Assembly (NCBI GenBank): GCA_036703275.1
Contig: DATNPK010000064.1
Location: 1-64,000, forward strand
DNA: 64,000 nt
Direction of reading: 5' to 3'
From: Coleofasciculaceae cyanobacterium
Lineage (GTDB): Bacteria; Cyanobacteriota; Cyanobacteriia; Cyanobacteriales; Xenococcaceae
Shown here: piece by piece, positions 1-64,000 of the stretch
How the letters are laid out: each line of letters opens with the position of its first letter
How positions within the stretch are numbered: position 1 is the stretch's first letter
Notes under the pieces: model-generated
Database searches by the model: none
What the model saw: only the letters and a program-made list of their open reading frames with translations
Told to the model about the DNA's origin: nothing
Translations under genes and position numbers: made by a program

Positions 1-211
1 ATAGGATATGGATTCAAACGTCTCATTCATCGGTAGGAATTAAACCTACATGAGTTTAGAGTTATTGTATTTTCTAGGTTCTAGAGAATACCCTCAGCGT
101 TCCTACAATTGTAGTTAGGCTGAAACGGGTCGCACTAATTCATAATTGTCGTAATCGGTGAGCTAATTCTTGACGGTTATTTTCCCAATGGTTCGTGCCG
201 TCTGCGTCGTC

Positions 212-390
212 TTACAGCAGAGTCCCGTCAAGCGAGATAAGCCCTAAAGGATATGACTCCGCTACGAGATAATCTGTGACTTGACCACTCTTGAGCCAAT
301 AGAGCATTGGCAGTCGTTTTTTTTCTTGACCGCTCAATGCGCTGATAGCAGACAGTTTCAGCAATTTCTACTTTCAGTTTGTTACCCCTG
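212..390 (-). pseudogene. Remnant of a winged-helix (IS630-like) transposase N-terminus
   Basis: On the minus strand this stretch reads LKVEIAET near 360-388, then in another frame EKKRLPMLYWLKSGQVTDY. This pattern (short beta strand, then a helix-turn-helix with LYxLKsGQV) is typical of the N-terminal DNA-binding domain of IS630-type transposases and related HTH proteins. A frameshift and stop codons at 368-370 and 212-214 break it, and nothing resembling the catalytic DDE domain remains. Bases 241-262 resemble the dispersed repeat seen at 46097 and 49594. The rest of bases 1-211 holds no gene I can support. The family assignment is by eye. Confidence 0.4.
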
Positions 391-481
391 AAAATCTATC
401 TTGCACTTCTGTGTTGTTAATTTAGTGCCTTACTTCTGAGAATTGGTATGAGCAGCAAGTTTTAAATCAATAGCAATGTTG

Positions 482-1357
482 TTAACTAACTCGGCGACTA
501 TAGCTTTGCACCGTATTACTCAACAACATTGCTACCGTCATTGGACCAATGCCTCCAGGGACGGGGGTAATATGGCTGGCTACTGTCGATACTTCCTCAA
601 AAGCCACATCCCCAACTAGCTTGGATTTTCCCGAACCAGTTTCTACTCGGTTAATTCCCACGTCAATTACTACTGCACCAGGTTTAACCATATCGCGGGT
701 AATCATTTCTGGTCTTCCTACCGCAGCCACAATAATATCTGCTTCACGACATACTGCGCCTAGATCTTGAGTACGGGAATGAGCCATCGTCACGGTAGCA
801 TTTTTGGCTAATAACATTAGCGCGATCGGTTTACCTACCAAAATGCTTCTGCCAATTACCACTGCTTTCTTACCTTCTAGAGCAATATCGTATTCTTGTA
901 GTAGCCTCATGACTCCCGCTGGAGTACAGCTACGTAAACCAGGCTCAGAGCGCACTAGCTTGCCCAAATTAACAGGGTGCAAGCCATCGGCATCTTTATC
1001 AGGATCGATACAGTGCAACAAGGTAATAGAGTCTAAATGTTTTGGCAAAGGAAGTTGAACCAAAATACCGTCTATGCGATCGTCTTGGTTGAGTCGGGCA
1101 ATTACCTGTTCTAGTTCTGCTTGAGTAGTATGTTCGGGAAAATGCTGACCCATCGAGGCAATTCCTACCCTTTGACAAGCTTTTTCTTTATTACGAACAT
1201 AAACAGCACTAGCAGGATGATCTCCGACCATTAATACTGCTAGACCAGGAGGACGATCCATGTTTGGCTCAAGCTGGACAATTTTAGCTTTTAATTCGAG
1301 CTGGATTTTTTTGGCTAAGGCTTGACCGTCTAACAGACAAGGGGTTGATGCAGACAT
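482..1357 (-). CDS. folD: Bifunctional methylenetetrahydrofolate dehydrogenase/cyclohydrolase FolD
   Basis: FolD interconverts 5,10-methylene-, methenyl- and 10-formyl-tetrahydrofolate in the cytoplasm, supplying one-carbon units for purines and formyl-Met. The start giving [15 protein letters not shown] at 1357 is chosen over an upstream TTG/GTG-type start because the extra 21 residues are hydrophobic and unlike the family; it gives 291 residues, the normal length. The YVRNK motif (Tyr53, Lys57) holds the catalytic lysine, GRSILVGKP is the NADP site, and [15 protein letters not shown] is the family C-terminal signature. It is divergent from the lipoprotein gene at 1420 with a 62-bp gap. Identification is secure. 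Confidence 0.97.
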
Positions 1358-1419
1358 AAATAATTTTAATAATAAAAAAAAGTTAAGCTGGACGTTGATC
1401 TTTGGTAAAGAGATAACCA

Positions 1420-1806
1420 ATGTTGATTTCTAATTTAAGATTTAAACTAGTTATAGATAAACTTATACAAATTAGTGCTTGGAGCACATTATTGATTAGT
1501 TTAGTTGGTTGTCGAGCGTCCTTAATTGCTATTGAAGGAATTTCTGCCCAAAAAATCGGCAAAACGGTATATCTCAAGGGAAAAGTGGTGAATTTAGCTC
1601 CTTTTTTGGATTATGCTGCCTATCAAATTGAAGATGCTACAGGGAAAATTTGGGTTGTTACGACTCAAAAACCACCTGAGTTTGGTCAACCGATCGATAT
1701 TAAGGGCAAAATTCAATATCAAAGCCTGATGTTTGCCAAACAAGAATTAGGAGATTTTTATGTAATTGAGTTAGAACAATTGTCGCTACCCACTGGGAAA
1801 AAATGA
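1420..1806 (+). CDS. Small putative lipoprotein with an OB-fold-like domain
   Basis: This 128-residue protein has a short charged N-terminus, a hydrophobic stretch (residues 12-30) and a lipobox-like LVGC with Cys31, so it is probably a membrane-anchored lipoprotein. The rest ([40 protein letters not shown]) has the alternating strand pattern of a nucleic-acid-type OB fold, as in small periplasmic bOB proteins. I do not recognise a named family or a ligand. It lies between folD (divergent) and a Nudix gene downstream in the same direction. The lipoprotein call rests only on the lipobox; the OB fold is inference from strand pattern. Confidence 0.7.
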
Positions 1807-1892
1807 CAAACAGCCTTTAGGGTAACTGTAAAGTAAAATTGCTCGGTATTTTTTTAAAATATATTAAATATATTAAAAATAAACTAAGTTTT

Positions 1893-2342
1893 ATGAACAA
1901 TCATCAAACTCAACAATTAATCTCTGTAGCTATGGCAATTATTTATCAAGATGGTAAGTATTTAATGCAGTTGCGCGATGATATTGCAACAATTGTTTAT
2001 CCTGGGGTTTGGGCTTTCTTTGGTGGTCATTTAGAAGCTGGGGAAGAACCAGAAACAGCATTAAGAAGAGAATTAATTGAAGAGATTAACTATCCAGCTA
2101 AGCAGTTAACCAAGTTTTGCTGTAATAAGGCTGGTAATTATGTCCGACACTTATTTTCTTGTCCTTTGACAATACCTTTTAACGAATTACAGCTTCAGGA
2201 GGGATGGGATTTGAAATTACTGACTCTAGCTGAAATTAAGCAAGGATATGCTTATTCTACCAGAGCTAGAGCCAATAAAGCTCTAGGGAATATTCATCGT
2301 CAAATTATGCTCGACTTTATTACCTTTACAGAGCAAAGTTAA
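1893..2342 (+). CDS. Nudix hydrolase
   Basis: This is a 149-residue single-domain Nudix hydrolase, expected to cleave a nucleoside-diphosphate-linked substrate; the substrate cannot be told. The Nudix box runs from GGHLEAGEEPETALRRELIEE onward, with the metal-binding RELIEE glutamates intact. The usual EExGU ending is EEIN, with Asn where Gly is typical. The ATG at 1893 (MNNHQTQQ) is preferred to a TTG 54 bp upstream, because the extra segment is a lysine/isoleucine-rich A+T stretch unlike Nudix N-termini. It follows the lipoprotein gene after 86 bp and may be cotranscribed with it. Confidence 0.9.
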   Translation: MNNHQTQQLISVAMAIIYQDGKYLMQLRDDIATIVYPGVWAFFGGHLEAGEEPETALRRELIEEINYPAKQLTKFCCNKAGNYVRHLFSCPLTIPFNELQLQEGWDLKLLTLAEIKQGYAYSTRARANKALGNIHRQIMLDFITFTEQS

Positions 2343-2649
2343 GTATGAAATACTACGAATTTAAGTTGATTACAATAGCAAAATGTTATACATATATAAA
2401 ATACAGGCTTTTGTATGATGGAGTGAGATCAGCGCCGAATTTCACCCTAGAGTAAATTGGTGCAGCAAGTTTTTAATTAAATTAATTATTAATCCTATTT
2501 TTAGTAAATTCTTGATTGATACTTGACATACTTTTGAGGTGAGAAAAACAGGTCATCTTTACATTGATTTTCCTGCTTGTTTAAAAAAAGGTTCAATTTT
2601 TTTCGGTAACTTAACTGTAATAATCTTTACTATATATTGCATATAGCTC
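2343..2649. other. A+T-rich intergenic region upstream of the protease gene
   Basis: These 307 bases contain only a 38-codon reading frame (2344-2460) that I do not recognise and regard as chance. The segment from 2570 to 2649 is very A+T-rich and should hold the promoter of the protease gene, but no clear -35/-10 pair stands out. Confidence 0.4.
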
Positions 2650-4017
2650 ATGAACTATTCCTCCAAACGTTTTGGTTTAATTTTCAAATTAATCAACTCA
2701 AAAAGCTATCGTTTAGGAACAACAAAACTATTTGCTGCTGCTGCTGTTAGTTCGCTGCTTTTATCTCAAAGTAGTTCTCCAGCCAAGGCAGCATTAGAAG
2801 ATAGCCCCAAAAACGTTATTGATGAAGTATGGCAAATCATTAATAGCGAGTTTGTTGATCGCGGATTTAATCATGTTGACTGGAAGCTAAAGCGACAAGA
2901 ATTATTAAAGGGAGAGTATAGCGATCGCACCGCTGCCTACAAGACGATTCGCAAGTCTCTTGAGGGTTTGGGCGATCCCTATACCAGATTTCTAGCTCCA
3001 GAAGAATATGAAGATCTTACTAGTCAAACTTCAGGAGAGCTTTCAGGAATTGGTATTCGTCTAGGAGTCGATGAAAAAAACAGCCAGCTAACGATAGTAG
3101 AGCCGATCCCCAATTCTCCTGCCAGCAAAGCTGGATTGGCAGCAGGAGATCATATTGTCAGCATAGACGGTAAGCCTACTAAGTCGATGAGCTTGGAACA
3201 AGCCTCGGCAAAAATCAAAGGAGAAATCGGTACAAAAGTTAAGTTAAAAATTGCTCGTGAAGCCAAGCCAGATTTTGAAGTTGCGATCGCCAGAGAGCAG
3301 ATTGAACTTCCTTCGGTGAGCTACAACCTTAACCAAGAGCAGGATTCCAAGGTAGGCTACATCAAGCTTGATGAATTTAGCTCCCATGCTGCCGAACAGA
3401 TGCAGAAAGCCATTACCGACTTAAGCAAGAAGGAAGCTTCTGGCTTTATTTTAGACCTGCGGGGCAATCCAGGGGGTCTACTTTTCTCTAGTGTCGAGAT
3501 TGCTCGGATGTGGATGGAAAAAGGCGCGATCGTGTCAACTATCGATCGCAAAGGTGGTAACGAAAAATTTTCCGCCAACGGTAAGGCATTAACCGATTTA
3601 CCTCTAGTAGTTTTAGTAGATGGCTATTCTGCCAGTGCTAGTGAAATTTTAGCGGGAGCTTTAAAAGAAAATCATCGAGCCAAAGTAGTCGGCAGCCGTA
3701 CTTATGGCAAAGGAACAGTACAATCAGTCCATTCCCTTTCTGATGGCTCTGGTTTAGCAGTTACTATTGCGCGCTACTATCCGCCCAGCGGTATTGATAT
3801 CAATAAAAAAGGCATTGCTCCAGATATTAAAGTCGATCTTACCCGTGAAGATCAAACTAATCTCAGCATAAATCCCAACTTGATCGGCACTAATGCAGAT
3901 CCTCAATACGCCAGAGCCGTTAACATCTTAAAAAACGAGTCGATTAGTAGCGATCGCACTTCTTCCGAGTCTCTAACCAATAGGCAGTTTACCCCTAATA
4001 AGCTCAAGATCGACTAA
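2650..4017 (+). CDS. Carboxyl-terminal processing protease (S41 family, PDZ domain)
   Basis: This is a 455-residue exported S41 serine protease of the Ctp/Prc family. The cyanobacterial paralogues trim the D1 precursor of photosystem II or other lumenal/periplasmic proteins; which paralogue this is I cannot tell, so no symbol is given. Residues 1-47 form a signal peptide ending SSPAKA|A. An N-terminal helical region contains LEGLGDPYTRFL, the PDZ domain spans about 118-200 (GIGIRL, AGDHIVSIDGK), and the protease core follows. The Ser-Lys dyad is Ser329 in YSASASEILAG and Lys354 in RTYGKGTVQ, spaced 25 residues apart as in known members. It appears monocistronic. Confidence 0.93.
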   Translation: MNYSSKRFGLIFKLINSKSYRLGTTKLFAAAAVSSLLLSQSSSPAKAALEDSPKNVIDEVWQIINSEFVDRGFNHVDWKLKRQELLKGEYSDRTAAYKTIRKSLEGLGDPYTRFLAPEEYEDLTSQTSGELSGIGIRLGVDEKNSQLTIVEPIPNSPASKAGLAAGDHIVSIDGKPTKSMSLEQASAKIKGEIGTKVKLKIAREAKPDFEVAIAREQIELPSVSYNLNQEQDSKVGYIKLDEFSSHAAEQMQKAITDLSKKEASGFILDLRGNPGGLLFSSVEIARMWMEKGAIVSTIDRKGGNEKFSANGKALTDLPLVVLVDGYSASASEILAGALKENHRAKVVGSRTYGKGTVQSVHSLSDGSGLAVTIARYYPPSGIDINKKGIAPDIKVDLTREDQTNLSINPNLIGTNADPQYARAVNILKNESISSDRTSSESLTNRQFTPNKLKID

Positions 4018-4023
4018 CGCCAT

Positions 4024-4142
4024 GACTTACGCAGACACACTGAGCAATTGGCGAAAGCGAAAGAGAAGTAACCAGGAAAATGATTTGCTTGGTACTTAAT
4101 TTTAAGTTCCTCGCTGCTATTTTCTATGGAACTGTGTAAGTC
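4024..4142. repeat. Candidate MITE with 11-bp imperfect terminal inverted repeats
   Basis: GACTTACGCAG at 4024-4034 is matched by CTGTGTAAGTC at 4132-4142, which is its reverse complement at 10 of 11 positions. Together they bracket a 119-bp segment without coding content just after the protease stop codon. GACTTACGCA-type ends are familiar from IS5-group elements and their non-autonomous derivatives in cyanobacteria. No target duplication is obvious. Confidence 0.45.
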
Positions 4143-4292
4143 CAATAAAATAATTCCAGCATTTACTTCATGTCTAAATATCATCTAAAACCGTAATTAG
4201 CTCAAAATATTCCAATACACTGTGAGTTTCAGCCTTTTTTTGGGCAACTTAACTTATATCCATAAGTTACAATTTTGGCTAAATAAATTTTC

Positions 4293-5069
4293 ATGAGAAC
4301 ATCAGACATAGCATCCACCGTTAATTCACCCAGTAAAACTAGATTTATTGAAGAAATCTCAATCATCATTACAGCCCAGGATTTAACTCCGACTATGATG
4401 AGCCAAGATTTTCTTAAATTTAGCGGAATTATCCCCACAGAATGGGAACTATCTCAGCAGCCCATACTCAATCCCAATTTTGCTCAGCTCAACTTTACCA
4501 ATGGTGTGGGGATCAATGCTCAACCGCGCACTATTACCTTAACTGAATCTTTAAACGACCAAAAATTAGACCAGCTGGCAATTCGCCAAGTAGCAGGCAA
4601 ATATATTGAAAAGCTGCCTTATGCAGAATATATGGGATTAAGCTTTAGTCCCAAAATCTTGCTTCCGTTTCCTGACGCTCCTGCATCAGTGCGCCAATAT
4701 ATTACGGAAACTTTACTGGCTTCTGGTTCTTGGAAAAGGATTGGTAGATTTCCCGTACAGGCTGGCATTAACTTAATGTATCTTCTAGATCGATGTCAGC
4801 TGACAATCAGTATTTCTGAGGCTAAGTTACAGAAACCACAAGAACAGCCAATTACGGCAATTTTGTTTTCGGGCAACTTCAACTACAGCGTCAATTTAGG
4901 ACAACACTCAGAAGATAGAATAGCTCAGGTTAATGATTTTTTGAACAATTGGGAAACTGATATTGAAGAGTTTAGGACAATAGTAAATCAGAAGTTTCTT
5001 GATTCTGGTAGCACCGATTCTAGCCAGTCTATTGGTGAAACCTGTCTATTTCCTGGTCAAACTCTCTAG
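4293..5069 (+). CDS. Conserved hypothetical protein (TIGR04255-like N-terminus)
   Basis: This 258-residue soluble protein has no signal peptide or membrane segment. The N-terminal part ([13 protein letters not shown], then [10 protein letters not shown]) resembles the start of a sporadically distributed hypothetical family in which a first beta strand precedes a short conserved loop; the resemblance is from memory and weak. Because that strand begins about residue 17, the ATG at 4293 is preferred over the internal MM at residues 35-36. The middle ([29 protein letters not shown]) looks like an ordered alpha/beta domain. rpmF follows 55 bp after the stop. Function unknown. Confidence 0.75.
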
Positions 5070-5124
5070 CTTTTTTTGGTTAAACAATTACAATAGAAAG
5101 GTTGTCTTTTTAAAAAAAATAATT

Positions 5125-5301
5125 ATGGCGGTACCAAAGAAGAAAACTTCTAAGTCAAAGCGTGATAGTCGCAAGGCTACCTGGAAACATAAAGCATCAG
5201 TAGAAGCACAAAAAGCCTTGTCTTTAGGCAAATCAGTATTATCTGGACGTTCTAACAGTTTTGTCTATCCTCAAGATGATGAGGAAGATAACGAAGAATA
5301 A
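5125..5301 (+). CDS. rpmF: 50S ribosomal protein L32
   Basis: The 58-residue product begins [18 protein letters not shown], the bL32 signature, and continues with WKHKA and an acidic tail (DDEEDNEE) typical of cyanobacterial L32. The true start is the ATG at 5125; an upstream in-frame GTG/TTG-type extension would add 42 hydrophobic residues that overlap the preceding gene and do not belong to L32. The zinc-ribbon cysteines of many bacterial L32 proteins are absent, as is usual in this lineage. Part of the 50S subunit. Confidence 0.95.
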
Positions 5302-5389
5302 AATAACTTGTGTCGGTATATTAAATCGGTAAAATGATGGTGTGTTTCCTTAAGGGTACGCACCTTTGTTTGTAGTAGTTGTTTAAGTT

Positions 5390-5986
5390 ATGCCCAGAAA
5401 ATTTTTTGAGAAACCCGAACCCTCCCAAAGCGATCGCGTTCCTCCTGGTCAATATTTAGCCAAAGGATTTCCTATCCTGTCCTATGGTGAAACCCCACAG
5501 GTTAGTACCGATGATTGGCTGTTTAAAGTATGGGGTTTGGTAGAAGATAAATCTTTTGACTGGTCAGATTTTATGAACTTACCCCAGCAAGATTTTACTG
5601 CCGATTTTCACTGTGTTACTCGTTGGTCAAAGTTAGATGTGACCTGGACAGGAGTAAAGGTTACTGATTTTCTCGATGCGATTAATCTCGACCCCAAAGC
5701 AACTCATATTCTGCAACACTGCTACGGTGGCTATACGACTAATCTATCTTTAGAAGATTTTGTTCGACCAGAAAACTTTTTTGCCCATACTCTCAACGGT
5801 CAACCTTTACCCGCCGATCATGGTGGACCGATGCGGTTGGTAGTGCCTCATCTTTATGCTTGGAAAAGTGCCAAGTGGATTAACGGTATTGAATTTTTAG
5901 ACCAGGATCGAGAGGGTTTTTGGGAACGTAACGGCTATCATATGCGGGGAGAACCTTGGGCAGAAGAACGCTATGCGGGACGTTAG
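5390..5986 (+). CDS. Molybdopterin-dependent oxidoreductase, sulfite-oxidase-like
   Basis: This is a 198-residue compact protein of the oxidoreductase molybdopterin-binding fold (YuiH/MsrP-like). The DFHCVTRWSKLDVTW segment carries the conserved cysteine (about residue 78) that ligates molybdenum. HGGPMRLVVPHLYAWKSAKW is the conserved cofactor-pocket segment, and GYHMRGEPW is near the C-terminus. There is no signal peptide and no Tat motif, so a cytoplasmic location is likely. The dimerisation domain of true sulfite oxidases is missing, as normal for this subfamily. The substrate is unknown. Confidence 0.88.
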   Translation: MPRKFFEKPEPSQSDRVPPGQYLAKGFPILSYGETPQVSTDDWLFKVWGLVEDKSFDWSDFMNLPQQDFTADFHCVTRWSKLDVTWTGVKVTDFLDAINLDPKATHILQHCYGGYTTNLSLEDFVRPENFFAHTLNGQPLPADHGGPMRLVVPHLYAWKSAKWINGIEFLDQDREGFWERNGYHMRGEPWAEERYAGR

Positions 5987-6043
5987 TCGTTCTTTACTGA
6001 GACAGAGATCGGCAAGTAGCGAGTAGCAAAATTATTGGTGGTA

Positions 6044-6850
6044 TTATTGAGATTGAGATTCGGTGATTATTTCCTTGATTTTTGTCAGATCTAAAGGAGA
6101 TAGAGCAGATTCTGCTGCACTTAACCACAATAAATACTCTATATTACCCGCAGGACCTGTAATCGGGGAAGTAGTTAAACCCTGATATTGCCAACCTAGT
6201 ATTTGAGCTGCTTGCCATACCTGTAAAATTGCCGAAGCTCGATCTTCTAGGTTACGCACCACGCCTTTTTTGCCAATTCGTTCTCGCCCTACTTCAAACT
6301 GCGGTTTGACTAGTAATACTACTTCTTTGGGTGAAGCTAATAAGTTCCACAGAGGTTCAAGTACCTTAGTTAAAGAAATAAAAGACAGATCCATCACTCC
6401 CAAGTCTGCCATTTGCCGATCTTTATATAGCTCATGGGGAGTCAAATGACGAATGTTGGTTCTTTCTTTGAGGATTACGCGATCGCAAGTGCGAATACTC
6501 CAAGCTACTTGTCCATAACCCACATCCACGCCATAAACTAGCTTTGCTCCTGACTGTAGCAAACAATCAGTAAATCCTCCCGTAGAAATGCCACCATCTA
6601 AACAAATGCGATCGCTCACCTTAATCTCAAACTTTTGTAAAGCTTTAATTAATTTTTTTCCCCCACGGGACACATAAGGCGGTTGTTCCTTAACCTCAAT
6701 CTCAGCCGTAGTTTTGACCTCTGTACCAGGCTTGTCGATAATTTCTTGATTGACCTTGACTTTTCCCGCCCTAATTAAACGCTGCGCCAAAGCCCTAGAA
6801 TCACAAAGTTCCAGATTTACTAATAATTTATCTAACCGCTGTTTTGCCAA
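6044..6850 (-). CDS. tlyA: TlyA family rRNA 2'-O-methyltransferase
   Basis: The 268-residue protein has an N-terminal S4 RNA-binding domain (residues 1-60, MAKQRLDKLLVNLELCDSR) and an FtsJ-type Rossmann methyltransferase domain with the SAM loop DGGISTGGFTD and YGVDVGYGQV. VMDLSFISL and LLVKPQFEVGRE are further family motifs. TlyA-type enzymes methylate ribose 2'-OH of rRNA cytidines; older annotations call them hemolysins. It stands alone on the minus strand and converges with the upstream oxidoreductase gene. Confidence 0.92.
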   Translation of the reverse strand: MAKQRLDKLLVNLELCDSRALAQRLIRAGKVKVNQEIIDKPGTEVKTTAEIEVKEQPPYVSRGGKKLIKALQKFEIKVSDRICLDGGISTGGFTDCLLQSGAKLVYGVDVGYGQVAWSIRTCDRVILKERTNIRHLTPHELYKDRQMADLGVMDLSFISLTKVLEPLWNLLASPKEVVLLVKPQFEVGRERIGKKGVVRNLEDRASAILQVWQAAQILGWQYQGLTTSPITGPAGNIEYLLWLSAAESALSPLDLTKIKEIITESQSQ

Positions 6851-6952
6851 TATTTATTTCAGTAGATGGGCAAATCACGCCCAAAGTATCTCTAACTAAG
6901 TCTATGTATTATATCGTTTTACTTTTCAGTTAAAACAAATGATTGAGCGAAA

Positions 6953-7125
6953 ATACCATACACAAGCAGTTTGCCGGATCGAGAATGAGAAATAATTGAA
7001 CCTCTGTTGCCCAAGAAAAAGCAGACAAGACCACGTAAGTAAAGCAAAAGAGATATTTTGAACGCCAGGTTCTGTGGCAGAAAATCAAACGGACAGAAAA
7101 ATGCAGTGAACAACTAATTTTTTAG
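6953..7125 (+). pseudogene. Decayed IS5-family transposase N-terminus
   Basis: Read on the plus strand from 6953: IPYTSSLPDRE, stop, EIIEPLLPKKKQTRPRK, stop, SKRDILNA, then in a second frame VLWQKIKRTEKCSEQL. This matches the start of IS5/DUF4096 transposases, which read roughly DEEWEIIEPLLP then KWxKREILNxILYQLKNGC. Both conserved tryptophans are replaced by stop codons (TGA near 6986, TAA near 7037) and there is a frameshift near 7063. The initiator position is ATA. No catalytic domain follows. The rest of the 6851-7348 gap shows nothing recognisable. Confidence 0.7.
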
Positions 7126-7348
7126 ACAACAGTCCAAATAGAAAGTGAATGAAATCTCTGTCCCAAAATATCACCTTGATTAATATATTGAACTTGACTT
7201 TTGCCAATGAAATTCATCTAGACGGCTTGTTGAGTTCATTTAGCTTAGTAGTTATCAATACCCAGATTGTATTACAATTTGAGCTACGATTTTTGCAACA
7301 CAACCTTGTAAAGTGAGGTACAAGTAAATAAAAGCATCAGGAGCAGTT

Positions 7349-8026
7349 ATGTACGTGCTAATTGGTGGAGCAGGATTAGTAGGGCTTTCTTTGGCTCAAA
7401 AATTGGTAGAACTAGGTCATACTGTTGCCGTTATTGACATTGACCCGACCGCTTGCCGATATGCCCGTGAACAAGTGGGAGCGATGGCTTTTGAAGGAAG
7501 TGCAGTCAGTACAGAAGTGTTGTTAGAAGCTGGAATTCGTAAAGCTAACGCTTTGGCAGCTGTTTTGAGAAGCGATGCTTTGAACTTAGCAATGGTAACT
7601 CTTGCTAAACACTACGGTGTTCCCCATATTCTGACTCGGATGCGCCACTCTGATTTTGTTGAACCGCTGCGTTTGGTAGGAGCAAATCACATCATTAGTA
7701 CTGTGGATCTAGCAGTTTCAACCATGGTGAATGCCATTGAGTACCCTCAAGTAGAATCGATGATGCATTTCGAGCAAGGGCAAATTGAGGTGTTGAAACT
7801 TTCCATTCCCAAAAATTGCTATGTTGTTGGTCGTAGCCTTGCCGAAATTGCTCAGGATTCGCGTTTTCCTAATGGCTCTTTAATTATTGGTTATCAACCC
7901 CATCCCCACGAATATTTAACGATTCCTAACGGTAGCACCGTACTCGAACCTAACTCAACTGTGCTAATTGTGACAAAACCTGGGTCATTGCATCAAGTGA
8001 TTGATTTTATTGAAGGCTGCAAATAA
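7349..8026 (+). CDS. TrkA/KtrA-type potassium uptake regulatory protein
   Basis: This 225-residue cytoplasmic protein has an RCK architecture. An N-terminal Rossmann domain with the nucleotide motif GGAGLVG (residues 6-12) and IDIDP acidic loop is followed by a C-terminal TrkA-C domain (about 140-223; GRSLAEIAQ, EPNSTVLIV). Such subunits gate KtrB/TrkH-type K+ channels in response to ATP/NADH or c-di-AMP. No channel subunit lies in the window. A good ribosome binding site (AGGAG at 7340) supports the ATG. The DUF3124 gene follows after 5 bp, so the two are surely cotranscribed. Confidence 0.9.
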   Translation: MYVLIGGAGLVGLSLAQKLVELGHTVAVIDIDPTACRYAREQVGAMAFEGSAVSTEVLLEAGIRKANALAAVLRSDALNLAMVTLAKHYGVPHILTRMRHSDFVEPLRLVGANHIISTVDLAVSTMVNAIEYPQVESMMHFEQGQIEVLKLSIPKNCYVVGRSLAEIAQDSRFPNGSLIIGYQPHPHEYLTIPNGSTVLEPNSTVLIVTKPGSLHQVIDFIEGCK

Positions 8027-8031
8027 ATTTA

Positions 8032-8604
8032 ATGAAGCTATATCCACATTTTTATTTAGCAATTGCTTTGATTTTTCTTGCGTCTTGCACATCATCAAAG
8101 AGTTCCCCAAAGTCACAATCTGATACTAATCAGGCAAATTCAGCTCAAAAGATAGTGACACTGAATAACAATTTCAAGATAGCAATGGGTCAAACTATCT
8201 ATGTACCTGTCTATTCCCATATTTATCATGATGATCGACAAAGGATTTTAGATTTAGCAGCTACACTCAGTATTCGTAATACAGATTTGACCAACTCTAT
8301 TATCGTTACTTCTGTACGCTACTATGACTCAAACGGTAAATTAATCAAGCAGTATTTGGAGCAGCCTGTTCAACTTGAGGCGCTAGCTTCTTATGATTTT
8401 TTTGTAAATAGAACTGATACCAATGGAGGTTTAGGAGCAAATTTTATTGTGGAGTGGGTAGCCCAAACAGAAGTTTATGAACCGATAGTAGAGGCAGTTA
8501 TGATTGCTACCGAATTTCAGCAAGGAGTTTCTTTTGTTAGTCCTGGTAAGGTAATTAAAAGTCAAAATAGCTACAAAGGCTTATTGCCGAAACAAGGGTC
8601 TTGA
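8032..8604 (+). CDS. DUF3124 lipoprotein
   Basis: This 190-residue protein has a lipobox-bearing signal peptide (hydrophobic 7-18, LASC with Cys19), then a serine/glutamine-rich linker and a beta-rich domain with YVPVYSHIYHDDRQR and LAATLSIRNTD, which I recognise as DUF3124. The function of that family is not established. It starts 5 bp after the TrkA-like gene and its stop lies 7 bp from the stop of the convergent Na+/H+ antiporter. An extracytoplasmic role connected with cation transport is suggested by context only. Confidence 0.82.
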   Translation: MKLYPHFYLAIALIFLASCTSSKSSPKSQSDTNQANSAQKIVTLNNNFKIAMGQTIYVPVYSHIYHDDRQRILDLAATLSIRNTDLTNSIIVTSVRYYDSNGKLIKQYLEQPVQLEALASYDFFVNRTDTNGGLGANFIVEWVAQTEVYEPIVEAVMIATEFQQGVSFVSPGKVIKSQNSYKGLLPKQGS

Positions 8605-8611
8605 ACAGCTA

Positions 8612-10165
8612 TTAATCATCTTCAAGTCGGAGTAATTGTTCATCAATTTTTTTTAGCCTGACACGCGCAATTTCTTCTGAGAGAATTTGCTGCCGCATTG
8701 CCCCATTGAGTGCAGCTTTCTCCGCTAGTAGCAATCGACGGCGAACGGCATCAAGTTTACCACTGTTGCCACTTTTGTTATCCAACTCATCAGGACGACG
8801 ATTATAAAGCTCCCGCAGTGTCTTTTCTGCACTGGCAATTCGTACCTGATAAGCTGAACGCATCTCTTCATACACAGCTTTTGGTAACACTCCTGATTTC
8901 AACAAACTATCTAATTCATCTTGTGCTGCCTTACTTGTGATCAACTGGGCTTGCAATTCTTCAACTTGCTGCTGAGTCGCTGAAAACTTAGATAATTTTA
9001 AGCGTTTTACTAGCCAAGGCAAACTTAATCCCTGACCGACTAATGACACTAGCACACTGCCGAAGACTAAAGCGATGAGAACTTCTCGCCCTGGCAGGGT
9101 AGTGGGTAAGCTCAAAGCCAGTGCCATTGAAAGTGAACCTTTAATGTTGCCTAAAAAAAGTAAATGTTGCCAACGCAACGGAATTGGACGGTCAAACCAA
9201 CGCACTATAGCGAGCAGAGGATAGACTGTAAGAACTCGTCCGACTTGATACGCCAAAACTGCAAGTAGAATTGCAGGTAAAGTCCTCCAGAGAATTACCA
9301 AATTTATTTCTACACCAATCAGCAAAAAAATAAAGGTGTTGACAGTAAAACTGGCATATTCCCAAAAACTCAACAAAGTGATGCGACTAGAAGCGGAAGT
9401 ATTGCGAGAAAACCCTAAATTCCCAAAAATTAATCCAGCTACAACTACAGCCACAGCACCGGATACACCAATAAATTGCCCAACTTGAAAAGTTCCCAAG
9501 GCAACTGCCACTGTCAATAAAAGACTGCTAAGAGGATCGTCTAAACGGGCAAATATAGGTATGCTCAAGTAGCCCAGAACTAACCCGACGAGGCAGCCTC
9601 CTAGAGCGATAAATAGTAGTTGTTGAATTCCCTCTAGTAACGTGAGCGAACCCGTCGAATATACTTGCAAAATCAGATTGAACGAAACTAGAGCAGCAGC
9701 ATCATTAAATAGGGTTTCTCCTTCAACAATGGTGGAAAGTCGAGAGGGTACTGGTATCTCCTTAAAGACAGCAATCATTGAAACTGTATCAGTGTTTGCC
9801 AGAATTACTCCTACAAAAAGAGCGGGTATCCAAGTCAGTCCCAGTCCAAATTTCAACACAACGGCAATAATAGCACTGGAAAGCACAGCTCCAGGCACTG
9901 CCAACAGAGCAATTGGTTTAAACGTGCTGCGTAGGCGGCTGACATCTGTATTAATGCCAGCTTCAAAAATGAGAATTGGCAGGAAAAGATTTAAAACAAG
10001 GGACGGGTCTAAACCAATGCGACGTGACAATAACTCAGTAAACGGCAAACCTGCCAACACTAAACCAGTGACATAAGGAAATCGTAACCGACGGGATAGT
10101 AGGGCTACACCAGTGGCAACGAGCAGGAGAATAATTGAAATCTTGACTAATTCGGTAACATTCAC
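8612..10165 (-). CDS. Na+/H+ antiporter, CPA1/NhaP type
   Basis: This 517-residue protein has about 12 membrane segments in residues 1-390 and a hydrophilic, helix-rich cytoplasmic tail (400-517). Family motifs are LFLPILIFEAGINTD (segment 2-3), ANTDTVSMIAVFKEI and GETLFNDAAALVSFN with the Asn-Asp ion-binding pair, and GNIKGSLSMALALSLP. It exchanges cytoplasmic Na+ (or K+) for protons. It faces the TrkA-DUF3124 pair tail to tail. The C-terminal tail is probably regulatory, by analogy with other cyanobacterial NhaP/NhaS proteins. Confidence 0.93.
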   Translation of the reverse strand: MNVTELVKISIILLLVATGVALLSRRLRFPYVTGLVLAGLPFTELLSRRIGLDPSLVLNLFLPILIFEAGINTDVSRLRSTFKPIALLAVPGAVLSSAIIAVVLKFGLGLTWIPALFVGVILANTDTVSMIAVFKEIPVPSRLSTIVEGETLFNDAAALVSFNLILQVYSTGSLTLLEGIQQLLFIALGGCLVGLVLGYLSIPIFARLDDPLSSLLLTVAVALGTFQVGQFIGVSGAVAVVVAGLIFGNLGFSRNTSASSRITLLSFWEYASFTVNTFIFLLIGVEINLVILWRTLPAILLAVLAYQVGRVLTVYPLLAIVRWFDRPIPLRWQHLLFLGNIKGSLSMALALSLPTTLPGREVLIALVFGSVLVSLVGQGLSLPWLVKRLKLSKFSATQQQVEELQAQLITSKAAQDELDSLLKSGVLPKAVYEEMRSAYQVRIASAEKTLRELYNRRPDELDNKSGNSGKLDAVRRRLLLAEKAALNGAMRQQILSEEIARVRLKKIDEQLLRLEDD

Positions 10166-10722
10166 TTAGATACTGAGAATTTATTTGAATTCTATTAATA
10201 AACGTTGCCAAAAAGGTAATACAAAAGTTAAATTTCTGTAATATTTCTGTTGGTATAGAAGTAGCAAAGTCGACACTAGCCGCAATCATCTTCAGAAAGC
10301 GCGATCGCTTTAACTCAACTCAAGTAGTATCGTCAAATAGAAGCATTTATATGAACTAAATTAGTTCATCAAGTAAAAGTTAAACCTAGTCCAACTAAAA
10401 GCTAACATCGCCAAAATGTAACTCAGTTTAAAAAAAAAATAGAATTAATGTAATGGCTGAAAAGTAAAACCAGAGCCTGCAATATATTCTCACCATGCAA
10501 ACCCTGGATCTGTTCGAGAAGTATCTTTTATCATATTAATTACTGTCCTTGGTCAAAGGCATCCGTCATTTGACTTAATTAACCAAAAGAAGTCAGCAAG
10601 ATGACTTAGGTTGATAATTTAAAACCATTGTGGCGATAGACGTTAGCTATTAAATTACAAAAAGCTCGCTCAATACCTCAAAATTATTAAGTAAGTAAAA
10701 AATAAAATCCAAAAATTATTTT
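10166..10722. other. Intergenic region upstream of ffh
   Basis: No gene can be supported in these 557 bases. ATGAACTAAATTAGTTCAT at 10351-10369 is an inverted repeat with 9-base arms that could be an operator or a short hairpin. One HIP1 site lies at about 10300. The A+T-rich stretch before 10723 is the likely ffh promoter area, without a clear consensus. Confidence 0.35.
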
Positions 10723-12183
10723 ATGTTTGATGCTCTAGCAGATCGCTTGGATGATGCTTGGAAAAAGCTCCGCGGTCAGAATAAAATATCCAAAGCCAAT
10801 ATTCAAGATACCCTCAAGGAAGTCCGTCGCGCCCTATTATCTGCCGATGTAAATCTTCAGGTAGTCAAAGCTTTCATTGCTGATGTCGAATCAAAAGCTT
10901 TGGGAGAAGGAGTCATTTCTGGGGTTAATCCAGGTCAGCAGTTTATTAAAATTGTTTACGACGAGCTGGTCAAGGTTATGGGAGAAAGTAATGTTCCTCT
11001 GGCGCAAGCAGAGCAACCTCCTACGGTGATTTTGATGGCTGGTTTACAGGGTACTGGTAAAACTACCGCCACGGCAAAATTAGCTCTGTATTTACGTAAG
11101 CAAGAGCGTTCTTGTTTGATGGTGGGAACAGATGTGTATCGTCCGGCGGCGATCGATCAGCTGCTTACTTTAGGTAATCAAATCGATGTTCCAGTGTTTG
11201 AAATGGGAACTGATGCCGATCCTGTAGAAATTGCTAAGCAGGGTATAGAAAAAGCCAAAGAGCTTGGGGTGGATACTGTAATTGTCGATACCGCAGGACG
11301 ACTCCAGATAGACAATGACATGATGGGGGAACTATCCCGCATCAAAGATACAATTAAGCCTGATGATACGCTTTTAGTAGTAGATGCGATGACAGGACAG
11401 GAAGCAGCTAGCCTGACCTACACTTTTCATGAGCAAATTGGTATTACAGGAGCGATCTTAACTAAGTTAGACGGTGATAGTCGTGGCGGTGCTGCCCTAT
11501 CCGTTAGACAGGTTTCTGGACAACCAATTAAATTTGTCGGGGTTGGAGAAAAAGTTGAAGCCTTAGAACCCTTTTATCCAGACCGTTTGGCATCCCGTAT
11601 TTTAAATATGGGAGATATTTTAACCCTGGTAGAAAAAGCTCAAGAAGAAATCGATTTAGCTGATGTCGAAAAGATGCAGTCGAAAATCATGGAGGCAAAG
11701 TTTGATTTTAATGACTTCATCAAACAAATGCGCTTGCTCAAAAACATGGGTTCTTTAGGGGGAGTTCTTAAGTTAATCCCTGGAATGGGCAAAATTAGCG
11801 GTGCAGACTTGGCTAAAGGTGAAACCCAGCTAAAGCGTACCGAATCGATGATTAATTCGATGACCAAAGCGGAGAAAGCCGAGCCTGACTTATTAGCCCA
11901 GTCTCCTAGTCGTCGTCGTCGAGTAGCCAGAGGCTCTGGGTTTGAGGAGAAAGACGTATCTAAACTAGTCAAAGACTTTACTAAAATGCGTTCGATGATG
12001 CAAAATATGGGTCGTGGGATGCCTGGAATGGGGATGCCTGGAATGGGAATGCCTGGAATGGGAATGCCTGGAATGGGTGGTGCGGGAATGCCGGGAATGG
12101 GAATGCCTGGAATGGATGATTATCCAGACCAGAGTAGAAGGAAAAAGAAAAAGAAGAAGAAAAAAGGCTTCGGCACATTATAG
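10723..12183 (+). CDS. ffh: Signal recognition particle protein Ffh (SRP54)
   Basis: Ffh is the GTPase of the signal recognition particle; with 4.5S RNA and FtsY it targets nascent membrane proteins. The 486 residues comprise the N domain (1-90), the G domain with AGLQGTGKTTATAKLA (about 105-120), DTAGR and TKLDGDSRGG, and the methionine-rich M domain (330-440). The tail is unusual but typical in style for cyanobacteria: a GMPGM-repeat segment (about 432-465), then a run of eight lysines before GFGTL. rpsP follows after 79 bp. Confidence 0.97.
   Translation: MFDALADRLDDAWKKLRGQNKISKANIQDTLKEVRRALLSADVNLQVVKAFIADVESKALGEGVISGVNPGQQFIKIVYDELVKVMGESNVPLAQAEQPPTVILMAGLQGTGKTTATAKLALYLRKQERSCLMVGTDVYRPAAIDQLLTLGNQIDVPVFEMGTDADPVEIAKQGIEKAKELGVDTVIVDTAGRLQIDNDMMGELSRIKDTIKPDDTLLVVDAMTGQEAASLTYTFHEQIGITGAILTKLDGDSRGGAALSVRQVSGQPIKFVGVGEKVEALEPFYPDRLASRILNMGDILTLVEKAQEEIDLADVEKMQSKIMEAKFDFNDFIKQMRLLKNMGSLGGVLKLIPGMGKISGADLAKGETQLKRTESMINSMTKAEKAEPDLLAQSPSRRRRVARGSGFEEKDVSKLVKDFTKMRSMMQNMGRGMPGMGMPGMGMPGMGMPGMGGAGMPGMGMPGMDDYPDQSRRKKKKKKKKGFGTL
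12018..12114 (+). repeat. In-gene tandem repeat coding GMPGM units in Ffh
   Basis: Near-identical units of about 15 bases (ATGCCTGGAATGGGA and variants) are repeated in tandem, coding Gly-Met-Pro-Gly-Met in the Ffh M-domain tail. Two unit groups are separated by a GGA insertion. Such methionine-rich tails vary in length between relatives, consistent with slippage. Confidence 0.8.
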
Positions 12184-12262
12184 ACTAGGAAATTGCCCAA
12201 CTTAAGGCTAGGGAAAAATAGATAGATAGATTACAATCGTAAAGGACAAATTTGAATAACTA

Positions 12263-12514
12263 ATGATTAAATTACGTTTGAAACGCTTCGGCAAAAAAAG
12301 AGAAGTTAGCTACCGCATCGTAGCTATTGAAAGTAAGACTCGTAGAGACGGTCGCCCGATTGAAGAACTAGGTTTTTATAATCCCAGAACAGATGAGACT
12401 AGATTAAATGTTCCTGCTATTGTCAAAAGATTACAACAGGGAGCGCAACCCAGCGAAACTGTAAGAAGTATTCTTAACAAAGCTCAAGTTTTTGAACAAG
12501 TAAATGCCAAATAA
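12263..12514 (+). CDS. rpsP: 30S ribosomal protein S16
   Basis: The 83-residue bS16 begins [20 protein letters not shown] and contains [18 protein letters not shown], both diagnostic. It lies in the conserved order ffh-rpsP-KH protein. The last 11 bases overlap the start of the KH gene, so translation of the two is probably coupled. Confidence 0.97.
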
Positions 12515-12896
12515 GACCGAATTATCTGGCGGTCAGATAGCGGGTAGTCCCGATTATGAGAAATTAGCTCGCTTTGTGATCGAACCTTTTCTCGAAAATC
12601 CTCAAACTTTATGCGTCAATTCTGAAATAAATCAGAGTAACGGCAAAATCTGGCTGAGAATTGCTTTTGAGCGAGACGATCGCGGTAAAGTCTTTGGGCG
12701 TGGCGGTCGCAATATTCAAGCCATCAGAACTACGATCAAAACCGCAGCGGTGACTCACGATGAGTCGGTCTTTATAGATATCTACAGTGATGAACCGCCC
12801 CAATCTGATGATTCTGGTCATCACGGTAGCGCACCTGGTAACTCCCGCAGAAGAAAAAGCCCTGGAAAGCCTGCACCCAAGATTGCAAAAAAGTAA
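12504..12896 (+). CDS. KH-domain RNA-binding protein (KhpA/YlqC-like)
   Basis: This 130-residue protein carries a single KH domain: [26 protein letters not shown] with the GxxG-type loop GRGG, followed by [11 protein letters not shown]. The C-terminal 35 residues are basic and low in complexity ([17 protein letters not shown]), longer than in Gram-positive KhpA. Its ATG lies inside the end of rpsP (11-bp overlap), a linkage seen in many bacteria. It is expected to bind RNA in ribosome assembly or small-RNA control. Confidence 0.88.
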
Positions 12897-12953
12897 AATT
12901 CTTGGTGTCATAAAACTAGACTTTGTTTGGGACAGTTATTGGTTAGCAGTTAG

Positions 12954-14012
12954 TTATTCCTCAACAACTGTTGACTGAAGAAGTCGTTGATGACTAATTT
13001 GGATTGCTAATTTAATGGCGGCTTTCATGCTACTGGCGTTAGCAATTCCTTGACCTGCAATGTCAAAAGCGGTGCCGTGGTCGGGAGATGTACGAATGAA
13101 GGGCAGTCCGATAGTAGTATTGATTGCCTGGTCAAATGCCATTAGCTTAACGGGGATTAATCCCTGGTCGTGGTAGAGAGCTAGGTAGGCATCGGCAATA
13201 TTGGGTTTGACCTCATAGTTGCCGTACCAAGCCTGTCCTGGTTTTACCCACATAGTATCGGGTGGAATTAGCCCAACTAATTTTGCTTGAGGATAAGTAG
13301 CTTGGGCTTGTTTTAACCAGCCAAAGAGCCAATCTTGTTCTTCTGTGCCTAACTGTCCCGCTTCCCCACTATGGGGATTTAAACCCGCGATCGCAATTTT
13401 AGGCTGTTCGATCCCAAAATCTTGTTTTAGGCATTCAATCAATAAATCTAGCTTTAAGGTCATTAGCTCTGGAGTCAAGGCTTGAGACACATCTGCTAAA
13501 GGAATATGGGTTGTTGCCAACAGGCTGCGTAACATCCACCCTGTATAAGGAGACTGCCCAATAAACATCATGCCAAACTTAGCTACTCCTGCTCTTTGTG
13601 CCAAAACTTCCGTCTGACCAGGATATTCGTGTCCTGCTGCTTTCCAAAGTGATTTAGCGATCGGTGCGGTGACAATACCCTGAAATTTGTTCTCGAGGGT
13701 TAAAGCGATCGCTTTGTCTAAACAAGCAAAACTAAACTTCCCGCTGACGACATCTCCTTGTCCCAAAGTTATAGTCCCATCTATCGGGACATCTAAAATT
13801 GATAATGTCTGAGGATTAACTAAATCTTGTTGGGTTAACTCAGTTTGCTGTAGTAAATGTTCATAAGTAAACTGCAATAGTTGTCGATTGCCAATCACCA
13901 TTATTTGAGATTTGGCAGCCAAAGAATCATCTGCTAAGGCTTTGAGAATAATTTCAGGGCCAATCCCCGCTGGATCGCCCATGCTGATAGCTAAAGAAGG
14001 AATTGTAGACAT
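12954..14012 (-). CDS. pdxA: 4-hydroxythreonine-4-phosphate dehydrogenase PdxA
   Basis: PdxA oxidises 4-phosphohydroxy-L-threonine in the deoxyxylulose-5-phosphate-dependent route to pyridoxal phosphate. The 352 residues begin with [17 protein letters not shown] and contain [27 protein letters not shown] and [16 protein letters not shown], which hold the metal-binding histidines. Length and motifs are normal. It converges with the KH-domain gene. Confidence 0.96.
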
Positions 14013-14217
14013 TTGAGATTCGCGATAATTAACTATAGATAATCTGACCTGATGATTTAAAATACCTATTATTGATTATGGTTGAGAATTAAAAATATAA
14101 AAAGCTAAAAGTGAGACAGTTGCGTCGCAAACTGTCGAACCCGAAGGGCTAAGAGCTTCAATCAAAATTCAAATCATCCTCTTAATAAATATCTAGGAAA
14201 AAACAGGAGAAATAGAC

Positions 14218-14331
14218 ATGAGCGCAGAGAGTATGTTGTTCAACGGAGCAATTTTATGTATTGTTTTGATTTTAGGCGGACTCAGCTTGGGCTTCCTCCT
14301 GCTGAAAATTCAAGGTGGAGAAGCAGAATAA
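14218..14331 (+). CDS. petM: Cytochrome b6f complex subunit PetM
   Basis: The 37-residue single-span protein [20 protein letters not shown] matches PetM (subunit VII) of the b6f complex almost residue for residue at both ends. It has one transmembrane helix (residues about 8-29) in the thylakoid membrane. AGGAGA at 14205-14210 is a well-placed ribosome binding site. A strong hairpin terminator follows 26 bp after the stop, so it is likely a single-gene transcript. Confidence 0.95.
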
Positions 14332-14357
14332 GCTTTGATTGATTATTCTAAAAACTA

Positions 14358-14396
14358 AAAAGCGATCGCTCTTTGTATCGGGCGATCGCTTTTCTT
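14358..14396 (+). terminator. petM intrinsic terminator built from two HIP1 octamers
   Basis: AAAAGCGATCGC (14358-14369) pairs perfectly with GCGATCGCTTTT (14382-14393), giving a 12-bp stem with a 12-base loop, followed by a T-rich run. Each arm contains a complete HIP1 octamer. Confidence 0.8.
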
Positions 14397-14410
14397 TTGA
14401 GCATATATAT

Positions 14411-14506
14411 TTAAGAAAAAGAGCCAATACCTAGATTACAACCACCAACTATCATACCCTGGCGATCGCGAATACTAAAGCCAAACTCTTTTCCTTCATC
14501 CCAACG
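14411..14506 (-). pseudogene. Remnant of a GNAT (RimJ/RimL-type) acetyltransferase gene
   Basis: The minus strand reads RWDEGKEFGFSIRDRQG then MIVGGCNLGIGSFS and stop. This resembles the beta2-beta3 region of RimJ/RimL-type N-acetyltransferases (eyxFaIrdxxG, liGgcgL). Only about 32 codons survive between stops at 14507 and 14411, without start or acetyl-CoA site. It lies directly after the petM terminator. Confidence 0.4.
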
Positions 14507-14621
14507 CTACAAATAATTTATTTGCTATCCAACTACTTCTAAGTTTTGGACAAGCATATAGTAATGAGCGTTCTTGGTAATAATATATTGCACTATTATT
14601 AGTCTTGACGCGACAGTAGGT

Positions 14622-14705
14622 TTCTTGCATAAATATACTTTTTCGATGATAGTTTTTAATTCCTGACTCCTGACTTCATACCTAACCAAGATTTATGATT
14701 CGTGC
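14622..14705 (-). repeat. Dispersed 90-bp repeat, copy 1
   Basis: The reverse complement of this segment is nearly identical to 28681-28772: both share GCACGAATCATAAATCTTGG, a run of GTCAGGA heptamers, then AATTAAAAACTATCATCG and TTTATGCAAGA. This copy has two heptamers, the other three or four. It lies in noncoding DNA beyond the 3' end of ctaB. Confidence 0.85.
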
Positions 14706-14725
14706 ATGAAGTCTAGTGTTAGTTG

Positions 14726-15670
14726 CTATCCACCGCAGGTAAATACCATACCCAATAGCTGATGAGTAACGGGTAGAGTATCAACAATCATGGTCACACA
14801 TAGCAGCATCATGTAGAAGATAGAATACTTAAACATTCCACGGGCCAGTTGATTGCTGGTAGGATCTTGCTTTAATTTCCAGGCTTTGTAGAGAAACTTG
14901 TAGCCGAGGTAAACAGCGATCGCGCCATACACGATACTTAAATTACCTAGAGGATACATTAGTAATAGGCTACAGGGAACTACCAGCCAGCTATAAATCC
15001 AAATTTGTTTAACGGTTTCTTCTTCTCCTTTGACGACAGGTAACATTGGTACGCCTACTTCGGCATAGTCTTCTTTAATCATCAGTGCCAAAGCCCAAAA
15101 ATGAGGAGGAGTCCAGAAAAAGATAATCGCAAACAGCAACCAGGGAACTAAGCCCAAATTACCTGTTACCGCAGCCCAACCAACCAAAGGCGGTATTGAG
15201 CCTGCTGCACCACCAATAACGATATTTTGGGTAGTGTGTCGCTTCAGCCAATGAGTATAGATCAGCATATAGAAAACAATGCCAGACATGGCTAGTAACG
15301 CTGCTAGAAGATTAGCGAAGACGGTTAATAAGGAAAAAGATAATATCCCTAAAACAGTAGCAAAAATCAAAGCATGAATTGGCTGCACTTTACCAGAAGG
15401 AATTGGGCGTTTGCGCGTCCGCGTCATCGTGTAGTCGATATCTTGATCGTAGATACAGTTAAGCACCTGTGCTGAGGCTGCTGCTAATGTTCCTCCTAAT
15501 AAAGTAATTACCAGCAAGAAGGGGTCTACTCGGCCATCCGAAGCAATCCACATTGACGCTGCTGTGGTAATCAGCAATAAGGGAATAATCCGTGGTTTGG
15601 TTAATTGATAATAGCTTTTGATTACCTCACTAAAGTTTTGATTACTACTGGCTATACTTGTCCCTGTCAT
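14726..15670 (-). CDS. ctaB: Protoheme IX farnesyltransferase (heme O synthase)
   Basis: CtaB attaches a farnesyl group to heme B to make heme O for the cytochrome oxidase. The 314 residues have about nine membrane spans, a first aspartate-rich prenyl-diphosphate site [19 protein letters not shown] (residues about 76-95) and the second conserved region [19 protein letters not shown]. It is followed on the minus strand by ctaA upstream, 69 bp away, so transcription should run ctaA-ctaB. Normal length. Confidence 0.96.
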
Positions 15671-15739
15671 GATGATTATTCCTAAAATTGGTCTTGATGA
15701 TTGGTGATATTGGAGTTGGGCAAAATAATTACTAAATTA

Positions 15740-16663
15740 CTAAGCCAATAATTTGTTGTCATTGTTATCTCGTATTGCTAATACTGTGAAGGCAATTAAT
15801 ACTCCCAGTAAAATTGCTCCCACTGCTTGATGGGTAACGGTTAGGGGTTCAACCTGAAGATGCAGTTTAAAAGTAGCGATACCGAGTAAAATTTGCAAGC
15901 TGACTAATCCTGCTGCTGCATTGGCTAAAGTTCGCAGATTTTTATTTAACCCTGGAGTTTTCCAGGCGAACCAAACAACCGCTATTGTGGCTAAAGTAGG
16001 TGGCACTACTCCCAAAATATGAGCATTCATTACGTTACATAGCTGTGAGCCACCAAAACATTGGTGTAATGCCCAGCGTGAGCCTACTAATCCTCCTAGG
16101 ATGCTTTGTAGGTAAACTAAGATAGCTGCACTCAACCCTATCCAACGTAGTTTTCCTGCTGCTTTTGTTCCTTGATATGGTGTTAGAGCCGTACCGATGA
16201 TGATTAAAGTACTAAAGAATAGCAAAGCTGTCCCTAAATGTGCGGTAACAATATCAAAGCGTAACAGCTGAGTTACGGTAAGTCCGCCCAAGATTCCTTG
16301 AAAGACAATGAGGAATAAGGCGAAAGTAGCAGCCCAAGGTAACCAGTGGGGTAATTGCTTACGAAACCACCAAGATAATCCTGATAGAGCGATCGCGCTT
16401 ACTCCAATTAAAGCTGCATCTAGACGGTGAAACCATTCCAGAAATACCTGTAGATTCATTTGTCTGGTAGGTACAAGCTGACCGTAGCATAAAGGCCAAT
16501 CAGGACAGGCTAAACCCGCATTCATGACTCTAGTAGCACTCCCTACCGCCATCAACAGCAAAGTAGCGATCGCTATTTTCCAGACTAAACGTCTAATCCA
16601 AACTTGAGGTTGGGATACTTGCTCAGCATTGGTAATAGACGGTTGAAAAAATGATTCGGTCAT
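15740..16663 (-). CDS. ctaA: Heme A synthase (CtaA/COX15)
   Basis: CtaA oxidises heme O to heme A. The 307-residue form starts MTESFFQPS at 16663; a 24-residue upstream extension (MRLYRR...) is basic and unlike the family, so it is not used. Eight membrane spans are visible, with heme-ligand histidines in LEWFHRLDA, IVTAHLGTAL, NAHILG and VTHQAVGA. GLACPDWPLCYGQ is the conserved external loop with the cysteine pair. It is divergent from ctaC across about 690 bp and cotranscribed with ctaB. Confidence 0.95.
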   Translation of the reverse strand: MTESFFQPSITNAEQVSQPQVWIRRLVWKIAIATLLLMAVGSATRVMNAGLACPDWPLCYGQLVPTRQMNLQVFLEWFHRLDAALIGVSAIALSGLSWWFRKQLPHWLPWAATFALFLIVFQGILGGLTVTQLLRFDIVTAHLGTALLFFSTLIIIGTALTPYQGTKAAGKLRWIGLSAAILVYLQSILGGLVGSRWALHQCFGGSQLCNVMNAHILGVVPPTLATIAVVWFAWKTPGLNKNLRTLANAAAGLVSLQILLGIATFKLHLQVEPLTVTHQAVGAILLGVLIAFTVLAIRDNNDNKLLA

Positions 16664-17356
16664 AGCAAATTTGAGGAAAATATTTGGAAATAAAACTTGA
16701 TTAAACTTGGAGAGATGCCTACGGTACAGCCTCATTTTGAGGATTTATACCGTATAGTTTGCCAAAAATACTATTCAGTTTGAGCGCAAAGCAGAATGCA
16801 CCTGGGTCTTACTTTCAGTCCATTTAGTAATTGCCGAGTCTTGAAGACTTGCTCCACCAAGACATCGTTGACATTGTTAAAAAATGTTAAAAAATACAGT
16901 CGCTTTAAAATCAAACTATTATATTACGCGGGTTAACTTTATTATCTTTACTCTAGCGACCTTTTTCTAATAGTTTTATCTTTTTAGATATTCTTCAGAT
17001 TGGCTGCTCAAACTAGCGAATAAAACTGAAATTTTGTGAAGAAAAAGTTAAGTTTAGCAAATACTAGCTTAATTTACGCTACCCCAATAAAGATCGGGGT
17101 TTAAAGATCCCAAACAAAAGCTGAAGAAACATTTTTATCTGGCAATAATTTTAGTTGGCTACCTGTTTATTCATGGGTAATCTGATCTACCCTAATAAGA
17201 TAGGACGTAAAAATAATTTTGTAGCTAAAATTTTAAGATTAAAATTCTTGTCAGATTTTTTGCCTGTTAGCAGCAGACTAACAAGTTGAGATCCTTTAAA
17301 CTGCTAAATAGACTAAGCAGTAAAGATTTGCGAACATACTACCCAGAATTATTATA
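16664..17356. other. Long divergent regulatory region between ctaA and ctaC
   Basis: No gene is supported in these 693 bases. They must hold the promoters of both ctaAB and ctaCDE. A short inverted repeat AGTCTTGAAGACT lies near 16840. TTAAAAAATGTTAAAAAA is an A+T-rich direct repeat near 16880. No convincing promoter consensus is visible. Confidence 0.4.
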
Positions 17357-18325
17357 GTGAACATTCCGAGCAGCATACTTACTCTGATCGCAGGAATAGC
17401 GATGACCTTGATCAGTTTATGGTACGGTCAAAACCACGGACTTCTGCCCACGGCAGCATCTAGCGATGCGGGAGACGTAGACGAGCTATTCAACTTTATG
17501 ATGACCATAGCCACCGGTCTATTTCTTTTGGTTGAAGGTGTTTTGGTTTACTCAGTCATTAAATTCCGTCGTAAAAAAGGTGATACTACTGATGGTCCTC
17601 CCTTAGAGGGCAATGTGCCTTTAGAAATTGTCTGGACTGCCATCCCCACCGTAATTGTCTTTATCTTATCCATTTATAGTTTTGAAATTTATAACCGCAT
17701 GGGCGGATTAGATCCGATGACGTCAGGAGATCCTGGTCCACAAATGGCTCATAATCATCATGGTGCAGCATTAGTAGCCTTAGACCCCAGTAAGCAAAAT
17801 ATAGCTTTAGGCTTGGGAGCTTCTCCCGGCTCAAATCAAGGTCTCAATCGCCTGGAAATCAAGGTCAACGGAATTCAATATGCCTGGGTATTTACCTATC
17901 CTGACACTGGCGTTATCTCAGGAGAAATACACGTACCTGTCAATCGCCCTGTAGCGTTAAACATGACTGCGGGAGACGTAATCCACGCCTTCTGGCTACC
18001 TGAATTTCGGATTAAGCAGGATGTAATCCCTGGTAGAGAAACTAATTTAGTTTTTACTCCTAATAAAGTCGGGCAATATCCTGTTGTTTGTGCCGAACTA
18101 TGTGGTGCGTATCATGGCGGGATGAAAACCCAGCTTTATGTCCAAAGCGAAGAAGATTATCAAAAGTGGATTCAGGAAAACACTTTCGCGATGAATGATA
18201 ACAGTAGCGAATCTGTGGCAATGAGTCCTGTAGCAAATTCCGATGATTCGGATGCAAAATTCTTAGCTCCTTATGCAAATGACATAGGGGTTGATGCTGC
18301 TGCTTTGGCACAGTTAAAACCTTAG
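17357..18325 (+). CDS. ctaC: Cytochrome c oxidase subunit II
   Basis: CtaC carries the CuA centre that accepts electrons from cytochrome c6 or plastocyanin. The 322 residues begin at a GTG (17357) and include a first membrane segment (5-25), a second (45-70, GLFLLVEGVLVYSVIKF) and a third (85-105), then a periplasmic/lumenal cupredoxin domain. The CuA ligands are in VIHAFWLPEFRIKQD and CAELCGAYHGGM. The tail after residue 270 is acidic and variable. First gene of ctaCDE. Confidence 0.96.
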   Translation: MNIPSSILTLIAGIAMTLISLWYGQNHGLLPTAASSDAGDVDELFNFMMTIATGLFLLVEGVLVYSVIKFRRKKGDTTDGPPLEGNVPLEIVWTAIPTVIVFILSIYSFEIYNRMGGLDPMTSGDPGPQMAHNHHGAALVALDPSKQNIALGLGASPGSNQGLNRLEIKVNGIQYAWVFTYPDTGVISGEIHVPVNRPVALNMTAGDVIHAFWLPEFRIKQDVIPGRETNLVFTPNKVGQYPVVCAELCGAYHGGMKTQLYVQSEEDYQKWIQENTFAMNDNSSESVAMSPVANSDDSDAKFLAPYANDIGVDAAALAQLKP

Positions 18326-18363
18326 CTTGTTTGCTAAGCTAATCCGCTAGCTGTATTTAAAAA

Positions 18364-18390
18364 GAGCTAATGGCTAATAGCTATTAGCTC
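18364..18390. repeat. Heptad-type palindrome between ctaC and ctaD
   Basis: GCTAATAGCTATTAGC (18373-18388) is a perfect 16-base palindrome nested in a longer hairpin whose outer arms are GAGCTAAT and ATTAGCTC. The same 16-mer occurs at 44823. It lies in the 103-bp ctaC-ctaD spacer and could attenuate or stabilise the transcript. Confidence 0.7.
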
Positions 18391-18428
18391 CTAAAACAGA
18401 TTAATTAGATTTTTAGATTACATACAGA

Positions 18429-20111
18429 ATGAGTACAACATTAGAAAGAAATGCTCCCATAACAGCGCCAGAGCATAACGAACATCCTCAAAGAAAGTGG
18501 CAGGACTACTTTGGCTTTAGTACCGATCATAAAGTAATTGGTATTCAGTATTTAGTTACTGCTTTTTTCTTTTACTTTGTTGGTGGCGCAATAGCCGAGG
18601 TGATGCGTACTGAACTTTCTACTCCCGATCCCGATTTTGTGCAACCCGAGTTTTACAATCAGCTTTTGACTATGCACGGAACAATTATGTTGTTTCTGTG
18701 GATTATCCCTGCGGGGGCAGGATTTGCTAACTATCTAATTCCGCTGATGGTTGGGGCAGAAGATATGGCATTCCCCCGTCTTAATACGGTTGCCTTCTGG
18801 ATGATCCCCCCAGGCGGTCTTTTACTACTAAGCAGCTTTTTTAACGGTGCGCCCCAAGCTGGTTGGACTTCCTATCCGCCGTTAAGTTTAATGAGCGGTA
18901 AATCGGGAGAAGAAATTTGGATTCTTAGCGTATTGATCTTGGGAGTATCTTCAATGTTGGGGGCAATTAACTTTGTCACCACTATCCTGTTGATGCGAAT
19001 GCCCGATATGGACATTCACAGTATGCCTTTATTTTGCTGGTCAATGCTAGCAACTTCGGGCTTGATTTTGATTGGTACACCTGTACTAGGAGCGGCTCTA
19101 ATATTACTTTCTTTTGACCTGATTGCCGGAACAGCATTTTTTAATCCTGCGGGGGGTGGCGATCCGATAGTTTACCAGCATATGTTCTGGTTCTATTCTC
19201 ATCCTGCGGTATACATCATGATTTTGCCCTTTTTTGGCGCAATTTCGGAAATTTTGCCCGTTCATGCTCGCAAACCCATCTTTGGCTATAGAGCGATCGC
19301 CTATTCTAGTTTGGCAATTAGCTTCTTGGGTCTAATTGTTTGGGCGCATCATATGTTTTCTAGTGGTACTCCTGGCTGGTTGCGGATGTTTTTTATGGCA
19401 ACCACGATGGTTATTGCCGTGCCGACGGGGATCAAAGTGTTTAGCTGGTGTGCGACTATCTGGGGTGGAAAACTCAGTCTCAACAGTGCGTTTATCTTTG
19501 CCGTTGGTTTCCTTTCGTCCTTTTTAATTGGTGGTTTGAGTGGGGTAATGGTGGCATCTGTGCCATTCGATATCCATGTCCACGACACTTACTTTATTGT
19601 GGCTCACTTCCACTACGTCTTGTTTGGTGGTTCGGTATTTGGCTTATTTGCAGGAGTTTATCACTGGTTTCCTAAAATGACTGGGCGTATGGTTAACGAA
19701 ACCTTAGGTCGGATTCACTTTGTCATGACTTTTGTGGGCTTCAACATTACTTTTCTGCCCATGCATCAATTGGGTTTACAGGGTATGAACCGCCGTGTTG
19801 CTCTTTACGATCCTCAGTTTCAGACTCTTAACATGGTCTGTACGATTGGGTCATATATCCTGGCACTGTCTACCTTCCCCTTCATTATTAATATTATTTG
19901 GAGTTTGTATAAAGGAGACAAAGCTGCCCGTAACCCATGGCGTGCTTTAACCTTGGAATGGCAAACAGCTTCCCCCCCAATCATCGAAAACTTTGAAGAA
20001 GAACCCGTATTGTGGGCAGGACCTTATGATTATGGTGTAGATACGGAAAGTATCGATGGCGATGAAGATGTCCAAGATATGTTAGCAACAGTCACCGCCG
20101 AAGGTTCGTAA
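18429..20111 (+). CDS. ctaD: Cytochrome c oxidase subunit I
   Basis: CtaD holds heme a and the heme a3-CuB centre that reduces oxygen. The 560 residues contain 12 membrane spans. Histidine motifs are TMHGTIMLFLW (heme a), WFYSHPAVYIMILP (CuB ligand and the cross-linked Tyr motif), VWAHHMF (the two CuB histidines) and VAHFHYVLFGG (heme a3/a). It is the aa3-type enzyme typical of cyanobacteria. The C-terminal cytoplasmic extension (500-560) is acidic. Confidence 0.98.
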   Translation: MSTTLERNAPITAPEHNEHPQRKWQDYFGFSTDHKVIGIQYLVTAFFFYFVGGAIAEVMRTELSTPDPDFVQPEFYNQLLTMHGTIMLFLWIIPAGAGFANYLIPLMVGAEDMAFPRLNTVAFWMIPPGGLLLLSSFFNGAPQAGWTSYPPLSLMSGKSGEEIWILSVLILGVSSMLGAINFVTTILLMRMPDMDIHSMPLFCWSMLATSGLILIGTPVLGAALILLSFDLIAGTAFFNPAGGGDPIVYQHMFWFYSHPAVYIMILPFFGAISEILPVHARKPIFGYRAIAYSSLAISFLGLIVWAHHMFSSGTPGWLRMFFMATTMVIAVPTGIKVFSWCATIWGGKLSLNSAFIFAVGFLSSFLIGGLSGVMVASVPFDIHVHDTYFIVAHFHYVLFGGSVFGLFAGVYHWFPKMTGRMVNETLGRIHFVMTFVGFNITFLPMHQLGLQGMNRRVALYDPQFQTLNMVCTIGSYILALSTFPFIINIIWSLYKGDKAARNPWRALTLEWQTASPPIIENFEEEPVLWAGPYDYGVDTESIDGDEDVQDMLATVTAEGS

Positions 20112-20167
20112 ACAAAAGATATTGTAGGGGTTTGGCAATGCTAAATCCCTACCTGAGTTATTAATTC

Positions 20168-20827
20168 ATGACAAATAAGTATATGCAAGGTTCAACCGTA
20201 GATAATAAATCCCAAATAGCGAATGCGAAGCTAGCCGAAGGCATCGCCTTTGAACAAGAAGCAGAACAGGGGCATCATGGACATCCCGATCATCGGATGT
20301 TTGGTCTATATATCTTTTTAGTTTCCGATAGCATGACCTTTATCGGCTTTTTTGCAGCATTGCTGATCTATCGGGCGATTATGCCCGTTTGGCCACCCGA
20401 AGGTACGTCTGAACTAGAATTGCTAGTTCCAATTATTAACACTTCAATCCTTGTGGCTAGTAGCTTTGTCATGCACGAAGGACAAAAAGCCTTGAAAAAT
20501 GGTAATGTCAAAGGCTTGCAAAAGTGGTTTGCTATTACCGCAGCAATGGGTGCACTTTTCTTAGCTGGTCAGGCTTATGAATATTTCCATGCTGAGTTTG
20601 GTCTAACTACTAACCTGTTTGCTAGTTGCTTTTATGTCTTGACTGGATTCCACGGTTTGCACGTTTTGACAGGAGTATTACTAATACTCTCTGTTTTATG
20701 GCGATCGCGTGAATCAGGTCACTATTCTAGCAGCAGTCATTTTGGAGTAGAAGCAGCCGAGATTTACTGGCACTTTGTTGATGTTATTTGGTTAGTCTTA
20801 TTCGTCTTGGTATATCTAATTAATTAA
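20168..20827 (+). CDS. ctaE: Cytochrome c oxidase subunit III
   Basis: The 219-residue subunit III has about five membrane spans, with LYIFLVSDSMTFIGFFAALL, FYVLTGFHGLHVLTG and YWHFVDVIWLVLFVLVYL as family signatures. The N-terminal extension is odd: residues 17-27 (about IANAKLAEGIA) are encoded by a palindromic dispersed repeat (20217-20247) inserted in frame. A GNRA-loop terminator follows the stop. Last gene of ctaCDE. Confidence 0.95.
   Translation: MTNKYMQGSTVDNKSQIANAKLAEGIAFEQEAEQGHHGHPDHRMFGLYIFLVSDSMTFIGFFAALLIYRAIMPVWPPEGTSELELLVPIINTSILVASSFVMHEGQKALKNGNVKGLQKWFAITAAMGALFLAGQAYEYFHAEFGLTTNLFASCFYVLTGFHGLHVLTGVLLILSVLWRSRESGHYSSSSHFGVEAAEIYWHFVDVIWLVLFVLVYLIN
20217..20247 (+). repeat. 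In-frame dispersed repeat in the ctaE N-terminus
   Basis: GCGAATGCGAAGCTAGCCG followed by AAGGCATCGCC has the GC-rich, GCGAAGC/GCATCGC-ended character of cyanobacterial interspersed palindromes, clearly unlike the A+T-rich codons around it. It codes about ten residues in the non-conserved N-terminus. Confidence 0.55.
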
Positions 20828-20870
20828 TCTCTACGATAAATTTCTTCGATTCGAGCAATTTAATCAATTG

Positions 20871-20898
20871 GGGGCGTTGCAAAATGCCCCTATTTTTT
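20871..20898 (+). terminator. ctaCDE intrinsic terminator
   Basis: GGGGCGTT pairs with AATGCCCC around a GCAA tetraloop (20871-20890), with one G-T wobble, followed by TATTTTTTTG. It lies 43 bp after the ctaE stop and is a classical rho-independent terminator. Confidence 0.88.
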
Positions 20899-20934
20899 TG
20901 AAATATATAATAAAATATTGGACTGATAAACCAG

Positions 20935-21300
20935 ATGAAATATGCTGCAAATCTTTCAAGTATAATCTTCGTAACTTTTGGCATAATTGCTTTTCCTTTA
21001 AACGAAACCAAAAGAGCTTTAGCTATTGGGTGCGATACTTATTATCGAGTAACTGGACAAATCGCTGGCTGTAGCGATCTGTCTACTGAATTTGCTAGAG
21101 AAGTTTGGTTAGAAAGATATAGCGTTTGCTTGCAACAACAATTATCAAGAGAAATCTCTATTTACAACAATCAACTAGAAACTTATTATACTAAATGGAA
21201 CAAAGATGCGGAACAAAATATAACCTTAAATAATATTTCGTTCCAGGAGCAAAATACATCGCCTCTTTCCTTATCACAAACCCAATCGGCAACTTATTAA
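20935..21300 (+). CDS. Small exported cysteine-containing protein, hypothetical
   Basis: This 121-residue reading frame begins with a signal-peptide-like segment (residues 1-31, hydrophobic 8-21, ending RALA|IG). The mature part has cysteines in IGCDTYY, AGCSDL and YSVCLQQ, a Trp/Tyr-rich helix, and a Gln/Ser/Thr-rich tail. No ribosome binding site is clear and I recognise no family. It starts 37 bp after the ctaE terminator and would need its own promoter. It could be a real small secreted protein or a chance ORF. Confidence 0.45.
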   Translation: MKYAANLSSIIFVTFGIIAFPLNETKRALAIGCDTYYRVTGQIAGCSDLSTEFAREVWLERYSVCLQQQLSREISIYNNQLETYYTKWNKDAEQNITLNNISFQEQNTSPLSLSQTQSATY

Positions 21301-21542
21301 GGAAACGCCGATTTCTGTAATCGAGAATAAATAAAATTAGAAAATTGATTTAGGTTATTGATTTTGTAGAAATGTTTAATTAAAGCATCTCTATTTTTTT
21401 ATCTAAAAGTTTTCGCCCATGTAGTTGGTAGAGCCGATCGCAATTTATACTAAATCTTGTTCACAGAGGTTACTTTTAATTGCCCCCTTCGGATAGGTGT
21501 GGAATAAGCTTCTTAGCCAGAAGCATTTCCACCCACCCTAAA

Positions 21543-21560
21543 TCCCCCAAATATGGGGGA
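21543..21560. repeat. Dispersed CCCCC/GGGGG hairpin repeat
   Basis: TCCCCCAAATATGGGGGA forms a 6-bp stem around a 6-base loop, inside the wider CTAAATCCCCC..GGGGGACTT unit common as an interspersed repeat in cyanobacterial genomes. It lies in the noncoding 21301-22044 gap. The GC-rich segment 21640-21690 (TCGCGCTTCGCGATCGCGA) is a further palindromic repeat. Confidence 0.6.
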
Positions 21561-21713
21561 CTTAAAGAAATTCGATAATGACCTTTATCAATCGGATTTA
21601 GTATTAGATATCGCAACCATGAAAATAGGCGATTACCCTTCGGGCTTGCTCTAAAGGACTCGCTATGTATCGCGCTTCGCGATCGCGATAATTTACCGAC
21701 TATATTTATATAG

Positions 21714-21815
21714 TTAGATGATCAAGCGGCGATCGCTGATTTACAAAAAGCGGCACAATTGTCTCAGCAACAGGGAAATACAGTACTTGATCAACAAACA
21801 CAAGAGGTATTATAA
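21714..21815 (+). pseudogene. C-terminal remnant of a TPR-repeat protein gene
   Basis: The plus strand reads LDDQAAIADLQKAAQLSQQ then QGNTVLDQQTQEVL and stop at 21815. AIxDLQKAAxLxxQQGN is the end of a tetratricopeptide repeat helix pair as found at the C-terminus of cyanobacterial TPR proteins. An in-frame stop at 21711 and repeat DNA upstream cut it off. The rest of the gap up to 22044 shows no gene. Confidence 0.5.
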
Positions 21816-22044
21816 CAGGTGGAATAGATGAACGTTGAGCGCGTTAGTTCCTAATTATTAGCCAATAATTGCCGAGCAAAATGAGGCGATCGCAATTATT
21901 GAGCAGAAAAGTTGATTTTGTAGAATATGAATAATTGTTCATTGCTCCGATGAACCCTTTGCGTTAATAATTAAAAATAGGTAACTATACTTGGGTTTAA
22001 TAAATAACGGCGATGAGCGCGATCGCCTTTGAGAGGATAATAAA

Positions 22045-23106
22045 ATGTTAAATACTAAATCAGTTTTAGAAGTATTACGTCCCGTACAAGACCCTGAGCT
22101 ACAAAAAAGTCTTGTCGAGCTAAACATGATTCGCAACGTGACTGTAGATGGAGGAAAAGTAAGCTTTACATTAGTATTAACCACTCCTGCTTGTCCTCTG
22201 AGAGAATTTATTGTTGAGGATTGTCAAACCGCGGTCAAAACACTATCAGGAGTAGAAACCGTAGAGGTAGAGGTAACTGCCGAAACTCCTCAACAGAAAT
22301 CTTTGCCCGATCGCACTTCTGTTCCAGGAATCAAAAATATTATTGCGATCTCTAGCGGCAAAGGCGGTGTGGGTAAAAGTTCCGTGGCTGCTAATGTAGC
22401 GGTGGCTTTAGCTGCTAAAGGTTCAAAAGTCGGCTTGTTAGATGCTGATATTTATGGTCCTAACGCGCCTAATATGTTTGGCTTGTCTGATGCCAAAATT
22501 GCGGTTAAGCAAGGCAGCAGTGGCGAAATACTAGAGCCTGCTTTCAATCATGGCGTCAAGCTAGTTTCGATGGCATTTTTGATTGACCCAGATCAGCCTG
22601 TGATTTGGCGCGGTCCAATGCTTAACGGTATTATTCGGCAGTTTCTTTATCAGGTAGAGTGGGGCGAACTAGATTACTTAATCGTCGATATGCCTCCTGG
22701 TACAGGAGATGCTCAATTAACTATGGCTCAGGCTGTCCCAATGGCAGGGGCAGTAATAGTGACAACGCCTCAGACTGTATCTTTGATAGATGCTCGTCGT
22801 GGTTTAAAAATGTTCCAGCAGTTAGGCGTAAATGTACTAGGAATTGTCGAGAACATGAGCTATTTTATACCCCCCGATCGACCAGAAAAAAGCTATGACT
22901 TGTTTGGTTCTGGTGGTGGCGAAAAAACTGCTAGAGAATTGGATATTCCTCTATTAGGCTGCGTTCCTTTAGAAATTGCCTTGAGAGAGGGGGGCGATAA
23001 CGGGATTCCCATTGTAGTTGCCCAGCCTGAGTCGGCTTCTGCTAAAGCTTTAGTGGCGATCGCCGAACAAATTGCTGCTAAAGTCTCGATCGCTGCCTTT
23101 GCATAA
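22045..23106 (+). CDS. mrp: Mrp/ApbC family iron-sulfur cluster carrier ATPase
   Basis: The 353-residue P-loop ATPase has an N-terminal MIP18/DUF59 domain (1-90, VLRPVQDPELQKSLVELNMI) and a deviant Walker A motif SSGKGGVGKSSVAANVA near 105-121. DADIYGPNAPNMFG and DMPPGTGDAQLTMAQ are further family motifs. Relatives bind and transfer Fe-S clusters to apoproteins. GAGAGGA at 22031 is a plausible ribosome binding site. It converges with fmt (15-bp gap). The symbol is the general family name. Confidence 0.94.
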   Translation: MLNTKSVLEVLRPVQDPELQKSLVELNMIRNVTVDGGKVSFTLVLTTPACPLREFIVEDCQTAVKTLSGVETVEVEVTAETPQQKSLPDRTSVPGIKNIIAISSGKGGVGKSSVAANVAVALAAKGSKVGLLDADIYGPNAPNMFGLSDAKIAVKQGSSGEILEPAFNHGVKLVSMAFLIDPDQPVIWRGPMLNGIIRQFLYQVEWGELDYLIVDMPPGTGDAQLTMAQAVPMAGAVIVTTPQTVSLIDARRGLKMFQQLGVNVLGIVENMSYFIPPDRPEKSYDLFGSGGGEKTARELDIPLLGCVPLEIALREGGDNGIPIVVAQPESASAKALVAIAEQIAAKVSIAAFA

Positions 23107-23121
23107 AGGGATTTTTTGTAT

Positions 23122-24117
23122 TCATCCGTTATCGAATACAGTTCCCACTTCCAGGCGCATTCCATTAACAAAGTCCCAACCAGACTGAGCGCGTTTTCCC
23201 GCAAGCTGGACTTGTTTGAGGAGTAATAATTCTGAACCTGTTTGCACTACCGCACCCTGGTTCTTAATATTACTAACTATTTCTCCAGGTTTACCCGTAA
23301 GAGAGCATAATTCTGGATATTGCTGCTTTAGGCTGCTATATTCTTCTGGCAAGCTGTCGATAGTATTTTTGGTAATTGGAACTGTAGCAATAATCTTTAG
23401 TCTTTTAGCTTCTAACGTAGCAAAACAGTTGGGGAAAAAACCGCGCACCTGATTATGTATGGCGATCGCACTTTTGGACCAGTCGAGCGCAAAGTCAGAT
23501 CCTGCGATCAGTCTGGCGTAAGTAGCCTGGCTATCATCTTGAGGAATAGGGGTAATTGCTTGTTCTAGTTTAAATAAAGTTTCTAATAATAAATCTGCCC
23601 CTTGGCCGGCAAGAGTCACGGCTAAATCGTGAGCATTATCCAGCAGTCCAATTTCTGTTTCGGCTTTGAGCAACATATCTCCCGTATCCATGCCCACATC
23701 CATTAACATCGTGGTAATTCCCGTAGTGCGATCGCCATTAACAATACTCCATTGAATTGGCGCAGCACCACGATAGCTTGGTAGCAAAGAACCATGAACG
23801 TTAATACATCCTAGTTTGGGCATATTCAAAATTTCAGCGGAGAGAATTTGCCCATAAGCTACAACTACGAAAAAGTCGGCTTCAGCAGCTTTAAGCCGAT
23901 CCAGCGTTGGTCGATCTTTTTTAATTCTTTTAGGTTGCCAGACAGGTAAATTATGCTCTAGTGCTAGCTGTTTTACTGCCGAAGGTAGAGTTTTATTACC
24001 TCTACCTCTTCTCTTATCAGGTTGAGTTACCACCGCTACAACTTCAATGTCAGATTCCAGCAGTTTGATTAGAGTCGGAACAGCAAACTGAGGAGTACCA
24101 AAAAAAACTATTTTCAT
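23122..24117 (-). CDS. fmt: Methionyl-tRNA formyltransferase
   Basis: Fmt formylates Met-tRNAfMet with 10-formyl-THF (made by FolD, at the other end of the window). The 331 residues have the formyltransferase N-domain ([16 protein letters not shown], catalytic region [33 protein letters not shown]) and an OB-type C-domain (210-331). Normal length. It lies 60 bp downstream of nblS on the same strand and may be cotranscribed with it. Confidence 0.97.
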
Positions 24118-24177
24118 CTACTGAGTAATTTGGTGAAAGTTGTGAAATTGTCTGCCATATTGCAGTCAACTAAAGCG

Positions 24178-26172
24178 TTAATCAATTAGGCTAACTGCTT
24201 GAATTGGCTGTTCAATTTCTGCTTGATAAACTGGCAGTTCAAACCAGAAGGTAGTCCCGACACCTACTTCGCTGTCGATATAAACTCTGCTATTGTGCTT
24301 CTCGATAATATTACGCACGATGGAAAGACCTAAACCAGTACCTTCTAAAGTATGAACTCGATTTTCTACTCGAAAGAAACGTTCAAAGATAGCTTCTTTA
24401 TCTTCGGTGGAAATGCCAATTCCCGTATCAGCCACTTCTATTTTTACGGCTAGCTGATTTAAAGTATTAGATTGTGCTGGGGTTTGGTAGGCACGAACGG
24501 TAACCTTACCTCCTGAATTAGTAAATTTCAGGCTGTTTCCTACCAAATTCGTCAAAACCTGTAGTATCAGATCGTAATTACCTAATACCAAGGGTAAATT
24601 AGGCTCTAATTCCTGATATAGTTCAATTCCTTTGTCTTTGGCGTTTAATTGACAGGTTCTTAAAGTCTGTTCGATTGGTTGATTTAAATCGACCTGACTC
24701 AAATTATAAGTGCGGGATGATTCTAAACGAGATAAATCTAAAACGTCATTGACTAAACGAGTCAGACGATCTGTCTCATGGTTAGCCGTATCTAAAAATT
24801 CTCGACGCTGAACTTGGGTTAGATCTTCACCATACTCTGATAACGTTTCAATGAAAGATTTAATGTTAAATAGAGGTGTCCTTAGTTCGTGGGAAACATT
24901 GCTAATGAACTGGCTTTTAGCTTCATTTAGTTCTACTTCACGGGTAATATCCTGAATCGTCATGGCAATTCCTTTGATATTGGCGCTACCACCATCCAAA
25001 ACCCGACTTAACAAAACGCGGATAGTTCTAGGTATAGGTCGGTGAAGAGTAATGCGAAATTCATCGCGATCGCTAAAATGATGTCGTTCAGATTCGGCTA
25101 AAGCTAATTCTGATTTATTCTTTTCTAGTTCAACTTTTCTCTCAATCATCTGATAAAGAGGCTTAGTTAATTTAGTGGTTAACTCTGAGGGAAGGCGATG
25201 CAGCACATTATCGCCGATCGCATCTTCTGACCAACCAAAAATACTTTTAGCGGTAGGGTTGACCAGAATAATCTGCATATTAGGATCGATTAGTACCGCA
25301 CCATCAGCGATCGTCGAAACTAAAGTTTCTAGCTTAGCTTTTTCGGCAGTTATTTCTTCAATGTTTTGCTCTTCATAGTTTTCTAGCTTTTCTGCCATCA
25401 AATTAAAGCTAGCGATTAATTCACCCAATTCCCCCCGCAGAGGCAGATCGATTCTCTGTTTAAAATTTTTAGCGGCAATATTTTTTACTCCCACCAAAAG
25501 TTCTTTAATCGGTCTGGTGATCATTAGAGCATTGAAGACGTTACCCAGGATTACCATAGCCCAGATAGTAATAAACACGGCGATAGTTACATCTCGCGTT
25601 AGATTTGATGATGCCACGATCGTTGGGTTGGGATTGATTCCCACTGCCAGTACCCCTAAATACTGACTATCTTGACGCAGAGGAACAAAAACATCTGTAA
25701 CTTGCCCGTTAGGGGTCTGGTGCTGTCGGATAAAGGGCAAATCGCTGTTTTGAGCGTAGTCTTCAGGTAGCTTGATTCGACGTTTAATCGTCAGCGTGTT
25801 TTGATTTTCTGCCTGAGAATAGGGAATGCCAAAAAAGATATTACCTGAGCGATCGGCATAGATCAAATAGCGGATGCTAGAGGTGCTGCGATAGAAACGA
25901 GTCGAGAAATCAGCTAGACCCTGCATATCATTTTCCGCAACCAAAGGGGCAGCATTAGAAGCAATCAAAATACTGAGATCGCTGCCAAAACGTGTGTCGT
26001 TAATATTAGATTCTAATTGAATCGTATTAACTGCCCAAAAAGTCAAACTACTCATAATCAATGAAACAACCAGAGTAGCGGCAGCCATAAGTTTTGTCTG
26101 GAGGGTAAATTCCGACCACCAGAGGGCAATAATTTTTTTAATTTTGGCAATAAAGGTCAGCAATTTATTCAA
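24178..26172 (-). CDS. nblS: Sensor histidine kinase NblS (DspA/Hik33)
   Basis: The 664 residues match the length and layout of cyanobacterial NblS/Hik33. They comprise a membrane segment (about 29-50), an extracytoplasmic sensor region, a second membrane segment (about 190-212), HAMP (213-265), a coiled linker, PAS (about 285-400), HisKA with FISNVSHELRTPLFNIKS (phospho-acceptor His428) and HATPase (DTGIGIS, GTGLGLSIVRNI). NblS signals high light, nutrient, cold and osmotic stress through RpaB and controls phycobilisome degradation and hli genes. purD lies upstream on the same strand (108 bp), a linkage known in Synechococcus elongatus, which supports the assignment. Confidence 0.92.
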   Translation of the reverse strand: MNKLLTFIAKIKKIIALWWSEFTLQTKLMAAATLVVSLIMSSLTFWAVNTIQLESNINDTRFGSDLSILIASNAAPLVAENDMQGLADFSTRFYRSTSSIRYLIYADRSGNIFFGIPYSQAENQNTLTIKRRIKLPEDYAQNSDLPFIRQHQTPNGQVTDVFVPLRQDSQYLGVLAVGINPNPTIVASSNLTRDVTIAVFITIWAMVILGNVFNALMITRPIKELLVGVKNIAAKNFKQRIDLPLRGELGELIASFNLMAEKLENYEEQNIEEITAEKAKLETLVSTIADGAVLIDPNMQIILVNPTAKSIFGWSEDAIGDNVLHRLPSELTTKLTKPLYQMIERKVELEKNKSELALAESERHHFSDRDEFRITLHRPIPRTIRVLLSRVLDGGSANIKGIAMTIQDITREVELNEAKSQFISNVSHELRTPLFNIKSFIETLSEYGEDLTQVQRREFLDTANHETDRLTRLVNDVLDLSRLESSRTYNLSQVDLNQPIEQTLRTCQLNAKDKGIELYQELEPNLPLVLGNYDLILQVLTNLVGNSLKFTNSGGKVTVRAYQTPAQSNTLNQLAVKIEVADTGIGISTEDKEAIFERFFRVENRVHTLEGTGLGLSIVRNIIEKHNSRVYIDSEVGVGTTFWFELPVYQAEIEQPIQAVSLID

Positions 26173-26280
26173 CAGTAATAATAAATATTAAGTTGCCTGA
26201 ATTATAGTTTACCAACTGTGTAACAAACTATTGAGTAAATCTGATGATTTGATACTAATTAATGCTAATTAATTCTAATT

Positions 26281-27540
26281 TTATCTATACTTATGTCCAA
26301 TATCACGACGGTAATACATTCCTTCAAACTGCACAGATTTTACTGCATCATAGGCGATCGCTACTGCCTGGGCAAAATTATCCCCTATGGCAGTGACACC
26401 CAACACTCTTCCACCATCGGTAACTAAGCGATCTTGCTGTAATTTTGTTCCTGCCTGAAATATAATTACTCCTTCTTGGTTAACTTCATTTATACCAGCG
26501 ATCGCCTTCCCTTTTTCGTAGGCATCAGGATAACCACCAGAAGCAGCCACTACACATACAGCACTTCCAGCTTTCCAGCTTAGAGGCGGTAGTTGCTCTA
26601 ATCTTTGTTCGACACAGGCAAGCAAAATTTCGTCTAAAGGAGTATTCAGTAGGGGTAAAACCACCTGAGTTTCAGGATCGCCAAAGCGACAGTTAAATTC
26701 AATTACTTTGGGATCGCCTGAGGGAGTAATAATTAAACCTGCATATAATACTCCTCGATAATCGATGTTTCTCTGATTTAGAGCTTCTAGGGTAGGCTGC
26801 AATATTTCTTGTTCGATTCTGGTCATCAATTCTGCTGTGACCAAAGGCACGGGTGAGTATGCTCCCATGCCTCCAGTGTTTTTCCCCGTGTCTCCTTCGC
26901 CAATGCGTTTGTGATCTTGGGCAGGAGATAAAGAACGAATAGTTTTACCGTCGGCGATCGCTAATACTGATACTTCCGCTCCAGTTAAAAATTCTTCAAC
27001 TACTATTTTGCCAGAATCTTTACCCAGTAATTCATCTACCGCGGCGATCGCCTCTTCCAGAGTAGCCGCCACAATAACTCCTTTACCCGCAGCCAACCCA
27101 TCAGCCTTAACTACAATCGGCGCACCAACTTGTTGAATATATTCTTTAGCAGTAACCGCATTGGTAAAAGTCTGAGAGACTGCGGTGGGAATATTTGCCT
27201 GGGTCATAATCTCTTTTGCCCAAGACTTGCTAGATTCAATTCTCGCTCCTGACTTAGTAGGACCAAATACAGCAATGTCGCGCTGGCGTAGATAATCAAC
27301 AATTCCTAGCGACAAGGGAACTTCTGGACCGATCGCAACCAAAGAAATTTGATTTTCTAATACCGCCCGAGCAATTCCCGCAAAATCATCTACAGCCAAG
27401 GGCAGGTTTTGGCAGTTTTTCAGCGTGGCAGTACCGCCATTGCCAGGAGTACAGATAACCTGTTCTACGTTAGGAGATTGTAATAACGTCCAAGCTAAGG
27501 CGTGTTCTCTACCCCCGTTGCCAACTACTAATACTTTCAT
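26281..27540 (-). CDS. purD: Phosphoribosylamine-glycine ligase (GAR synthetase)
   Basis: PurD joins phosphoribosylamine and glycine with ATP, step 2 of purine synthesis, right after PurF (found at the right end of this window). The 419 residues start MKVLVVGNGGREHALAW, have the ATP-grasp core VKADGLAAGKGVIVA and LLPLLNTPLDEILLA, and the signature RFGDPETQVVLP. It lies between trpF (upstream, 35 bp) and nblS. Confidence 0.97.
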   Translation of the reverse strand: MKVLVVGNGGREHALAWTLLQSPNVEQVICTPGNGGTATLKNCQNLPLAVDDFAGIARAVLENQISLVAIGPEVPLSLGIVDYLRQRDIAVFGPTKSGARIESSKSWAKEIMTQANIPTAVSQTFTNAVTAKEYIQQVGAPIVVKADGLAAGKGVIVAATLEEAIAAVDELLGKDSGKIVVEEFLTGAEVSVLAIADGKTIRSLSPAQDHKRIGEGDTGKNTGGMGAYSPVPLVTAELMTRIEQEILQPTLEALNQRNIDYRGVLYAGLIITPSGDPKVIEFNCRFGDPETQVVLPLLNTPLDEILLACVEQRLEQLPPLSWKAGSAVCVVAASGGYPDAYEKGKAIAGINEVNQEGVIIFQAGTKLQQDRLVTDGGRVLGVTAIGDNFAQAVAIAYDAVKSVQFEGMYYRRDIGHKYR

Positions 27541-27575
27541 GATCTAGATAACTACTTTGCCGGTTTGTAATTATC

Positions 27576-28220
27576 TCATGACTGTTGATGCTTAATTGCT
27601 AATTGTTGAAAAAGTTGAGCTACTTGGTTTAAGTCTTTATCACCAGGCGATCGCTCTACGCCACTAGAAAGGTCAATTCCGTCTGGCTGGAGACATGCTA
27701 AGGCATCGGTGACGTTATTTGGAGTTAATCCTCCTGCCAACATCCAGGGCAGAGCTGGTTTGTACTGAGCCAAATTTTGCCAGTTAATAGTTTTCCCTGT
27801 ACCACCGAGCATTTGGGGCTGATATGCGTCTAGCAAAAGAGTATCTACGCAATTTGAATAAGCAGTGGTTTCGGCTAGAGATGCGGCAGATTTAATCCGA
27901 AACGCTTTAATTAATTCAACTTCTGGAGCGATCGCCAGACGTAACTGAAGGCAAAAATCAGGAGATTCTGCACCGTGAAGCTGGATTGCGGTGAGATTGG
28001 CTTTAATTACTACTGAGGTTATTTTTGCCAGGGAATGATTAGCAAACACACCTACCTTGTCGGTATGAGATGGCAAATGCTCGGCGATCGCTCTGATTTT
28101 ATCTGGAGTAAGATAACGAGGTGACTGCTCGACACAGATAAAACCAATACTGTCTGCCCCTAGTGCAGCAATTTTCTGACCCTGCTTAATTTGGGTAATT
28201 CCGCATATTTTAACTCGCAT
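27576..28220 (-). CDS. trpF: Phosphoribosylanthranilate isomerase
   Basis: TrpF isomerises phosphoribosylanthranilate in tryptophan synthesis. The 214-residue TIM barrel begins MRVKICGITQIKQG (catalytic Cys in KICGIT), and has GVFANHS, IQLHGAES, LLLDAYQPQMLGGTGKTINW (general-acid Asp) and GIDLSSGVERSPGDKD (phosphate loop). Normal length. First gene of the minus-strand run trpF-purD-nblS-fmt; psaK is divergent. Confidence 0.97.
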   Translation of the reverse strand: MRVKICGITQIKQGQKIAALGADSIGFICVEQSPRYLTPDKIRAIAEHLPSHTDKVGVFANHSLAKITSVVIKANLTAIQLHGAESPDFCLQLRLAIAPEVELIKAFRIKSAASLAETTAYSNCVDTLLLDAYQPQMLGGTGKTINWQNLAQYKPALPWMLAGGLTPNNVTDALACLQPDGIDLSSGVERSPGDKDLNQVAQLFQQLAIKHQQS

Positions 28221-28380
28221 TGGTTCTATAACTCCTGAATAAAGGTTTTTTTTTGCAAAACTTTGGACTACTGTTAATTATTTAGAAGAAACGCGGTTTT
28301 GCACAGAGAGATTTTTATAATTCCTATAAACAAAACCATTGGCAAAAAATATTTAAAGAGCAAGAGAGTAGAGATTTATC

Positions 28381-28653
28381 ATGATATCTAATTTTATTTT
28401 TGCAGTTCAGTACACTCCTTCCACCATTGACTGGAATCCTACCGTAGCCATAATCATGATTATGGCTAATCTGTTTTGCATAGTTGTCGGTCGTTATGCA
28501 ATTCAAAATTCAGGACAGGGTCCTGATTTGCCCGTTCCCAAACCAGAAGTATGGGATAATTTTGGCGTTCCTGAATTATTAGCAACTACGAGTTTGGGAC
28601 ATATATTGGGAGCAGGAATTATTTTAGGATTAGGCAATGCAGGGGTTTTGTAG
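28381..28653 (+). CDS. psaK: Photosystem I reaction center subunit PsaK
   Basis: The 90-residue PsaK has two membrane spans (about 20-40 and 64-86) joined by a loop containing RYAIQNSGQGPDLPVP. The ending ATTSLGHILGAGIILGLGN is typical. It binds peripheral antenna chlorophyll of PSI and can accept phycobilisome energy. It appears monocistronic; a copy of the 90-bp dispersed repeat follows 28 bp after the stop. Confidence 0.95.
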   Translation: MISNFIFAVQYTPSTIDWNPTVAIIMIMANLFCIVVGRYAIQNSGQGPDLPVPKPEVWDNFGVPELLATTSLGHILGAGIILGLGNAGVL

Positions 28654-28680
28654 TAGTGAACCACGGACAATGGACTTCTG

Positions 28681-28772
28681 GCACGAATCATAAATCTTGG
28701 TTAAGTCAGAAGTCAGGAGTCAGGAGTCAGGAATTAAAAACTATCATCGAAAAAGTATTATTTATGCAAGAG
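28681..28772 (+). repeat. Dispersed 90-bp repeat, copy 2 with GTCAGGA heptamers
   Basis: This is the opposite-orientation partner of 14622-14705. It begins GCACGAATCATAAATCTTGG, contains four heptamers (one GTCAGAA, three GTCAGGA) at 28705-28732, then AATTAAAAACTATCATCG and TTTATGCAAGA. It lies between the 3' ends of psaK and the DUF1400 hydrolase. GACTTCTG at 28673 and CAGAAGTC at 28707 can pair. Confidence 0.85.
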
Positions 28773-28796
28773 GTCTAATGGAACAATATCTAATAA

Positions 28797-30482
28797 TCAA
28801 TTTTGTTGATTAAATTTCCATTTTAATAAACTAGGATCTAAAAATTTCACCAGTCTTAAGGGGAATTTGCTGTTGCTAATCACTGCTCCATATTCAGCAT
28901 TAAGATAATCAGCGTAAACTGGTTGCTCTGTAATGTACGTACCAAAAAAAGCCAAGCCCAACTGTTGAACATAGTTTTGGGCTATTTTTGGACTAGGCCC
29001 GATCGCCTGTGTGGGTACGGGTATGCTACCAGCGGATTCATTTAGGGTAGAAAAATGTGTCCCGCCTTTAAGCAGCACCAAATACTTCTCGGTGCTAGTG
29101 AGCCAGGTAAAAGGAATAATTTGCTCGGGTAATGCAGGGGTAATCGGGTCAGCACTGCCCGAGATGAACATTACTGGGATATCAATCTCACTTAAGTTCT
29201 CTTGACCAAATACAGAGCTAACCAAAGGGTTAATCGCGATCGCTGCTTTAATTCGTTCGTCTTTTAATTCAGCTGGACTAATTCTAGCTGGTAGCTGTAA
29301 TGCCAGGCATTGAATCAGCAAAGATAAATTCCAAGAGTTGTCTAGATCGGGGCAATCACGTTCGAGTGTATGCCAATTTAATTCTGCCCCTGCTAGTGCC
29401 AGAGTAGTATATGCGCCAAAGGACTGACCGATCATGCCGACATTGTTAGTATCGATTCGACTAGCGTAACTTTTGGCTAATCTATCGAGTAAAAATTTAA
29501 TATCAAGAGGTCGATCGATCAATTCTTCTGGAGGAGTAACATTGCTATCTAAACCGCTCAGCAAAGCTTCAATTTGTTTCGCGCTGCTGCCTGGATGTTC
29601 TGGTACGGCAACCGCAAAACCATGAGAGGCTAAATGTTGGGCAAAGTAGGCAAATGTGGTCAGATCTCCACCCAAACCATGGGAAATAACCACTAAAGGT
29701 AATGGCTCTTGGCTTTTAGTTATGGGTAGATATAGTTCTACGGGAAAAGTGCGCTCGCGGTTTAAATCTTTCATGGTCAACATCTCTCGGCGATAGCGAT
29801 ATTCTCCGGGAATTGACAAATCTAAATTTCTAACTAGAGGCATTGTCTCAGCAATTTCTTGACGTTCTCTGAGTGATTCTTGTTCTACCGTCGAAATTGC
29901 GTAAGCATTACTTTGAACTACCTTGCTCAAATTTTTAACAATTTCTAATCCTTGGCTAGAATCAACTCGCAGCACATCGGTAGGAAATTTCTTCAGTACG
30001 TTGAGGGGAGTCAAGCCCTCTTGGTCTGCTGCTGCCAAAATTAAAGCAGAACGAAGCGCGTAAAAACCAGGTTGGCGTGCTTTAGTTTTAATTACCCGTG
30101 CGACTCGCTCTAAAATTTTCTCTCCCTGATAAGAAAAAAGAAATTGCGCGATCGCTAGAGGACCAAAATCAGCACTAGTACTCAAACCAACTTTAAACTG
30201 TTCTAACTGCTGTGGAGTTAGAAAATCAGCATAGCTTTTTAATGCTCCTTCCAGCTCGCCTGTTTGAGCATAAGTTTCCAAAGAATCAACCGATACCGAA
30301 AATTCTAACGCTCCATAATTAAGAATAATATCTTCTGCTCCCACTGCTTTTTTGCCTAAATATCCCCACAAACCCACACAACAGCCGATCTGTAAAGCTC
30401 CTAAAGTAAGACGTGACCAGATCTTACTAGGTTGTAAGCTGGTTCGGTTTGGCATTGAATTTGTGAATGAAGCAAGAATCAT
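28797..30482 (-). CDS. Exported alpha/beta hydrolase with DUF1400 N-terminus
   Basis: This 561-residue protein has a signal-anchor-like segment (residues 25-48, TLGALQIGCCVGLWGYLG), then a DUF1400-type helical region (about 50-165: LNYGALEFSVSVDSLETYA, LTPQQLEQF) and an alpha/beta hydrolase domain (about 230-530). LVVISHGLGGDLTTF is the oxyanion region, GMIGQSFGAYT holds the nucleophile Ser, SGSADPITPA the acid and KGGTHFSTL the His. The family is frequent in cyanobacteria, and a lipase or dienelactone-hydrolase-like role outside the cytoplasm is likely. The substrate is unknown. Confidence 0.87.
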   Translation of the reverse strand: MILASFTNSMPNRTSLQPSKIWSRLTLGALQIGCCVGLWGYLGKKAVGAEDIILNYGALEFSVSVDSLETYAQTGELEGALKSYADFLTPQQLEQFKVGLSTSADFGPLAIAQFLFSYQGEKILERVARVIKTKARQPGFYALRSALILAAADQEGLTPLNVLKKFPTDVLRVDSSQGLEIVKNLSKVVQSNAYAISTVEQESLRERQEIAETMPLVRNLDLSIPGEYRYRREMLTMKDLNRERTFPVELYLPITKSQEPLPLVVISHGLGGDLTTFAYFAQHLASHGFAVAVPEHPGSSAKQIEALLSGLDSNVTPPEELIDRPLDIKFLLDRLAKSYASRIDTNNVGMIGQSFGAYTTLALAGAELNWHTLERDCPDLDNSWNLSLLIQCLALQLPARISPAELKDERIKAAIAINPLVSSVFGQENLSEIDIPVMFISGSADPITPALPEQIIPFTWLTSTEKYLVLLKGGTHFSTLNESAGSIPVPTQAIGPSPKIAQNYVQQLGLAFFGTYITEQPVYADYLNAEYGAVISNSKFPLRLVKFLDPSLLKWKFNQQN

Positions 30483-30783
30483 TCTAAATTAGGAAAATAT
30501 GAACATTAAGTAATAAAACTATTACTGTTTTAACATTTTCGTTCGATTTATTTAATTAACGCGAATTTTGGCTGAGCTTAAAAACAATTTTTTTACCCAA
30601 ACCAGCGGCAATTATTGATGAGAAAAACATACAGCTCATTATTTGTAGCCTATGGCTCTGGCGATCTAGAACTACCTTTACCCGAGCTGACATTGATTCA
30701 GGTCTACCTTTGGTTTTAAAATTAATGCTTCTCATTTCAGCTTTAATTGGCAGATTTTTAATTTACTATCAAATATTGACAAG
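30483..30783. other. Divergent intergenic region between the DUF1400 hydrolase and argF
   Basis: These 301 bases hold no recognisable gene. A 33-codon frame at 30619-30720 is not recognised and is probably chance. Promoters for both neighbours should be here; none is clear by consensus. Confidence 0.35.
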
Positions 30784-31704
30784 ATGAAACAGCTCAAAGG
30801 ACGGGATCTACTCAGCACTGGCGATTTAAACACAGCAGAAATCACCGATTTGCTAAAATTAGCTCGTCAGCTAAAAAGCAAGGAGTTAGAGATTAAATGC
30901 AACAAAGTTTTAGGACTGTTGTTTTATAAAGCCTCAACTCGCACCAGAGTTTCCTTCACTGTGGCAATGTATAAGTTAGGAGGACAGGTCATTGACCTCA
31001 ACCCTAGCGTGACCCAGGTTGGTCGTGGTGAACCCATAGAAGATACCGCTAGAGTTTTAAACCGCTACCTGGATATTCTGGCGATCCGTACCTTTGCTCA
31101 ACAAGATCTCGAAACTTTTGCTAACTATGCCCAAATTCCCATTATTAATGCTTTGACCGACTTAGAGCATCCTTGCCAGATCTTGGCAGACTTGATGACG
31201 GTTCAAGAATGCTTTGGCTCGCTACAGGGCAAAACTTTAACCTATTTGGGAGATGGTAATAATATGGCTCACTCATTACTGTTAGGTGGGGCGCTAACGG
31301 GTTTAAATATAAGAATTGCTACACCCCAGGGTTATGAGCCAAAACCCGAAATTGTCAAACAGGCTCGAGCAATTGCTTCAGGCAAATCAGAAATAGTTGT
31401 TACTCAAGATGCGATCGCTGCGGTCGAAGGAGCGCAGGTGGTATATACCGACGTTTGGGCAAGTATGGGACAAGAAGAGCTGGCAAATCAAAGAATTCCG
31501 CTCTTTCAGCCCTATCAAGTCAATCAGCAGCTATTAGAACACGCTGACTCCGAAGCTATTGTTCTCCACTGTCTACCCGCCCACAGAGGAGAAGAAATTA
31601 CCGCTGAAGCAATTGAAGGTGAGCGATCGCGAGTTTGGGATCAGGCAGAAAACAGAATGCACGCTCAACAAGCATTACTAGCTAGTTTACTGGGATGGGA
31701 ATAG
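30784..31704 (+). CDS. argF: Ornithine carbamoyltransferase
   Basis: ArgF makes citrulline from ornithine and carbamoyl phosphate in arginine synthesis. The 306 residues contain the carbamoyl-phosphate site KASTRTRVSF, the second site EHPCQILADLMT, and the ornithine-binding HCLPAHRGEEI with the catalytic Cys. DVWASMGQE is the SMG-loop equivalent. Normal length; convergent with the DUF1823 gene, 19 bp apart. Confidence 0.97.
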   Translation: MKQLKGRDLLSTGDLNTAEITDLLKLARQLKSKELEIKCNKVLGLLFYKASTRTRVSFTVAMYKLGGQVIDLNPSVTQVGRGEPIEDTARVLNRYLDILAIRTFAQQDLETFANYAQIPIINALTDLEHPCQILADLMTVQECFGSLQGKTLTYLGDGNNMAHSLLLGGALTGLNIRIATPQGYEPKPEIVKQARAIASGKSEIVVTQDAIAAVEGAQVVYTDVWASMGQEELANQRIPLFQPYQVNQQLLEHADSEAIVLHCLPAHRGEEITAEAIEGERSRVWDQAENRMHAQQALLASLLGWE

Positions 31705-31723
31705 CATCACCCCCTTAAATAGA

Positions 31724-32131
31724 TTAAATTCCTGAAATTCGACGTTCACACTGAGCATAGCGATCGCTTTCCATGTAGTTCAATAACCAGCTAGCAATAG
31801 TAGCCCGACGAGTTTGTCTAGGTCCAAATTCTCCTAGCTTATAACCTTTAAAATCCAATTTTTCTTTGAGAAGCTGTTTGTTTTCCTTGGGAATCGAACG
31901 AGTTAGCTTTACCGTTGGTGGACGATTAGCAATAAAGTCTGGTGGTTCGGGATATTTCTCTCTCCAGTCGTCGGCAACCTCGGTTGTATTCCAGGTTTGG
32001 CTGGCTGCATCATAGCGATAGCCTAAATAATGCCAAACTAGTTGATTAGCGATCGCATCATCTAGTTCTTCATTGAGGATTGCCCAAACTGTATCAGTAT
32101 TTAAACGAGGTAAAGTCAATAAGGTAGACAT
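31724..32131 (-). CDS. DUF1823 family protein
   Basis: This 135-residue soluble protein has VWAILNEELDDAIANQLVWHYLGYRYD near the N-terminus and WREKYPEPPDFI and RRATIASWLLNYM later. I recognise the pattern as DUF1823, a family shared by cyanobacteria and plastid-bearing eukaryotes with no established function. No signal peptide or metal site is seen. Confidence 0.8.
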   Translation of the reverse strand: MSTLLTLPRLNTDTVWAILNEELDDAIANQLVWHYLGYRYDAASQTWNTTEVADDWREKYPEPPDFIANRPPTVKLTRSIPKENKQLLKEKLDFKGYKLGEFGPRQTRRATIASWLLNYMESDRYAQCERRISGI

Positions 32132-32444
32132 AAATAACCTGAGTTTTTATAAAAATAATGTATGTAGATCGTCACTAATAATCGATCTAAATCCAGCATA
32201 AACCCAGGCAAAATATTTTTTCCTAAAAATATGTTGAGCAAGTTGGTTTAATCTTGCTGCCTGCTATCGGAATTACTTCTCTATGTACTTGCAGCGACAG
32301 TTTTTTAAAACTACTAATTCAATTTGAGTCGGATTGAGAAAAATTTGCTCTGGTATCAAACTGTACTGAAAATTTAACAATTTGAGTTGTATTGTCAGTA
32401 GCACAATTCAATCTCGTTCTTTGGATCTGCCAAAGCCAAACTTG
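32132..32444. other. Intergenic region upstream of the M42-like peptidase
   Basis: Nothing recognisable beyond an A+T-rich sequence. An in-frame TTG start at 32382 exists but would add 21 residues without family support. Confidence 0.35.
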
Positions 32445-33545
32445 ATGAACGCTTTTAATCTGTCCGTCACAGAAAATGTTCCTCAAACTAAGCCAGCTAT
32501 GAATAGCTACCCAGAGCTAGATAGCTTTTTAAATATTTTGCGATCGCTGATTCGTGAACCTTCGGTTGTGGGCTGCGAAGATTCTTTTTTTCGCGTACTC
32601 AGTCGAGAACTAGAAGAAATTGGGGTTCAGGTACAATACTATTATGGCGTTCTAGTAGCACAGGGTAGCAAGCCCCACGATCTAATCCTCTCAGCACATA
32701 TAGACCGTCACGGCTTATTGTGTACGGGAGCAAATGAGTTTCAATATGCCGCCTTTGTTTCGGGCAACAGCAGCGATTTGACGGGAGACTCTGTTTCTGA
32801 ACAGATGATGCACACCATCGAGAATCGATTTCAAGGACAGCAGGTACAGGCGCATCTGCCCTATACGGGAACTTATTTAGGTCAGGGATACATCGTCAAC
32901 TCTTATATTTGCCCTGCAAGAAACAACCTAATCTTTGAACTGGATGGTTTGGAGTTTTTACAGCCAGGTACGCCCATTTCTTTTCTCGATCGCCTAAAAG
33001 TCGCTAATGGACGTATTTCCGCTCAAATAGACAACGTAGTTAGTGCAGCTTTGATCGTCTACCTGTTCCGCCGTGGTTTTTCAGGCACTGCCTTATTTAC
33101 CGCCCAAGAAGAAGCAGGTAAAAGTTGGCGTTACGCTCTTTCTTGGTTTCAACGCCAGCAACTAACCACACAACGCTTGTTAGTCCTAGATACTAGCCCT
33201 TATCCCACAACCGAAGCAGCAGAAGCACAACAAGTAGTACTGCGTCACAAAGATGCCAATGGTTTTTTTGCTCCAGAATTAACCGCAGAAATAGCGCAAA
33301 AGTGCGAACAGATGGAAATTTCTTATTCTTACAAAGATGAGTATATCGAAGCTCAGAACAAACTACGCAGCCAACCCTATTCGTTAGGTCGAACTGAATT
33401 GGGGAGAATAGCAACAGCAACAGACGGGCAGATCAACGGCACTACTCTACAAATTCCTTCCACTGATTATCATACTTCCGACGAGACTACTTCTCTATCT
33501 TCTATTGAGGCAGTAATTAGGATATTGATGTCTTATGTGGAGTGA
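32445..33545 (+). CDS. M42-like (glutamyl aminopeptidase/endoglucanase M) peptidase
   Basis: The product is 366 residues from the ATG at 32445 (MNAFNLSV); a later ATG at 32499 is also possible. Metal-site motifs resemble clan MH aminopeptidases: SAHIDRHGLLC, AQIDNVVSAALIVYL (in place of the usual DDRxG), TAQEEAGKSWRYA, LDTSPYP and a C-terminal STDYHTSDET. An inserted segment interrupts the peptidase domain as in M42 proteins. It is probably a cytoplasmic metallo-aminopeptidase. Its last 13 bases overlap the convergent hydrolase gene. Confidence 0.8.
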   Translation: MNAFNLSVTENVPQTKPAMNSYPELDSFLNILRSLIREPSVVGCEDSFFRVLSRELEEIGVQVQYYYGVLVAQGSKPHDLILSAHIDRHGLLCTGANEFQYAAFVSGNSSDLTGDSVSEQMMHTIENRFQGQQVQAHLPYTGTYLGQGYIVNSYICPARNNLIFELDGLEFLQPGTPISFLDRLKVANGRISAQIDNVVSAALIVYLFRRGFSGTALFTAQEEAGKSWRYALSWFQRQQLTTQRLLVLDTSPYPTTEAAEAQQVVLRHKDANGFFAPELTAEIAQKCEQMEISYSYKDEYIEAQNKLRSQPYSLGRTELGRIATATDGQINGTTLQIPSTDYHTSDETTSLSSIEAVIRILMSYVE

Positions 33546-34423
33546 ATAAAGCTGAGAAGATGCTGGGCTACAGTTTGAGGTTGCTCCCAGTGGGGTGTAT
33601 GTCCGACTCCCCGAAGCCAAATTAATGCTGAATCGGCGATCGCCTGTTTGAATCTACTCGCTGCTTCTGTGCCTAACATTTCATCTCTCTCACTCCAGAG
33701 AATCAAGGTGGGCTGAGTAATTAAAGGAATACGGTTAGCTAAATAATAATAGCCACCACTGCGGGTAAAATCTCTGATTGCTCTTTCCCAGTTGGGCATT
33801 AATGAAGGCAAAGCAGCACAGCGAATCGCATCTTCGATATTGGCGTCGAATAAATCAAAACTTTTTCCCCAAAATAGAGTTTGAATCCTTCGTTGTCGCC
33901 AAAACTCTACCGCTAGCCAGTCAATTGGTTCAAACAGGAATTTTCCCAAGAGAAAACTACCGCTATAACCTACTGAATTAATTAAAACTAATTTATCTAC
34001 TGCTTCAGGATAGGTAGTAGTAAAATCAATCGCAACCGCACCACCCATAGACGCACCGACTAGAATGACTGGACGTTTAATCATCTTCTGCCAAAAACAG
34101 TGCAGATGCTCCTTAATTGTTTGAGGATTGTAAACTATATTTAATAAACGTTCGGTAAACCCGAAGCCCAATAAATCTACAGTCCAAGTTTGTTGGTTTG
34201 TTGCTAATAAAGGATAAAGACGACGAAACTCAAGCAAGGAACTGTCAAAGCCGTGTAATAGAAGAATAGGCGGATTATCCTCCCCTAATTTTACATAGGC
34301 TGTATTAATTGCCCTGTTTGATAGAGAAGTTGAAATTGGAATACGCTTAATGCTTTTGGCTAAGGAAATGGAATCGCTATTTTCTAATAGGTTTGTCGCT
34401 TCGGGCAGAAAGTCAGGAAACAT
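33533..34423 (-). CDS. Alpha/beta hydrolase
   Basis: This is a 296-residue single-domain alpha/beta hydrolase. ILLLHGFDSSLLEFRRLYPL is the oxyanion loop, LVGASMGGAVAIDF carries the nucleophile Ser, WSERDEMLG the acidic residue, and RGVGHTPHWEQP the His. The catalytic triad is thus complete. No signal peptide. The substrate cannot be inferred. It overlaps the end of the M42-like gene by 13 bp (convergent). Confidence 0.88.
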   Translation of the reverse strand: MFPDFLPEATNLLENSDSISLAKSIKRIPISTSLSNRAINTAYVKLGEDNPPILLLHGFDSSLLEFRRLYPLLATNQQTWTVDLLGFGFTERLLNIVYNPQTIKEHLHCFWQKMIKRPVILVGASMGGAVAIDFTTTYPEAVDKLVLINSVGYSGSFLLGKFLFEPIDWLAVEFWRQRRIQTLFWGKSFDLFDANIEDAIRCAALPSLMPNWERAIRDFTRSGGYYYLANRIPLITQPTLILWSERDEMLGTEAASRFKQAIADSALIWLRGVGHTPHWEQPQTVAQHLLSFIHST

Positions 34424-34463
34424 GATTAGGTTGTAGCGATCGCTATGATCGATAATCTTTTAA

Positions 34464-34809
34464 ATGTACAATGCGATCGCCAGTTCTGCTCCAAGATTTA
34501 ACCAAGATTTGATTATGTATCGACAGGGCATCTTAACTAATGTGCTTAATCCCAAAGTTGCTCTATTTTTTCTAGCATTATTACCACAATTTGTCGCGCC
34601 AACTACTAGCTATCCAATGTTTTCGTTTTTTTTAGGTTGTTTGTTTATCACTACTGGCACTTTGTGGTGTCTATTTGTTGCCTTAGTAGCTGCAAAAGCT
34701 TCCACTATCGTTCGCTCCCAAACTTATCTGCTCAATATAGTCAACGAAAAGAACTGGAGTAATTTTTATTGGTTTAGCAATTAGACTCGCTACCGAACAG
34801 GTAGAATAG
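34464..34809 (+). pseudogene. Broken LysE/RhtB family exporter gene (C-terminal part)
   Basis: The frame from 34464 encodes IMYRQGILTNVLNPKVALFF and LALLPQFVAPTTSYP, the unmistakable second half of a LysE/RhtB amino-acid exporter, but the N-terminal ~100 residues (three helices) are missing. After LLNIVNEK the frame shifts near the AAAA at 34747-34750. The next frame (from 34750) reads RTGVIFIGLAIRLATEQVE and stops at 34809, which is the expected last helix. The gene is therefore truncated and frameshifted. Confidence 0.85.
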
Positions 34810-34914
34810 ATTACTAAAAATTGCTATATTAAAATATTTAATTTTGTACCTTGCCAAAATCAAAAGCTTTGCCTACTGTAAAACACAGCAGGTTTAATTC
34901 GAGCAGAAATAGCT

Positions 34915-34942
34915 AGAGAGAAAATGGCTTTGCTTTCTCTCT
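34915..34942 (-). terminator. Hairpin downstream of the small stress-type gene
   Basis: AGAGAGAAA (34915-34923) pairs with TTTCTCTCT (34934-34942) around a 10-base loop. It lies 18 bp beyond the stop of the minus-strand gene at 34961 and is suitably placed as its terminator. Confidence 0.55.
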
Positions 34943-34960
34943 AACAGAAATTAGTTGGCA

Positions 34961-35131
34961 TTAGCTAAGAGTGTCTTTGGCTTTATCTATTGTTTTGTCA
35001 AAAGTGTTTTGGACTTTATCAACTCTTTCTTTTACTTCTTCTGGTTGGTCATCAGTTACCTTGTCCATAGCTTCTTTAGCTTTCATTCCAGAATTTTCAG
35101 CTATTTGTTTGGATTTATCGTCATTACTCAT
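34961..35131 (-). CDS. Small charged stress-type protein (CsbD-like)
   Basis: This minus-strand frame codes 56 residues, MSNDDKSKQIAENSGMKAKE and so on to DKTIDKAKDTLS. It is very hydrophilic with helix-forming KAKEAM/DKV/DKAKD repeats, the style of CsbD and similar general-stress proteins, though the exact CsbD signature is not present. AAGGA lies about 10 bases before the ATG. The opposite strand has a longer but implausible hydrophobic frame. A hairpin follows the stop. Confidence 0.65.
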   Translation of the reverse strand: MSNDDKSKQIAENSGMKAKEAMDKVTDDQPEEVKERVDKVQNTFDKTIDKAKDTLS

Positions 35132-35269
35132 TGCTGCTTTTTCCTTAATAATATTTCATTTTTATTACTAATAAAAATCCTAATCTAGTTTTATTTTCAA
35201 CTAATCTATCAAAAGAAATAGTTAACTATGAGCGACTTTGTTGAGAAGTCCAATGCTGTAGTCTGTTAT

Positions 35270-36418
35270 CTACTGCCAATCTAATAAACTGAGTACTTCA
35301 TCAGCGGAAAAAGAACGTTTTTGCTCGATCGCCATATTTTTGATTCTTTCTCTAAACTCCTGATATTTTTCTGGGGGTAGAGGTTGATTGAGGTGATGCT
35401 CAAAAAGATATTGGAAATTGCTGGCGCCACTAAACTTACCAAACCAGACTTCGGGTTTTCCTTGGGCAAAAAGATAATAGCTAGAGCGATCGCAACATAA
35501 AGAATCAACATGAATACCTGTTTCGTAGCGCAAACTTGCAGGAGAGTAGGGGGCGTTGGCGTAAAATCCTTTGTTGCTTAAATAGTTAGTCACCTCAGCC
35601 AAAGCATCGTAGTTAATTCCAGCTACCCGCCAGCCATAGCGTAACTTTAAACCATTGAGAACCTGTTCGATCGCCACATTGCCCGCTCTTTCGCCAATTC
35701 CGCCAAAAGTCCCCGAAATTCCTGTTGCCCCGGCTAGAATTGCCTGGATGGTATTTTCTAAAGCCAAACCGCGATCATTATGGAAATGGACAGTAAGAGG
35801 CGTTTTATTGTTCGTAAATTCAATTAGATTACGCAGCCAAAGTTTGGTGTCTTCGGGGGTGAGAACACCCACGGTATCGCAAAGCAAGAAGTGACTGATG
35901 TAGGGCTGAAATTTAGTAATACACTCGACTAAGAAATCAAAATCAGCGCGACTGGCATCTTCGGCGGCAAAACAAATCTTTAATCTTTGAGCAGCAGCAT
36001 ATTTCAAGTGTGCTAAAACTTTAGTGATCATTTTTTGGCGGATCTGCTCGATCGCTGCTGGATTTTCAGCTGCTTGATCGCGAAACTCAGGATCTCGCAG
36101 TGAAAGTAAGCGATCGCTTACCGCATTAAACAGAATAATTGTTTCCACACCGCAGTCTTTAGAGCGATCGATGTATTTTTTTTCCATCATGGTAGAAGCA
36201 ACGAGGGTTTGTTGCATTCCCAGATTAATTAGACGTTTAGCTAACTTAGCCTCTGTCTGATGTATGGCTGGCATCAAGGCGAGGTAATGCACTCCAGTCT
36301 TGACAATTAGTTGAGCTAGTTCATGTTTGGTTTGAGCATCAAAAAAAATGCCTACCTGTTGTTCTCCGTCTCTTAGAGTTTCGTCAAAAATAGTGAGGGC
36401 AATCGTTTTCATCACCAA
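35270..36418 (-). CDS. Homocitrate/2-isopropylmalate synthase-like enzyme (DRE-TIM metallolyase)
   Basis: This 382-residue TIM-barrel acyl-transferase of the LeuA/NifV/HCS family lacks the C-terminal regulatory domain of LeuA. The active-site signature is FDETLRDGEQQ, the metal HxH is in TVHFHNDRGLALENT, and GGIGERAGNVAIEQV is the second signature. Such enzymes condense acetyl-CoA with a 2-oxo acid to an alkylmalate. It differs clearly from NifV in the substrate region (LALMPAIHQTEAK). There is no nif gene here. It is divergent from the PKS gene (143 bp) and, with the fused dehydratase at 45536, could elongate a 2-oxo acid for the PKS, as HphA does for homophenylalanine. The PKS link is inference. 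ATG at 36412 is an alternative start. Confidence 0.85.
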   Translation of the reverse strand: MVMKTIALTIFDETLRDGEQQVGIFFDAQTKHELAQLIVKTGVHYLALMPAIHQTEAKLAKRLINLGMQQTLVASTMMEKKYIDRSKDCGVETIILFNAVSDRLLSLRDPEFRDQAAENPAAIEQIRQKMITKVLAHLKYAAAQRLKICFAAEDASRADFDFLVECITKFQPYISHFLLCDTVGVLTPEDTKLWLRNLIEFTNNKTPLTVHFHNDRGLALENTIQAILAGATGISGTFGGIGERAGNVAIEQVLNGLKLRYGWRVAGINYDALAEVTNYLSNKGFYANAPYSPASLRYETGIHVDSLCCDRSSYYLFAQGKPEVWFGKFSGASNFQYLFEHHLNQPLPPEKYQEFRERIKNMAIEQKRSFSADEVLSLLDWQ

Positions 36419-36561
36419 ACATTAGCACAATAGTAATACAGAATATGCGATTTAATTAAATAAAATGGATTTTGAATCAAGATATCGCCTCAGCTGCGAC
36501 AATTTGCTATAAAGTAACTCTAAATTTGATAAATCGGTAGTGAGTGGGTTAAATAGCATCT
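36419..36561. promoter_or_regulatory. Divergent promoter region of the polyketide locus
   Basis: This 143-bp gap separates the divergent synthase-like gene and the PKS gene and must hold both promoters. It is A+T-rich; no clear operator palindrome or consensus promoter could be picked. Confidence 0.45.
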
Positions 36562-39500
36562 ATGAAACAGTTGGACGAACAAGTAAATATTTCTCTCAGT
36601 CATGGGGCTGAATTACCCAATTCTGTTTTAGCAACTACTAATTTATCAAAACTTATTCATCAAGCAGCAGCTAACAACACGGGAATTACTTATTACAGCG
36701 ATAAAAAACCAGGGTGTAGGTTCGATTTTCAATCTTATGCTGATTTACTCACACAAGCTCAACGTATTTTAAAATCTCTGCGCGATCGGGGTTTACAGCC
36801 ACAAGACAAGGTAATTCTACAGCTTCAAAATCCCCGATATTTTTTTGCTAGTTTATGGGGCTGTTTCTTGGGAGGTTTTGTACCAATTCCTTTGGGGGTA
36901 GATCTGGCGCCTAACCTGACGGATCGCAGCAGTATACTAAATCGAGCGTGGGAGTTATGCGATTCGCCGTTAATTATTAGCGATCGCGAGATTAAAGATT
37001 TAGCTTCGCTTAGAGTTGAGGATTTATTAGCTAACGAACCTGACGATCAATGGCATTGCGGTAAATTAGATGATTTAGCCTTGTTGTTATTTACTTCTGG
37101 CAGTACGGGAAAGCCTAAAGCAGTCATGCTGTCGGCGCGTAACCTCATAGCCAGTATTTATGGCATGGCCCAAATAAATCAGCTTACTGGGCAGGATATA
37201 TCTTTAAACTGGATGCCCCTCGAACACGTGGCTAGTTTGGCAATGTTTCATCTGACGCAGGTGTATTTAGGATGTCAGCAAATTCACGTCAAAAGCGAAC
37301 TGATTCTGCAAAATCCGCTACAATGGCTGGATTTAATCGATGAATATCGGGTTACGGCTACTTGGAGTCCTAACTTTGCCTATAACTTAGTCAATGAAAG
37401 GTTAGAGGATACAGCCCAACGTAATTGGGATTTATCTTGTCTGCGCTGGATGGGTAATGGGGCGGAGGCGGTTGTCGGTAAAACTACGCAGCGGTTTTTG
37501 AAGTTACTATTACCCTGTGGTTTATCGCCGAATGCTCTTAGTCCTGGTTACGGAATGTCGGAAACGACGTCAGGAATAACCCATTCTAATGACTTTTATC
37601 TTAACCTAAATCGAGAATTTGTTTCGGTCGGCGCACCTATCCCTGGAGTATCTTTACGAATTGTCAATCAAGCTCAGCAAATTTTGCCAGAAGGTGAGGT
37701 TGGCTTATTGCAGGTAAAGGGTCAAACGGTAAGTGCGGGGTATTATCAGCAGCCTGAATTAAATCAGGAAATATTTACTGCCGATGGTTGGTTAAATACG
37801 GGGGATTTAGGTTTTTTAAGTTCAGGAAGATTGACAATTACTGGCCGTCAAAAAGATGTGATTGTTATTAACGGGGTTAACTATTATAACCATGATATAG
37901 AAACGGTAGTTGAAGCGATCGCCTCGGTTACGGTTTCTTATACTGCTGCCTGTGGCGTTAAAGATAGTAACCAGCAAGAGCAAGTAGCTATTTTTTTTAA
38001 TACCCAAGAGTCAGAAGATCGCTTGAGTGAATTAATTAATCAGATCCGCAAAAACGTTTTTACTCAAATCGGCGTCGCGCCAGTCTATATTATCCCCGTA
38101 GAGAAAGAAACTATTCCCAAAACGGCGATCGGCAAAATTCAACGATCGCAGCTTAGTCAAAGATTTGCCGCCGGGGAATTTGATCGACGAATTACAGAAA
38201 TTGCCGAATTATTTAACCAGAGAAATTTAAGTCAGCAAGAGTTACCTGGTAATGCGATCGAACAGAAATTAGTTGAGGTATGGCAAGAAGTTTTAAACCT
38301 ACCCACAGTTAGCGTCAAGGATAACTTCTTTGAATTGGGGGGAAACTCTTTATTGCTGATGCAGGTATTGAGTAAACTGACTGAATATAATCACTTGTCT
38401 GCGGTGACGTTGTTTCAATACCCTACTATTTCTGCTTTGAGTAATTATCTTAATTGCGATCGCGAATCTATCGCCGTACAGCAGGGTAAACGCAAAGGAG
38501 AATTACGACGCAAAGCGACGGGTAATAAAGATGTAGCAATTATTGGGATGTCCTGTCGTTTTCCTGGGGCAAATAATTTAGAAGAGTTTTGGGATAATTT
38601 ATGTAATGGTGTAGAGTCGATTAGCTTTTTTGACGATGCAGAAATTCTAGATGCGGGAGTCGCTGCCGAGTTACTTAATCATCCTCACTATGTCAAAGCC
38701 AGTCCTATTCTGGAAGACATTGAAAGCTTTGATGCCGATTTTTGGGGTTATAGTCCTAAAGAAGCCCAGTTACTCGATCCGCAACAGCGTTTATTTCTCG
38801 AATGCGCTTGGTCGAGTTTAGAAGATGCGGGGTATGATTCTTTGACCTATGAAGGAGATATCAGCCTTTATGGTGGTGCAGCCAGCAACACTTATCTATT
38901 GAATAATCTTTATCCCAACCGTCATCTTGTTGACGAGCAAGACAGTATGGGGATAATAAATTTAAGCTCGATGGGAGGCTTTCAGGTTACTACGGCAAAC
39001 GACAAGGACTATCTTACCACTAGGACATCCTATAAACTCAATCTTACAGGTTCGAGTGTCAATGTGCAAACCGCTTGCTCTACATCCTTAGTCACGGTGC
39101 ATTTAGCCTGTCAAAGTTTAATTAACTTAGAATGCGATCTGGCTCTAGCTGGCGGTGTTTCCGTCCACTCTCCCCAGAAAATGGGTTATTTATACCAAGA
39201 AGGTATGATTTTGTCTCCCGATGGTCACTGTCGGGCTTTTGATGCGGAAGCGACCGGTACTATCTTTGGTAGTGGTGTGGGAATGGTAGTATTAAAGCTG
39301 TTAGAGCGAGCAATTGCCGATGGCGATCGCATTTACGGGGTGATCAAAGGATCGGCAGTTAACAATGATGGCGGTATAAAAGTCGGTTATCTCGCGCCCA
39401 ATGTAGACGGACAAACTAGAGTCATAGCTGAAGCTTTAGCCTTTGCCAATATACCACCTCAATCTGTCAGTTATATTGAAGCTCACGGTACAGGAACAAA

Positions 39501-42500
39501 GTTAGGCGATCCGATTGAAATTACCGCCCTAACTCAAGCCTATCAAAACGATCGCCAAGATACAGGTTATTGTGCGGTTGGTTCAGTTAAAACCAATGTC
39601 GGACATCTACAAATGGCATCGGGTATTGTGGGCTTAATTAAAACTACCCTGTGTTTATATCATCAAGAAATTGCTCCCAGTCTACACTTTAAACAACCTA
39701 ATCCCCAAATTGATTTTCCAAGTAGTCCTTTTTATATCAATACGCAGTTGCAACCTTGGGAATCAACTAACTATCCCCGTCGTGCTGGCGTTAATTCTTT
39801 GGGTATTGGTGGTACTAATGCTCATGTAATTTTAGAAGAGTTTGTCACTAAAAAAGCAGTAGACGAGCAACAGCTTCCAGCATATTTATTGACTTTATCA
39901 GCCAAAACTCAAGCTGCCTTACAAGAATTAGTCAAAAGCGATCGAGACTATTTATTCAAACATCCAGATATTCGTTTACCAGATATTTGTTTTACTAGTA
40001 ATATCGGCAGACACCACTTCGATTATAGAGTGGGTATTGTTGCGAGTAACAAATTAGAATTAGTCGATAAATTAAACCAGATATCTACAGGTGAACTTGT
40101 TCGGCAGAATAACAAACTAGCCTTTTTGTTTACAGGACAAGGTTCGCAATATGTAGGTATGGGACAACAGCTATATAAAACTCAGCCTGTTTTTCGAGAA
40201 AATTGCGATCGCTGTTTGGAGATTTTACAACTTTATCTTGACCTACCAAATGTGAGGATGAAGGGCGGTTTGTTTCTACAAGATGAATTCGCTCTCAATC
40301 AGACAGAATATACTCAACCCTTATTATTTACGATTGAATATTCTCTGACCAAACTATGGCTATCGTGGGGGATTAAACCCGATGTAGTCATGGGACATAG
40401 CATCGGAGAATATGTAGCTGCAACTATCGCGGAAGTGTTTAGTTTAGCAGATGCTTTAAAGTTGGTAGCAATTAGAGGTAAGTTAATGCAAAGCTTATCT
40501 AAGAATGGGGCGATGTTAGCTGTTTTCTGTTCTCAAGCAGAAGTTGATTTAAACTTAGATGAAAATATCAGCATTGCGTCAGATAATGGAACCCATTTAG
40601 TACTTTCTGGGTTGCAAAGTGAGATTAATAATATTGCTAAAAAGTTAGAGTTACGAGGAATAAAAACGCAATTATTAAACGTATCTCATGCTTTTCATTC
40701 TCATTTGATGCAGCCGATTATCGCAGAATTTAAAACAGTGGCACAAACTATTAATTATTCTTTGCCACAAATACCGATTGTTTCTAACCTGACGGGGGAA
40801 TTAGCCGATAAAACTATAGCTACCGTAGATTATTGGGCAAATCATATTTTGCAACCCGTTCAATTTGCGAAGAGTATTCAATATTTAGCTCGCCAACAAA
40901 TAAATATTTTTCTGGAAATTGGCACAAAACCAACGCTAATAGCAATAGTAAAAAGTATTTTAGACCGTAAATTATTTTTACCTAGTCTTGATTCTAAACA
41001 AGATGATTGGCGACAAATGTTAAACAGTTTATCACAGTTATATATGGCTGGATTAGACATTAATTGGTCACAAGTTACGCAAAACTATAATGCTCAAAAA
41101 ATATCTTTACCTACCTATCCTTTTCAGCGCCAAAGATACTGGTTCGATCTGCCTAAAGATATTAATCTAGTTCGGGCTCAAAGTAAATGCGATCGTCATC
41201 CTCAAAGATTAATTCATCCCCTACTTGGAAACCCATTATCTTCTCCCTTAAAACAAAAAATTTTTCCAGTTAATCTACAGGCTAATACGATTGACTGGCT
41301 ACAAGATCACTGTTTAGATAACAAGTCACTTTTTCCAGGTACGGCTTATTTAGAAATGGCGATTGCATCTGGATTATTTAAGTTTAAAACTAACCAGTTA
41401 ACTATTGAAGATGTAACTATTAATTCTCCTCTCTATATAAAAGATGATTTACCCGAAATTCAATTAATTTTATCTCCTAAGCAAGATACTGCTACCTGGG
41501 AGATTTATAGTTTAGATAACGGTGATTGGCAATTACATTGTGCTGGTAAAATTTTAGCTTCAAATCAAACAGCAACAAGTATTGAATTAGCAGCGATTAA
41601 AGCGCAATTTCAAAATGCTCAATTGGATGTTGAACAATACTATTTACAATGTAAACAAGGAGGACTAAATTATGGTAAAAGCTTTCAGGGAATAAAACAA
41701 TTATGGGCAAAAGATAACCAAGTATTAGGAGCAATTGAGTTACCCAGTAATTTAAACAGCAGAGAATACCATTTACATCCTGCACTATTAGATTCTTGCT
41801 TACAAATATTATTTGCAGCTAAAGCTGCAGAAGATCGAACTACAACTTATATACCTGTCGGTTTAGATAAATTAAATCTATATACTCTGGCTGACAACAA
41901 AGTTTGGAGTTATCTCGAATTAAGACAAGATAATAGCCAGAATAAAATTATAATAGCAGATGTTTGGTTATATAGCGATCGCGGCGATCTAATTGCCAAA
42001 CTTGAAGGCTTGAAATCTCAGGCGATTAATTTCCAACCCCATTGGCATAATTGGCTATATCAGCAGGAGTGGATTAAGCAGTCTTTACTAACAAAATCTT
42101 CTTTATCCAATCAGGCTGGTACGTGGTTGGTTTTTGCAGACAACACGGGTATTAGTGAAAAGTTAGTTACGCTATTCAAAATACAGCAGCAGCAATGTCA
42201 TCTAGTTATCCGCAATACTGTTACAGATAACCCTGAAGCATTTCCAACTCTAATTCAACAGCATGAAGATATAGCAGGAGTTGTTTATCTCTGGAGTTTA
42301 GATAGTGTAGAAGATTGGACAGAGTGTAAAAGTTATTTGTATTTAATCCAGGCTTTGATCCAACACCCAGCTAATCCTCCCCTGTGGTTGGTTACCCGCA
42401 ACGCACAACCTGTAGATAACTATCAACTGACATCAGGAATTAACAACTCTTGTCTTTGGGGAATGCAAAAAGCGATCGCACTAGAACATATAGAATTAAA

Positions 42501-44814
42501 ATGTGTTGGTATCGATCTAGATCGCAATCCTACAGATAACGAAGCCGAAAGTATTTTTCAAGAAATCTGCACGGGAGAAATTGAACAGGTTGCATATCGC
42601 CGTCATCAACGTTATGTATCGCGTTTAGTTCAAGCTAACTTAACTGAATCTAAATTAAATCAACAGCTACAAATAAGTCATGCGGGTAATTTAGATAGTT
42701 TGCAGTGGAAACCGATTACTCGTTCACAACCTCAAGATCGTGAAATTGAAATTGAGGTAAAAGCAACTGGGTTAAATTTCCGCGATGTAATGATCGCTTT
42801 AAACTTATATCCTGACGAGACAAAATTTTTAGGTTTAGAGTGTGCGGGAGTAGTTACCGCAGTGGGTAAAGCAGCAGGCGACTTTCAACTTGGGGATGAA
42901 GTAGTTGCTATATCTGCCAACAGCTTTAATCAGTATCTTACTGTTGATTCTAGACTGGCTATCCATAAACCAGAATTCAGTTTTGCTCAAGCTGCAACTA
43001 TTCCCGTAACCTTCCTCACTGCTTATTACACCCTTTCTTCTGTAGCGCAACTACAGCCAGGAGAAAAAGTCTTAATTCACGCAGCAGCAGGTGGTGTCGG
43101 TTTAGCCGCTATTCAAATAGCACAACGTCTAGGCGCAGAGGTTTTTGCTACGGCTTCGACTCCCAAGTGGGAATTGCTTAAGTCTATGGGAGTAACTAAC
43201 ATCATGAACTCCCGTAGTCTGAGTTTTGCTGAAGAAGTTATGTCTGCAACCCATGGTGAAGGTGTGGATGTGGTGTTAAACTCTCTTTCTGGTGAATTTA
43301 TCTCCAAAAGTATCTCGGTGTTAAACGATCGCGGACATTTTATCGAGATAGGTAAACAGGGTATTTGGTCGGTCAACGATGTCGCCCAAGTTAAGCCAAG
43401 TATTAATTACTCGATTGTCGATCTGTGGCAAATTACTCAAGAACAACCTGAACTAATTCAGCAGATGTTGGCTAAGTTGCGATCGCAATTTATGACCAAA
43501 GAACTAAAACCTCTACCCCACAAAGTATTTACTCGGGACAACACTATCGCTGCTTTCCGCTATATGCAGCAGGGGAAACATCAGGGAAAAATTATTATTA
43601 CCCAGGACAATAGATCGGATAAACGTGAGGGTAAACAGTCGTTTGCCCCTACCACTAACTGCACCTACCTCATCACAGGTGGAATGGGTGCAATTGGCTT
43701 GGAGGTAGCGCAATGGCTAATAACCAAGGGCGTAACTAATCTTGTCTTGCTTGGACGTAGCGGAGTAAAACCCGAATTACGGGACAAACTGCAAAAAATA
43801 CAAGAGAATGCTCAAGTTAATCTTATTAAAGCAGATGTTGCTGATACAAATCAACTAGCCCAGGCTTTATTACAAATTGAATCTACATTACCACCCTTGC
43901 GCGGAGTAATTCATTGTGCAGGAGTTATCGACGATCGCAGCATATCTAACCAAGATTGGTCGAGCTTTAGCGAAGTTCTCGCACCCAAAGTACAGGGAGC
44001 ATGGAATTTACACTCCTTAACCCAGAAATACGCCCTAGAAAGCTTTATTTTATTCTCTTCGGCTAGTTCTCTCTTAGGTTCGCCAGGACAAGCTAATTAT
44101 TGCGCTGCTAATGCTTTTCTCGATACTTTAGCCCATGGTCGCCGTAGTTTAGGATTACCTGCGATCGCTATTAATTGGGGTGCATGGAACAATACGGGAT
44201 TAACTGCTAACACGCAAATAACCGCTAGTCTGCAACAGAGAGGAATTGGCAGTATTAAACCGATTCAAGGAATAGAAATATTAGAACAGTTACTATTAGA
44301 TTTTCCAGCGCAAATTGGCGTAGTTCCTCTTGATTGGCAGGTATGGCAAGAAAATAATCTTGCTACTCCTTTTCACAGTAATTTTGTTTTAACCAATACT
44401 TCGGGCAATAATACTGATATTAAACAGCAACTATTAACTATAGATATTACTCAACGCCGAGATTTATTAATTAAAAATATTAGTGAACAAGTAGGCAACA
44501 TTTTAGGTATCAAAGATCTTAATAAGATTGATGTAAATTTAGGTTTTTCCGAATTGGGTTTAGATTCCCTCGGTTCAGTAGAACTAAGAAATAAACTTCA
44601 GTCTAGTTACGCTCTAAAACTATCTCAAACGGTTATTTTTGATTATTCTAATATTAATTCACTAGCAGATTATTTATTAACAGTCATTTGGGAAAATGTG
44701 CCAATCAAAGATAATATTGATTTTAAAGATAACACCCAAACTCAAGTTGAAACTATGACGGATGTTGAAGCAGAAGCTTTACTTTTAGAAGAATTAAAAG
44801 ACTTTGATTTTTAA
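36562..44814 (+). CDS. Type I polyketide synthase, A-ACP-KS-AT-DH-psiKR-ER-KR-ACP
   Basis: The protein is 2750 residues. Domains: adenylation (1-555, LFTSGSTGKPKAV near 176, YGMSETT); ACP1 (about 565-640, GGNSL, Ser596); KS (656-1090, Cys839, His975, His1015); AT (about 1186-1500, GHSIGE Ser1280, HAFH motif predicting malonyl-CoA); DH (about 1555-1820, His1583, Asp1744; the HxxxGxxxxP motif has Asn for Gly); structural KR (about 1830-2020); ER (2040-2350, HAAAGGVGLAA); KR (2365-2545, Ser2500, Tyr2513, IDD motif); ACP2 (Ser2669). The last residues (EAEALLLEELKDFDF) are an acidic docking tail. There is no thioesterase. It is therefore a loading plus one fully reducing module that should pass its chain to another protein, probably the KS at 47408. 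The adenylation domain has WMPLEHVASLAMFH, reminiscent of starter domains for hydroxy/oxo acids (PksJ A1 type) rather than classical FAAL; this is memory-based. Confidence 0.95.
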   Translation: MKQLDEQVNISLSHGAELPNSVLATTNLSKLIHQAAANNTGITYYSDKKPGCRFDFQSYADLLTQAQRILKSLRDRGLQPQDKVILQLQNPRYFFASLWGCFLGGFVPIPLGVDLAPNLTDRSSILNRAWELCDSPLIISDREIKDLASLRVEDLLANEPDDQWHCGKLDDLALLLFTSGSTGKPKAVMLSARNLIASIYGMAQINQLTGQDISLNWMPLEHVASLAMFHLTQVYLGCQQIHVKSELILQNPLQWLDLIDEYRVTATWSPNFAYNLVNERLEDTAQRNWDLSCLRWMGNGAEAVVGKTTQRFLKLLLPCGLSPNALSPGYGMSETTSGITHSNDFYLNLNREFVSVGAPIPGVSLRIVNQAQQILPEGEVGLLQVKGQTVSAGYYQQPELNQEIFTADGWLNTGDLGFLSSGRLTITGRQKDVIVINGVNYYNHDIETVVEAIASVTVSYTAACGVKDSNQQEQVAIFFNTQESEDRLSELINQIRKNVFTQIGVAPVYIIPVEKETIPKTAIGKIQRSQLSQRFAAGEFDRRITEIAELFNQRNLSQQELPGNAIEQKLVEVWQEVLNLPTVSVKDNFFELGGNSLLLMQVLSKLTEYNHLSAVTLFQYPTISALSNYLNCDRESIAVQQGKRKGELRRKATGNKDVAIIGMSCRFPGANNLEEFWDNLCNGVESISFFDDAEILDAGVAAELLNHPHYVKASPILEDIESFDADFWGYSPKEAQLLDPQQRLFLECAWSSLEDAGYDSLTYEGDISLYGGAASNTYLLNNLYPNRHLVDEQDSMGIINLSSMGGFQVTTANDKDYLTTRTSYKLNLTGSSVNVQTACSTSLVTVHLACQSLINLECDLALAGGVSVHSPQKMGYLYQEGMILSPDGHCRAFDAEATGTIFGSGVGMVVLKLLERAIADGDRIYGVIKGSAVNNDGGIKVGYLAPNVDGQTRVIAEALAFANIPPQSVSYIEAHGTGTKLGDPIEITALTQAYQNDRQDTGYCAVGSVKTNVGHLQMASGIVGLIKTTLCLYHQEIAPSLHFKQPNPQIDFPSSPFYINTQLQPWESTNYPRRAGVNSLGIGGTNAHVILEEFVTKKAVDEQQLPAYLLTLSAKTQAALQELVKSDRDYLFKHPDIRLPDICFTSNIGRHHFDYRVGIVASNKLELVDKLNQISTGELVRQNNKLAFLFTGQGSQYVGMGQQLYKTQPVFRENCDRCLEILQLYLDLPNVRMKGGLFLQDEFALNQTEYTQPLLFTIEYSLTKLWLSWGIKPDVVMGHSIGEYVAATIAEVFSLADALKLVAIRGKLMQSLSKNGAMLAVFCSQAEVDLNLDENISIASDNGTHLVLSGLQSEINNIAKKLELRGIKTQLLNVSHAFHSHLMQPIIAEFKTVAQTINYSLPQIPIVSNLTGELADKTIATVDYWANHILQPVQFAKSIQYLARQQINIFLEIGTKPTLIAIVKSILDRKLFLPSLDSKQDDWRQMLNSLSQLYMAGLDINWSQVTQNYNAQKISLPTYPFQRQRYWFDLPKDINLVRAQSKCDRHPQRLIHPLLGNPLSSPLKQKIFPVNLQANTIDWLQDHCLDNKSLFPGTAYLEMAIASGLFKFKTNQLTIEDVTINSPLYIKDDLPEIQLILSPKQDTATWEIYSLDNGDWQLHCAGKILASNQTATSIELAAIKAQFQNAQLDVEQYYLQCKQGGLNYGKSFQGIKQLWAKDNQVLGAIELPSNLNSREYHLHPALLDSCLQILFAAKAAEDRTTTYIPVGLDKLNLYTLADNKVWSYLELRQDNSQNKIIIADVWLYSDRGDLIAKLEGLKSQAINFQPHWHNWLYQQEWIKQSLLTKSSLSNQAGTWLVFADNTGISEKLVTLFKIQQQQCHLVIRNTVTDNPEAFPTLIQQHEDIAGVVYLWSLDSVEDWTECKSYLYLIQALIQHPANPPLWLVTRNAQPVDNYQLTSGINNSCLWGMQKAIALEHIELKCVGIDLDRNPTDNEAESIFQEICTGEIEQVAYRRHQRYVSRLVQANLTESKLNQQLQISHAGNLDSLQWKPITRSQPQDREIEIEVKATGLNFRDVMIALNLYPDETKFLGLECAGVVTAVGKAAGDFQLGDEVVAISANSFNQYLTVDSRLAIHKPEFSFAQAATIPVTFLTAYYTLSSVAQLQPGEKVLIHAAAGGVGLAAIQIAQRLGAEVFATASTPKWELLKSMGVTNIMNSRSLSFAEEVMSATHGEGVDVVLNSLSGEFISKSISVLNDRGHFIEIGKQGIWSVNDVAQVKPSINYSIVDLWQITQEQPELIQQMLAKLRSQFMTKELKPLPHKVFTRDNTIAAFRYMQQGKHQGKIIITQDNRSDKREGKQSFAPTTNCTYLITGGMGAIGLEVAQWLITKGVTNLVLLGRSGVKPELRDKLQKIQENAQVNLIKADVADTNQLAQALLQIESTLPPLRGVIHCAGVIDDRSISNQDWSSFSEVLAPKVQGAWNLHSLTQKYALESFILFSSASSLLGSPGQANYCAANAFLDTLAHGRRSLGLPAIAINWGAWNNTGLTANTQITASLQQRGIGSIKPIQGIEILEQLLLDFPAQIGVVPLDWQVWQENNLATPFHSNFVLTNTSGNNTDIKQQLLTIDITQRRDLLIKNISEQVGNILGIKDLNKIDVNLGFSELGLDSLGSVELRNKLQSSYALKLSQTVIFDYSNINSLADYLLTVIWENVPIKDNIDFKDNTQTQVETMTDVEAEALLLEELKDFDF

Positions 44815-44822
44815 GCCGCTTT

Positions 44823-44838
44823 GCTAATAGCTATTAGC
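44823..44838. repeat. 16-base perfect palindrome between convergent genes
   Basis: GCTAATAGCTATTAGC, identical to 18373-18388, lies 8 bp after the PKS stop. It also encodes the last codons and stop (KANSY*) of the SRPBCC gene on the other strand. It could act as a two-way terminator. Confidence 0.75.
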
Positions 44839-45450
44839 TTTTGAACTTTGAGAACGTTGAGTAATTTCTTGAGCGATCGCCTTTAAAGTATTTTCCAAAT
44901 AACTTTCATAAATGCCATAAAAAAAAGGCTTCTCTGTATTGGATTCAGGCTCTACTTTTACCCGATGAGTCACTAGTATTTGGCGAGAATTTATCTGTTT
45001 TATTTGCCAAGTTCCTGATAAAGATTTTAGATCGCCTTGGAACTGCTGAAAATCTACTTTATATGGCTTAGTTTCTTTCGCCTCAATTTGTACCGTAAAT
45101 TTTTCTTTAAAAAACAATAAGTCAACAACATTTACCTGCTCGAATATTTTGCGATCGCCTCGCTCTACAACTATCTTACTTGAGGCAATATTTGGCATAA
45201 AACTAGGAAAATTGTTGTAATCAGTTAATACTTGCCATGCTGTATCGAGATTACCTGTTGCCAATACTTGTCCAAGATAAGCTCCCTTTTCACCCTTAAG
45301 TATTACCTTGCCTTGATTTAAGTTAGTCTGTTCTTGAGTTGATAGTTTGACTTCACTGGCAGCATTCTGAGCCAAGACAGTAAAATTTAGACTAAAACTA
45401 ATCAACCCAATAAAAAGAGTAATTTTAGTTAATTTGAGATAATTAAACAT
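44824..45450 (-). CDS. Exported SRPBCC (START/cyclase-like) protein
   Basis: This 208-residue protein has a signal peptide (residues 1-27, LNFTVLAQ) and an SRPBCC helix-grip domain: GKVILKGEKGAYLGQVLATGNLDTAWQVLTDYNNFPSFMPNI and LSGTWQIKQINSRQILVTHRVKVEP patterns, in the COQ10/polyketide-cyclase superfamily. These bind hydrophobic ligands. Its position as the last gene of the KS-dehydratase-SRPBCC run suggests it binds or processes the polyketide product, but an exported location argues for a binding or transport role over cyclisation. The C-terminal KANSY comes from a repeat. Confidence 0.8.
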   Translation of the reverse strand: MFNYLKLTKITLFIGLISFSLNFTVLAQNAASEVKLSTQEQTNLNQGKVILKGEKGAYLGQVLATGNLDTAWQVLTDYNNFPSFMPNIASSKIVVERGDRKIFEQVNVVDLLFFKEKFTVQIEAKETKPYKVDFQQFQGDLKSLSGTWQIKQINSRQILVTHRVKVEPESNTEKPFFYGIYESYLENTLKAIAQEITQRSQSSKANSY

Positions 45451-45535
45451 TAATTATAAGGGCAGTAATTAGGGTTAATTAAACATCAAGAAGTAACAAT
45501 TTTAACAGAGAGATCGCCAATCTGGTTCCAGCAAA

Positions 45536-47305
45536 TTAAACTAATTTATGACTAATCTTGCCTTGAATTGCGGAAATACTAACTACCCTGGGAGAAGCTA
45601 AATAACTTTTTCCTGTAGGATCGCCAGTACGCCCTGTAAAATTGCGGTTAGTTGCATAAATTCCCGTCTCCTGTTTACCTAACACTCCCTTACCAGAATT
45701 AATACAAGCACCACAGCCAGACTTAAGAATTTGCACGCCTGCTCGTTCAAAAATATCAAAGTAGCCCAACGCTTCTGCTTGCTGACGTACTGACACAGAA
45801 GCGGGAACAACATACATTTGCACGTTTGGGTTAACACGCCGATTATCTAACACCTTGGCTACCTCGGCTAGATCCGATATTTTCCCCCCTGTACAAGAAC
45901 CAACAAAGGCGAGAGTAATTGGTACTTCTGGTAAATCACTAATCCCAACAACCCGATCTGGTTTTGGGGGACAGGCTATTTGAGGTTCTAAATGAGTCAA
46001 ATCGAATTGGTAAATGCGATCGTATTCAGCATCCGCATCGCCTGTTATAGCGTCAAACTCAACTTGATCAACGGTCAGAGCAGGCTCCGTCGTTTTATAT
46101 GCGGAGCGGTATCCTTTAGGACGGCGGAGTAATCTCTGACTTTGCTCTTGGAGATATTTAGCGGTAATAGCATCAGGTGCAATCAAACCGCACATTGCGC
46201 CACACTCAACCGCCATATTACTAAGAGTCATCCGTTCATCGATGGATAGCTGTTGGATAATACTTCCCCCAAATTCAATTACCTTCCCAATTGCACCCTG
46301 ACAGCCGATCTTACCCAAGATAAAAAGCATAATATCCTTGGCACTGAGATGTTCGGGTAAAGTTCCTGAAAGCTCAAGCACAATTGTATCGGGAACACGA
46401 ATCCACATATCCCCTGTAGCTAGTATGTTTGCCATATCGGTAGTTCCTACCCCCGTCGAAAAACTACCAAACGCGCCATAGGTACAGCTATGAGAATCAG
46501 TACCCGCAATAATCATTCCTGGATGGATTAAACCCTGTTCTGGTAACAAGACATGACAAATTCCCGCTGCTTCCCCAGGTGAGACTAGATCGAACAGCTT
46601 GCAGTTATATTGAGCAGCAAAATCTACCATATCCTGATAAAGCTTAGTAGCCTGGGAATCTACTCTAATATCATTAACTTGAATAAAATGATCGGCAACT
46701 AACACCACCTTGCTAGCGTCCCAAATTAGCCTATTTTCGCCAAAATTTTGCTGAAATTGCCGAAATACTGGTGCTGCGATCGCATCATGAGACATTGCCA
46801 AATCTACCTTGGCAAATATAACCTCCCCAGGTTGCACATAACCATTTCCTGAAGCTTTAGCGAGCATTTTCTCCGTCATGGTCATCAAGCGAGGTGCTGT
46901 ATTACTTTGGGGAACAGTAATCTTGTTGTTTAGACGCTGTTGATTAAAAGCAGTTAATCCCCCTGCTGTGGAAATAGCTTTGACTACGGGATTGTCTTGA
47001 TGATCGCCAATAATTTCCAAATCCAGACCAATATTTATACTGTTGCGGTAAAAAATTTCGGCAAAAGACTCAGCGCGAACTAACTTAATTCCTGCTGCTT
47101 TGATGGCTATGGGTGCATACTCCCGACTCGAACCACAGCCAAAGTTCGATCCTGCTTCAATCACCTGGTAATCTAACAAGCGATCGATGCCGATTATATG
47201 TTCTAAAACATAGTGCTTCAGGTGTTCGGGATCGGGGTTAGTAGTACGATGAGCAGGAATAATGTCATCGGTATTAATATCATCGCCAAGTTTTAGTGCT
47301 TTCAT
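45536..47305 (-). CDS. Aconitase-family dehydratase, LeuD-LeuC order fusion
   Basis: In this 589-residue fusion, residues 1-165 are the small-subunit (LeuD/swivel) domain, starting MKALKLGDDINTDDIIPAHR with GSNFGCGSSREYAP. The rest is the large subunit with AGTDSHSCTYGAFGSFSTG and the [4Fe-4S] cysteines Cys471 (GSCTGG), Cys531 and Cys534 (GCGAC). It should isomerise an alkylmalate such as 2-isopropylmalate or homocitrate via dehydration. HphCD of homophenylalanine synthesis is a fused relative known from cyanobacteria. A repeat-coded insert (RRPKGYRSAY, about residues 394-403) sits in the loop before DAEYDRIYQFDL. It lies between the KS gene and the SRPBCC gene in a minus-strand run. The decarboxylating dehydrogenase partner is not in the window. 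Confidence 0.9.
   Translation of the reverse strand: MKALKLGDDINTDDIIPAHRTTNPDPEHLKHYVLEHIIGIDRLLDYQVIEAGSNFGCGSSREYAPIAIKAAGIKLVRAESFAEIFYRNSINIGLDLEIIGDHQDNPVVKAISTAGGLTAFNQQRLNNKITVPQSNTAPRLMTMTEKMLAKASGNGYVQPGEVIFAKVDLAMSHDAIAAPVFRQFQQNFGENRLIWDASKVVLVADHFIQVNDIRVDSQATKLYQDMVDFAAQYNCKLFDLVSPGEAAGICHVLLPEQGLIHPGMIIAGTDSHSCTYGAFGSFSTGVGTTDMANILATGDMWIRVPDTIVLELSGTLPEHLSAKDIMLFILGKIGCQGAIGKVIEFGGSIIQQLSIDERMTLSNMAVECGAMCGLIAPDAITAKYLQEQSQRLLRRPKGYRSAYKTTEPALTVDQVEFDAITGDADAEYDRIYQFDLTHLEPQIACPPKPDRVVGISDLPEVPITLAFVGSCTGGKISDLAEVAKVLDNRRVNPNVQMYVVPASVSVRQQAEALGYFDIFERAGVQILKSGCGACINSGKGVLGKQETGIYATNRNFTGRTGDPTGKSYLASPRVVSISAIQGKISHKLV
46097..46127 (-). repeat. Dispersed repeat inserted in frame in the dehydratase fusion
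   Basis: ATATGCGGAGCGGTATCCTT continuing TAGGACGGCG matches 49594-49623 at all but two positions of about 28. It codes the RRPKGYRSAY loop of the dehydratase. Confidence 0.85.
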
Positions 47306-47314
47306 AATGTTTTT

Positions 47315-47332
47315 TAGCTATTAGCTATTAGC
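47315..47332. repeat. TAGCTAT heptad array upstream of the dehydratase gene
   Basis: Two and a half TAGCTAT heptamers (47315-47332) lie in the 5' leader of the dehydratase gene. The same heptamer array is found at 49642-49664, and its palindromic form at 44823 and 18373. Confidence 0.75.
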
Positions 47333-47407
47333 TTTTTTAAATATTGATATACATTACTATGTTTTCTTTCGATCTTTGGCGTATTCTACTCTATCACTTT
47401 GAACAAT

Positions 47408-49402
47408 TTAATCGTTCCAATAAGTACTTCTTTGGAAAGGATAGGTAGGAAGGGTTATTTTTTTGCCACCACTTTTTTTAGCTAATACTTTCCAGTCGAT
47501 CGCTATTCCTAATACATATAGTTGAGCTAGTCCAGATAATATTTGCCAATTGTTTGATTCAGATTTAATTTGAGAGCAGATAATATTTTGTGATGCGTTA
47601 TTTTTTCTAGTTATGGTGGTGTTATTTAACTCCCAACAAATATCGGCTAGATCCGAAGCAACTAAAGGATTAGCAATTAAAGATTCGATTAATTCTGGTA
47701 ACTCTTTACTTGCTGATTGTGATTTTAAAGCAAGTCTTGGTTCTTGATTAAGATTAGCCTTTCCCTGCCATAATTTTGTTGGGGTTTCCCCAGAAATAAA
47801 CTGAGTTAATTTAATTTGTAAATCTGCGGTAGAAGTTACGGTAGTAGCTAAGCGATGATTAAAATGCGATCGCCCTGTATTTGTAGTACAGCAGATATCT
47901 TCAATTAAAAGATGGGGATGTAATTTTAAAAAACTAAGATAGTTTGTCGTGAGTTGAGACAAAGCTTGATTACTTCTGGCTGATAAAGTAAATAAAAATA
48001 TATCTTGCTCCGTGTCTCCCCGTTTTCCCGTCTCCCCCTCCAGAGAAATACTAGCTTCTTGAACCACAACATGAGCATTAGTACCGCTAAAACCAAAACC
48101 ACTAACTCCAGCTAGGCGGGGTTGTGCTGTTTTGTTCCAGGGTATCGCTTTCTCTGGTAGTTGGAACGGTAGATTTTGCCAATCTACATTATTATTTAAA
48201 TTTTTTAAGTGTAGATTACGAGGAATCAACTTATTTTCTAAAGCTAAGACAGTTTTAATTAAACTAGCTATACCCGATGCCGATTCTAAGTGACCAATGT
48301 TAGTTTTTACCGCACCTAAAATTAACTGTTGATTATCTGGAAATACTTTGCTCAAAGCTTCAATTTCGATCGCATCTCCCAAAGCTGTTCCCGTACCGTG
48401 GGTTTCTAGATAACTAACCTGTTGTGCTTCGATTCTACTGTTAAGCAAAGCCTGTTTAATTACTGCTTGCTGAGACAAACTATTAGGAGTGGTAATACTG
48501 CTGGTGCGTCCATCCTGATTAGTAGCCGAACCTAATAAGATAGCTCTAATATTATCTCGATCGGCGATCGCATCACTAAGTCTTTTCAATACGACTATGC
48601 CGCAACCTTCAGATCGCACAAAACCATTTGCATCGCGATCAAAAGTCTTACAGCGTCCATCAGAGGACAGCATTTTTGCTCTTGAAAAATTTAGACTAAT
48701 CTTGGGAGAAATTAAGCGGTTAACTCCTCCTGCTAGAGCCATATTGCACTCGCGATCGCGTAAACTTTTAATCGCTAGATGTACTGTGACTAAGGAAGAT
48801 GAACAAGCCGTATCTAGCGAGATACTCGACCCGGTAAAATTAAAAAAGTGCGATATACGTCCTGATGCCAAACTATGAGTATTCCCTGTAGTAAGATAAG
48901 CATCAATCTCTGTTTCTTTTTGGTTCAATAGCTGATGCCAATAGTCTATAGCTGAAACACCGATAAATACTCCAGTCTGGCTACCTTGAACTAAATCGGC
49001 AGCAATAGCTGCATTTTCCAATGCTTCCCAACTAACTTCTAATAATAATCTTTGTTGCGGATCTAAACTAGCAGCTTCTCTGGGTGCAATACGGAAAAAA
49101 CTAGCATCAAATTCTTTGAGATGAGGCACAAATCCACCGTAGGTAGAGCAAATTTTTTCTGGTGTCTTCGATTGAGTATCGTGGTATTTCAACTCCTCCC
49201 AGCGTTCGTTAGGAATCTCAGTAACAGCATCTCTTCCCTCTTTTAACAACTGCCAAAATTCCTCGGAATTATCTGCGCCAGGAAAACGACAACCCATACC
49301 TACTACAGCAATTGACTCATGTTTAGCCTGTTCGAGAGTCTTTAGTTTGCTTTGCATTTGTCTCAGCGCAAGTAAAGCCTTTTTAGTAGGAGATAAATCC
49401 AT
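47408..49402 (-). CDS. Stand-alone polyketide ketosynthase lacking AT and ACP
   Basis: In this 664-residue protein, residues 1-28 form a helical docking segment (LSPTKKALLALRQMQSKLKT) typical of KS N-termini that receive a chain from another PKS. The KS domain is complete (30-450; Cys200 in DTACSSS, His335 in ETHGTGT, His371 in NIGHLES). The KS-AT linker follows (465-550). The whole AT core is then missing: there is no GQGSQ or GHSxGE motif, only a poor-complexity stretch (555-610). The usual post-AT linker (LSGLAQLYVLGIAIDW, LPTYPFQRSTYW, 620-664) then closes the protein. No ACP or release domain follows. Residues about 454-466 (LEGETGKRGDTEQ) are repeat-coded. It probably extends or releases the chain from the PKS at 36562, using trans partners. 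Confidence 0.92.
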   Translation of the reverse strand: MDLSPTKKALLALRQMQSKLKTLEQAKHESIAVVGMGCRFPGADNSEEFWQLLKEGRDAVTEIPNERWEELKYHDTQSKTPEKICSTYGGFVPHLKEFDASFFRIAPREAASLDPQQRLLLEVSWEALENAAIAADLVQGSQTGVFIGVSAIDYWHQLLNQKETEIDAYLTTGNTHSLASGRISHFFNFTGSSISLDTACSSSLVTVHLAIKSLRDRECNMALAGGVNRLISPKISLNFSRAKMLSSDGRCKTFDRDANGFVRSEGCGIVVLKRLSDAIADRDNIRAILLGSATNQDGRTSSITTPNSLSQQAVIKQALLNSRIEAQQVSYLETHGTGTALGDAIEIEALSKVFPDNQQLILGAVKTNIGHLESASGIASLIKTVLALENKLIPRNLHLKNLNNNVDWQNLPFQLPEKAIPWNKTAQPRLAGVSGFGFSGTNAHVVVQEASISLEGETGKRGDTEQDIFLFTLSARSNQALSQLTTNYLSFLKLHPHLLIEDICCTTNTGRSHFNHRLATTVTSTADLQIKLTQFISGETPTKLWQGKANLNQEPRLALKSQSASKELPELIESLIANPLVASDLADICWELNNTTITRKNNASQNIICSQIKSESNNWQILSGLAQLYVLGIAIDWKVLAKKSGGKKITLPTYPFQRSTYWND
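48011..48041 (-). repeat. GGGGAGA-type short tandem repeat coding part of the KS protein
   Basis: On the minus strand this reads GGGGGAGACGGGAAAACGGG then GAGACACGG, a purine-rich short-tandem-repeat type seen widely in noncoding cyanobacterial DNA. Here it is translated as LEGETGKRGDTEQ between the KS domain and its linker. Confidence 0.65.
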
Positions 49403-49469
49403 TGTTTAATCACCAATTACAATTAGTGACAAGTTAAGGTTGTGTGTTGTTTGTCAATTGGTTTGTAGC

Positions 49470-49664
49470 GCACAAAGCGAAGTAATGCTGCGTCGTCTTA
49501 CGACGACGATCTGCGCGGGGCGTATAAAGGAGGACACGGGTGGCGAACCAAGTTCGCCACCGTGAGATGTCCGTGTCGCAGCAAAGCTACGACCATATGC
49601 GAAGCGGTATCCTTTAGGACAGCCCCTTGCGTACGCGCTGCGCTATTAGCTATTAGCTATTAGC
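49470..49664. repeat. Mosaic of dispersed repeats between the PKS and glycan loci
   Basis: In order: CGTCGTCTTACGACG hairpin near 49490; GGTGGCGAACCAAGTTCGCCACC-type 10-bp stem with CAA loop near 49538-49560, flanked by GACACGG and CCGTGTC; the ATATGCGAAGCGGTATCC repeat at 49594-49623; a GCGTACGCGCTGCGC palindrome; and a TAGCTAT/GCTATTA heptad array (49642-49664) ending next to the O-antigen ligase stop. There is no coding potential. Confidence 0.8.
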
Positions 49665-49665
49665 T

Positions 49666-50955
49666 TTATCTATCAATGGCATACTGATTGTTTTTAGCCA
49701 TGACTAAAGAATAAGATATTGCTGCGTACATTGCCCAAAAAGAACTACTCATAGTGGTTATAGTACCCTCGGTTAAATTCGACAGCAAAATATACGACAT
49801 AAACAAAAGAGGCCAAAACCCTTCTGGAGCATTGGTTTTTCTCAGCAACGCTAAAGATTGCCCTATGGTAGTAAGAAAACTTACCATGAACACAATTAAC
49901 CCAATCAATCCAATGGAGAGCCAAATATCGAGAAATCCGTTGTGAGCATAAATTATAGGTATTCTCATTGCCAACTGCACATAGCCAGAAGGTCCTTCAT
50001 AACCATTCCAAAACGCAGCCAGTCCGTAACCCAACCAAGGACGTAGTTGAATCTGATCCCAAACATATTGCCAAATATCTGTTCTTCCTGATAAAGTCGC
50101 GTCTTTTCCTACAGAACCAAACAAAGAATCCGAACCAATATATCCAGTAACCAAAACAATAGCAAACAAACCAATGATGGTTAGGGCTAATACTGCTAAA
50201 ATGAGCACTTCATATCGCCATCGGAAAATACGATAGATAATACACAACAGCAACATGAAGACAAAAGTACCTAGAGCTGTTGTGGATTGAGACAGGGTCA
50301 TGGCAGCACAGCTAAGAGCTAACAAGCACCAATAAATCCAGCTATATTTTTGTCCTCGAAGAGCGTTTAAGCAAAAAATAACGCCGCTAGGAGCCATAAA
50401 TGCGCCAAACTGATTTTTATGTGTGAATACGCCTCGCAAAGCGCCTTCATGGACCCCAGCCATTAATCCGTATTGGGGTATGGCTACTACAAACAAAACA
50501 CTTAAAATCAATAGTAATCCATAGGTCCAACCTAGCAAATCCATCTGTTCCGTAAGACTGTAGCGGGTTGCCAAATATAGACCAAAAGCAGTGGTTCCGA
50601 GCGCGTAAATAGTAAACCTCAGAGTTTGGTCTGGATTTATTGACCAAAAATAGGAAAAACAAACGATTCCCATTAATATCCAAAGAAATTTATTGTCAAA
50701 AAGCACTGGCAGAAACCTTTTCCATCTCACCGTCAAAAGAATCAAGGTGATCGCGTAAATTAGGAGTGAGATCTTGGCATTGAGCGACAAATCGAAGCTG
50801 CTAAGATCTATACCATCTCCTTCATTAACTCCTTTAGTTAGAAGAAGAGGCGTGATGGCATTAGACATATGAATTAAAGCGAATATGGAAAAAACAAATT
50901 CAAAAATTCTCAGTGTACTGCCTTGGCTTTTTGTCTGTATATAAACGCTGTCCAT
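49666..50955 (-). CDS. O-antigen ligase/polymerase (Wzy/WaaL-like) membrane protein
   Basis: This 429-residue protein has about 11 membrane spans and a large periplasmic loop after residue 275 (SLFGSVGKDATLSGRTDIWQ, IYAHNGFLDIWLSIGLIGLIVF), the signature of the Wzy_C O-antigen ligase/polymerase family. It would polymerise or transfer lipid-linked oligosaccharides at the periplasmic face. It ends the minus-strand run GT4-PIG-L-FkbM-ligase (102-bp gap to FkbM). Confidence 0.87.
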   Translation of the reverse strand: MDSVYIQTKSQGSTLRIFEFVFSIFALIHMSNAITPLLLTKGVNEGDGIDLSSFDLSLNAKISLLIYAITLILLTVRWKRFLPVLFDNKFLWILMGIVCFSYFWSINPDQTLRFTIYALGTTAFGLYLATRYSLTEQMDLLGWTYGLLLILSVLFVVAIPQYGLMAGVHEGALRGVFTHKNQFGAFMAPSGVIFCLNALRGQKYSWIYWCLLALSCAAMTLSQSTTALGTFVFMLLLCIIYRIFRWRYEVLILAVLALTIIGLFAIVLVTGYIGSDSLFGSVGKDATLSGRTDIWQYVWDQIQLRPWLGYGLAAFWNGYEGPSGYVQLAMRIPIIYAHNGFLDIWLSIGLIGLIVFMVSFLTTIGQSLALLRKTNAPEGFWPLLFMSYILLSNLTEGTITTMSSSFWAMYAAISYSLVMAKNNQYAIDR

Positions 50956-51057
50956 AAAGACTAAAATAATTTAACTGTTTTTTAAGGTTAATCGATCCTC
51001 CATAGCTTTGACAGTAATTTTTAGTAATCACAAAAACAGAAATAATCTTAAATAATC

Positions 51058-51894
51058 TTACTCAGAAAGAGGAGTCGCGATCGCATGACCGACACACCAA
51101 TCAATTGTGTCATAAGAGTTTTCAATCTGAGTGACTTGATAATTTAATGATTCCAAGAAATCAGCTAATTCTCGATACTTGCGTTCGTAACCAGCGCGAT
51201 CGCTATCATCAACTTCATAGATAATGGTTGGCTGATAAGTTTTAATAGTTTCGCTCATTCCCTTGAGTACGTCTAATTCTGCTCCTTCAACATCTACTTT
51301 GACAAAGTTGGGAGGCGTAATGCGGTTTTGAGCAATTAGATCGTCTATTGAAACCAAATCAATAGTTACTTCTCCTGCCAAATCTGGTGGTGCATCAGCC
51401 GTAGCCAAAGCGTGTCCTCCAGAATACTTAGCCAGTAATAGTTGTCCTTCTCCTGAGGTATTAGAAACGGCTTTTTCAATTACTTCTATTTGGTTGAAAT
51501 CATTTAGCCGAGCATTATGACGAATGCTATTAGCATTTCCTTCTCCTGGTTCAAAAGCGTAAACCTTGCCCGTATTACCGACTAATTTAGCGGCAATTAT
51601 GCTAAAAAAACCTACGTTTGCCCCAATATCATAAAAAACATCTCCAGCTTGCAAATGTTGAGCAAAAATATTTTGAATCGGGATTTCATAAGTACCTAAC
51701 GCTAATTCGGGACAGGATTCTCCTGAATTAAACTTTAATCCTTTAGCCACGCCATTTCTCACGGCTACGTCTCGCTGGCGTAAACCCGCACTAGCCAGAC
51801 GATATTTTAAAGAACTAGGGTTGGAACTAGCTAAACTTTCGAGAACGTTTACGGGAAAAAGGGGTAAAAGGTTAAATACTGCTTGTTTAATCAT
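51058..51894 (-). CDS. FkbM family methyltransferase
   Basis: This is a 278-residue SAM-dependent methyltransferase. YDIGANVGFFSIIAAKL is the SAM loop, KVYAFEPGEGNANSIRHN follows, and FVKVDVEGAELDVLKGM is the FkbM signature. The start MIKQAVFN at 51894 is chosen because it overlaps the PIG-L stop by four bases (ATGA), a translational-coupling arrangement; a longer start 22 codons upstream would lie inside the PIG-L gene. It likely O-methylates a sugar of the surface glycan. Confidence 0.9.
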   Translation of the reverse strand: MIKQAVFNLLPLFPVNVLESLASSNPSSLKYRLASAGLRQRDVAVRNGVAKGLKFNSGESCPELALGTYEIPIQNIFAQHLQAGDVFYDIGANVGFFSIIAAKLVGNTGKVYAFEPGEGNANSIRHNARLNDFNQIEVIEKAVSNTSGEGQLLLAKYSGGHALATADAPPDLAGEVTIDLVSIDDLIAQNRITPPNFVKVDVEGAELDVLKGMSETIKTYQPTIIYEVDDSDRAGYERKYRELADFLESLNYQVTQIENSYDTIDWCVGHAIATPLSE

Positions 51895-52712
51895 AATTTT
51901 GCTCCTGCAACTATAGTGCGACGAAAGATTTCTTGGGTTTGAAAGAAACATTCTAGCCATTCTCCATCGGAGACATCTTTGAGTAGTCCCCAGTTAGGAT
52001 CGTTGACTAAAGGTTTCATTTGAGTCTGATGTTGAGCCAAAGCAAGCTGTTTTTGTGACTTGACAGGTTCGATTTCAACACGGTAATTAAATTCTTGAAC
52101 TAGCTGTAAACCACATTTTGCCTTGATGCTGGCTTTAAAATAGGCAATTTTTGAGTCTTGATCTCCTGTTTTCGTCCAGGGAAAATGATGCCAGTACCAA
52201 ACGGGATATTCATAGACGGTAACTTCTTTAGTATAGTTTTGTAATGCGGCTAAAACGATTTGATTTGTCGCTAGATGATCGGGATGAGTTTCGCGAATAT
52301 AAGGAATAAATACCTGCTGAGGCTGTTTTTGCTGAAGTAATTTATTGACCTGAGCGATCGCTTTTGCCGATGACTGCTGCAATTCTCCGTCACGAAAAGC
52401 CAAAAACACCACATTCTCTGAAGCTACGCCCAAGGTTTCAGCGGCTTTAACTGCCTCTTGTTGACGCAACGTAATTAACTCAGCATCTGGGATAAAGCGA
52501 TCGTGAGAACGACTGCCATCGGTCATAAAGACAATTTTTACCTCTGCACCCAAGGCGCGTTTGCGCATAATTGTTCCGCCACAGCCGAGGGTTTCATCAT
52601 CCTGGTGGGGGGCAAAAAACACTGCTGAAGCTGCTAAATCTTCAGTTGATAGGGGGTCAATTTTATCAATTTGCTTAAGATAGCGATCGCGCAACTGCTT
52701 TCTGAGAAACAT
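51891..52712 (-). CDS. PIG-L/LmbE family deacetylase
   Basis: This 273-residue zinc hydrolase has AVFFAPHQDDETLGCGGTI (metal-binding HxxDD) and YIRETHPDHLATN (second His). Relatives de-N-acetylate GlcNAc-containing lipids or small molecules. Here it is nested between a GT4 gene (38-bp overlap at its start) and FkbM (4-bp overlap at its end), so deacetylation of a sugar in the same glycan is a fair inference. No signal peptide. Confidence 0.9.
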   Translation of the reverse strand: MFLRKQLRDRYLKQIDKIDPLSTEDLAASAVFFAPHQDDETLGCGGTIMRKRALGAEVKIVFMTDGSRSHDRFIPDAELITLRQQEAVKAAETLGVASENVVFLAFRDGELQQSSAKAIAQVNKLLQQKQPQQVFIPYIRETHPDHLATNQIVLAALQNYTKEVTVYEYPVWYWHHFPWTKTGDQDSKIAYFKASIKAKCGLQLVQEFNYRVEIEPVKSQKQLALAQHQTQMKPLVNDPNWGLLKDVSDGEWLECFFQTQEIFRRTIVAGAKL

Positions 52713-53991
52713 TAGATTTCAGCTTTACTCCTATGTCTGCATAACAATCTACTAAACTTTCGGCAATTTGTGACCAACAATAGCGTTGCAAAACTTTTTT
52801 TCTGCCTGCTTTTCCCATTTCTCTAGCTCGATCGGGATCGGCGATTAATTCTACGGCTGCATCCGCTAAAGCCTGAGGATTTGCAGGCTCTACCAATAAA
52901 CCATTCACCCGATCGTCGACAATTTCTGGCATTCCGCCAATTTTTGTCGCAATTACTGGAGTCTGAGTTGCCATTGCCTCGACCAAAGTCATACCGAAAG
53001 CTTCACTAAGAGAAGGATTAATCAAGACATCGGCATTTTGATAGTAAGGTAATAGTTCTGGTTGAGCTAGTGAACCCGTAAAAATTACTTGAGAAGCTAA
53101 ATGAGGCGGAATTTTGCTTTTAAGATGTTCGAGATAATCAATACTGTAAAAAGGTTTTAGAGCCTGTACTTCAGGTTCAGGCTGCAAATCACACAGCAGT
53201 TCTTGAACAATTACCAGATGTGGTCCAGCAATAGTTAAGACAGCTTGGGGATACTGCTCTGTTATCTTGATAAAAGCATCGATTAGATCGTGAACGCCTT
53301 TTTCAGGAGAAATACGACCGACAAAAAGCAGTTGGGGCGCATTTGGCTCGTGTTGAGGGCGAGAATTAACAGAAGGTACAAAATAATCTGCATTGACACC
53401 ATTGTTAACCGTGCGACAAATCCCCGCATATTCAGGTAAGCGAGTCTTAATTTTGTTAGTAATGTAGTCACTACAGCTAATAATTAAGTCTACTTCTTTT
53501 AAACGAGACGCGATCGCATCTCGATCCAGTCGATTCAACCATTCACAATGCAGATGGATAATTATCTTGGCATCCCGATTGCGATCGCGAATTATCGGCA
53601 CAAATTGGGAGAAGTTATGAATATGAATTATGTCGCACTTGCATCGAGCAGCGTCTTGAGCGATCTGCCAAACATAGCCCAAATAAAACCAAGCAGAACC
53701 AAAATAAGGCAATTTGGCTTGAAAATTTAGTAAACTGGCGATTTTTCTGGGAATTTTCAACCAGATATCATCTGGTTTAATAGATATAGCTCGGTATTCT
53801 AGCGGAAAATCCGTTTTCAAGTTGTGTTCTGATTGCTTATTGGCATTGAGCTTAGCTTCGCAACCATAGTAGATAATCTGACCATACTTACTAAGGTAAC
53901 GGCTGACTTGATAACTCCAAATCCCAGTTGAATCGCTACCCCTGGGTAAAGCGGCAATCGTCCAAGGTTGATTGACAAAAGATAATTTCAA
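52675..53991 (-). CDS. GT4 family glycosyltransferase
   Basis: The 438-residue GT-B retaining glycosyltransferase has the N-domain donor/acceptor part and the C-domain with LLFVGRISPEKGVHDLIDAF and the EAFGMTLVEAMA E-x7-E motif, then GMPEIVDDRVNGLLVEP. HIHNFSQFVPI resembles the N-domain acceptor region. It is the first gene of the minus-strand run and is divergent from the flippase gene. The sugar and acceptor are unknown. Confidence 0.92.
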   Translation of the reverse strand: MKLSFVNQPWTIAALPRGSDSTGIWSYQVSRYLSKYGQIIYYGCEAKLNANKQSEHNLKTDFPLEYRAISIKPDDIWLKIPRKIASLLNFQAKLPYFGSAWFYLGYVWQIAQDAARCKCDIIHIHNFSQFVPIIRDRNRDAKIIIHLHCEWLNRLDRDAIASRLKEVDLIISCSDYITNKIKTRLPEYAGICRTVNNGVNADYFVPSVNSRPQHEPNAPQLLFVGRISPEKGVHDLIDAFIKITEQYPQAVLTIAGPHLVIVQELLCDLQPEPEVQALKPFYSIDYLEHLKSKIPPHLASQVIFTGSLAQPELLPYYQNADVLINPSLSEAFGMTLVEAMATQTPVIATKIGGMPEIVDDRVNGLLVEPANPQALADAAVELIADPDRAREMGKAGRKKVLQRYCWSQIAESLVDCYADIGVKLKSNVSQKAVARSLS

Positions 53992-54321
53992 ACTAATGAC
54001 ATCTCCTATTCAAGTATTAAATAAAAATATCACCTTTTTAAAATATTTAATATCTACCTTTTGCCTGATGAATTATCAATTATTGTATTGATTGTTAATC
54101 TAATTACGTTTTTTTTCCTGCTATTTATTTACAAAGTCTTAATATTATTATTTTCCGCTTCACTCAAATTTTATCTTCAGCCATAGTTATGCCTTATGTG
54201 CAACATAAAAATTAAGAAAAGTTTACATATAAAGATTTAAAAAAGTAGCTAAATTATCAATTGTTAGTATAATTATTAAGAATTGCTACTCTTTTATGTT
54301 TTTTGGTCTATTTTATTAATT
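53992..54321. promoter_or_regulatory. Divergent A+T-rich regulatory region of the glycan locus
   Basis: This gap separates the GT4 and flippase genes. TATAAT at 54268-54273 is a good -10 candidate for the flippase gene; transcription would then begin about 54280, favouring the TTG start at 54322 over that at 54283. No gene content is seen. Confidence 0.5.
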
Positions 54322-55596
54322 TTGAAAAAGTTAAGACAAAAACTTAAACATATTTCTCAGAAGTCAATAGTCAAAAATAGCCTTTGGGAATTATTAGCCA
54401 AGCTAGTTAATATCGGCTGTCAAGCAGCTTACTTTACCGTTATTGTGCGGGTTCTTGGCACAGAAAATTATGGTGCATTTGTGGGGATTACTGCTTTAGC
54501 TGCTCTGATTTTTCCTTTTGCTAATTTGGGCAGTGGAGATGTTTTAATTCAGCAAGTATCTAGAGATAGAAAAGTGTTTTCTACCTATTGGGGAAATGCT
54601 TTAATAATTATTTGTATTGCCAGCTTACTGTTAACAACAATTGCTTACTTTATATCTCCTTTTATTTTTGCCGAAATTATTAGTTTGCCAGCTATATTAG
54701 CTATTTTATTAGCAGATTTAACTGGTTTGGCTGTGTTTATGGTTAGTGCTAAAGCGTTTATATCTCATAATTTATTAAAAAATTCTTCTTTATTACAAAT
54801 TATTAATACAATCACCAAATTATTAGCATCGATACTGTTAGCAACCTGTTATCAAAAACCCTCTTTATTACAGTGGTCTTATTTATATTTATTAAGCTCG
54901 CTAATTACAGCAGTCGTCGGGATTGTTTGGGTAAATAAAACTTTAGGCAAACCCAAGGTGCTTTCCCAGGCCATACCAGAGATGGCTAATCAAGGAATTT
55001 ACTTTGCCATCGGCGAATCTGCTTATAATATCAACTCCGATATTGATAAAACAATGCTAGCAAGTATGTCTACCCTGGAAGCAACAGGTATCTATGGAGC
55101 AGCATATCGCTTAATTCAAGTTGGTGGTATTCCGATTTATGCAGTACTATCCGCTTCTTATCCTAAATTTTTTCAGGAGGGAACAAAAGGAATTAAGGGC
55201 TGCTTGAGTTTAGTCAAACGACTTTTACCTTTGGTCGTAATTTATGGGATTATTTCCTTAATAGGTTTTTTATTTTTTGCTCCTGGGATTGTTTATATTT
55301 TAGGAGATGAATATCAAAATGCGATCGCCACAGTACGCTGGCTTGCACCCATCCCGATTATCGGTTCGATACAGTTGCTCTTAGCAGATACCCTTACGGG
55401 TGCAGGTTTTCAGAAAACTCGCAGTGCTATTCAGGTAATCACCGCCTTAGGCAACGTCGGATTGAATTTCTGGTTAATTCCCTTATATTCCTGGAAGGGT
55501 GCTGCTTGGGCAACATTAACTTCTGATAGTTTTCGGATTATTGGTTTGGCGATCGCTGTAGGCTGGTTTTATCACCAACAAAGAACCAGAGTTTAA
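54322..55596 (+). CDS. Polysaccharide flippase (Wzx/MATE-like)
   Basis: This membrane protein of about 424 residues has about 12-14 spans and the MOP-superfamily flippase pattern: SLWELLAKLVNIGCQAAYF, VRVLGTENYGAFVGITALA, NSDIDKTMLASMSTLEATGIYGAAYRL. It moves undecaprenyl-linked glycans across the membrane. No in-frame ATG exists near the start; TTG at 54322 (or TTG at 54283, giving 437 residues) must be used. Its stop abuts that of the convergent LamG-like gene with no gap. Confidence 0.88.
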   Translation: MKKLRQKLKHISQKSIVKNSLWELLAKLVNIGCQAAYFTVIVRVLGTENYGAFVGITALAALIFPFANLGSGDVLIQQVSRDRKVFSTYWGNALIIICIASLLLTTIAYFISPFIFAEIISLPAILAILLADLTGLAVFMVSAKAFISHNLLKNSSLLQIINTITKLLASILLATCYQKPSLLQWSYLYLLSSLITAVVGIVWVNKTLGKPKVLSQAIPEMANQGIYFAIGESAYNINSDIDKTMLASMSTLEATGIYGAAYRLIQVGGIPIYAVLSASYPKFFQEGTKGIKGCLSLVKRLLPLVVIYGIISLIGFLFFAPGIVYILGDEYQNAIATVRWLAPIPIIGSIQLLLADTLTGAGFQKTRSAIQVITALGNVGLNFWLIPLYSWKGAAWATLTSDSFRIIGLAIAVGWFYHQQRTRV

Positions 55597-57702
55597 TTAT
55601 TCTTTCATCACCATAAAATTGCTAAAGCCACTGCCAGTATCATTACCCCACTCCCAGTTAGCGACAATGCCAAGACGATTAATACTTAGAGCATTAGCCC
55701 AGGGATAAACATCGGTGAGGGCGCGATAAAGAACGGTTTGCTGGTTAACCCGCACGGTATAGTTATTACCATCAAAGACAACCCTGAGGGTGTAGGGTTG
55801 CCCAAAAGCGATCGCCTTGCCAATGTTGGACCACACTGCATCGTAAATTTCTTCAAACCCATCGATACGGAAAAAACAAGAAATGGATTCTCCTTCATAA
55901 AAATCATCCAACCAGGTATTGATAATAATGTAATTATCTTTGTCCTGCCAAAAGATTAAGCCACCTCGTCCTTTTTCTCCTTGTCCCCTTTCTTTCCCTG
56001 GAGGAAAAATCGTTACTGACATATCAGCAAAACTAGAATGATCCCAAGCCACAGTATAGGCAGTACGCCCTGGTAAGGGATGCTCAACGCTAGCCTCTAT
56101 TTTAGTAATGCCCGATTGCATTTTGAATGCACCCTGACCAAGAGTTTTTGACCAGACTTTATTGCCTAGAGAGGTAGTTTTGCCAGTTAAATCTCCTTGC
56201 CAAAAATTGAAGTCATCTTGAATAACAAGATCCGATCCTTCGCGCCACCAAGGAGAACCCAGATCGAGATTGGGAATAGTTACCGTGCGAGGATGAGCTT
56301 CAAAGTGACGTAAATATAAATTGGATGCCTTAAATATGGTTACACCGATTCCTGTAGCCTCAGCTAATTGCTTGTCTAGAGAAACGCCTTGCGCAGCTAT
56401 GCCGTTGGGCCGATCGCCGACTAGCTTACCATTAAGATAAATTCTGAATTCTTGTCCGTCATCTAAAATTTGCCAATATGTAACGCTATTAGGCACAAGA
56501 TAATCTTCAGTACTAATATATATTTCTTTTGTTTGTCCAGCCTCAATTAACTGAAGACAAAGCTGTTCCTGATTAAGACGACAACACCAATAATTATCTC
56601 GATCGCGAAATCTCCAGATTATGCCCAAATCTGCTGGCGCATCTCCCGTAAATATTTCTAAATGTAATAATCCAGAATTTGCTTGAGGATCGAGAATAGC
56701 CAGACTATTGTTTTCTCTTGCCACCAAGCCCTTTTCCGTCCGCTCAAAACCGCCAGACAAAACTGACCAACTTCCTCCTACCTCAGCAGCAGTATTCGTT
56801 AGGTTGCTTTGTCCTATTAAGGAGTCTGCTGCATGAGCCGTACCATACCAAGTTTCTAATTCAGCGATTGTCTCAACTTTGACTCCAGATACTCTAGTCT
56901 CAGCCCGAAAGCCAATTTGACCGAGAACGCTTTGATGAACACCTGCATACACGGTAGCTTCAGAATTAACGCCATCGATCGCTACTGGACGTAGCTGAGG
57001 ATAGGCTGATAAGCCATAAACCTGTGGTAAAGATGCAGCATAGTAAGCTGCACCCTGTTCTCTCAAGATAACCACATAGTATACGGGGACGTTTTGCAGT
57101 CCCCGAAAAATAGGTAATAATTTTGTTCCTACTGAAGCTAGCAACTCGCCATTTTCTGCTCCCGTAGCTCGCACGACGAAACCATTGCCTGTTTGCGTTG
57201 GGTTATTTGGCACTGCATCAGCAAACCAACCAACTGCTAAATTATCGTCAATTGGAGGTAGAGGAAAGAATTTAGTCACCTCAGATGCGATGCGTAACCA
57301 ACCTAATAAACGTTTTACTGTTTCCTGCTTTTGTTTACTACCCAACCAGGCTACAATCCGCTGCATTACCGATTCAGTTTCACTACCTTTGAGCCAACGA
57401 GAAATTCTTTTATAGAGCCATTCAATAGTTTCCGCTTGAGAAGTATTATGACCGTTAAGGATTAACACGGCTACAGCTAATCCATTCTGGCGTTGATATT
57501 CACCGTAGGCAATACCCTGTCTACCCCAGCCTGGTTGAATCAAAGGTTTAAAACGTAGGGCATTATTGTCTATAGCGATCGCCTTTTCTCGATCTATTCC
57601 CTTTCTCTCAATACCTCCTTTGCATTTAGTGTCGATCGTCTTACCTAAAGGGCGATCGTCTTGAAAACTATCGGTAAATGATTCATTCATCTGTAGAAAC
57701 AA
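55597..57702 (-). CDS. Large LamG/concanavalin-like protein of unknown function
   Basis: This 701-residue protein has an N-terminal unknown region (1-270; YYVVILREQGAAYYAASLP), and two similar jelly-roll-type segments. The first (about 310-470) contains LGIIWRFRDRDNYWCCRLN, the second (about 510-701) contains GGLIFWQDKDNYIIINTWL and RLGIVANWEWGN. These resemble LamG/3-keto-glycoside-hydrolase-like sugar-binding domains. No signal peptide is visible. PPGKERGQGEKGRGG (near residue 575) is coded by purine-rich repeat DNA. It ends flush with the flippase stop. A glycan-binding role is inferred from fold and neighbours only. Start at residue 5 (57690) is possible. Confidence 0.8.
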   Translation of the reverse strand: MFLQMNESFTDSFQDDRPLGKTIDTKCKGGIERKGIDREKAIAIDNNALRFKPLIQPGWGRQGIAYGEYQRQNGLAVAVLILNGHNTSQAETIEWLYKRISRWLKGSETESVMQRIVAWLGSKQKQETVKRLLGWLRIASEVTKFFPLPPIDDNLAVGWFADAVPNNPTQTGNGFVVRATGAENGELLASVGTKLLPIFRGLQNVPVYYVVILREQGAAYYAASLPQVYGLSAYPQLRPVAIDGVNSEATVYAGVHQSVLGQIGFRAETRVSGVKVETIAELETWYGTAHAADSLIGQSNLTNTAAEVGGSWSVLSGGFERTEKGLVARENNSLAILDPQANSGLLHLEIFTGDAPADLGIIWRFRDRDNYWCCRLNQEQLCLQLIEAGQTKEIYISTEDYLVPNSVTYWQILDDGQEFRIYLNGKLVGDRPNGIAAQGVSLDKQLAEATGIGVTIFKASNLYLRHFEAHPRTVTIPNLDLGSPWWREGSDLVIQDDFNFWQGDLTGKTTSLGNKVWSKTLGQGAFKMQSGITKIEASVEHPLPGRTAYTVAWDHSSFADMSVTIFPPGKERGQGEKGRGGLIFWQDKDNYIIINTWLDDFYEGESISCFFRIDGFEEIYDAVWSNIGKAIAFGQPYTLRVVFDGNNYTVRVNQQTVLYRALTDVYPWANALSINRLGIVANWEWGNDTGSGFSNFMVMKE
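55961..56004 (-). repeat. Purine-rich repeat coding a Gly/Lys/Arg loop in the LamG-like protein
   Basis: On the minus strand the sequence reads GGGAAAGAAAGGGGACAAGG then AGAAAAAGGACGAGG, similar to noncoding GGGGACAAGGAGA repeats of cyanobacteria, and is translated in frame as GKERGQGEKGRGG inside the second jelly-roll domain. Confidence 0.6.
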
Positions 57703-57771
57703 GTAAAGAAAAACTTTTCAACGTAAGGAGCGTACAAGCCCCGACGCTTCTGTGGTTCATGTGATTAATTT

Positions 57772-58437
57772 TTACCAATGAATTTGACTCAGAATATAGC
57801 GCAGACGGTCATAATCATCTTTCAACAAAGTGCTAAGGGTTCGACCAACATTAACTAACCAATCTCGATTTGCCTGACGCTGCCGATAGACATCCCTTAC
57901 TGATGCTGCAACCAAGGACTCTACTGGTATATCTTTGGCTTGCAGCAGAGTTCTAAGAAAGTCTAGTTTTTCCGTAAAGTGAACTATTTCTTCGGCATCA
58001 CACTGATAAACCGATTGGTGAATCTGAGGCGGACGAGGCGGTAAGTATTGATATATTTGACCTAAATTGACGTTATTTCCATTCAAATGGTTAGGAGCTT
58101 CAAAACCGACGATCGCTGCTTTAAATTCGGTTTTCAGCATGGCAAAGATCTGAGGCTGCTGCTCTCTTAGTTCTTCGAGAGATAAGCCCAAAGCTCTAGC
58201 ACGGTGGACTGAATCAATCGGACTAGTAGTAACGTAAGTGACAACAGCAAAAATCTTGTTGCCCGATTCTTCATCAAAAGATTTAATCCAGCTACCAAAT
58301 GGTGGCATTACGGGAAACTTCAGATCTTCTGGTTCGAGACATTGAGCTAAATATTGTGTTGTAGATGTTTCGATCACTTCTCCAATATGCTTCGGGTTGC
58401 GATCGTCAACTGTAAATTGAGGCAGGGGAAGACGCAT
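57772..58437 (-). CDS. Conserved cyanobacterial protein, HAS-barrel-like
   Basis: In this 221-residue soluble protein, residues 10-100 (IGEVIETSTTQYLAQC, PPFGSWIKSF, FAVVTYVTTSPI) look like the HAS barrel found at the N-terminus of HerA-type and related ATPases. The C-terminal half is helical (YDRLRYILSQIHW). No ATPase domain is present. Function unknown. It lies 69 bp upstream of the LamG-like gene in the minus-strand direction. Confidence 0.75.
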   Translation of the reverse strand: MRLPLPQFTVDDRNPKHIGEVIETSTTQYLAQCLEPEDLKFPVMPPFGSWIKSFDEESGNKIFAVVTYVTTSPIDSVHRARALGLSLEELREQQPQIFAMLKTEFKAAIVGFEAPNHLNGNNVNLGQIYQYLPPRPPQIHQSVYQCDAEEIVHFTEKLDFLRTLLQAKDIPVESLVAASVRDVYRQRQANRDWLVNVGRTLSTLLKDDYDRLRYILSQIHW

Positions 58438-58562
58438 TTTTCAATGATCGAGAATGAGGAATAAAGAGCAGAAAATAAGTTACGGCTGTGCCGATTGACT
58501 CGATTTGCTGTTATGGAAAACAAACTACTGGTCTGTCAGTTTGTAATTGATGAGTTTAAATA

Positions 58563-58583
58563 AGCTCTTAGCTCTTAGCTCTT
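58563..58583. repeat. AGCTCTT heptad array (three copies)
   Basis: Three exact tandem AGCTCTT units lie in the gap between the HAS-barrel-like gene and ndhS, a sequence variant of the TAGCTAT arrays elsewhere in the window. Confidence 0.8.
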
Positions 58584-58672
58584 TGATTTAACGCGCGAGT
58601 GTCAACTAGTCGCTAGTTACTTCATGCCCAAGGCGTACTATACCCCAACTAAATATGAAGCTTGCAGCAACG

Positions 58673-58861
58673 CTATTTCTTTTTGGTTAAGTTTACGGCT
58701 TCTAGTTCAGATAAATTAAAGGTAACTAACTTATCCCAATTTCCACCTTCAAATAGTACGGCAACTTTACCGTCGTCGATGCGCTGTACTAAGCCTTGGA
58801 AGTTATAGTAGATATCGTCAGAATTAGTAATTTTAACAGTTGCACCAGGTAAAATAATCAT
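58673..58861 (-). CDS. ndhS: NAD(P)H-quinone oxidoreductase subunit S
   Basis: The 62-residue protein reads [13 protein letters not shown], then [20 protein letters not shown] and [16 protein letters not shown], matching NdhS (Ssl0352-type), an SH3-like subunit that helps ferredoxin bind to the photosynthetic NDH-1 complex on the thylakoid membrane. It is a small single gene, preceded on its strand by 76 bp from the unknown gene at 58938. Confidence 0.92.
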
Positions 58862-58937
58862 TGTGCTAAATGCGATCGCTTTTGATGTGGTTTATCTTAT
58901 TTAGCATACCAAGTAAACTCTGTCAGGTTAAAACTCT

Positions 58938-59627
58938 TTAGTCGTAGATCGCATCTAATATTTCATCAGAAGTAGGGTTGTAGTTTGGTTCAGATAGCTG
59001 TATATTTTCTTTCCAAATATAATATACCTGCTCTAGACTTCCTTCATGATGACTCCATGAGCCTGAATAGTCGCTAAAATTTAGCTTAACTAAAAGCCAT
59101 TCTTGCTTAGGCGAATTTAAAGGCGTGGTCATAAAAATAAACCCAGCTTCATTGTCGTGATACTCGTATAGTTCCAGGGAATATAAAGAACCTTGCCAAC
59201 CGTATTCCCCTGATACTGTAGCCTCTATTGCTGCTTTTTCTGTATCATTTTTAGGGGTAAAAATAAAAGCTTCTTTTGGTTTGGCTGCATAAATCATTGG
59301 CGACCAGCTAAACTTATTGAGCATAAATTCAGATAGTTTTTTTAAAGCCTTTTTATCAGTAGTCATGAGCCAAACTTCTGATTCAAGCTGGCTGCTAATT
59401 GTCCATTTAATTCGATTCCTAAATCTATATGCTACTGCTGCAAAAGCATTATCTTCAGCTAGTTTATGATCGATTCCTACATAACCTTCATTTAACAGCT
59501 CGTCAATAGTTTTTTGTGAAGGAAAAGGTTTTTTATAGGAAAAGTCGTAGTGTGTTGGTCTAGTTTGAAGACCAAACCTAGCAGAGGTACTGTTTTCCTG
59601 GAGCTGATTTTTTACTTTATCTTTCAT
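58938..59627 (-). CDS. Hypothetical protein
   Basis: This 229-residue soluble protein without signal peptide or membrane segment has a rich aromatic content (WTISSQLESEVWLMTTDKKA, FSWSPMIYAAKPKEAF, LYSLELYEYHDNEAGFIFM) and an acidic C-terminus. I recognise no family. Codon use resembles the neighbours. It may be cotranscribed with ndhS (76-bp gap). Confidence concerns it being a gene, not its role. Confidence 0.75.
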   Translation of the reverse strand: MKDKVKNQLQENSTSARFGLQTRPTHYDFSYKKPFPSQKTIDELLNEGYVGIDHKLAEDNAFAAVAYRFRNRIKWTISSQLESEVWLMTTDKKALKKLSEFMLNKFSWSPMIYAAKPKEAFIFTPKNDTEKAAIEATVSGEYGWQGSLYSLELYEYHDNEAGFIFMTTPLNSPKQEWLLVKLNFSDYSGSWSHHEGSLEQVYYIWKENIQLSEPNYNPTSDEILDAIYD

Positions 59628-60213
59628 GATAGATACTACATCACAGAGAACTTAGATCTATTGTTCCCTAAAAATTATTAAAGATATAATATATGTCCTT
59701 AAAAATCAATAATTACTCACTGCGCAAGCTTTCTATCTTAAAGATATGCTGTGTAGTTTATCTTTTGTTTGATTGAAGGACAATTGAAATAATAAACTAG
59801 CTTACTTGGATTTAATTATAATTCTTAGCCATTACCTAAGCGAAGTAATCAAAACTTACCAAATTTTAAAAACCCAAATTATTTTGCACTATTTAAAGTG
59901 GTTTTTAAGCAAAAAATTAGTTGCTATAATTATTATAGCTTTGATAAATCCAATCAAAAAATATTTTTAGCTTAGACGTGTTACTAAAGCTAAATTTTTA
60001 GTTAACATTTGAAACGATTAGCTAACCAAGCGTTTCGAGCTAGTGCTAATCAATAGTTGAACGAATAATTTGGTTGATTTTTTGAGTTTTTGAAGAATTT
60101 AGCCTAAAGTTCATAAAAAGCAAATTTTGGCAATCTAATCCATAAAAAACCTGATTTAATTATTCCAACATATAGATAGAATAGATTTTGTGCTGTTAGT
60201 CTAAAAGTTATCT
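59628..60213. other. A+T-rich region upstream of purL
   Basis: No gene is supported in these 586 bases. TATAAT at 59925-59930 lies in the palindromic-looking TTGCTATAATTATTATAGC and could be a purL promoter or a regulatory site. A long 5' leader would follow. No riboswitch consensus was recognised. Confidence 0.4.
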
Positions 60214-62580
60214 ATGTCTGAGATTGGATCTATCCCCTTTAGTGCCGAAGAAATTGCCTCAGAAGGTATCAAACCAGAGGAATATCAAGAAATTGTTAAT
60301 CGCTTAGGTCGTCATCCTAACAAAGCCGAATTAGGAATGTTTGGCGTAATGTGGTCAGAACACTGCTGTTATAAAAACTCTCGACCTTTATTAAGTCAGT
60401 TTCCGACTACGGGCGATCGCGTTTTGGTTGGTCCAGGAGAAAATGCAGGAGTAGTTGATTTAGGTAACGGTCTACACCTAGCTTTTAAGATTGAATCCCA
60501 CAACCATCCCTCGGCAGTCGAACCTTTTCAGGGCGCAGCTACAGGAGTAGGAGGAATCCTGCGCGATATCTTTACTATGGGCGCACGTCCGATTGCGATT
60601 CTTAATTCTTTACGCTTTGGCAATTTAGAAGATGCGCGAACCAGACGTATATTCCAAGGTGTAGTTGAAGGCATATCTCACTATGGCAACTGTATTGGAG
60701 TACCGACGGTAGCAGGAGAGATCTACTTCGATTCAGCTTATGCGGGTAATCCTTTAGTCAACGCAATGGCACTAGGTTTGATGGAAACCAAGGATATTGT
60801 TAAGTCTGGTGCTTCAGGAATAGGCAACCCCGTACTCTATGTCGGATCGACTACTGGCAGAGATGGCATGGGTGGGGCGAGTTTCGCCAGTGCCGAATTA
60901 ACTGATGATTCTATGGACGATCGCCCTGCGGTACAGGTAGGCGATCCTTTCTTAGAAAAGTCTTTAGTAGAGGCTTGTTTAGCAGCGTTTAAAACTGGCG
61001 CGGTAGTAGCAGCACAAGATATGGGTGCAGCAGGATTAACCTGTTCTACTTCAGAAATGGCAGATAAAGGCGGAGTGGGTATTGAATTGGATTTGGATTT
61101 AATTCCCGCTAGAGAACCAGGTATGACTCCCTATGAATATTTACTCTCCGAGTCTCAGGAACGAATGTTGTTTGTGGCACAAAAAGGTAGAGAACAAGAG
61201 TTAATTGATATTTTTCACCGTTGGGAACTTCAGGCGGTGGTTGCTGGTTCAGTTATTGAAGAACCAGTAGTCAGAATTTTATATCAGGGTGAGGTGGCTG
61301 CCAAAGTTACCGCCACAGCCTTAGCGGATGATACTCCAATTTATCACCGAGAATTATTAACCGAACCACCTGCTTATGCTCAAGAAGCTGCTCAATGGAC
61401 GACAGATAGTTTACCAGGATGTGATTATCAGGGTATAGATGTTCGGGGAACTTATCAAACTTGGAACGAAATTTTGTTGCAGCTATTAGATACTCCGACA
61501 ATAGCCTCTAAACAGTGGGTATATCGTCAATATGACCATCAGGTACAAAACAATACCATTATCTTGCCGGGTGGGGCAGATGCTGCCGTGGTTAGGATAC
61601 GTCCCGTTGACGCTAACCCAGGAGATTGCACGATTGGAGTGGCTGCAACTACCGACTGTAATGCTCGTTATGTCTATCTCGATCCTTATGAAGGGGCAAA
61701 AGCCGCTGTAGCAGAAGCTGCTCGTAATTTAAGCTGCGTGGGTGCTGAACCTTTAGCAGTAACAGACAACCTCAACTTTGGTAGTCCCGAAAAACCCGTC
61801 GGCTATTGGCAACTAGCTAACGCTTGTCAGGGTATTGCTGATGCTTGTAGAGAAATGTCTACTCCCGTTACTGGTGGCAATGTTTCTCTTTATAACGAGA
61901 CTTTGAATTCTCAAGGTAATCCTCAACCGATTTATCCGACTCCTGTAATCGGGATGGTAGGTTTAGTCCCCGATCTTACTAAAATCTGCGGACAGTCTTG
62001 GATTAACCAGGGAGATGTCATCTATTTACTGGGTTGTTGCGATCCTGCTTCGACTTCGCGATCTCCTCTCGGTGCATCTGAATATCTATCAGCAATTCAT
62101 AACCAAGTGGCAGGAAAACCTCCAGTGGTTGACTTTGAATTAGAAAAAAATATTCAAGCAGCCTGTCGTCATGGAATACGCCAAGGATGGATTAAATCGG
62201 CTCACGATTTGGCAGAAGGAGGGCTGGCAGTCGCTTTAGCCGAAGCCTGTATTGGTAATAGTCTGGGTGCAACTATCAATATTGCCGTATCTGAATCACA
62301 ACGTTTGGATGAATTGTTGTTTGGGGAAGCTGCAAGTCAAATAATTGTGTCGGTCGATCCCACCATGGTTGATATTTGGGAAACTTATTTGCGCGATAAT
62401 TTAAGCGATAAGCTTGGTTACGACATGGCTTGGCTAGGCTGGAGCAAAATAGGCATAGTCAGTCAACCCCAATCAGAACTAGCTATTTTAACAAATGATA
62501 ATCTTTCGTTAATTAATGTTAAAATTGACCAGTTAGCCGTTGTCTGGTCACAGGCAATAGAAAATAGATTGGTCTCCTGA
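60214..62580 (+). CDS. purL: Phosphoribosylformylglycinamidine synthase subunit PurL
   Basis: PurL is the synthetase subunit of FGAM synthase (step 4 of purine synthesis), working with PurS and PurQ, which are not in the window. The 788 residues are the small form of bacteria with separate Pur[56 protein letters not shown], and the second AIRS-like half with [13 protein letters not shown] and [17 protein letters not shown]. purF follows after 272 bp, the usual cyanobacterial order. Confidence 0.97.
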
Positions 62581-62640
62581 TGCTGCATATGTATAGTTTG
62601 AAAACTAAGAACTTTTTAGCCATCGCAATAAACCGATCCT

Positions 62641-62653
62641 CCATATGATATGG
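62641..62653. promoter_or_regulatory. Short palindrome between purL and purF
   Basis: CCATATGATATGG is a perfect 6-1-6 palindrome 200 bp ahead of purF. It could be an operator, but nothing else supports that. Confidence 0.2.
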
Positions 62654-62852
62654 ACAAGCGCGAAGTTGGAGAAAGACTCACCCGCGCCACCGTCTCGCCA
62701 GAAAACTTTTTAGCAAATCTTTTTAGCAAACAGTGAATTAGAAGCATTTTTTAAAATAGTTAGTCTGGAAAATGTTAAGAGCATTATTATCAGTAGCAAA
62801 TATTTATTACCTGTAAATACTTATTACCTTAAGGTAGGAGCAAGCCAATAGC

Positions 62853-64000
62853 ATGATGTCACAACAGTCTTTCGAATGGACAGAAAATACTGATTCTTTA
62901 ATAAGCAGTCAGCGTAGTGACAAACCAGAAGAAGCCTGTGGCGTATTTGGAGTATATGCGCCTGAAAAAGCTTTAGAGGTAGCCAAATTAACTTACTTTG
63001 GTCTTTATGCTCTACAACACAGAGGACAAGAGTCAGCAGGTATTGCTACCTTAAAACAGGGACAAGTTTATTGTCATAAAGACATGGGTTTAGTATCCCA
63101 AGTTTTTAATGAAAAAATATTAGAGGAGCTACCAGGAGAGATTGCTGTTGGTCATACGCGCTACTCAACCACTGGCTCTAGCCTGAAAGAGAATGCCCAA
63201 CCCGTTATCCTAAATACGAGACTGGGTAAGCTGGCTCTAGCTCATAACGGTAATTTGGTTAACGCTGTAGAACTTCGTCAGCATTTAAGCCAAAGGAAAG
63301 CTAGCTTTATTACTTCTACCGATTCAGAGATGATTGCCTTGACCATAGCTGATGAAGTAAATCAAGGCAAAGATTGGATTCAGGGGGCGATTAGTGCTTT
63401 CAAATTATGCAGTGGGGCATATAGCTTAACGATCGCTACTCCAGATGGTTTGATGGGAGTGCGCGATCGCAATGGTATTCGTCCTTTAGTAATTGGTATC
63501 TTATCAGAAGAAGACGGCAAAGGCGAACGCTATGTCTTATCCTCTGAAACCTGCGGGCTAGATATTATCGGCGCAGAATATGTGCGCGATGTTAATCCAG
63601 GAGAGCTAGTTTGGATCACCAATTCAGGCATGGTTTCAATCAATTGGGCAGAACAAGCCGAGAAGAAGCTATGTATCTTTGAAATGATTTATTTTGCTCG
63701 TCCTGATAGCGTAATGCACGACGAGACTCTATATAGCTACCGCGTTCGTTTGGGCAGACAGCTGGCGAGAGAATCTTTTGTTGATGCCGATTTGGTAATT
63801 GGTGTTCCTGATTCTGGTATTCCTGCTGCGATCGGTTTTTCTCGCGAATCTGGTCTTTCCTATGGCGAGGGATTGATTAAAAATCGCTATGTAGGACGTA
63901 CTTTTATTCAACCGACTCAAAGTATGCGCGAGGCAGGTATTCGCATGAAGCTTAACACGCTTAAAGATGCTTTGCAGGGTAAAAGAATCATTATTGTCGA
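62853..64000 (+). CDS. purF: Amidophosphoribosyltransferase PurF (3' end outside window)
   Basis: PurF makes phosphoribosylamine from PRPP and glutamine, the first step of purine synthesis. 382 complete codons are in the window. After a 29-residue propeptide-like leader (MMSQQSFEWTENTDS...KPEEA) comes CGVFGVYAP, where the Cys becomes the N-terminal glutaminase nucleophile. Then LQHRGQESAGIAT, GHTRYSTTG, AHNGNLVN, RDRNGIRPLVIG and the PRTase start with DSGIPAAIGFSRESG are seen. GGTAGGAG at 62834 is the ribosome binding site. Two adjacent ATGs (62853, 62856) are possible. Confidence 0.96.
   Translation, partial: MMSQQSFEWTENTDSLISSQRSDKPEEACGVFGVYAPEKALEVAKLTYFGLYALQHRGQESAGIATLKQGQVYCHKDMGLVSQVFNEKILEELPGEIAVGHTRYSTTGSSLKENAQPVILNTRLGKLALAHNGNLVNAVELRQHLSQRKASFITSTDSEMIALTIADEVNQGKDWIQGAISAFKLCSGAYSLTIATPDGLMGVRDRNGIRPLVIGILSEEDGKGERYVLSSETCGLDIIGAEYVRDVNPGELVWITNSGMVSINWAEQAEKKLCIFEMIYFARPDSVMHDETLYSYRVRLGRQLARESFVDADLVIGVPDSGIPAAIGFSRESGLSYGEGLIKNRYVGRTFIQPTQSMREAGIRMKLNTLKDALQGKRIIIV

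Follow-up and report, generated by a model that had tools for sequence, protein, structure and literature searches.

A cyanobacterial polyketide locus with 2-oxo-acid-elongating enzymes as part of a probable, genome-dispersed pathway to a sphingoid-like product

Why does a polyketide synthase (PKS) locus carry its own enzymes for 2-oxo-acid elongation, and which partner uses their product? The question is raised by positions 35270 to 49402 of the window, i.e. the whole stretch of 64,000 nucleotides from a Coleofasciculaceae cyanobacterium that was analysed here. All five predicted open reading frames were found at their coordinates, including one at 44824-45450 that had been left unnamed and encodes an SRPBCC protein, and the Pfam domains agree with the earlier description. 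The features of the locus are:

35270..36412, minus strand: HphA-like 2-oxo-acid-elongating synthase with HMGL fold (PF00682, 1.1e-43)
36413..36561, no strand: intergenic region common to the divergent hphA and PKS1, between both starts
36562..44814, plus strand: PKS1, FAAL-ACP-KS-AT(HAFH)-DH-ER-KR-ACP with a docking-like C-terminal tail (Pfam domains and motifs)
44824..45450, minus strand: SRPBCC (Polyketide_cyc) protein (PF03364, 1.8e-15)
45536..47305, minus strand: HphCD-like dehydratase of the isopropylmalate-isomerase type with fused small and large (LeuD/LeuC-like) parts (PF00694 and PF00330)
46064..46143, no strand: interspersed repeat of 80 bp, in frame within the dehydratase gene, with copies elsewhere in the genome
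47408..49402, minus strand: KS2, a stand-alone ketosynthase with a docking-like N-terminal stretch and without AT or ACP (Pfam)

The frame of the synthase extends over 35270-36418 (minus strand) and opens with TTG at 36418; its true start is probably the ATG at 36412. A motif scan of the window proteins detected the catalytic motifs of KS, AT, ER, KR, ACP, synthase and dehydratase. The loading-plus-one-module architecture originally ascribed to PKS1 stands, and the presence of an ER refines it, since the module thereby looks fully reducing. Its DH carries the motifs HPALLD and HxxxNxxxxP, the latter with Asn replacing the usual Gly. PKS1 orthologues are 44-75% identical, and the EAEALLLEEL-type C-terminal tail is kept in the 15 listed PKS1 proteins, just as the N-terminal tail of KS2 is conserved. 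The residues C200, H335 and H371 are invariant among ten aligned KS2 orthologues (Pfam itself was applied to two of them), which offer no space for an AT; the C-terminus of KS2 is a post-AT linker. KS2 was sought in 19 genomes known to carry some other pathway part: 18 have a stand-alone orthologue with a match of at least 54% (partial in G403 and G406), and the nineteenth (G418) shows a contig-end piece. A trans-AT system was rejected, because PKS1 and the second PKS described below carry their own AT and only KS2, which also lacks an ACP, is AT-less. The SRPBCC protein, with an N-terminus that by eye resembles a signal peptide, has homologues adjoining PKS1 or KS2 in eight other loci (L026, L058, L059, L060, L121, L122, L143, L144) and is a putative accessory protein.

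The HphA-like synthase is 52-58% identical to the canonical HphA of hph operons and NRPS loci and 56-79% identical to homologues of the PKS type. Its highest NCBIfam rows are nifV and LeuA, all under the cut-off: nifV reaches 193 bits against a cut-off of 463, and the other 20 families shown likewise stay below theirs. A housekeeping isopropylmalate or homocitrate synthase of leucine or lysine biosynthesis was rejected on the basis of these scores and of the other copies present in the host genome, where HMGL-type genes on contigs C84 and C62, a LeuC-like gene on C70 and a LeuD-like gene on C96 rule out that the window enzymes are the sole LeuA/LeuCD equivalents; an aconitase-like gene is located on C89. 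The structure model of HphA is of the barrel type (mean pLDDT 81.6, residues 296-322 unreliable).

Five pocket positions of HphA (A73, D157, A159, M186 and S242) were compared, with numbering transferred from one canonical row (L041). Ala159 and Ser242 occur in all 19 PKS-type rows, a set in which L026/L060 and L027/L061 apparently represent the same genomes, and this pair differs from the residues that the available text of PMC12961565 tabulates for HCS and IPMS. Residue 73 of the PKS-type rows is Ser and residue 186 is Leu or Ile. Both Ser73 and Leu186 are also found among the 13 canonical rows, in which positions 73, 157 and 186 vary and Met186 is absent throughout. Position 157 differs from known HphA, being Cys in 17 of the 19 PKS-type rows, Ser in two and Asp in none, and the 2-oxo acid may thus be a different one. 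According to the accessible part of PMC12961565, 157 is one of the pocket positions with lower conservation in HphA and a presumed importance for the side chain. Homologation of a non-aromatic or larger 2-oxo acid such as 2-oxoisocaproate or indolepyruvate, for the same downstream oxoamine synthase, is nevertheless unlikely given the HphA-like Ala159 and Ser242, the recurrence of Ser73 and Leu186 in canonical enzymes and the overall identity to the latter. The homologated amino acid is probably aromatic.

The dehydratase retains C471, C531 and C534 of its Fe-S cysteine motifs, invariant in four aligned sequences. The repeat at 46064..46143 has two further genomic copies, which match it at about 98.7% identity over 79-80 bases; the insert sits in a variable loop and is absent from all 15 other aligned sequences. 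HphCD homologues were found in 17 of 17 genome entries searched, corresponding to 15 distinct genomes. The third enzyme of the cycle, which the original prediction had assigned to housekeeping LeuB unless an alkylmalate was itself incorporated, is encoded elsewhere in the host genome: with HphB of an intact hphA-hphB-hphCD operon as query, we found an orthologue distinct from LeuB at C82:63246-64283 (62% identity; second match 41%). Orthologues of HphA, HphB and HphCD are accordingly present in a single genome, and the dedicated HphB indicates that a complete homologation cycle is encoded. Among the 21 genomes searched, all of which contain HphA, HphB matches of at least 61% were obtained in five of five with canonical HphA (one being the source of the query) and in 15 of 16 with PKS-type HphA, the exception being G390 with fragments of 45%. 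This distribution, and the location of hphB next to HphCD or the oxoamine synthase in several of these genomes, makes an alkylmalate or alkylmaleate as the actual building block very improbable, even though HphA and HphCD are found near PKS1 without hphB in the window and in four loci (L029, L032, L034, L058).

Contig C82, whose pathway genes are at least about 70 kb away from the window locus, also harbors a second PKS. This PKS2 has the composition KS-AT-DH-ER-KR-ACP followed by a PF00155 alpha-oxoamine synthase (AOS) domain. The locus is hence not the compact one that had been proposed; in the host, the pathway genes occupy at least two widely separated sites, the window and C82. The presumed lack of an amino-acid-using partner is also to be revised, the likely partner being the AOS domain fused to PKS2 instead of an NRPS. 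The top PDB matches of this domain are the serine palmitoyltransferases 3a2b and 8guh (1.2e-71), and the motif scan detected TLSKS, which we take to be the PLP-lysine motif. In a tree from a short search, all 17 PKS2-AOS rows cluster together (SH-aLRT 96). Long AOS-bearing frames also exist without a close HphA (G296, 2760 aa; G123, 2465 aa; G382, 1693 aa), showing that an AOS needs no homologated amino acid. A short-chain dehydrogenase/reductase (SDR) encoded in genome G011 has 3-ketodihydrosphingosine reductase TSC10 as its top PDB match (1.3e-34; next match 5.9e-28); no KDSR model is among its 25 best NCBIfam rows. A polytopic membrane protein is encoded near HphB in the host and in G409 and within the G011 operon, and the copies scanned matched nothing in Pfam, NCBIfam or the PDB.

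We consider it rather likely that the window is part of a genome-dispersed pathway in which an amino acid homologated by HphABCD and a PKS-extended fatty chain meet at an AOS to form a sphingoid-like product. The genes themselves, their domains, motifs, co-occurrence and synteny are observed; which amino acid and which fatty acid are used, in what order KS2 and PKS2 act and what is finally made are inferred. HphA and HphCD of the window would lengthen a 2-oxo acid by one carbon together with HphB of C82, most likely phenylpyruvate or 4-hydroxyphenylpyruvate, and a general aminotransferase would yield L-homophenylalanine, homotyrosine or a similar amino acid. The FAAL of PKS1 is predicted to load a fatty acid, to which PKS1 would add one reduced C2 unit before the chain docks onto KS2 and PKS2 adds a further one. 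The AOS domain would then condense this amino acid with the acyl chain on the ACP, under loss of CO2, and release a long-chain alpha-aminoketone, which a 3-ketosphinganine-reductase-like SDR, as seen in G011, might reduce to the amino alcohol. In the putative end product, a sphingoid base, an arylethyl side chain would replace CH2OH.

The association of the HphA/HphCD-like enzyme pair with the PKS, put forward in the original prediction, is supported and kept across several cyanobacterial groups. In 15 of the 19 PKS-type HphA loci, hphA and PKS1 form a divergent pair, or in 14 of 17 without two apparent doubles with identical coordinates (G411 = G402, G412 = G409). A large divergent frame also accompanies HphA in three canonical loci (L037, L045, L047), where its assignment is to the broad PKS/NRPS cluster. 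HphB is located just downstream of PKS2-AOS on the same strand in six of seven genomes from outside the host family (G413-G418), with 33-513 bp between the matched stretches. The seventh, G011, has them 8.0 kb apart and combines HphCD, HphB, PKS2-AOS, HphA, PKS1, KS2, SRPBCC and SDR inside 33 kb. Within the family HphB adjoins AOS in none of the seven genomes compared: the distance is 18.5 kb on opposite strands in the host and 0.38-3.6 Mb in G400, G408 and G396, and the two genes are on different contigs in G399, G402 and G409.

These arrangements bear on two further explanations. HphABCD could feed an NRPS of the anabaenopeptin type elsewhere in the genome, with PKS and AOS forming a separate pathway nearby by chance. 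Such remote supply has a parallel in Phormidium sp. LP904c, whose hph genes in the anabaenopeptin cluster are thought to serve a distant microcystin (PMC6562525, available text), and an NRPS with TE adjoins HphA in L042. We regard this as quite improbable in view of the recurrent divergent pair, the HphB position behind PKS2-AOS outside the family and the co-occurrence of the parts within it; the scanned window proteins contain no NRPS partner. Alternatively, the AOS could use Ser, Ala or Gly for a normal sphingoid base, while the Hph enzymes make an aryl-alkanoic starter for the FAAL. The proximity of hphA to the FAAL-bearing PKS1 fits this scenario too, serine palmitoyltransferases are the nearest AOS enzymes of solved structure, and SPT activity is described in the accessible text of PMC12134224 for PfSgaB, which is the AOS in a bacterial pair of PKS and AOS. 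An aryl starter would however require an extra 2-oxo-acid decarboxylation, explained by no gene found, and hphB adjoins the AOS gene in those six genomes, so that we give this scenario little credence and retain the homologated amino acid as the likelier AOS substrate.

In the host family, the set is conserved at the level of the genome. Of 27 family genomes, 12 have both HphCD and PKS1 and 15 have neither, with no genome having one only; PKS2-AOS and PKS1 are both present in nine, with one AOS-only, three PKS1-only and 14 empty genomes, and among the 22 genomes that are at least 90% complete the figures are nine, zero, one and 12. As the genomes are related, Fisher values for these counts overstate independence. 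Matches of the FAAL of at most 51% identity were excluded as other FAAL proteins (G386, G401, G410; second copies in G402, G386 and G387), as were AOS matches of at most 63% as paralogues, and the HphCD matches of G403 and G406 are partial. PKS1 without HphCD was thus not encountered (12 of 12 genomes), and the linkage of PKS and enzymes holds for genomes but less strictly for loci, where the enzymes do not always adjoin PKS1. Ten of the 12 PKS1-bearing genomes have a PKS-type HphA, among them G403, scored positive from a match of 82 residues where a contig ends. That of G407 belongs to the canonical group and was scored negative in the co-occurrence count, and none was detected in G406, whose PKS1 match begins inside the FAAL at the first bases of a contig; with PKS1 truncated at the contig edge, a neighbouring HphA would be lost. 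Exceptions are G387 (96% complete), G390 and G407, in which PKS1 and KS2 are present while AOS matches do not exceed 61%, and G405, which has AOS without HphA, HphCD or PKS1 matches. Xenococcus sp. PCC 7305 (G409) and Pleurocapsa sp. CCALA 161 (G402) contain HphA, HphCD, HphB, PKS1, KS2 and PKS2-AOS. Overall, the interpretation originally proposed is partly supported.

The individual parts are reminiscent of known systems. In fumonisin and AAL-toxin biosynthesis, the chain of a fungal iterative PKS is released by a stand-alone AOS-type enzyme, and we know of no Hph enzymes there. PLP domains are embedded in PigH (prodigiosin) and in SxtA of saxitoxin; these systems, to our knowledge, use a different chain and a different amino acid and have no homologation enzymes attached. 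The fungal compounds are sphinganine analogues according to the available text of PMC7711896, and the survey of PKS- and NRPS-embedded PLP domains in PMC3870968, which in its accessible part names prodigiosin, covers the same principle of an AOS-type domain (PF00155) within an assembly line of carrier proteins. The Hph proteins of Nostoc punctiforme and of anabaenopeptin loci, which homologate L-Phe and L-Tyr, have orthologues of all three enzymes here, and the same chemistry would be expected; the known HphABCD serve peptide natural products (available parts of PMC6562525 and PMC12961565), whereas here their genes lie apart and go with PKS1 and PKS2-AOS. The logic of a polyketide chain passed to an AOS is shared with PfSgaAB of Pseudomonas fluorescens MYb115, a two-gene cluster in which, in the portion of PMC12134224 available, one iterative PKS and a separate AOS with SPT (serine) activity make sphinganines. 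In contrast, the present system starts with a FAAL, comprises two fully reductive PKS proteins plus a KS-only protein, has its AOS fused to PKS2 and homologation enzymes attached, and its genes are dispersed.

We found no description of this combination in the text covered on HphABCD, FAAL and PKS/AOS, and the FAAL review PMC11837247 does not mention aminotransferase, oxoamine, palmitoyltransferase, PLP or homophenylalanine in its main text. The chances are about even that it defines cyanobacterial sphingoid-like lipids of a new class, built with an amino acid lengthened by dedicated HphABCD enzymes instead of serine, on a fatty-acid-primed PKS-AOS line whose gene set is conserved in several groups of cyanobacteria though scattered in the host family. 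If so, HphABCD would gain a role outside peptide synthesis, and SgaAB (PMC12134224, in the part available) would be joined by a second PKS route through which bacteria make sphingoid-like lipids. It would also bear on de novo synthesis of such lipids in cyanobacteria, of which Nostoc punctiforme is reported, in the accessible text of PMC8895605, to be without sphingolipids and to have a BioF-type AOS only. A pathway kept as a genomic set yet unlinked would moreover be missed by proximity-based cluster finders, which would see unrelated PKS fragments.

PKS1 shares its FAAL-ACP-KS-AT start with cyanobacterial Ols (FAAL-ACP-KS-AT-KR-ACP-ST-TE), which ends in a sulfotransferase and a thioesterase, whereas PKS1 has DH and ER and neither ST nor TE; its identity as an olefin synthase was rejected on the missing C-terminal domains. 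Exopolysaccharide-type genes follow beyond KS2 at 49666-55596, and the host genome also has a separate Ols-type PKS with sulfotransferase and hydrolase domains on contig C11.

The five open reading frames placed by the original prediction agree in their coordinates, and the expected domains were found by domain search. They lie on contig C64 (75.6 kb) of the host genome G000 (5.6 Mb, 116 contigs) and are followed by exopolysaccharide-type genes:

35270-36418, reverse strand, hphA (2-oxo-acid elongating synthase)
36562-44814, forward strand, PKS1 (FAAL-bearing polyketide synthase)
44824-45450, reverse strand, SRPBCC protein
45536-47305, reverse strand, HphCD gene (fused dehydratase)
47408-49402, reverse strand, KS2 (KS-only protein)
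49666-55596, after KS2, exopolysaccharide-type genes (Wzy, FkbM methyltransferase, PIG-L, GT4, flippase; domain search)

PKS1 (2750 aa) has the order FAAL-ACP-KS-AT-DH-ER-KR-ACP. A motif search recovered its KS, AT (GHSIGE, HAFH), ER, KR, ACP and DH (HPALLD) motifs; the second DH motif reads HxxxNxxxxP, with Asn where Gly is usual. We take HAFH in the AT as a pointer to malonyl-CoA. KS2 (664 aa) has a post-AT linker in addition to the catalytic residues of a ketosynthase, and contains neither AT nor ACP, a layout common to the ten aligned orthologues. PKS1 would dock to KS2 by the conserved tails of both proteins, which are presumably docking tails. The HphCD dehydratase keeps all three Fe-S cysteines (alignment, motif search), and the HxH, GIGER and His motifs of the HphA synthase are present (motif search). 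The HphCD gene also carries, in frame within a variable loop, an 80-bp repeat (46064-46143). Two copies found elsewhere in the genome are about 98.7% identical to it and a further two about 75%; the repeat is absent from all 15 other aligned dehydratase sequences, and a 29-bp piece of it recurs at 49595-49623.

HphA homologues (E 1e-60 or better) occur in 14 of 386 genomes of the phylum, G000 included. Their contexts are of two kinds, PKS-type (19 rows) and canonical (13 rows, typed by cluster label, with Pfam run only on members of L037 and L042); the latter comprise hphA-hphB-hphCD operons as well as loci where NRPS-like frames and ABC transporters are found. The canonical rows form one supported group (100/99) with the PKS-type rows outside, in a midpoint-drawn tree that gives no order of age for the two kinds. 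Pocket positions were taken from the excerpted listing of PMC12961565, with the numbering transferred via one canonical row, in which four of the five residues agree. Ala159 and Ser242 of HphA are kept in all 19 PKS-type rows, which also show Ser at 73 and Leu or Ile at 186; Met at 186 was found in none of the 13 canonical rows. At position 157, 17 PKS-type rows have Cys and two have Ser; the canonical ones have Asp, Glu, Asn, Gly or Lys there. This PKS-type pattern is unlike those of homocitrate synthase and isopropylmalate synthase in the excerpted table, and judged by these residues the substrate of the window HphA is likely HphA-like, though position 157 deviates.

A housekeeping role for the synthase and dehydratase is rejected because G000 has further HMGL-type genes (C84, C62) and also LeuC-like (C70), LeuD-like (C96) and aconitase-like (C89) genes. 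It had been proposed that, with no LeuB-type dehydrogenase, aminotransferase or NRPS present, housekeeping LeuB might complete the cycle. This has to be revised: the HphB of the intact operon L037, used as query, matches a dedicated HphB at C82:63246-64283 (62%, versus 41% for the next match, on C53). With this orthologue in addition to HphA and HphCD of the window, G000 encodes the complete trio of homologation enzymes. An orthologue of at least 61% was found in 15 of the 16 genomes with PKS-type HphA, the exception being G390 (HphB fragments only, 45%), and in all five canonical-HphA genomes, the source of the query included.

Searching with KS2 revealed another PKS, on C82 (43515-51185), 12 kb from hphB, with the order KS-AT-DH-ER-KR-ACP followed by a PF00155 domain (PKS2-AOS, for alpha-oxoamine synthase). 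The best PDB matches of this last domain are serine palmitoyltransferases (1.2e-71); in NCBIfam, BioF and SPT models rank best, with all 11 models under cut-off. Orthologues with 64-100% identity are present in 17 of 40 hand-picked genomes and form one group in a 42-row tree. The original prediction asked the right question and saw half of the set, but missed the partners HphB and the PKS-fused AOS. Several further features were observed:

L201:7194-8834 (contig C60), AOS paralogue of G000
L129:13467-14111 and L036:613-1533, PagL-type lipid A deacylase-like protein
L119:7019-8710, L135:10507-12018 and L144:4093-5877, conserved membrane protein
L130:5497-13713 (contig C11), olefin-synthase-type PKS (domain search)

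The AOS paralogue, which is about 545 aa long and shares 60-63% identity with the PKS2 domain, occurs in most family genomes with or without the pathway. The PagL-type protein directly adjoins PKS2-AOS in G000 and G011 (53% identical). In three genomes the membrane protein is found close to HphB or to the SDR; it has about 10-12 segments that are hydrophobic, and the copies scanned gave no family match. The olefin-synthase-type PKS of G000 reads FAAL-ACP-KS-AT-KR-ACP-sulfotransferase-hydrolase.

The gene set is real and conserved. Among 27 genomes of the host family, counted as independent in the Fisher values although related, HphCD and PKS1 occur together in 12 and are both missing in 15 (5.8e-8). 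PKS-type HphA accompanies PKS1 in ten, PKS1 stands alone in two (G406, G407) and 15 have neither (7.8e-6). For PKS2-AOS and PKS1 the numbers are nine with both, one with AOS only (G405), three with PKS1 only (G387, G390, G407) and 14 with neither (4.0e-4). G407 (L066) combines PKS1 and KS2 with a canonical hphA-hphB-hphCD operon and is without PKS-type HphA, which would fit a switch from one source of HphA to another, a weak reading because the genome is 81% complete.

In 15 of the 19 PKS-type loci hphA and PKS1 are divergently oriented; the gap between them measures 35-226 bp in 12 of these, 636 bp in L036, 1056 bp in L033 and 1332 bp in L063. The divergent pair is absent from L027, L061, L062 and L065. 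A large divergent frame, assigned by label to a broad PKS/NRPS cluster, is also found in canonical L037, L045 and L047. The locus had been called compact, which does not hold for G000, whose two parts lie on different contigs at least about 26 + 44 kb apart even with the nearest ends joined; HphB is 18.5 kb from the PKS2-AOS match on the opposite strand. The set is scattered within the genomes of the host family; other genomes have it in more compact form. Within the family, HphB and PKS2-AOS are separated by 0.38 (G400), 1.1 (G408) and 3.6 Mb (G396) or lie on separate contigs (G399, G402, G409), and KS2 is 2208 (G399), 42 (G409) and 280 bp (G387) from HphB. Outside it, in G413 to G418, HphB lies downstream of PKS2-AOS in the same orientation, the matched stretches being 65, 33, 42, 278, 513 and 111 bp apart, and in G413 HphCD comes after HphB. 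G011 holds HphCD, HphB ... PKS2-AOS, HphA, PKS1, KS2, SRPBCC and SDR within 33 kb, with HphB 8.0 kb from PKS2-AOS.

All parts are very probably linked in one set. On balance we favour, if with limited assurance, the full route in which a homologated amino acid and a PKS-extended chain would be joined to a sphingoid-like product. In excerpts of the literature, the PKS/AOS pair SgaAB of Pseudomonas is described as leading to sphinganines (PMC12134224), HphABCD of Nostoc and microcystins with homo-amino acids are summarised (PMC6562525), PLP domains of assembly lines are surveyed (PMC3870968), FAALs are reviewed (PMC11837247) and sphingolipids are reported absent from Nostoc punctiforme (PMC8895605). 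None of the Pleurocapsales PKS clusters in the excerpted lists of PMC7381351 and PMC8472315 is recognisable as the present set, and no report of an Hph, PKS and AOS combination was found in the open-access library searched, subscription papers being mostly outside it.

The open reading frames of KS2, SRPBCC, SDR and the membrane protein overlap end to end in G011. The best PDB match of this SDR is the 3-ketodihydrosphingosine reductase TSC10 (1.3e-34), and its best 25 NCBIfam rows contain no model of that reductase. G296 harbors an AOS-bearing frame of 2760 aa with a FAAL protein upstream and, downstream, an SDR 60% identical to that of G011 (L198:603-12295). This simpler cassette is a candidate that could serve for a PKS-made ordinary sphingoid base in another cyanobacterium. 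Since no close HphA was found in G296 in the phylum search (386 genomes), it suggests that the Hph enzymes were gained by, or lost from, a PKS-AOS pathway.
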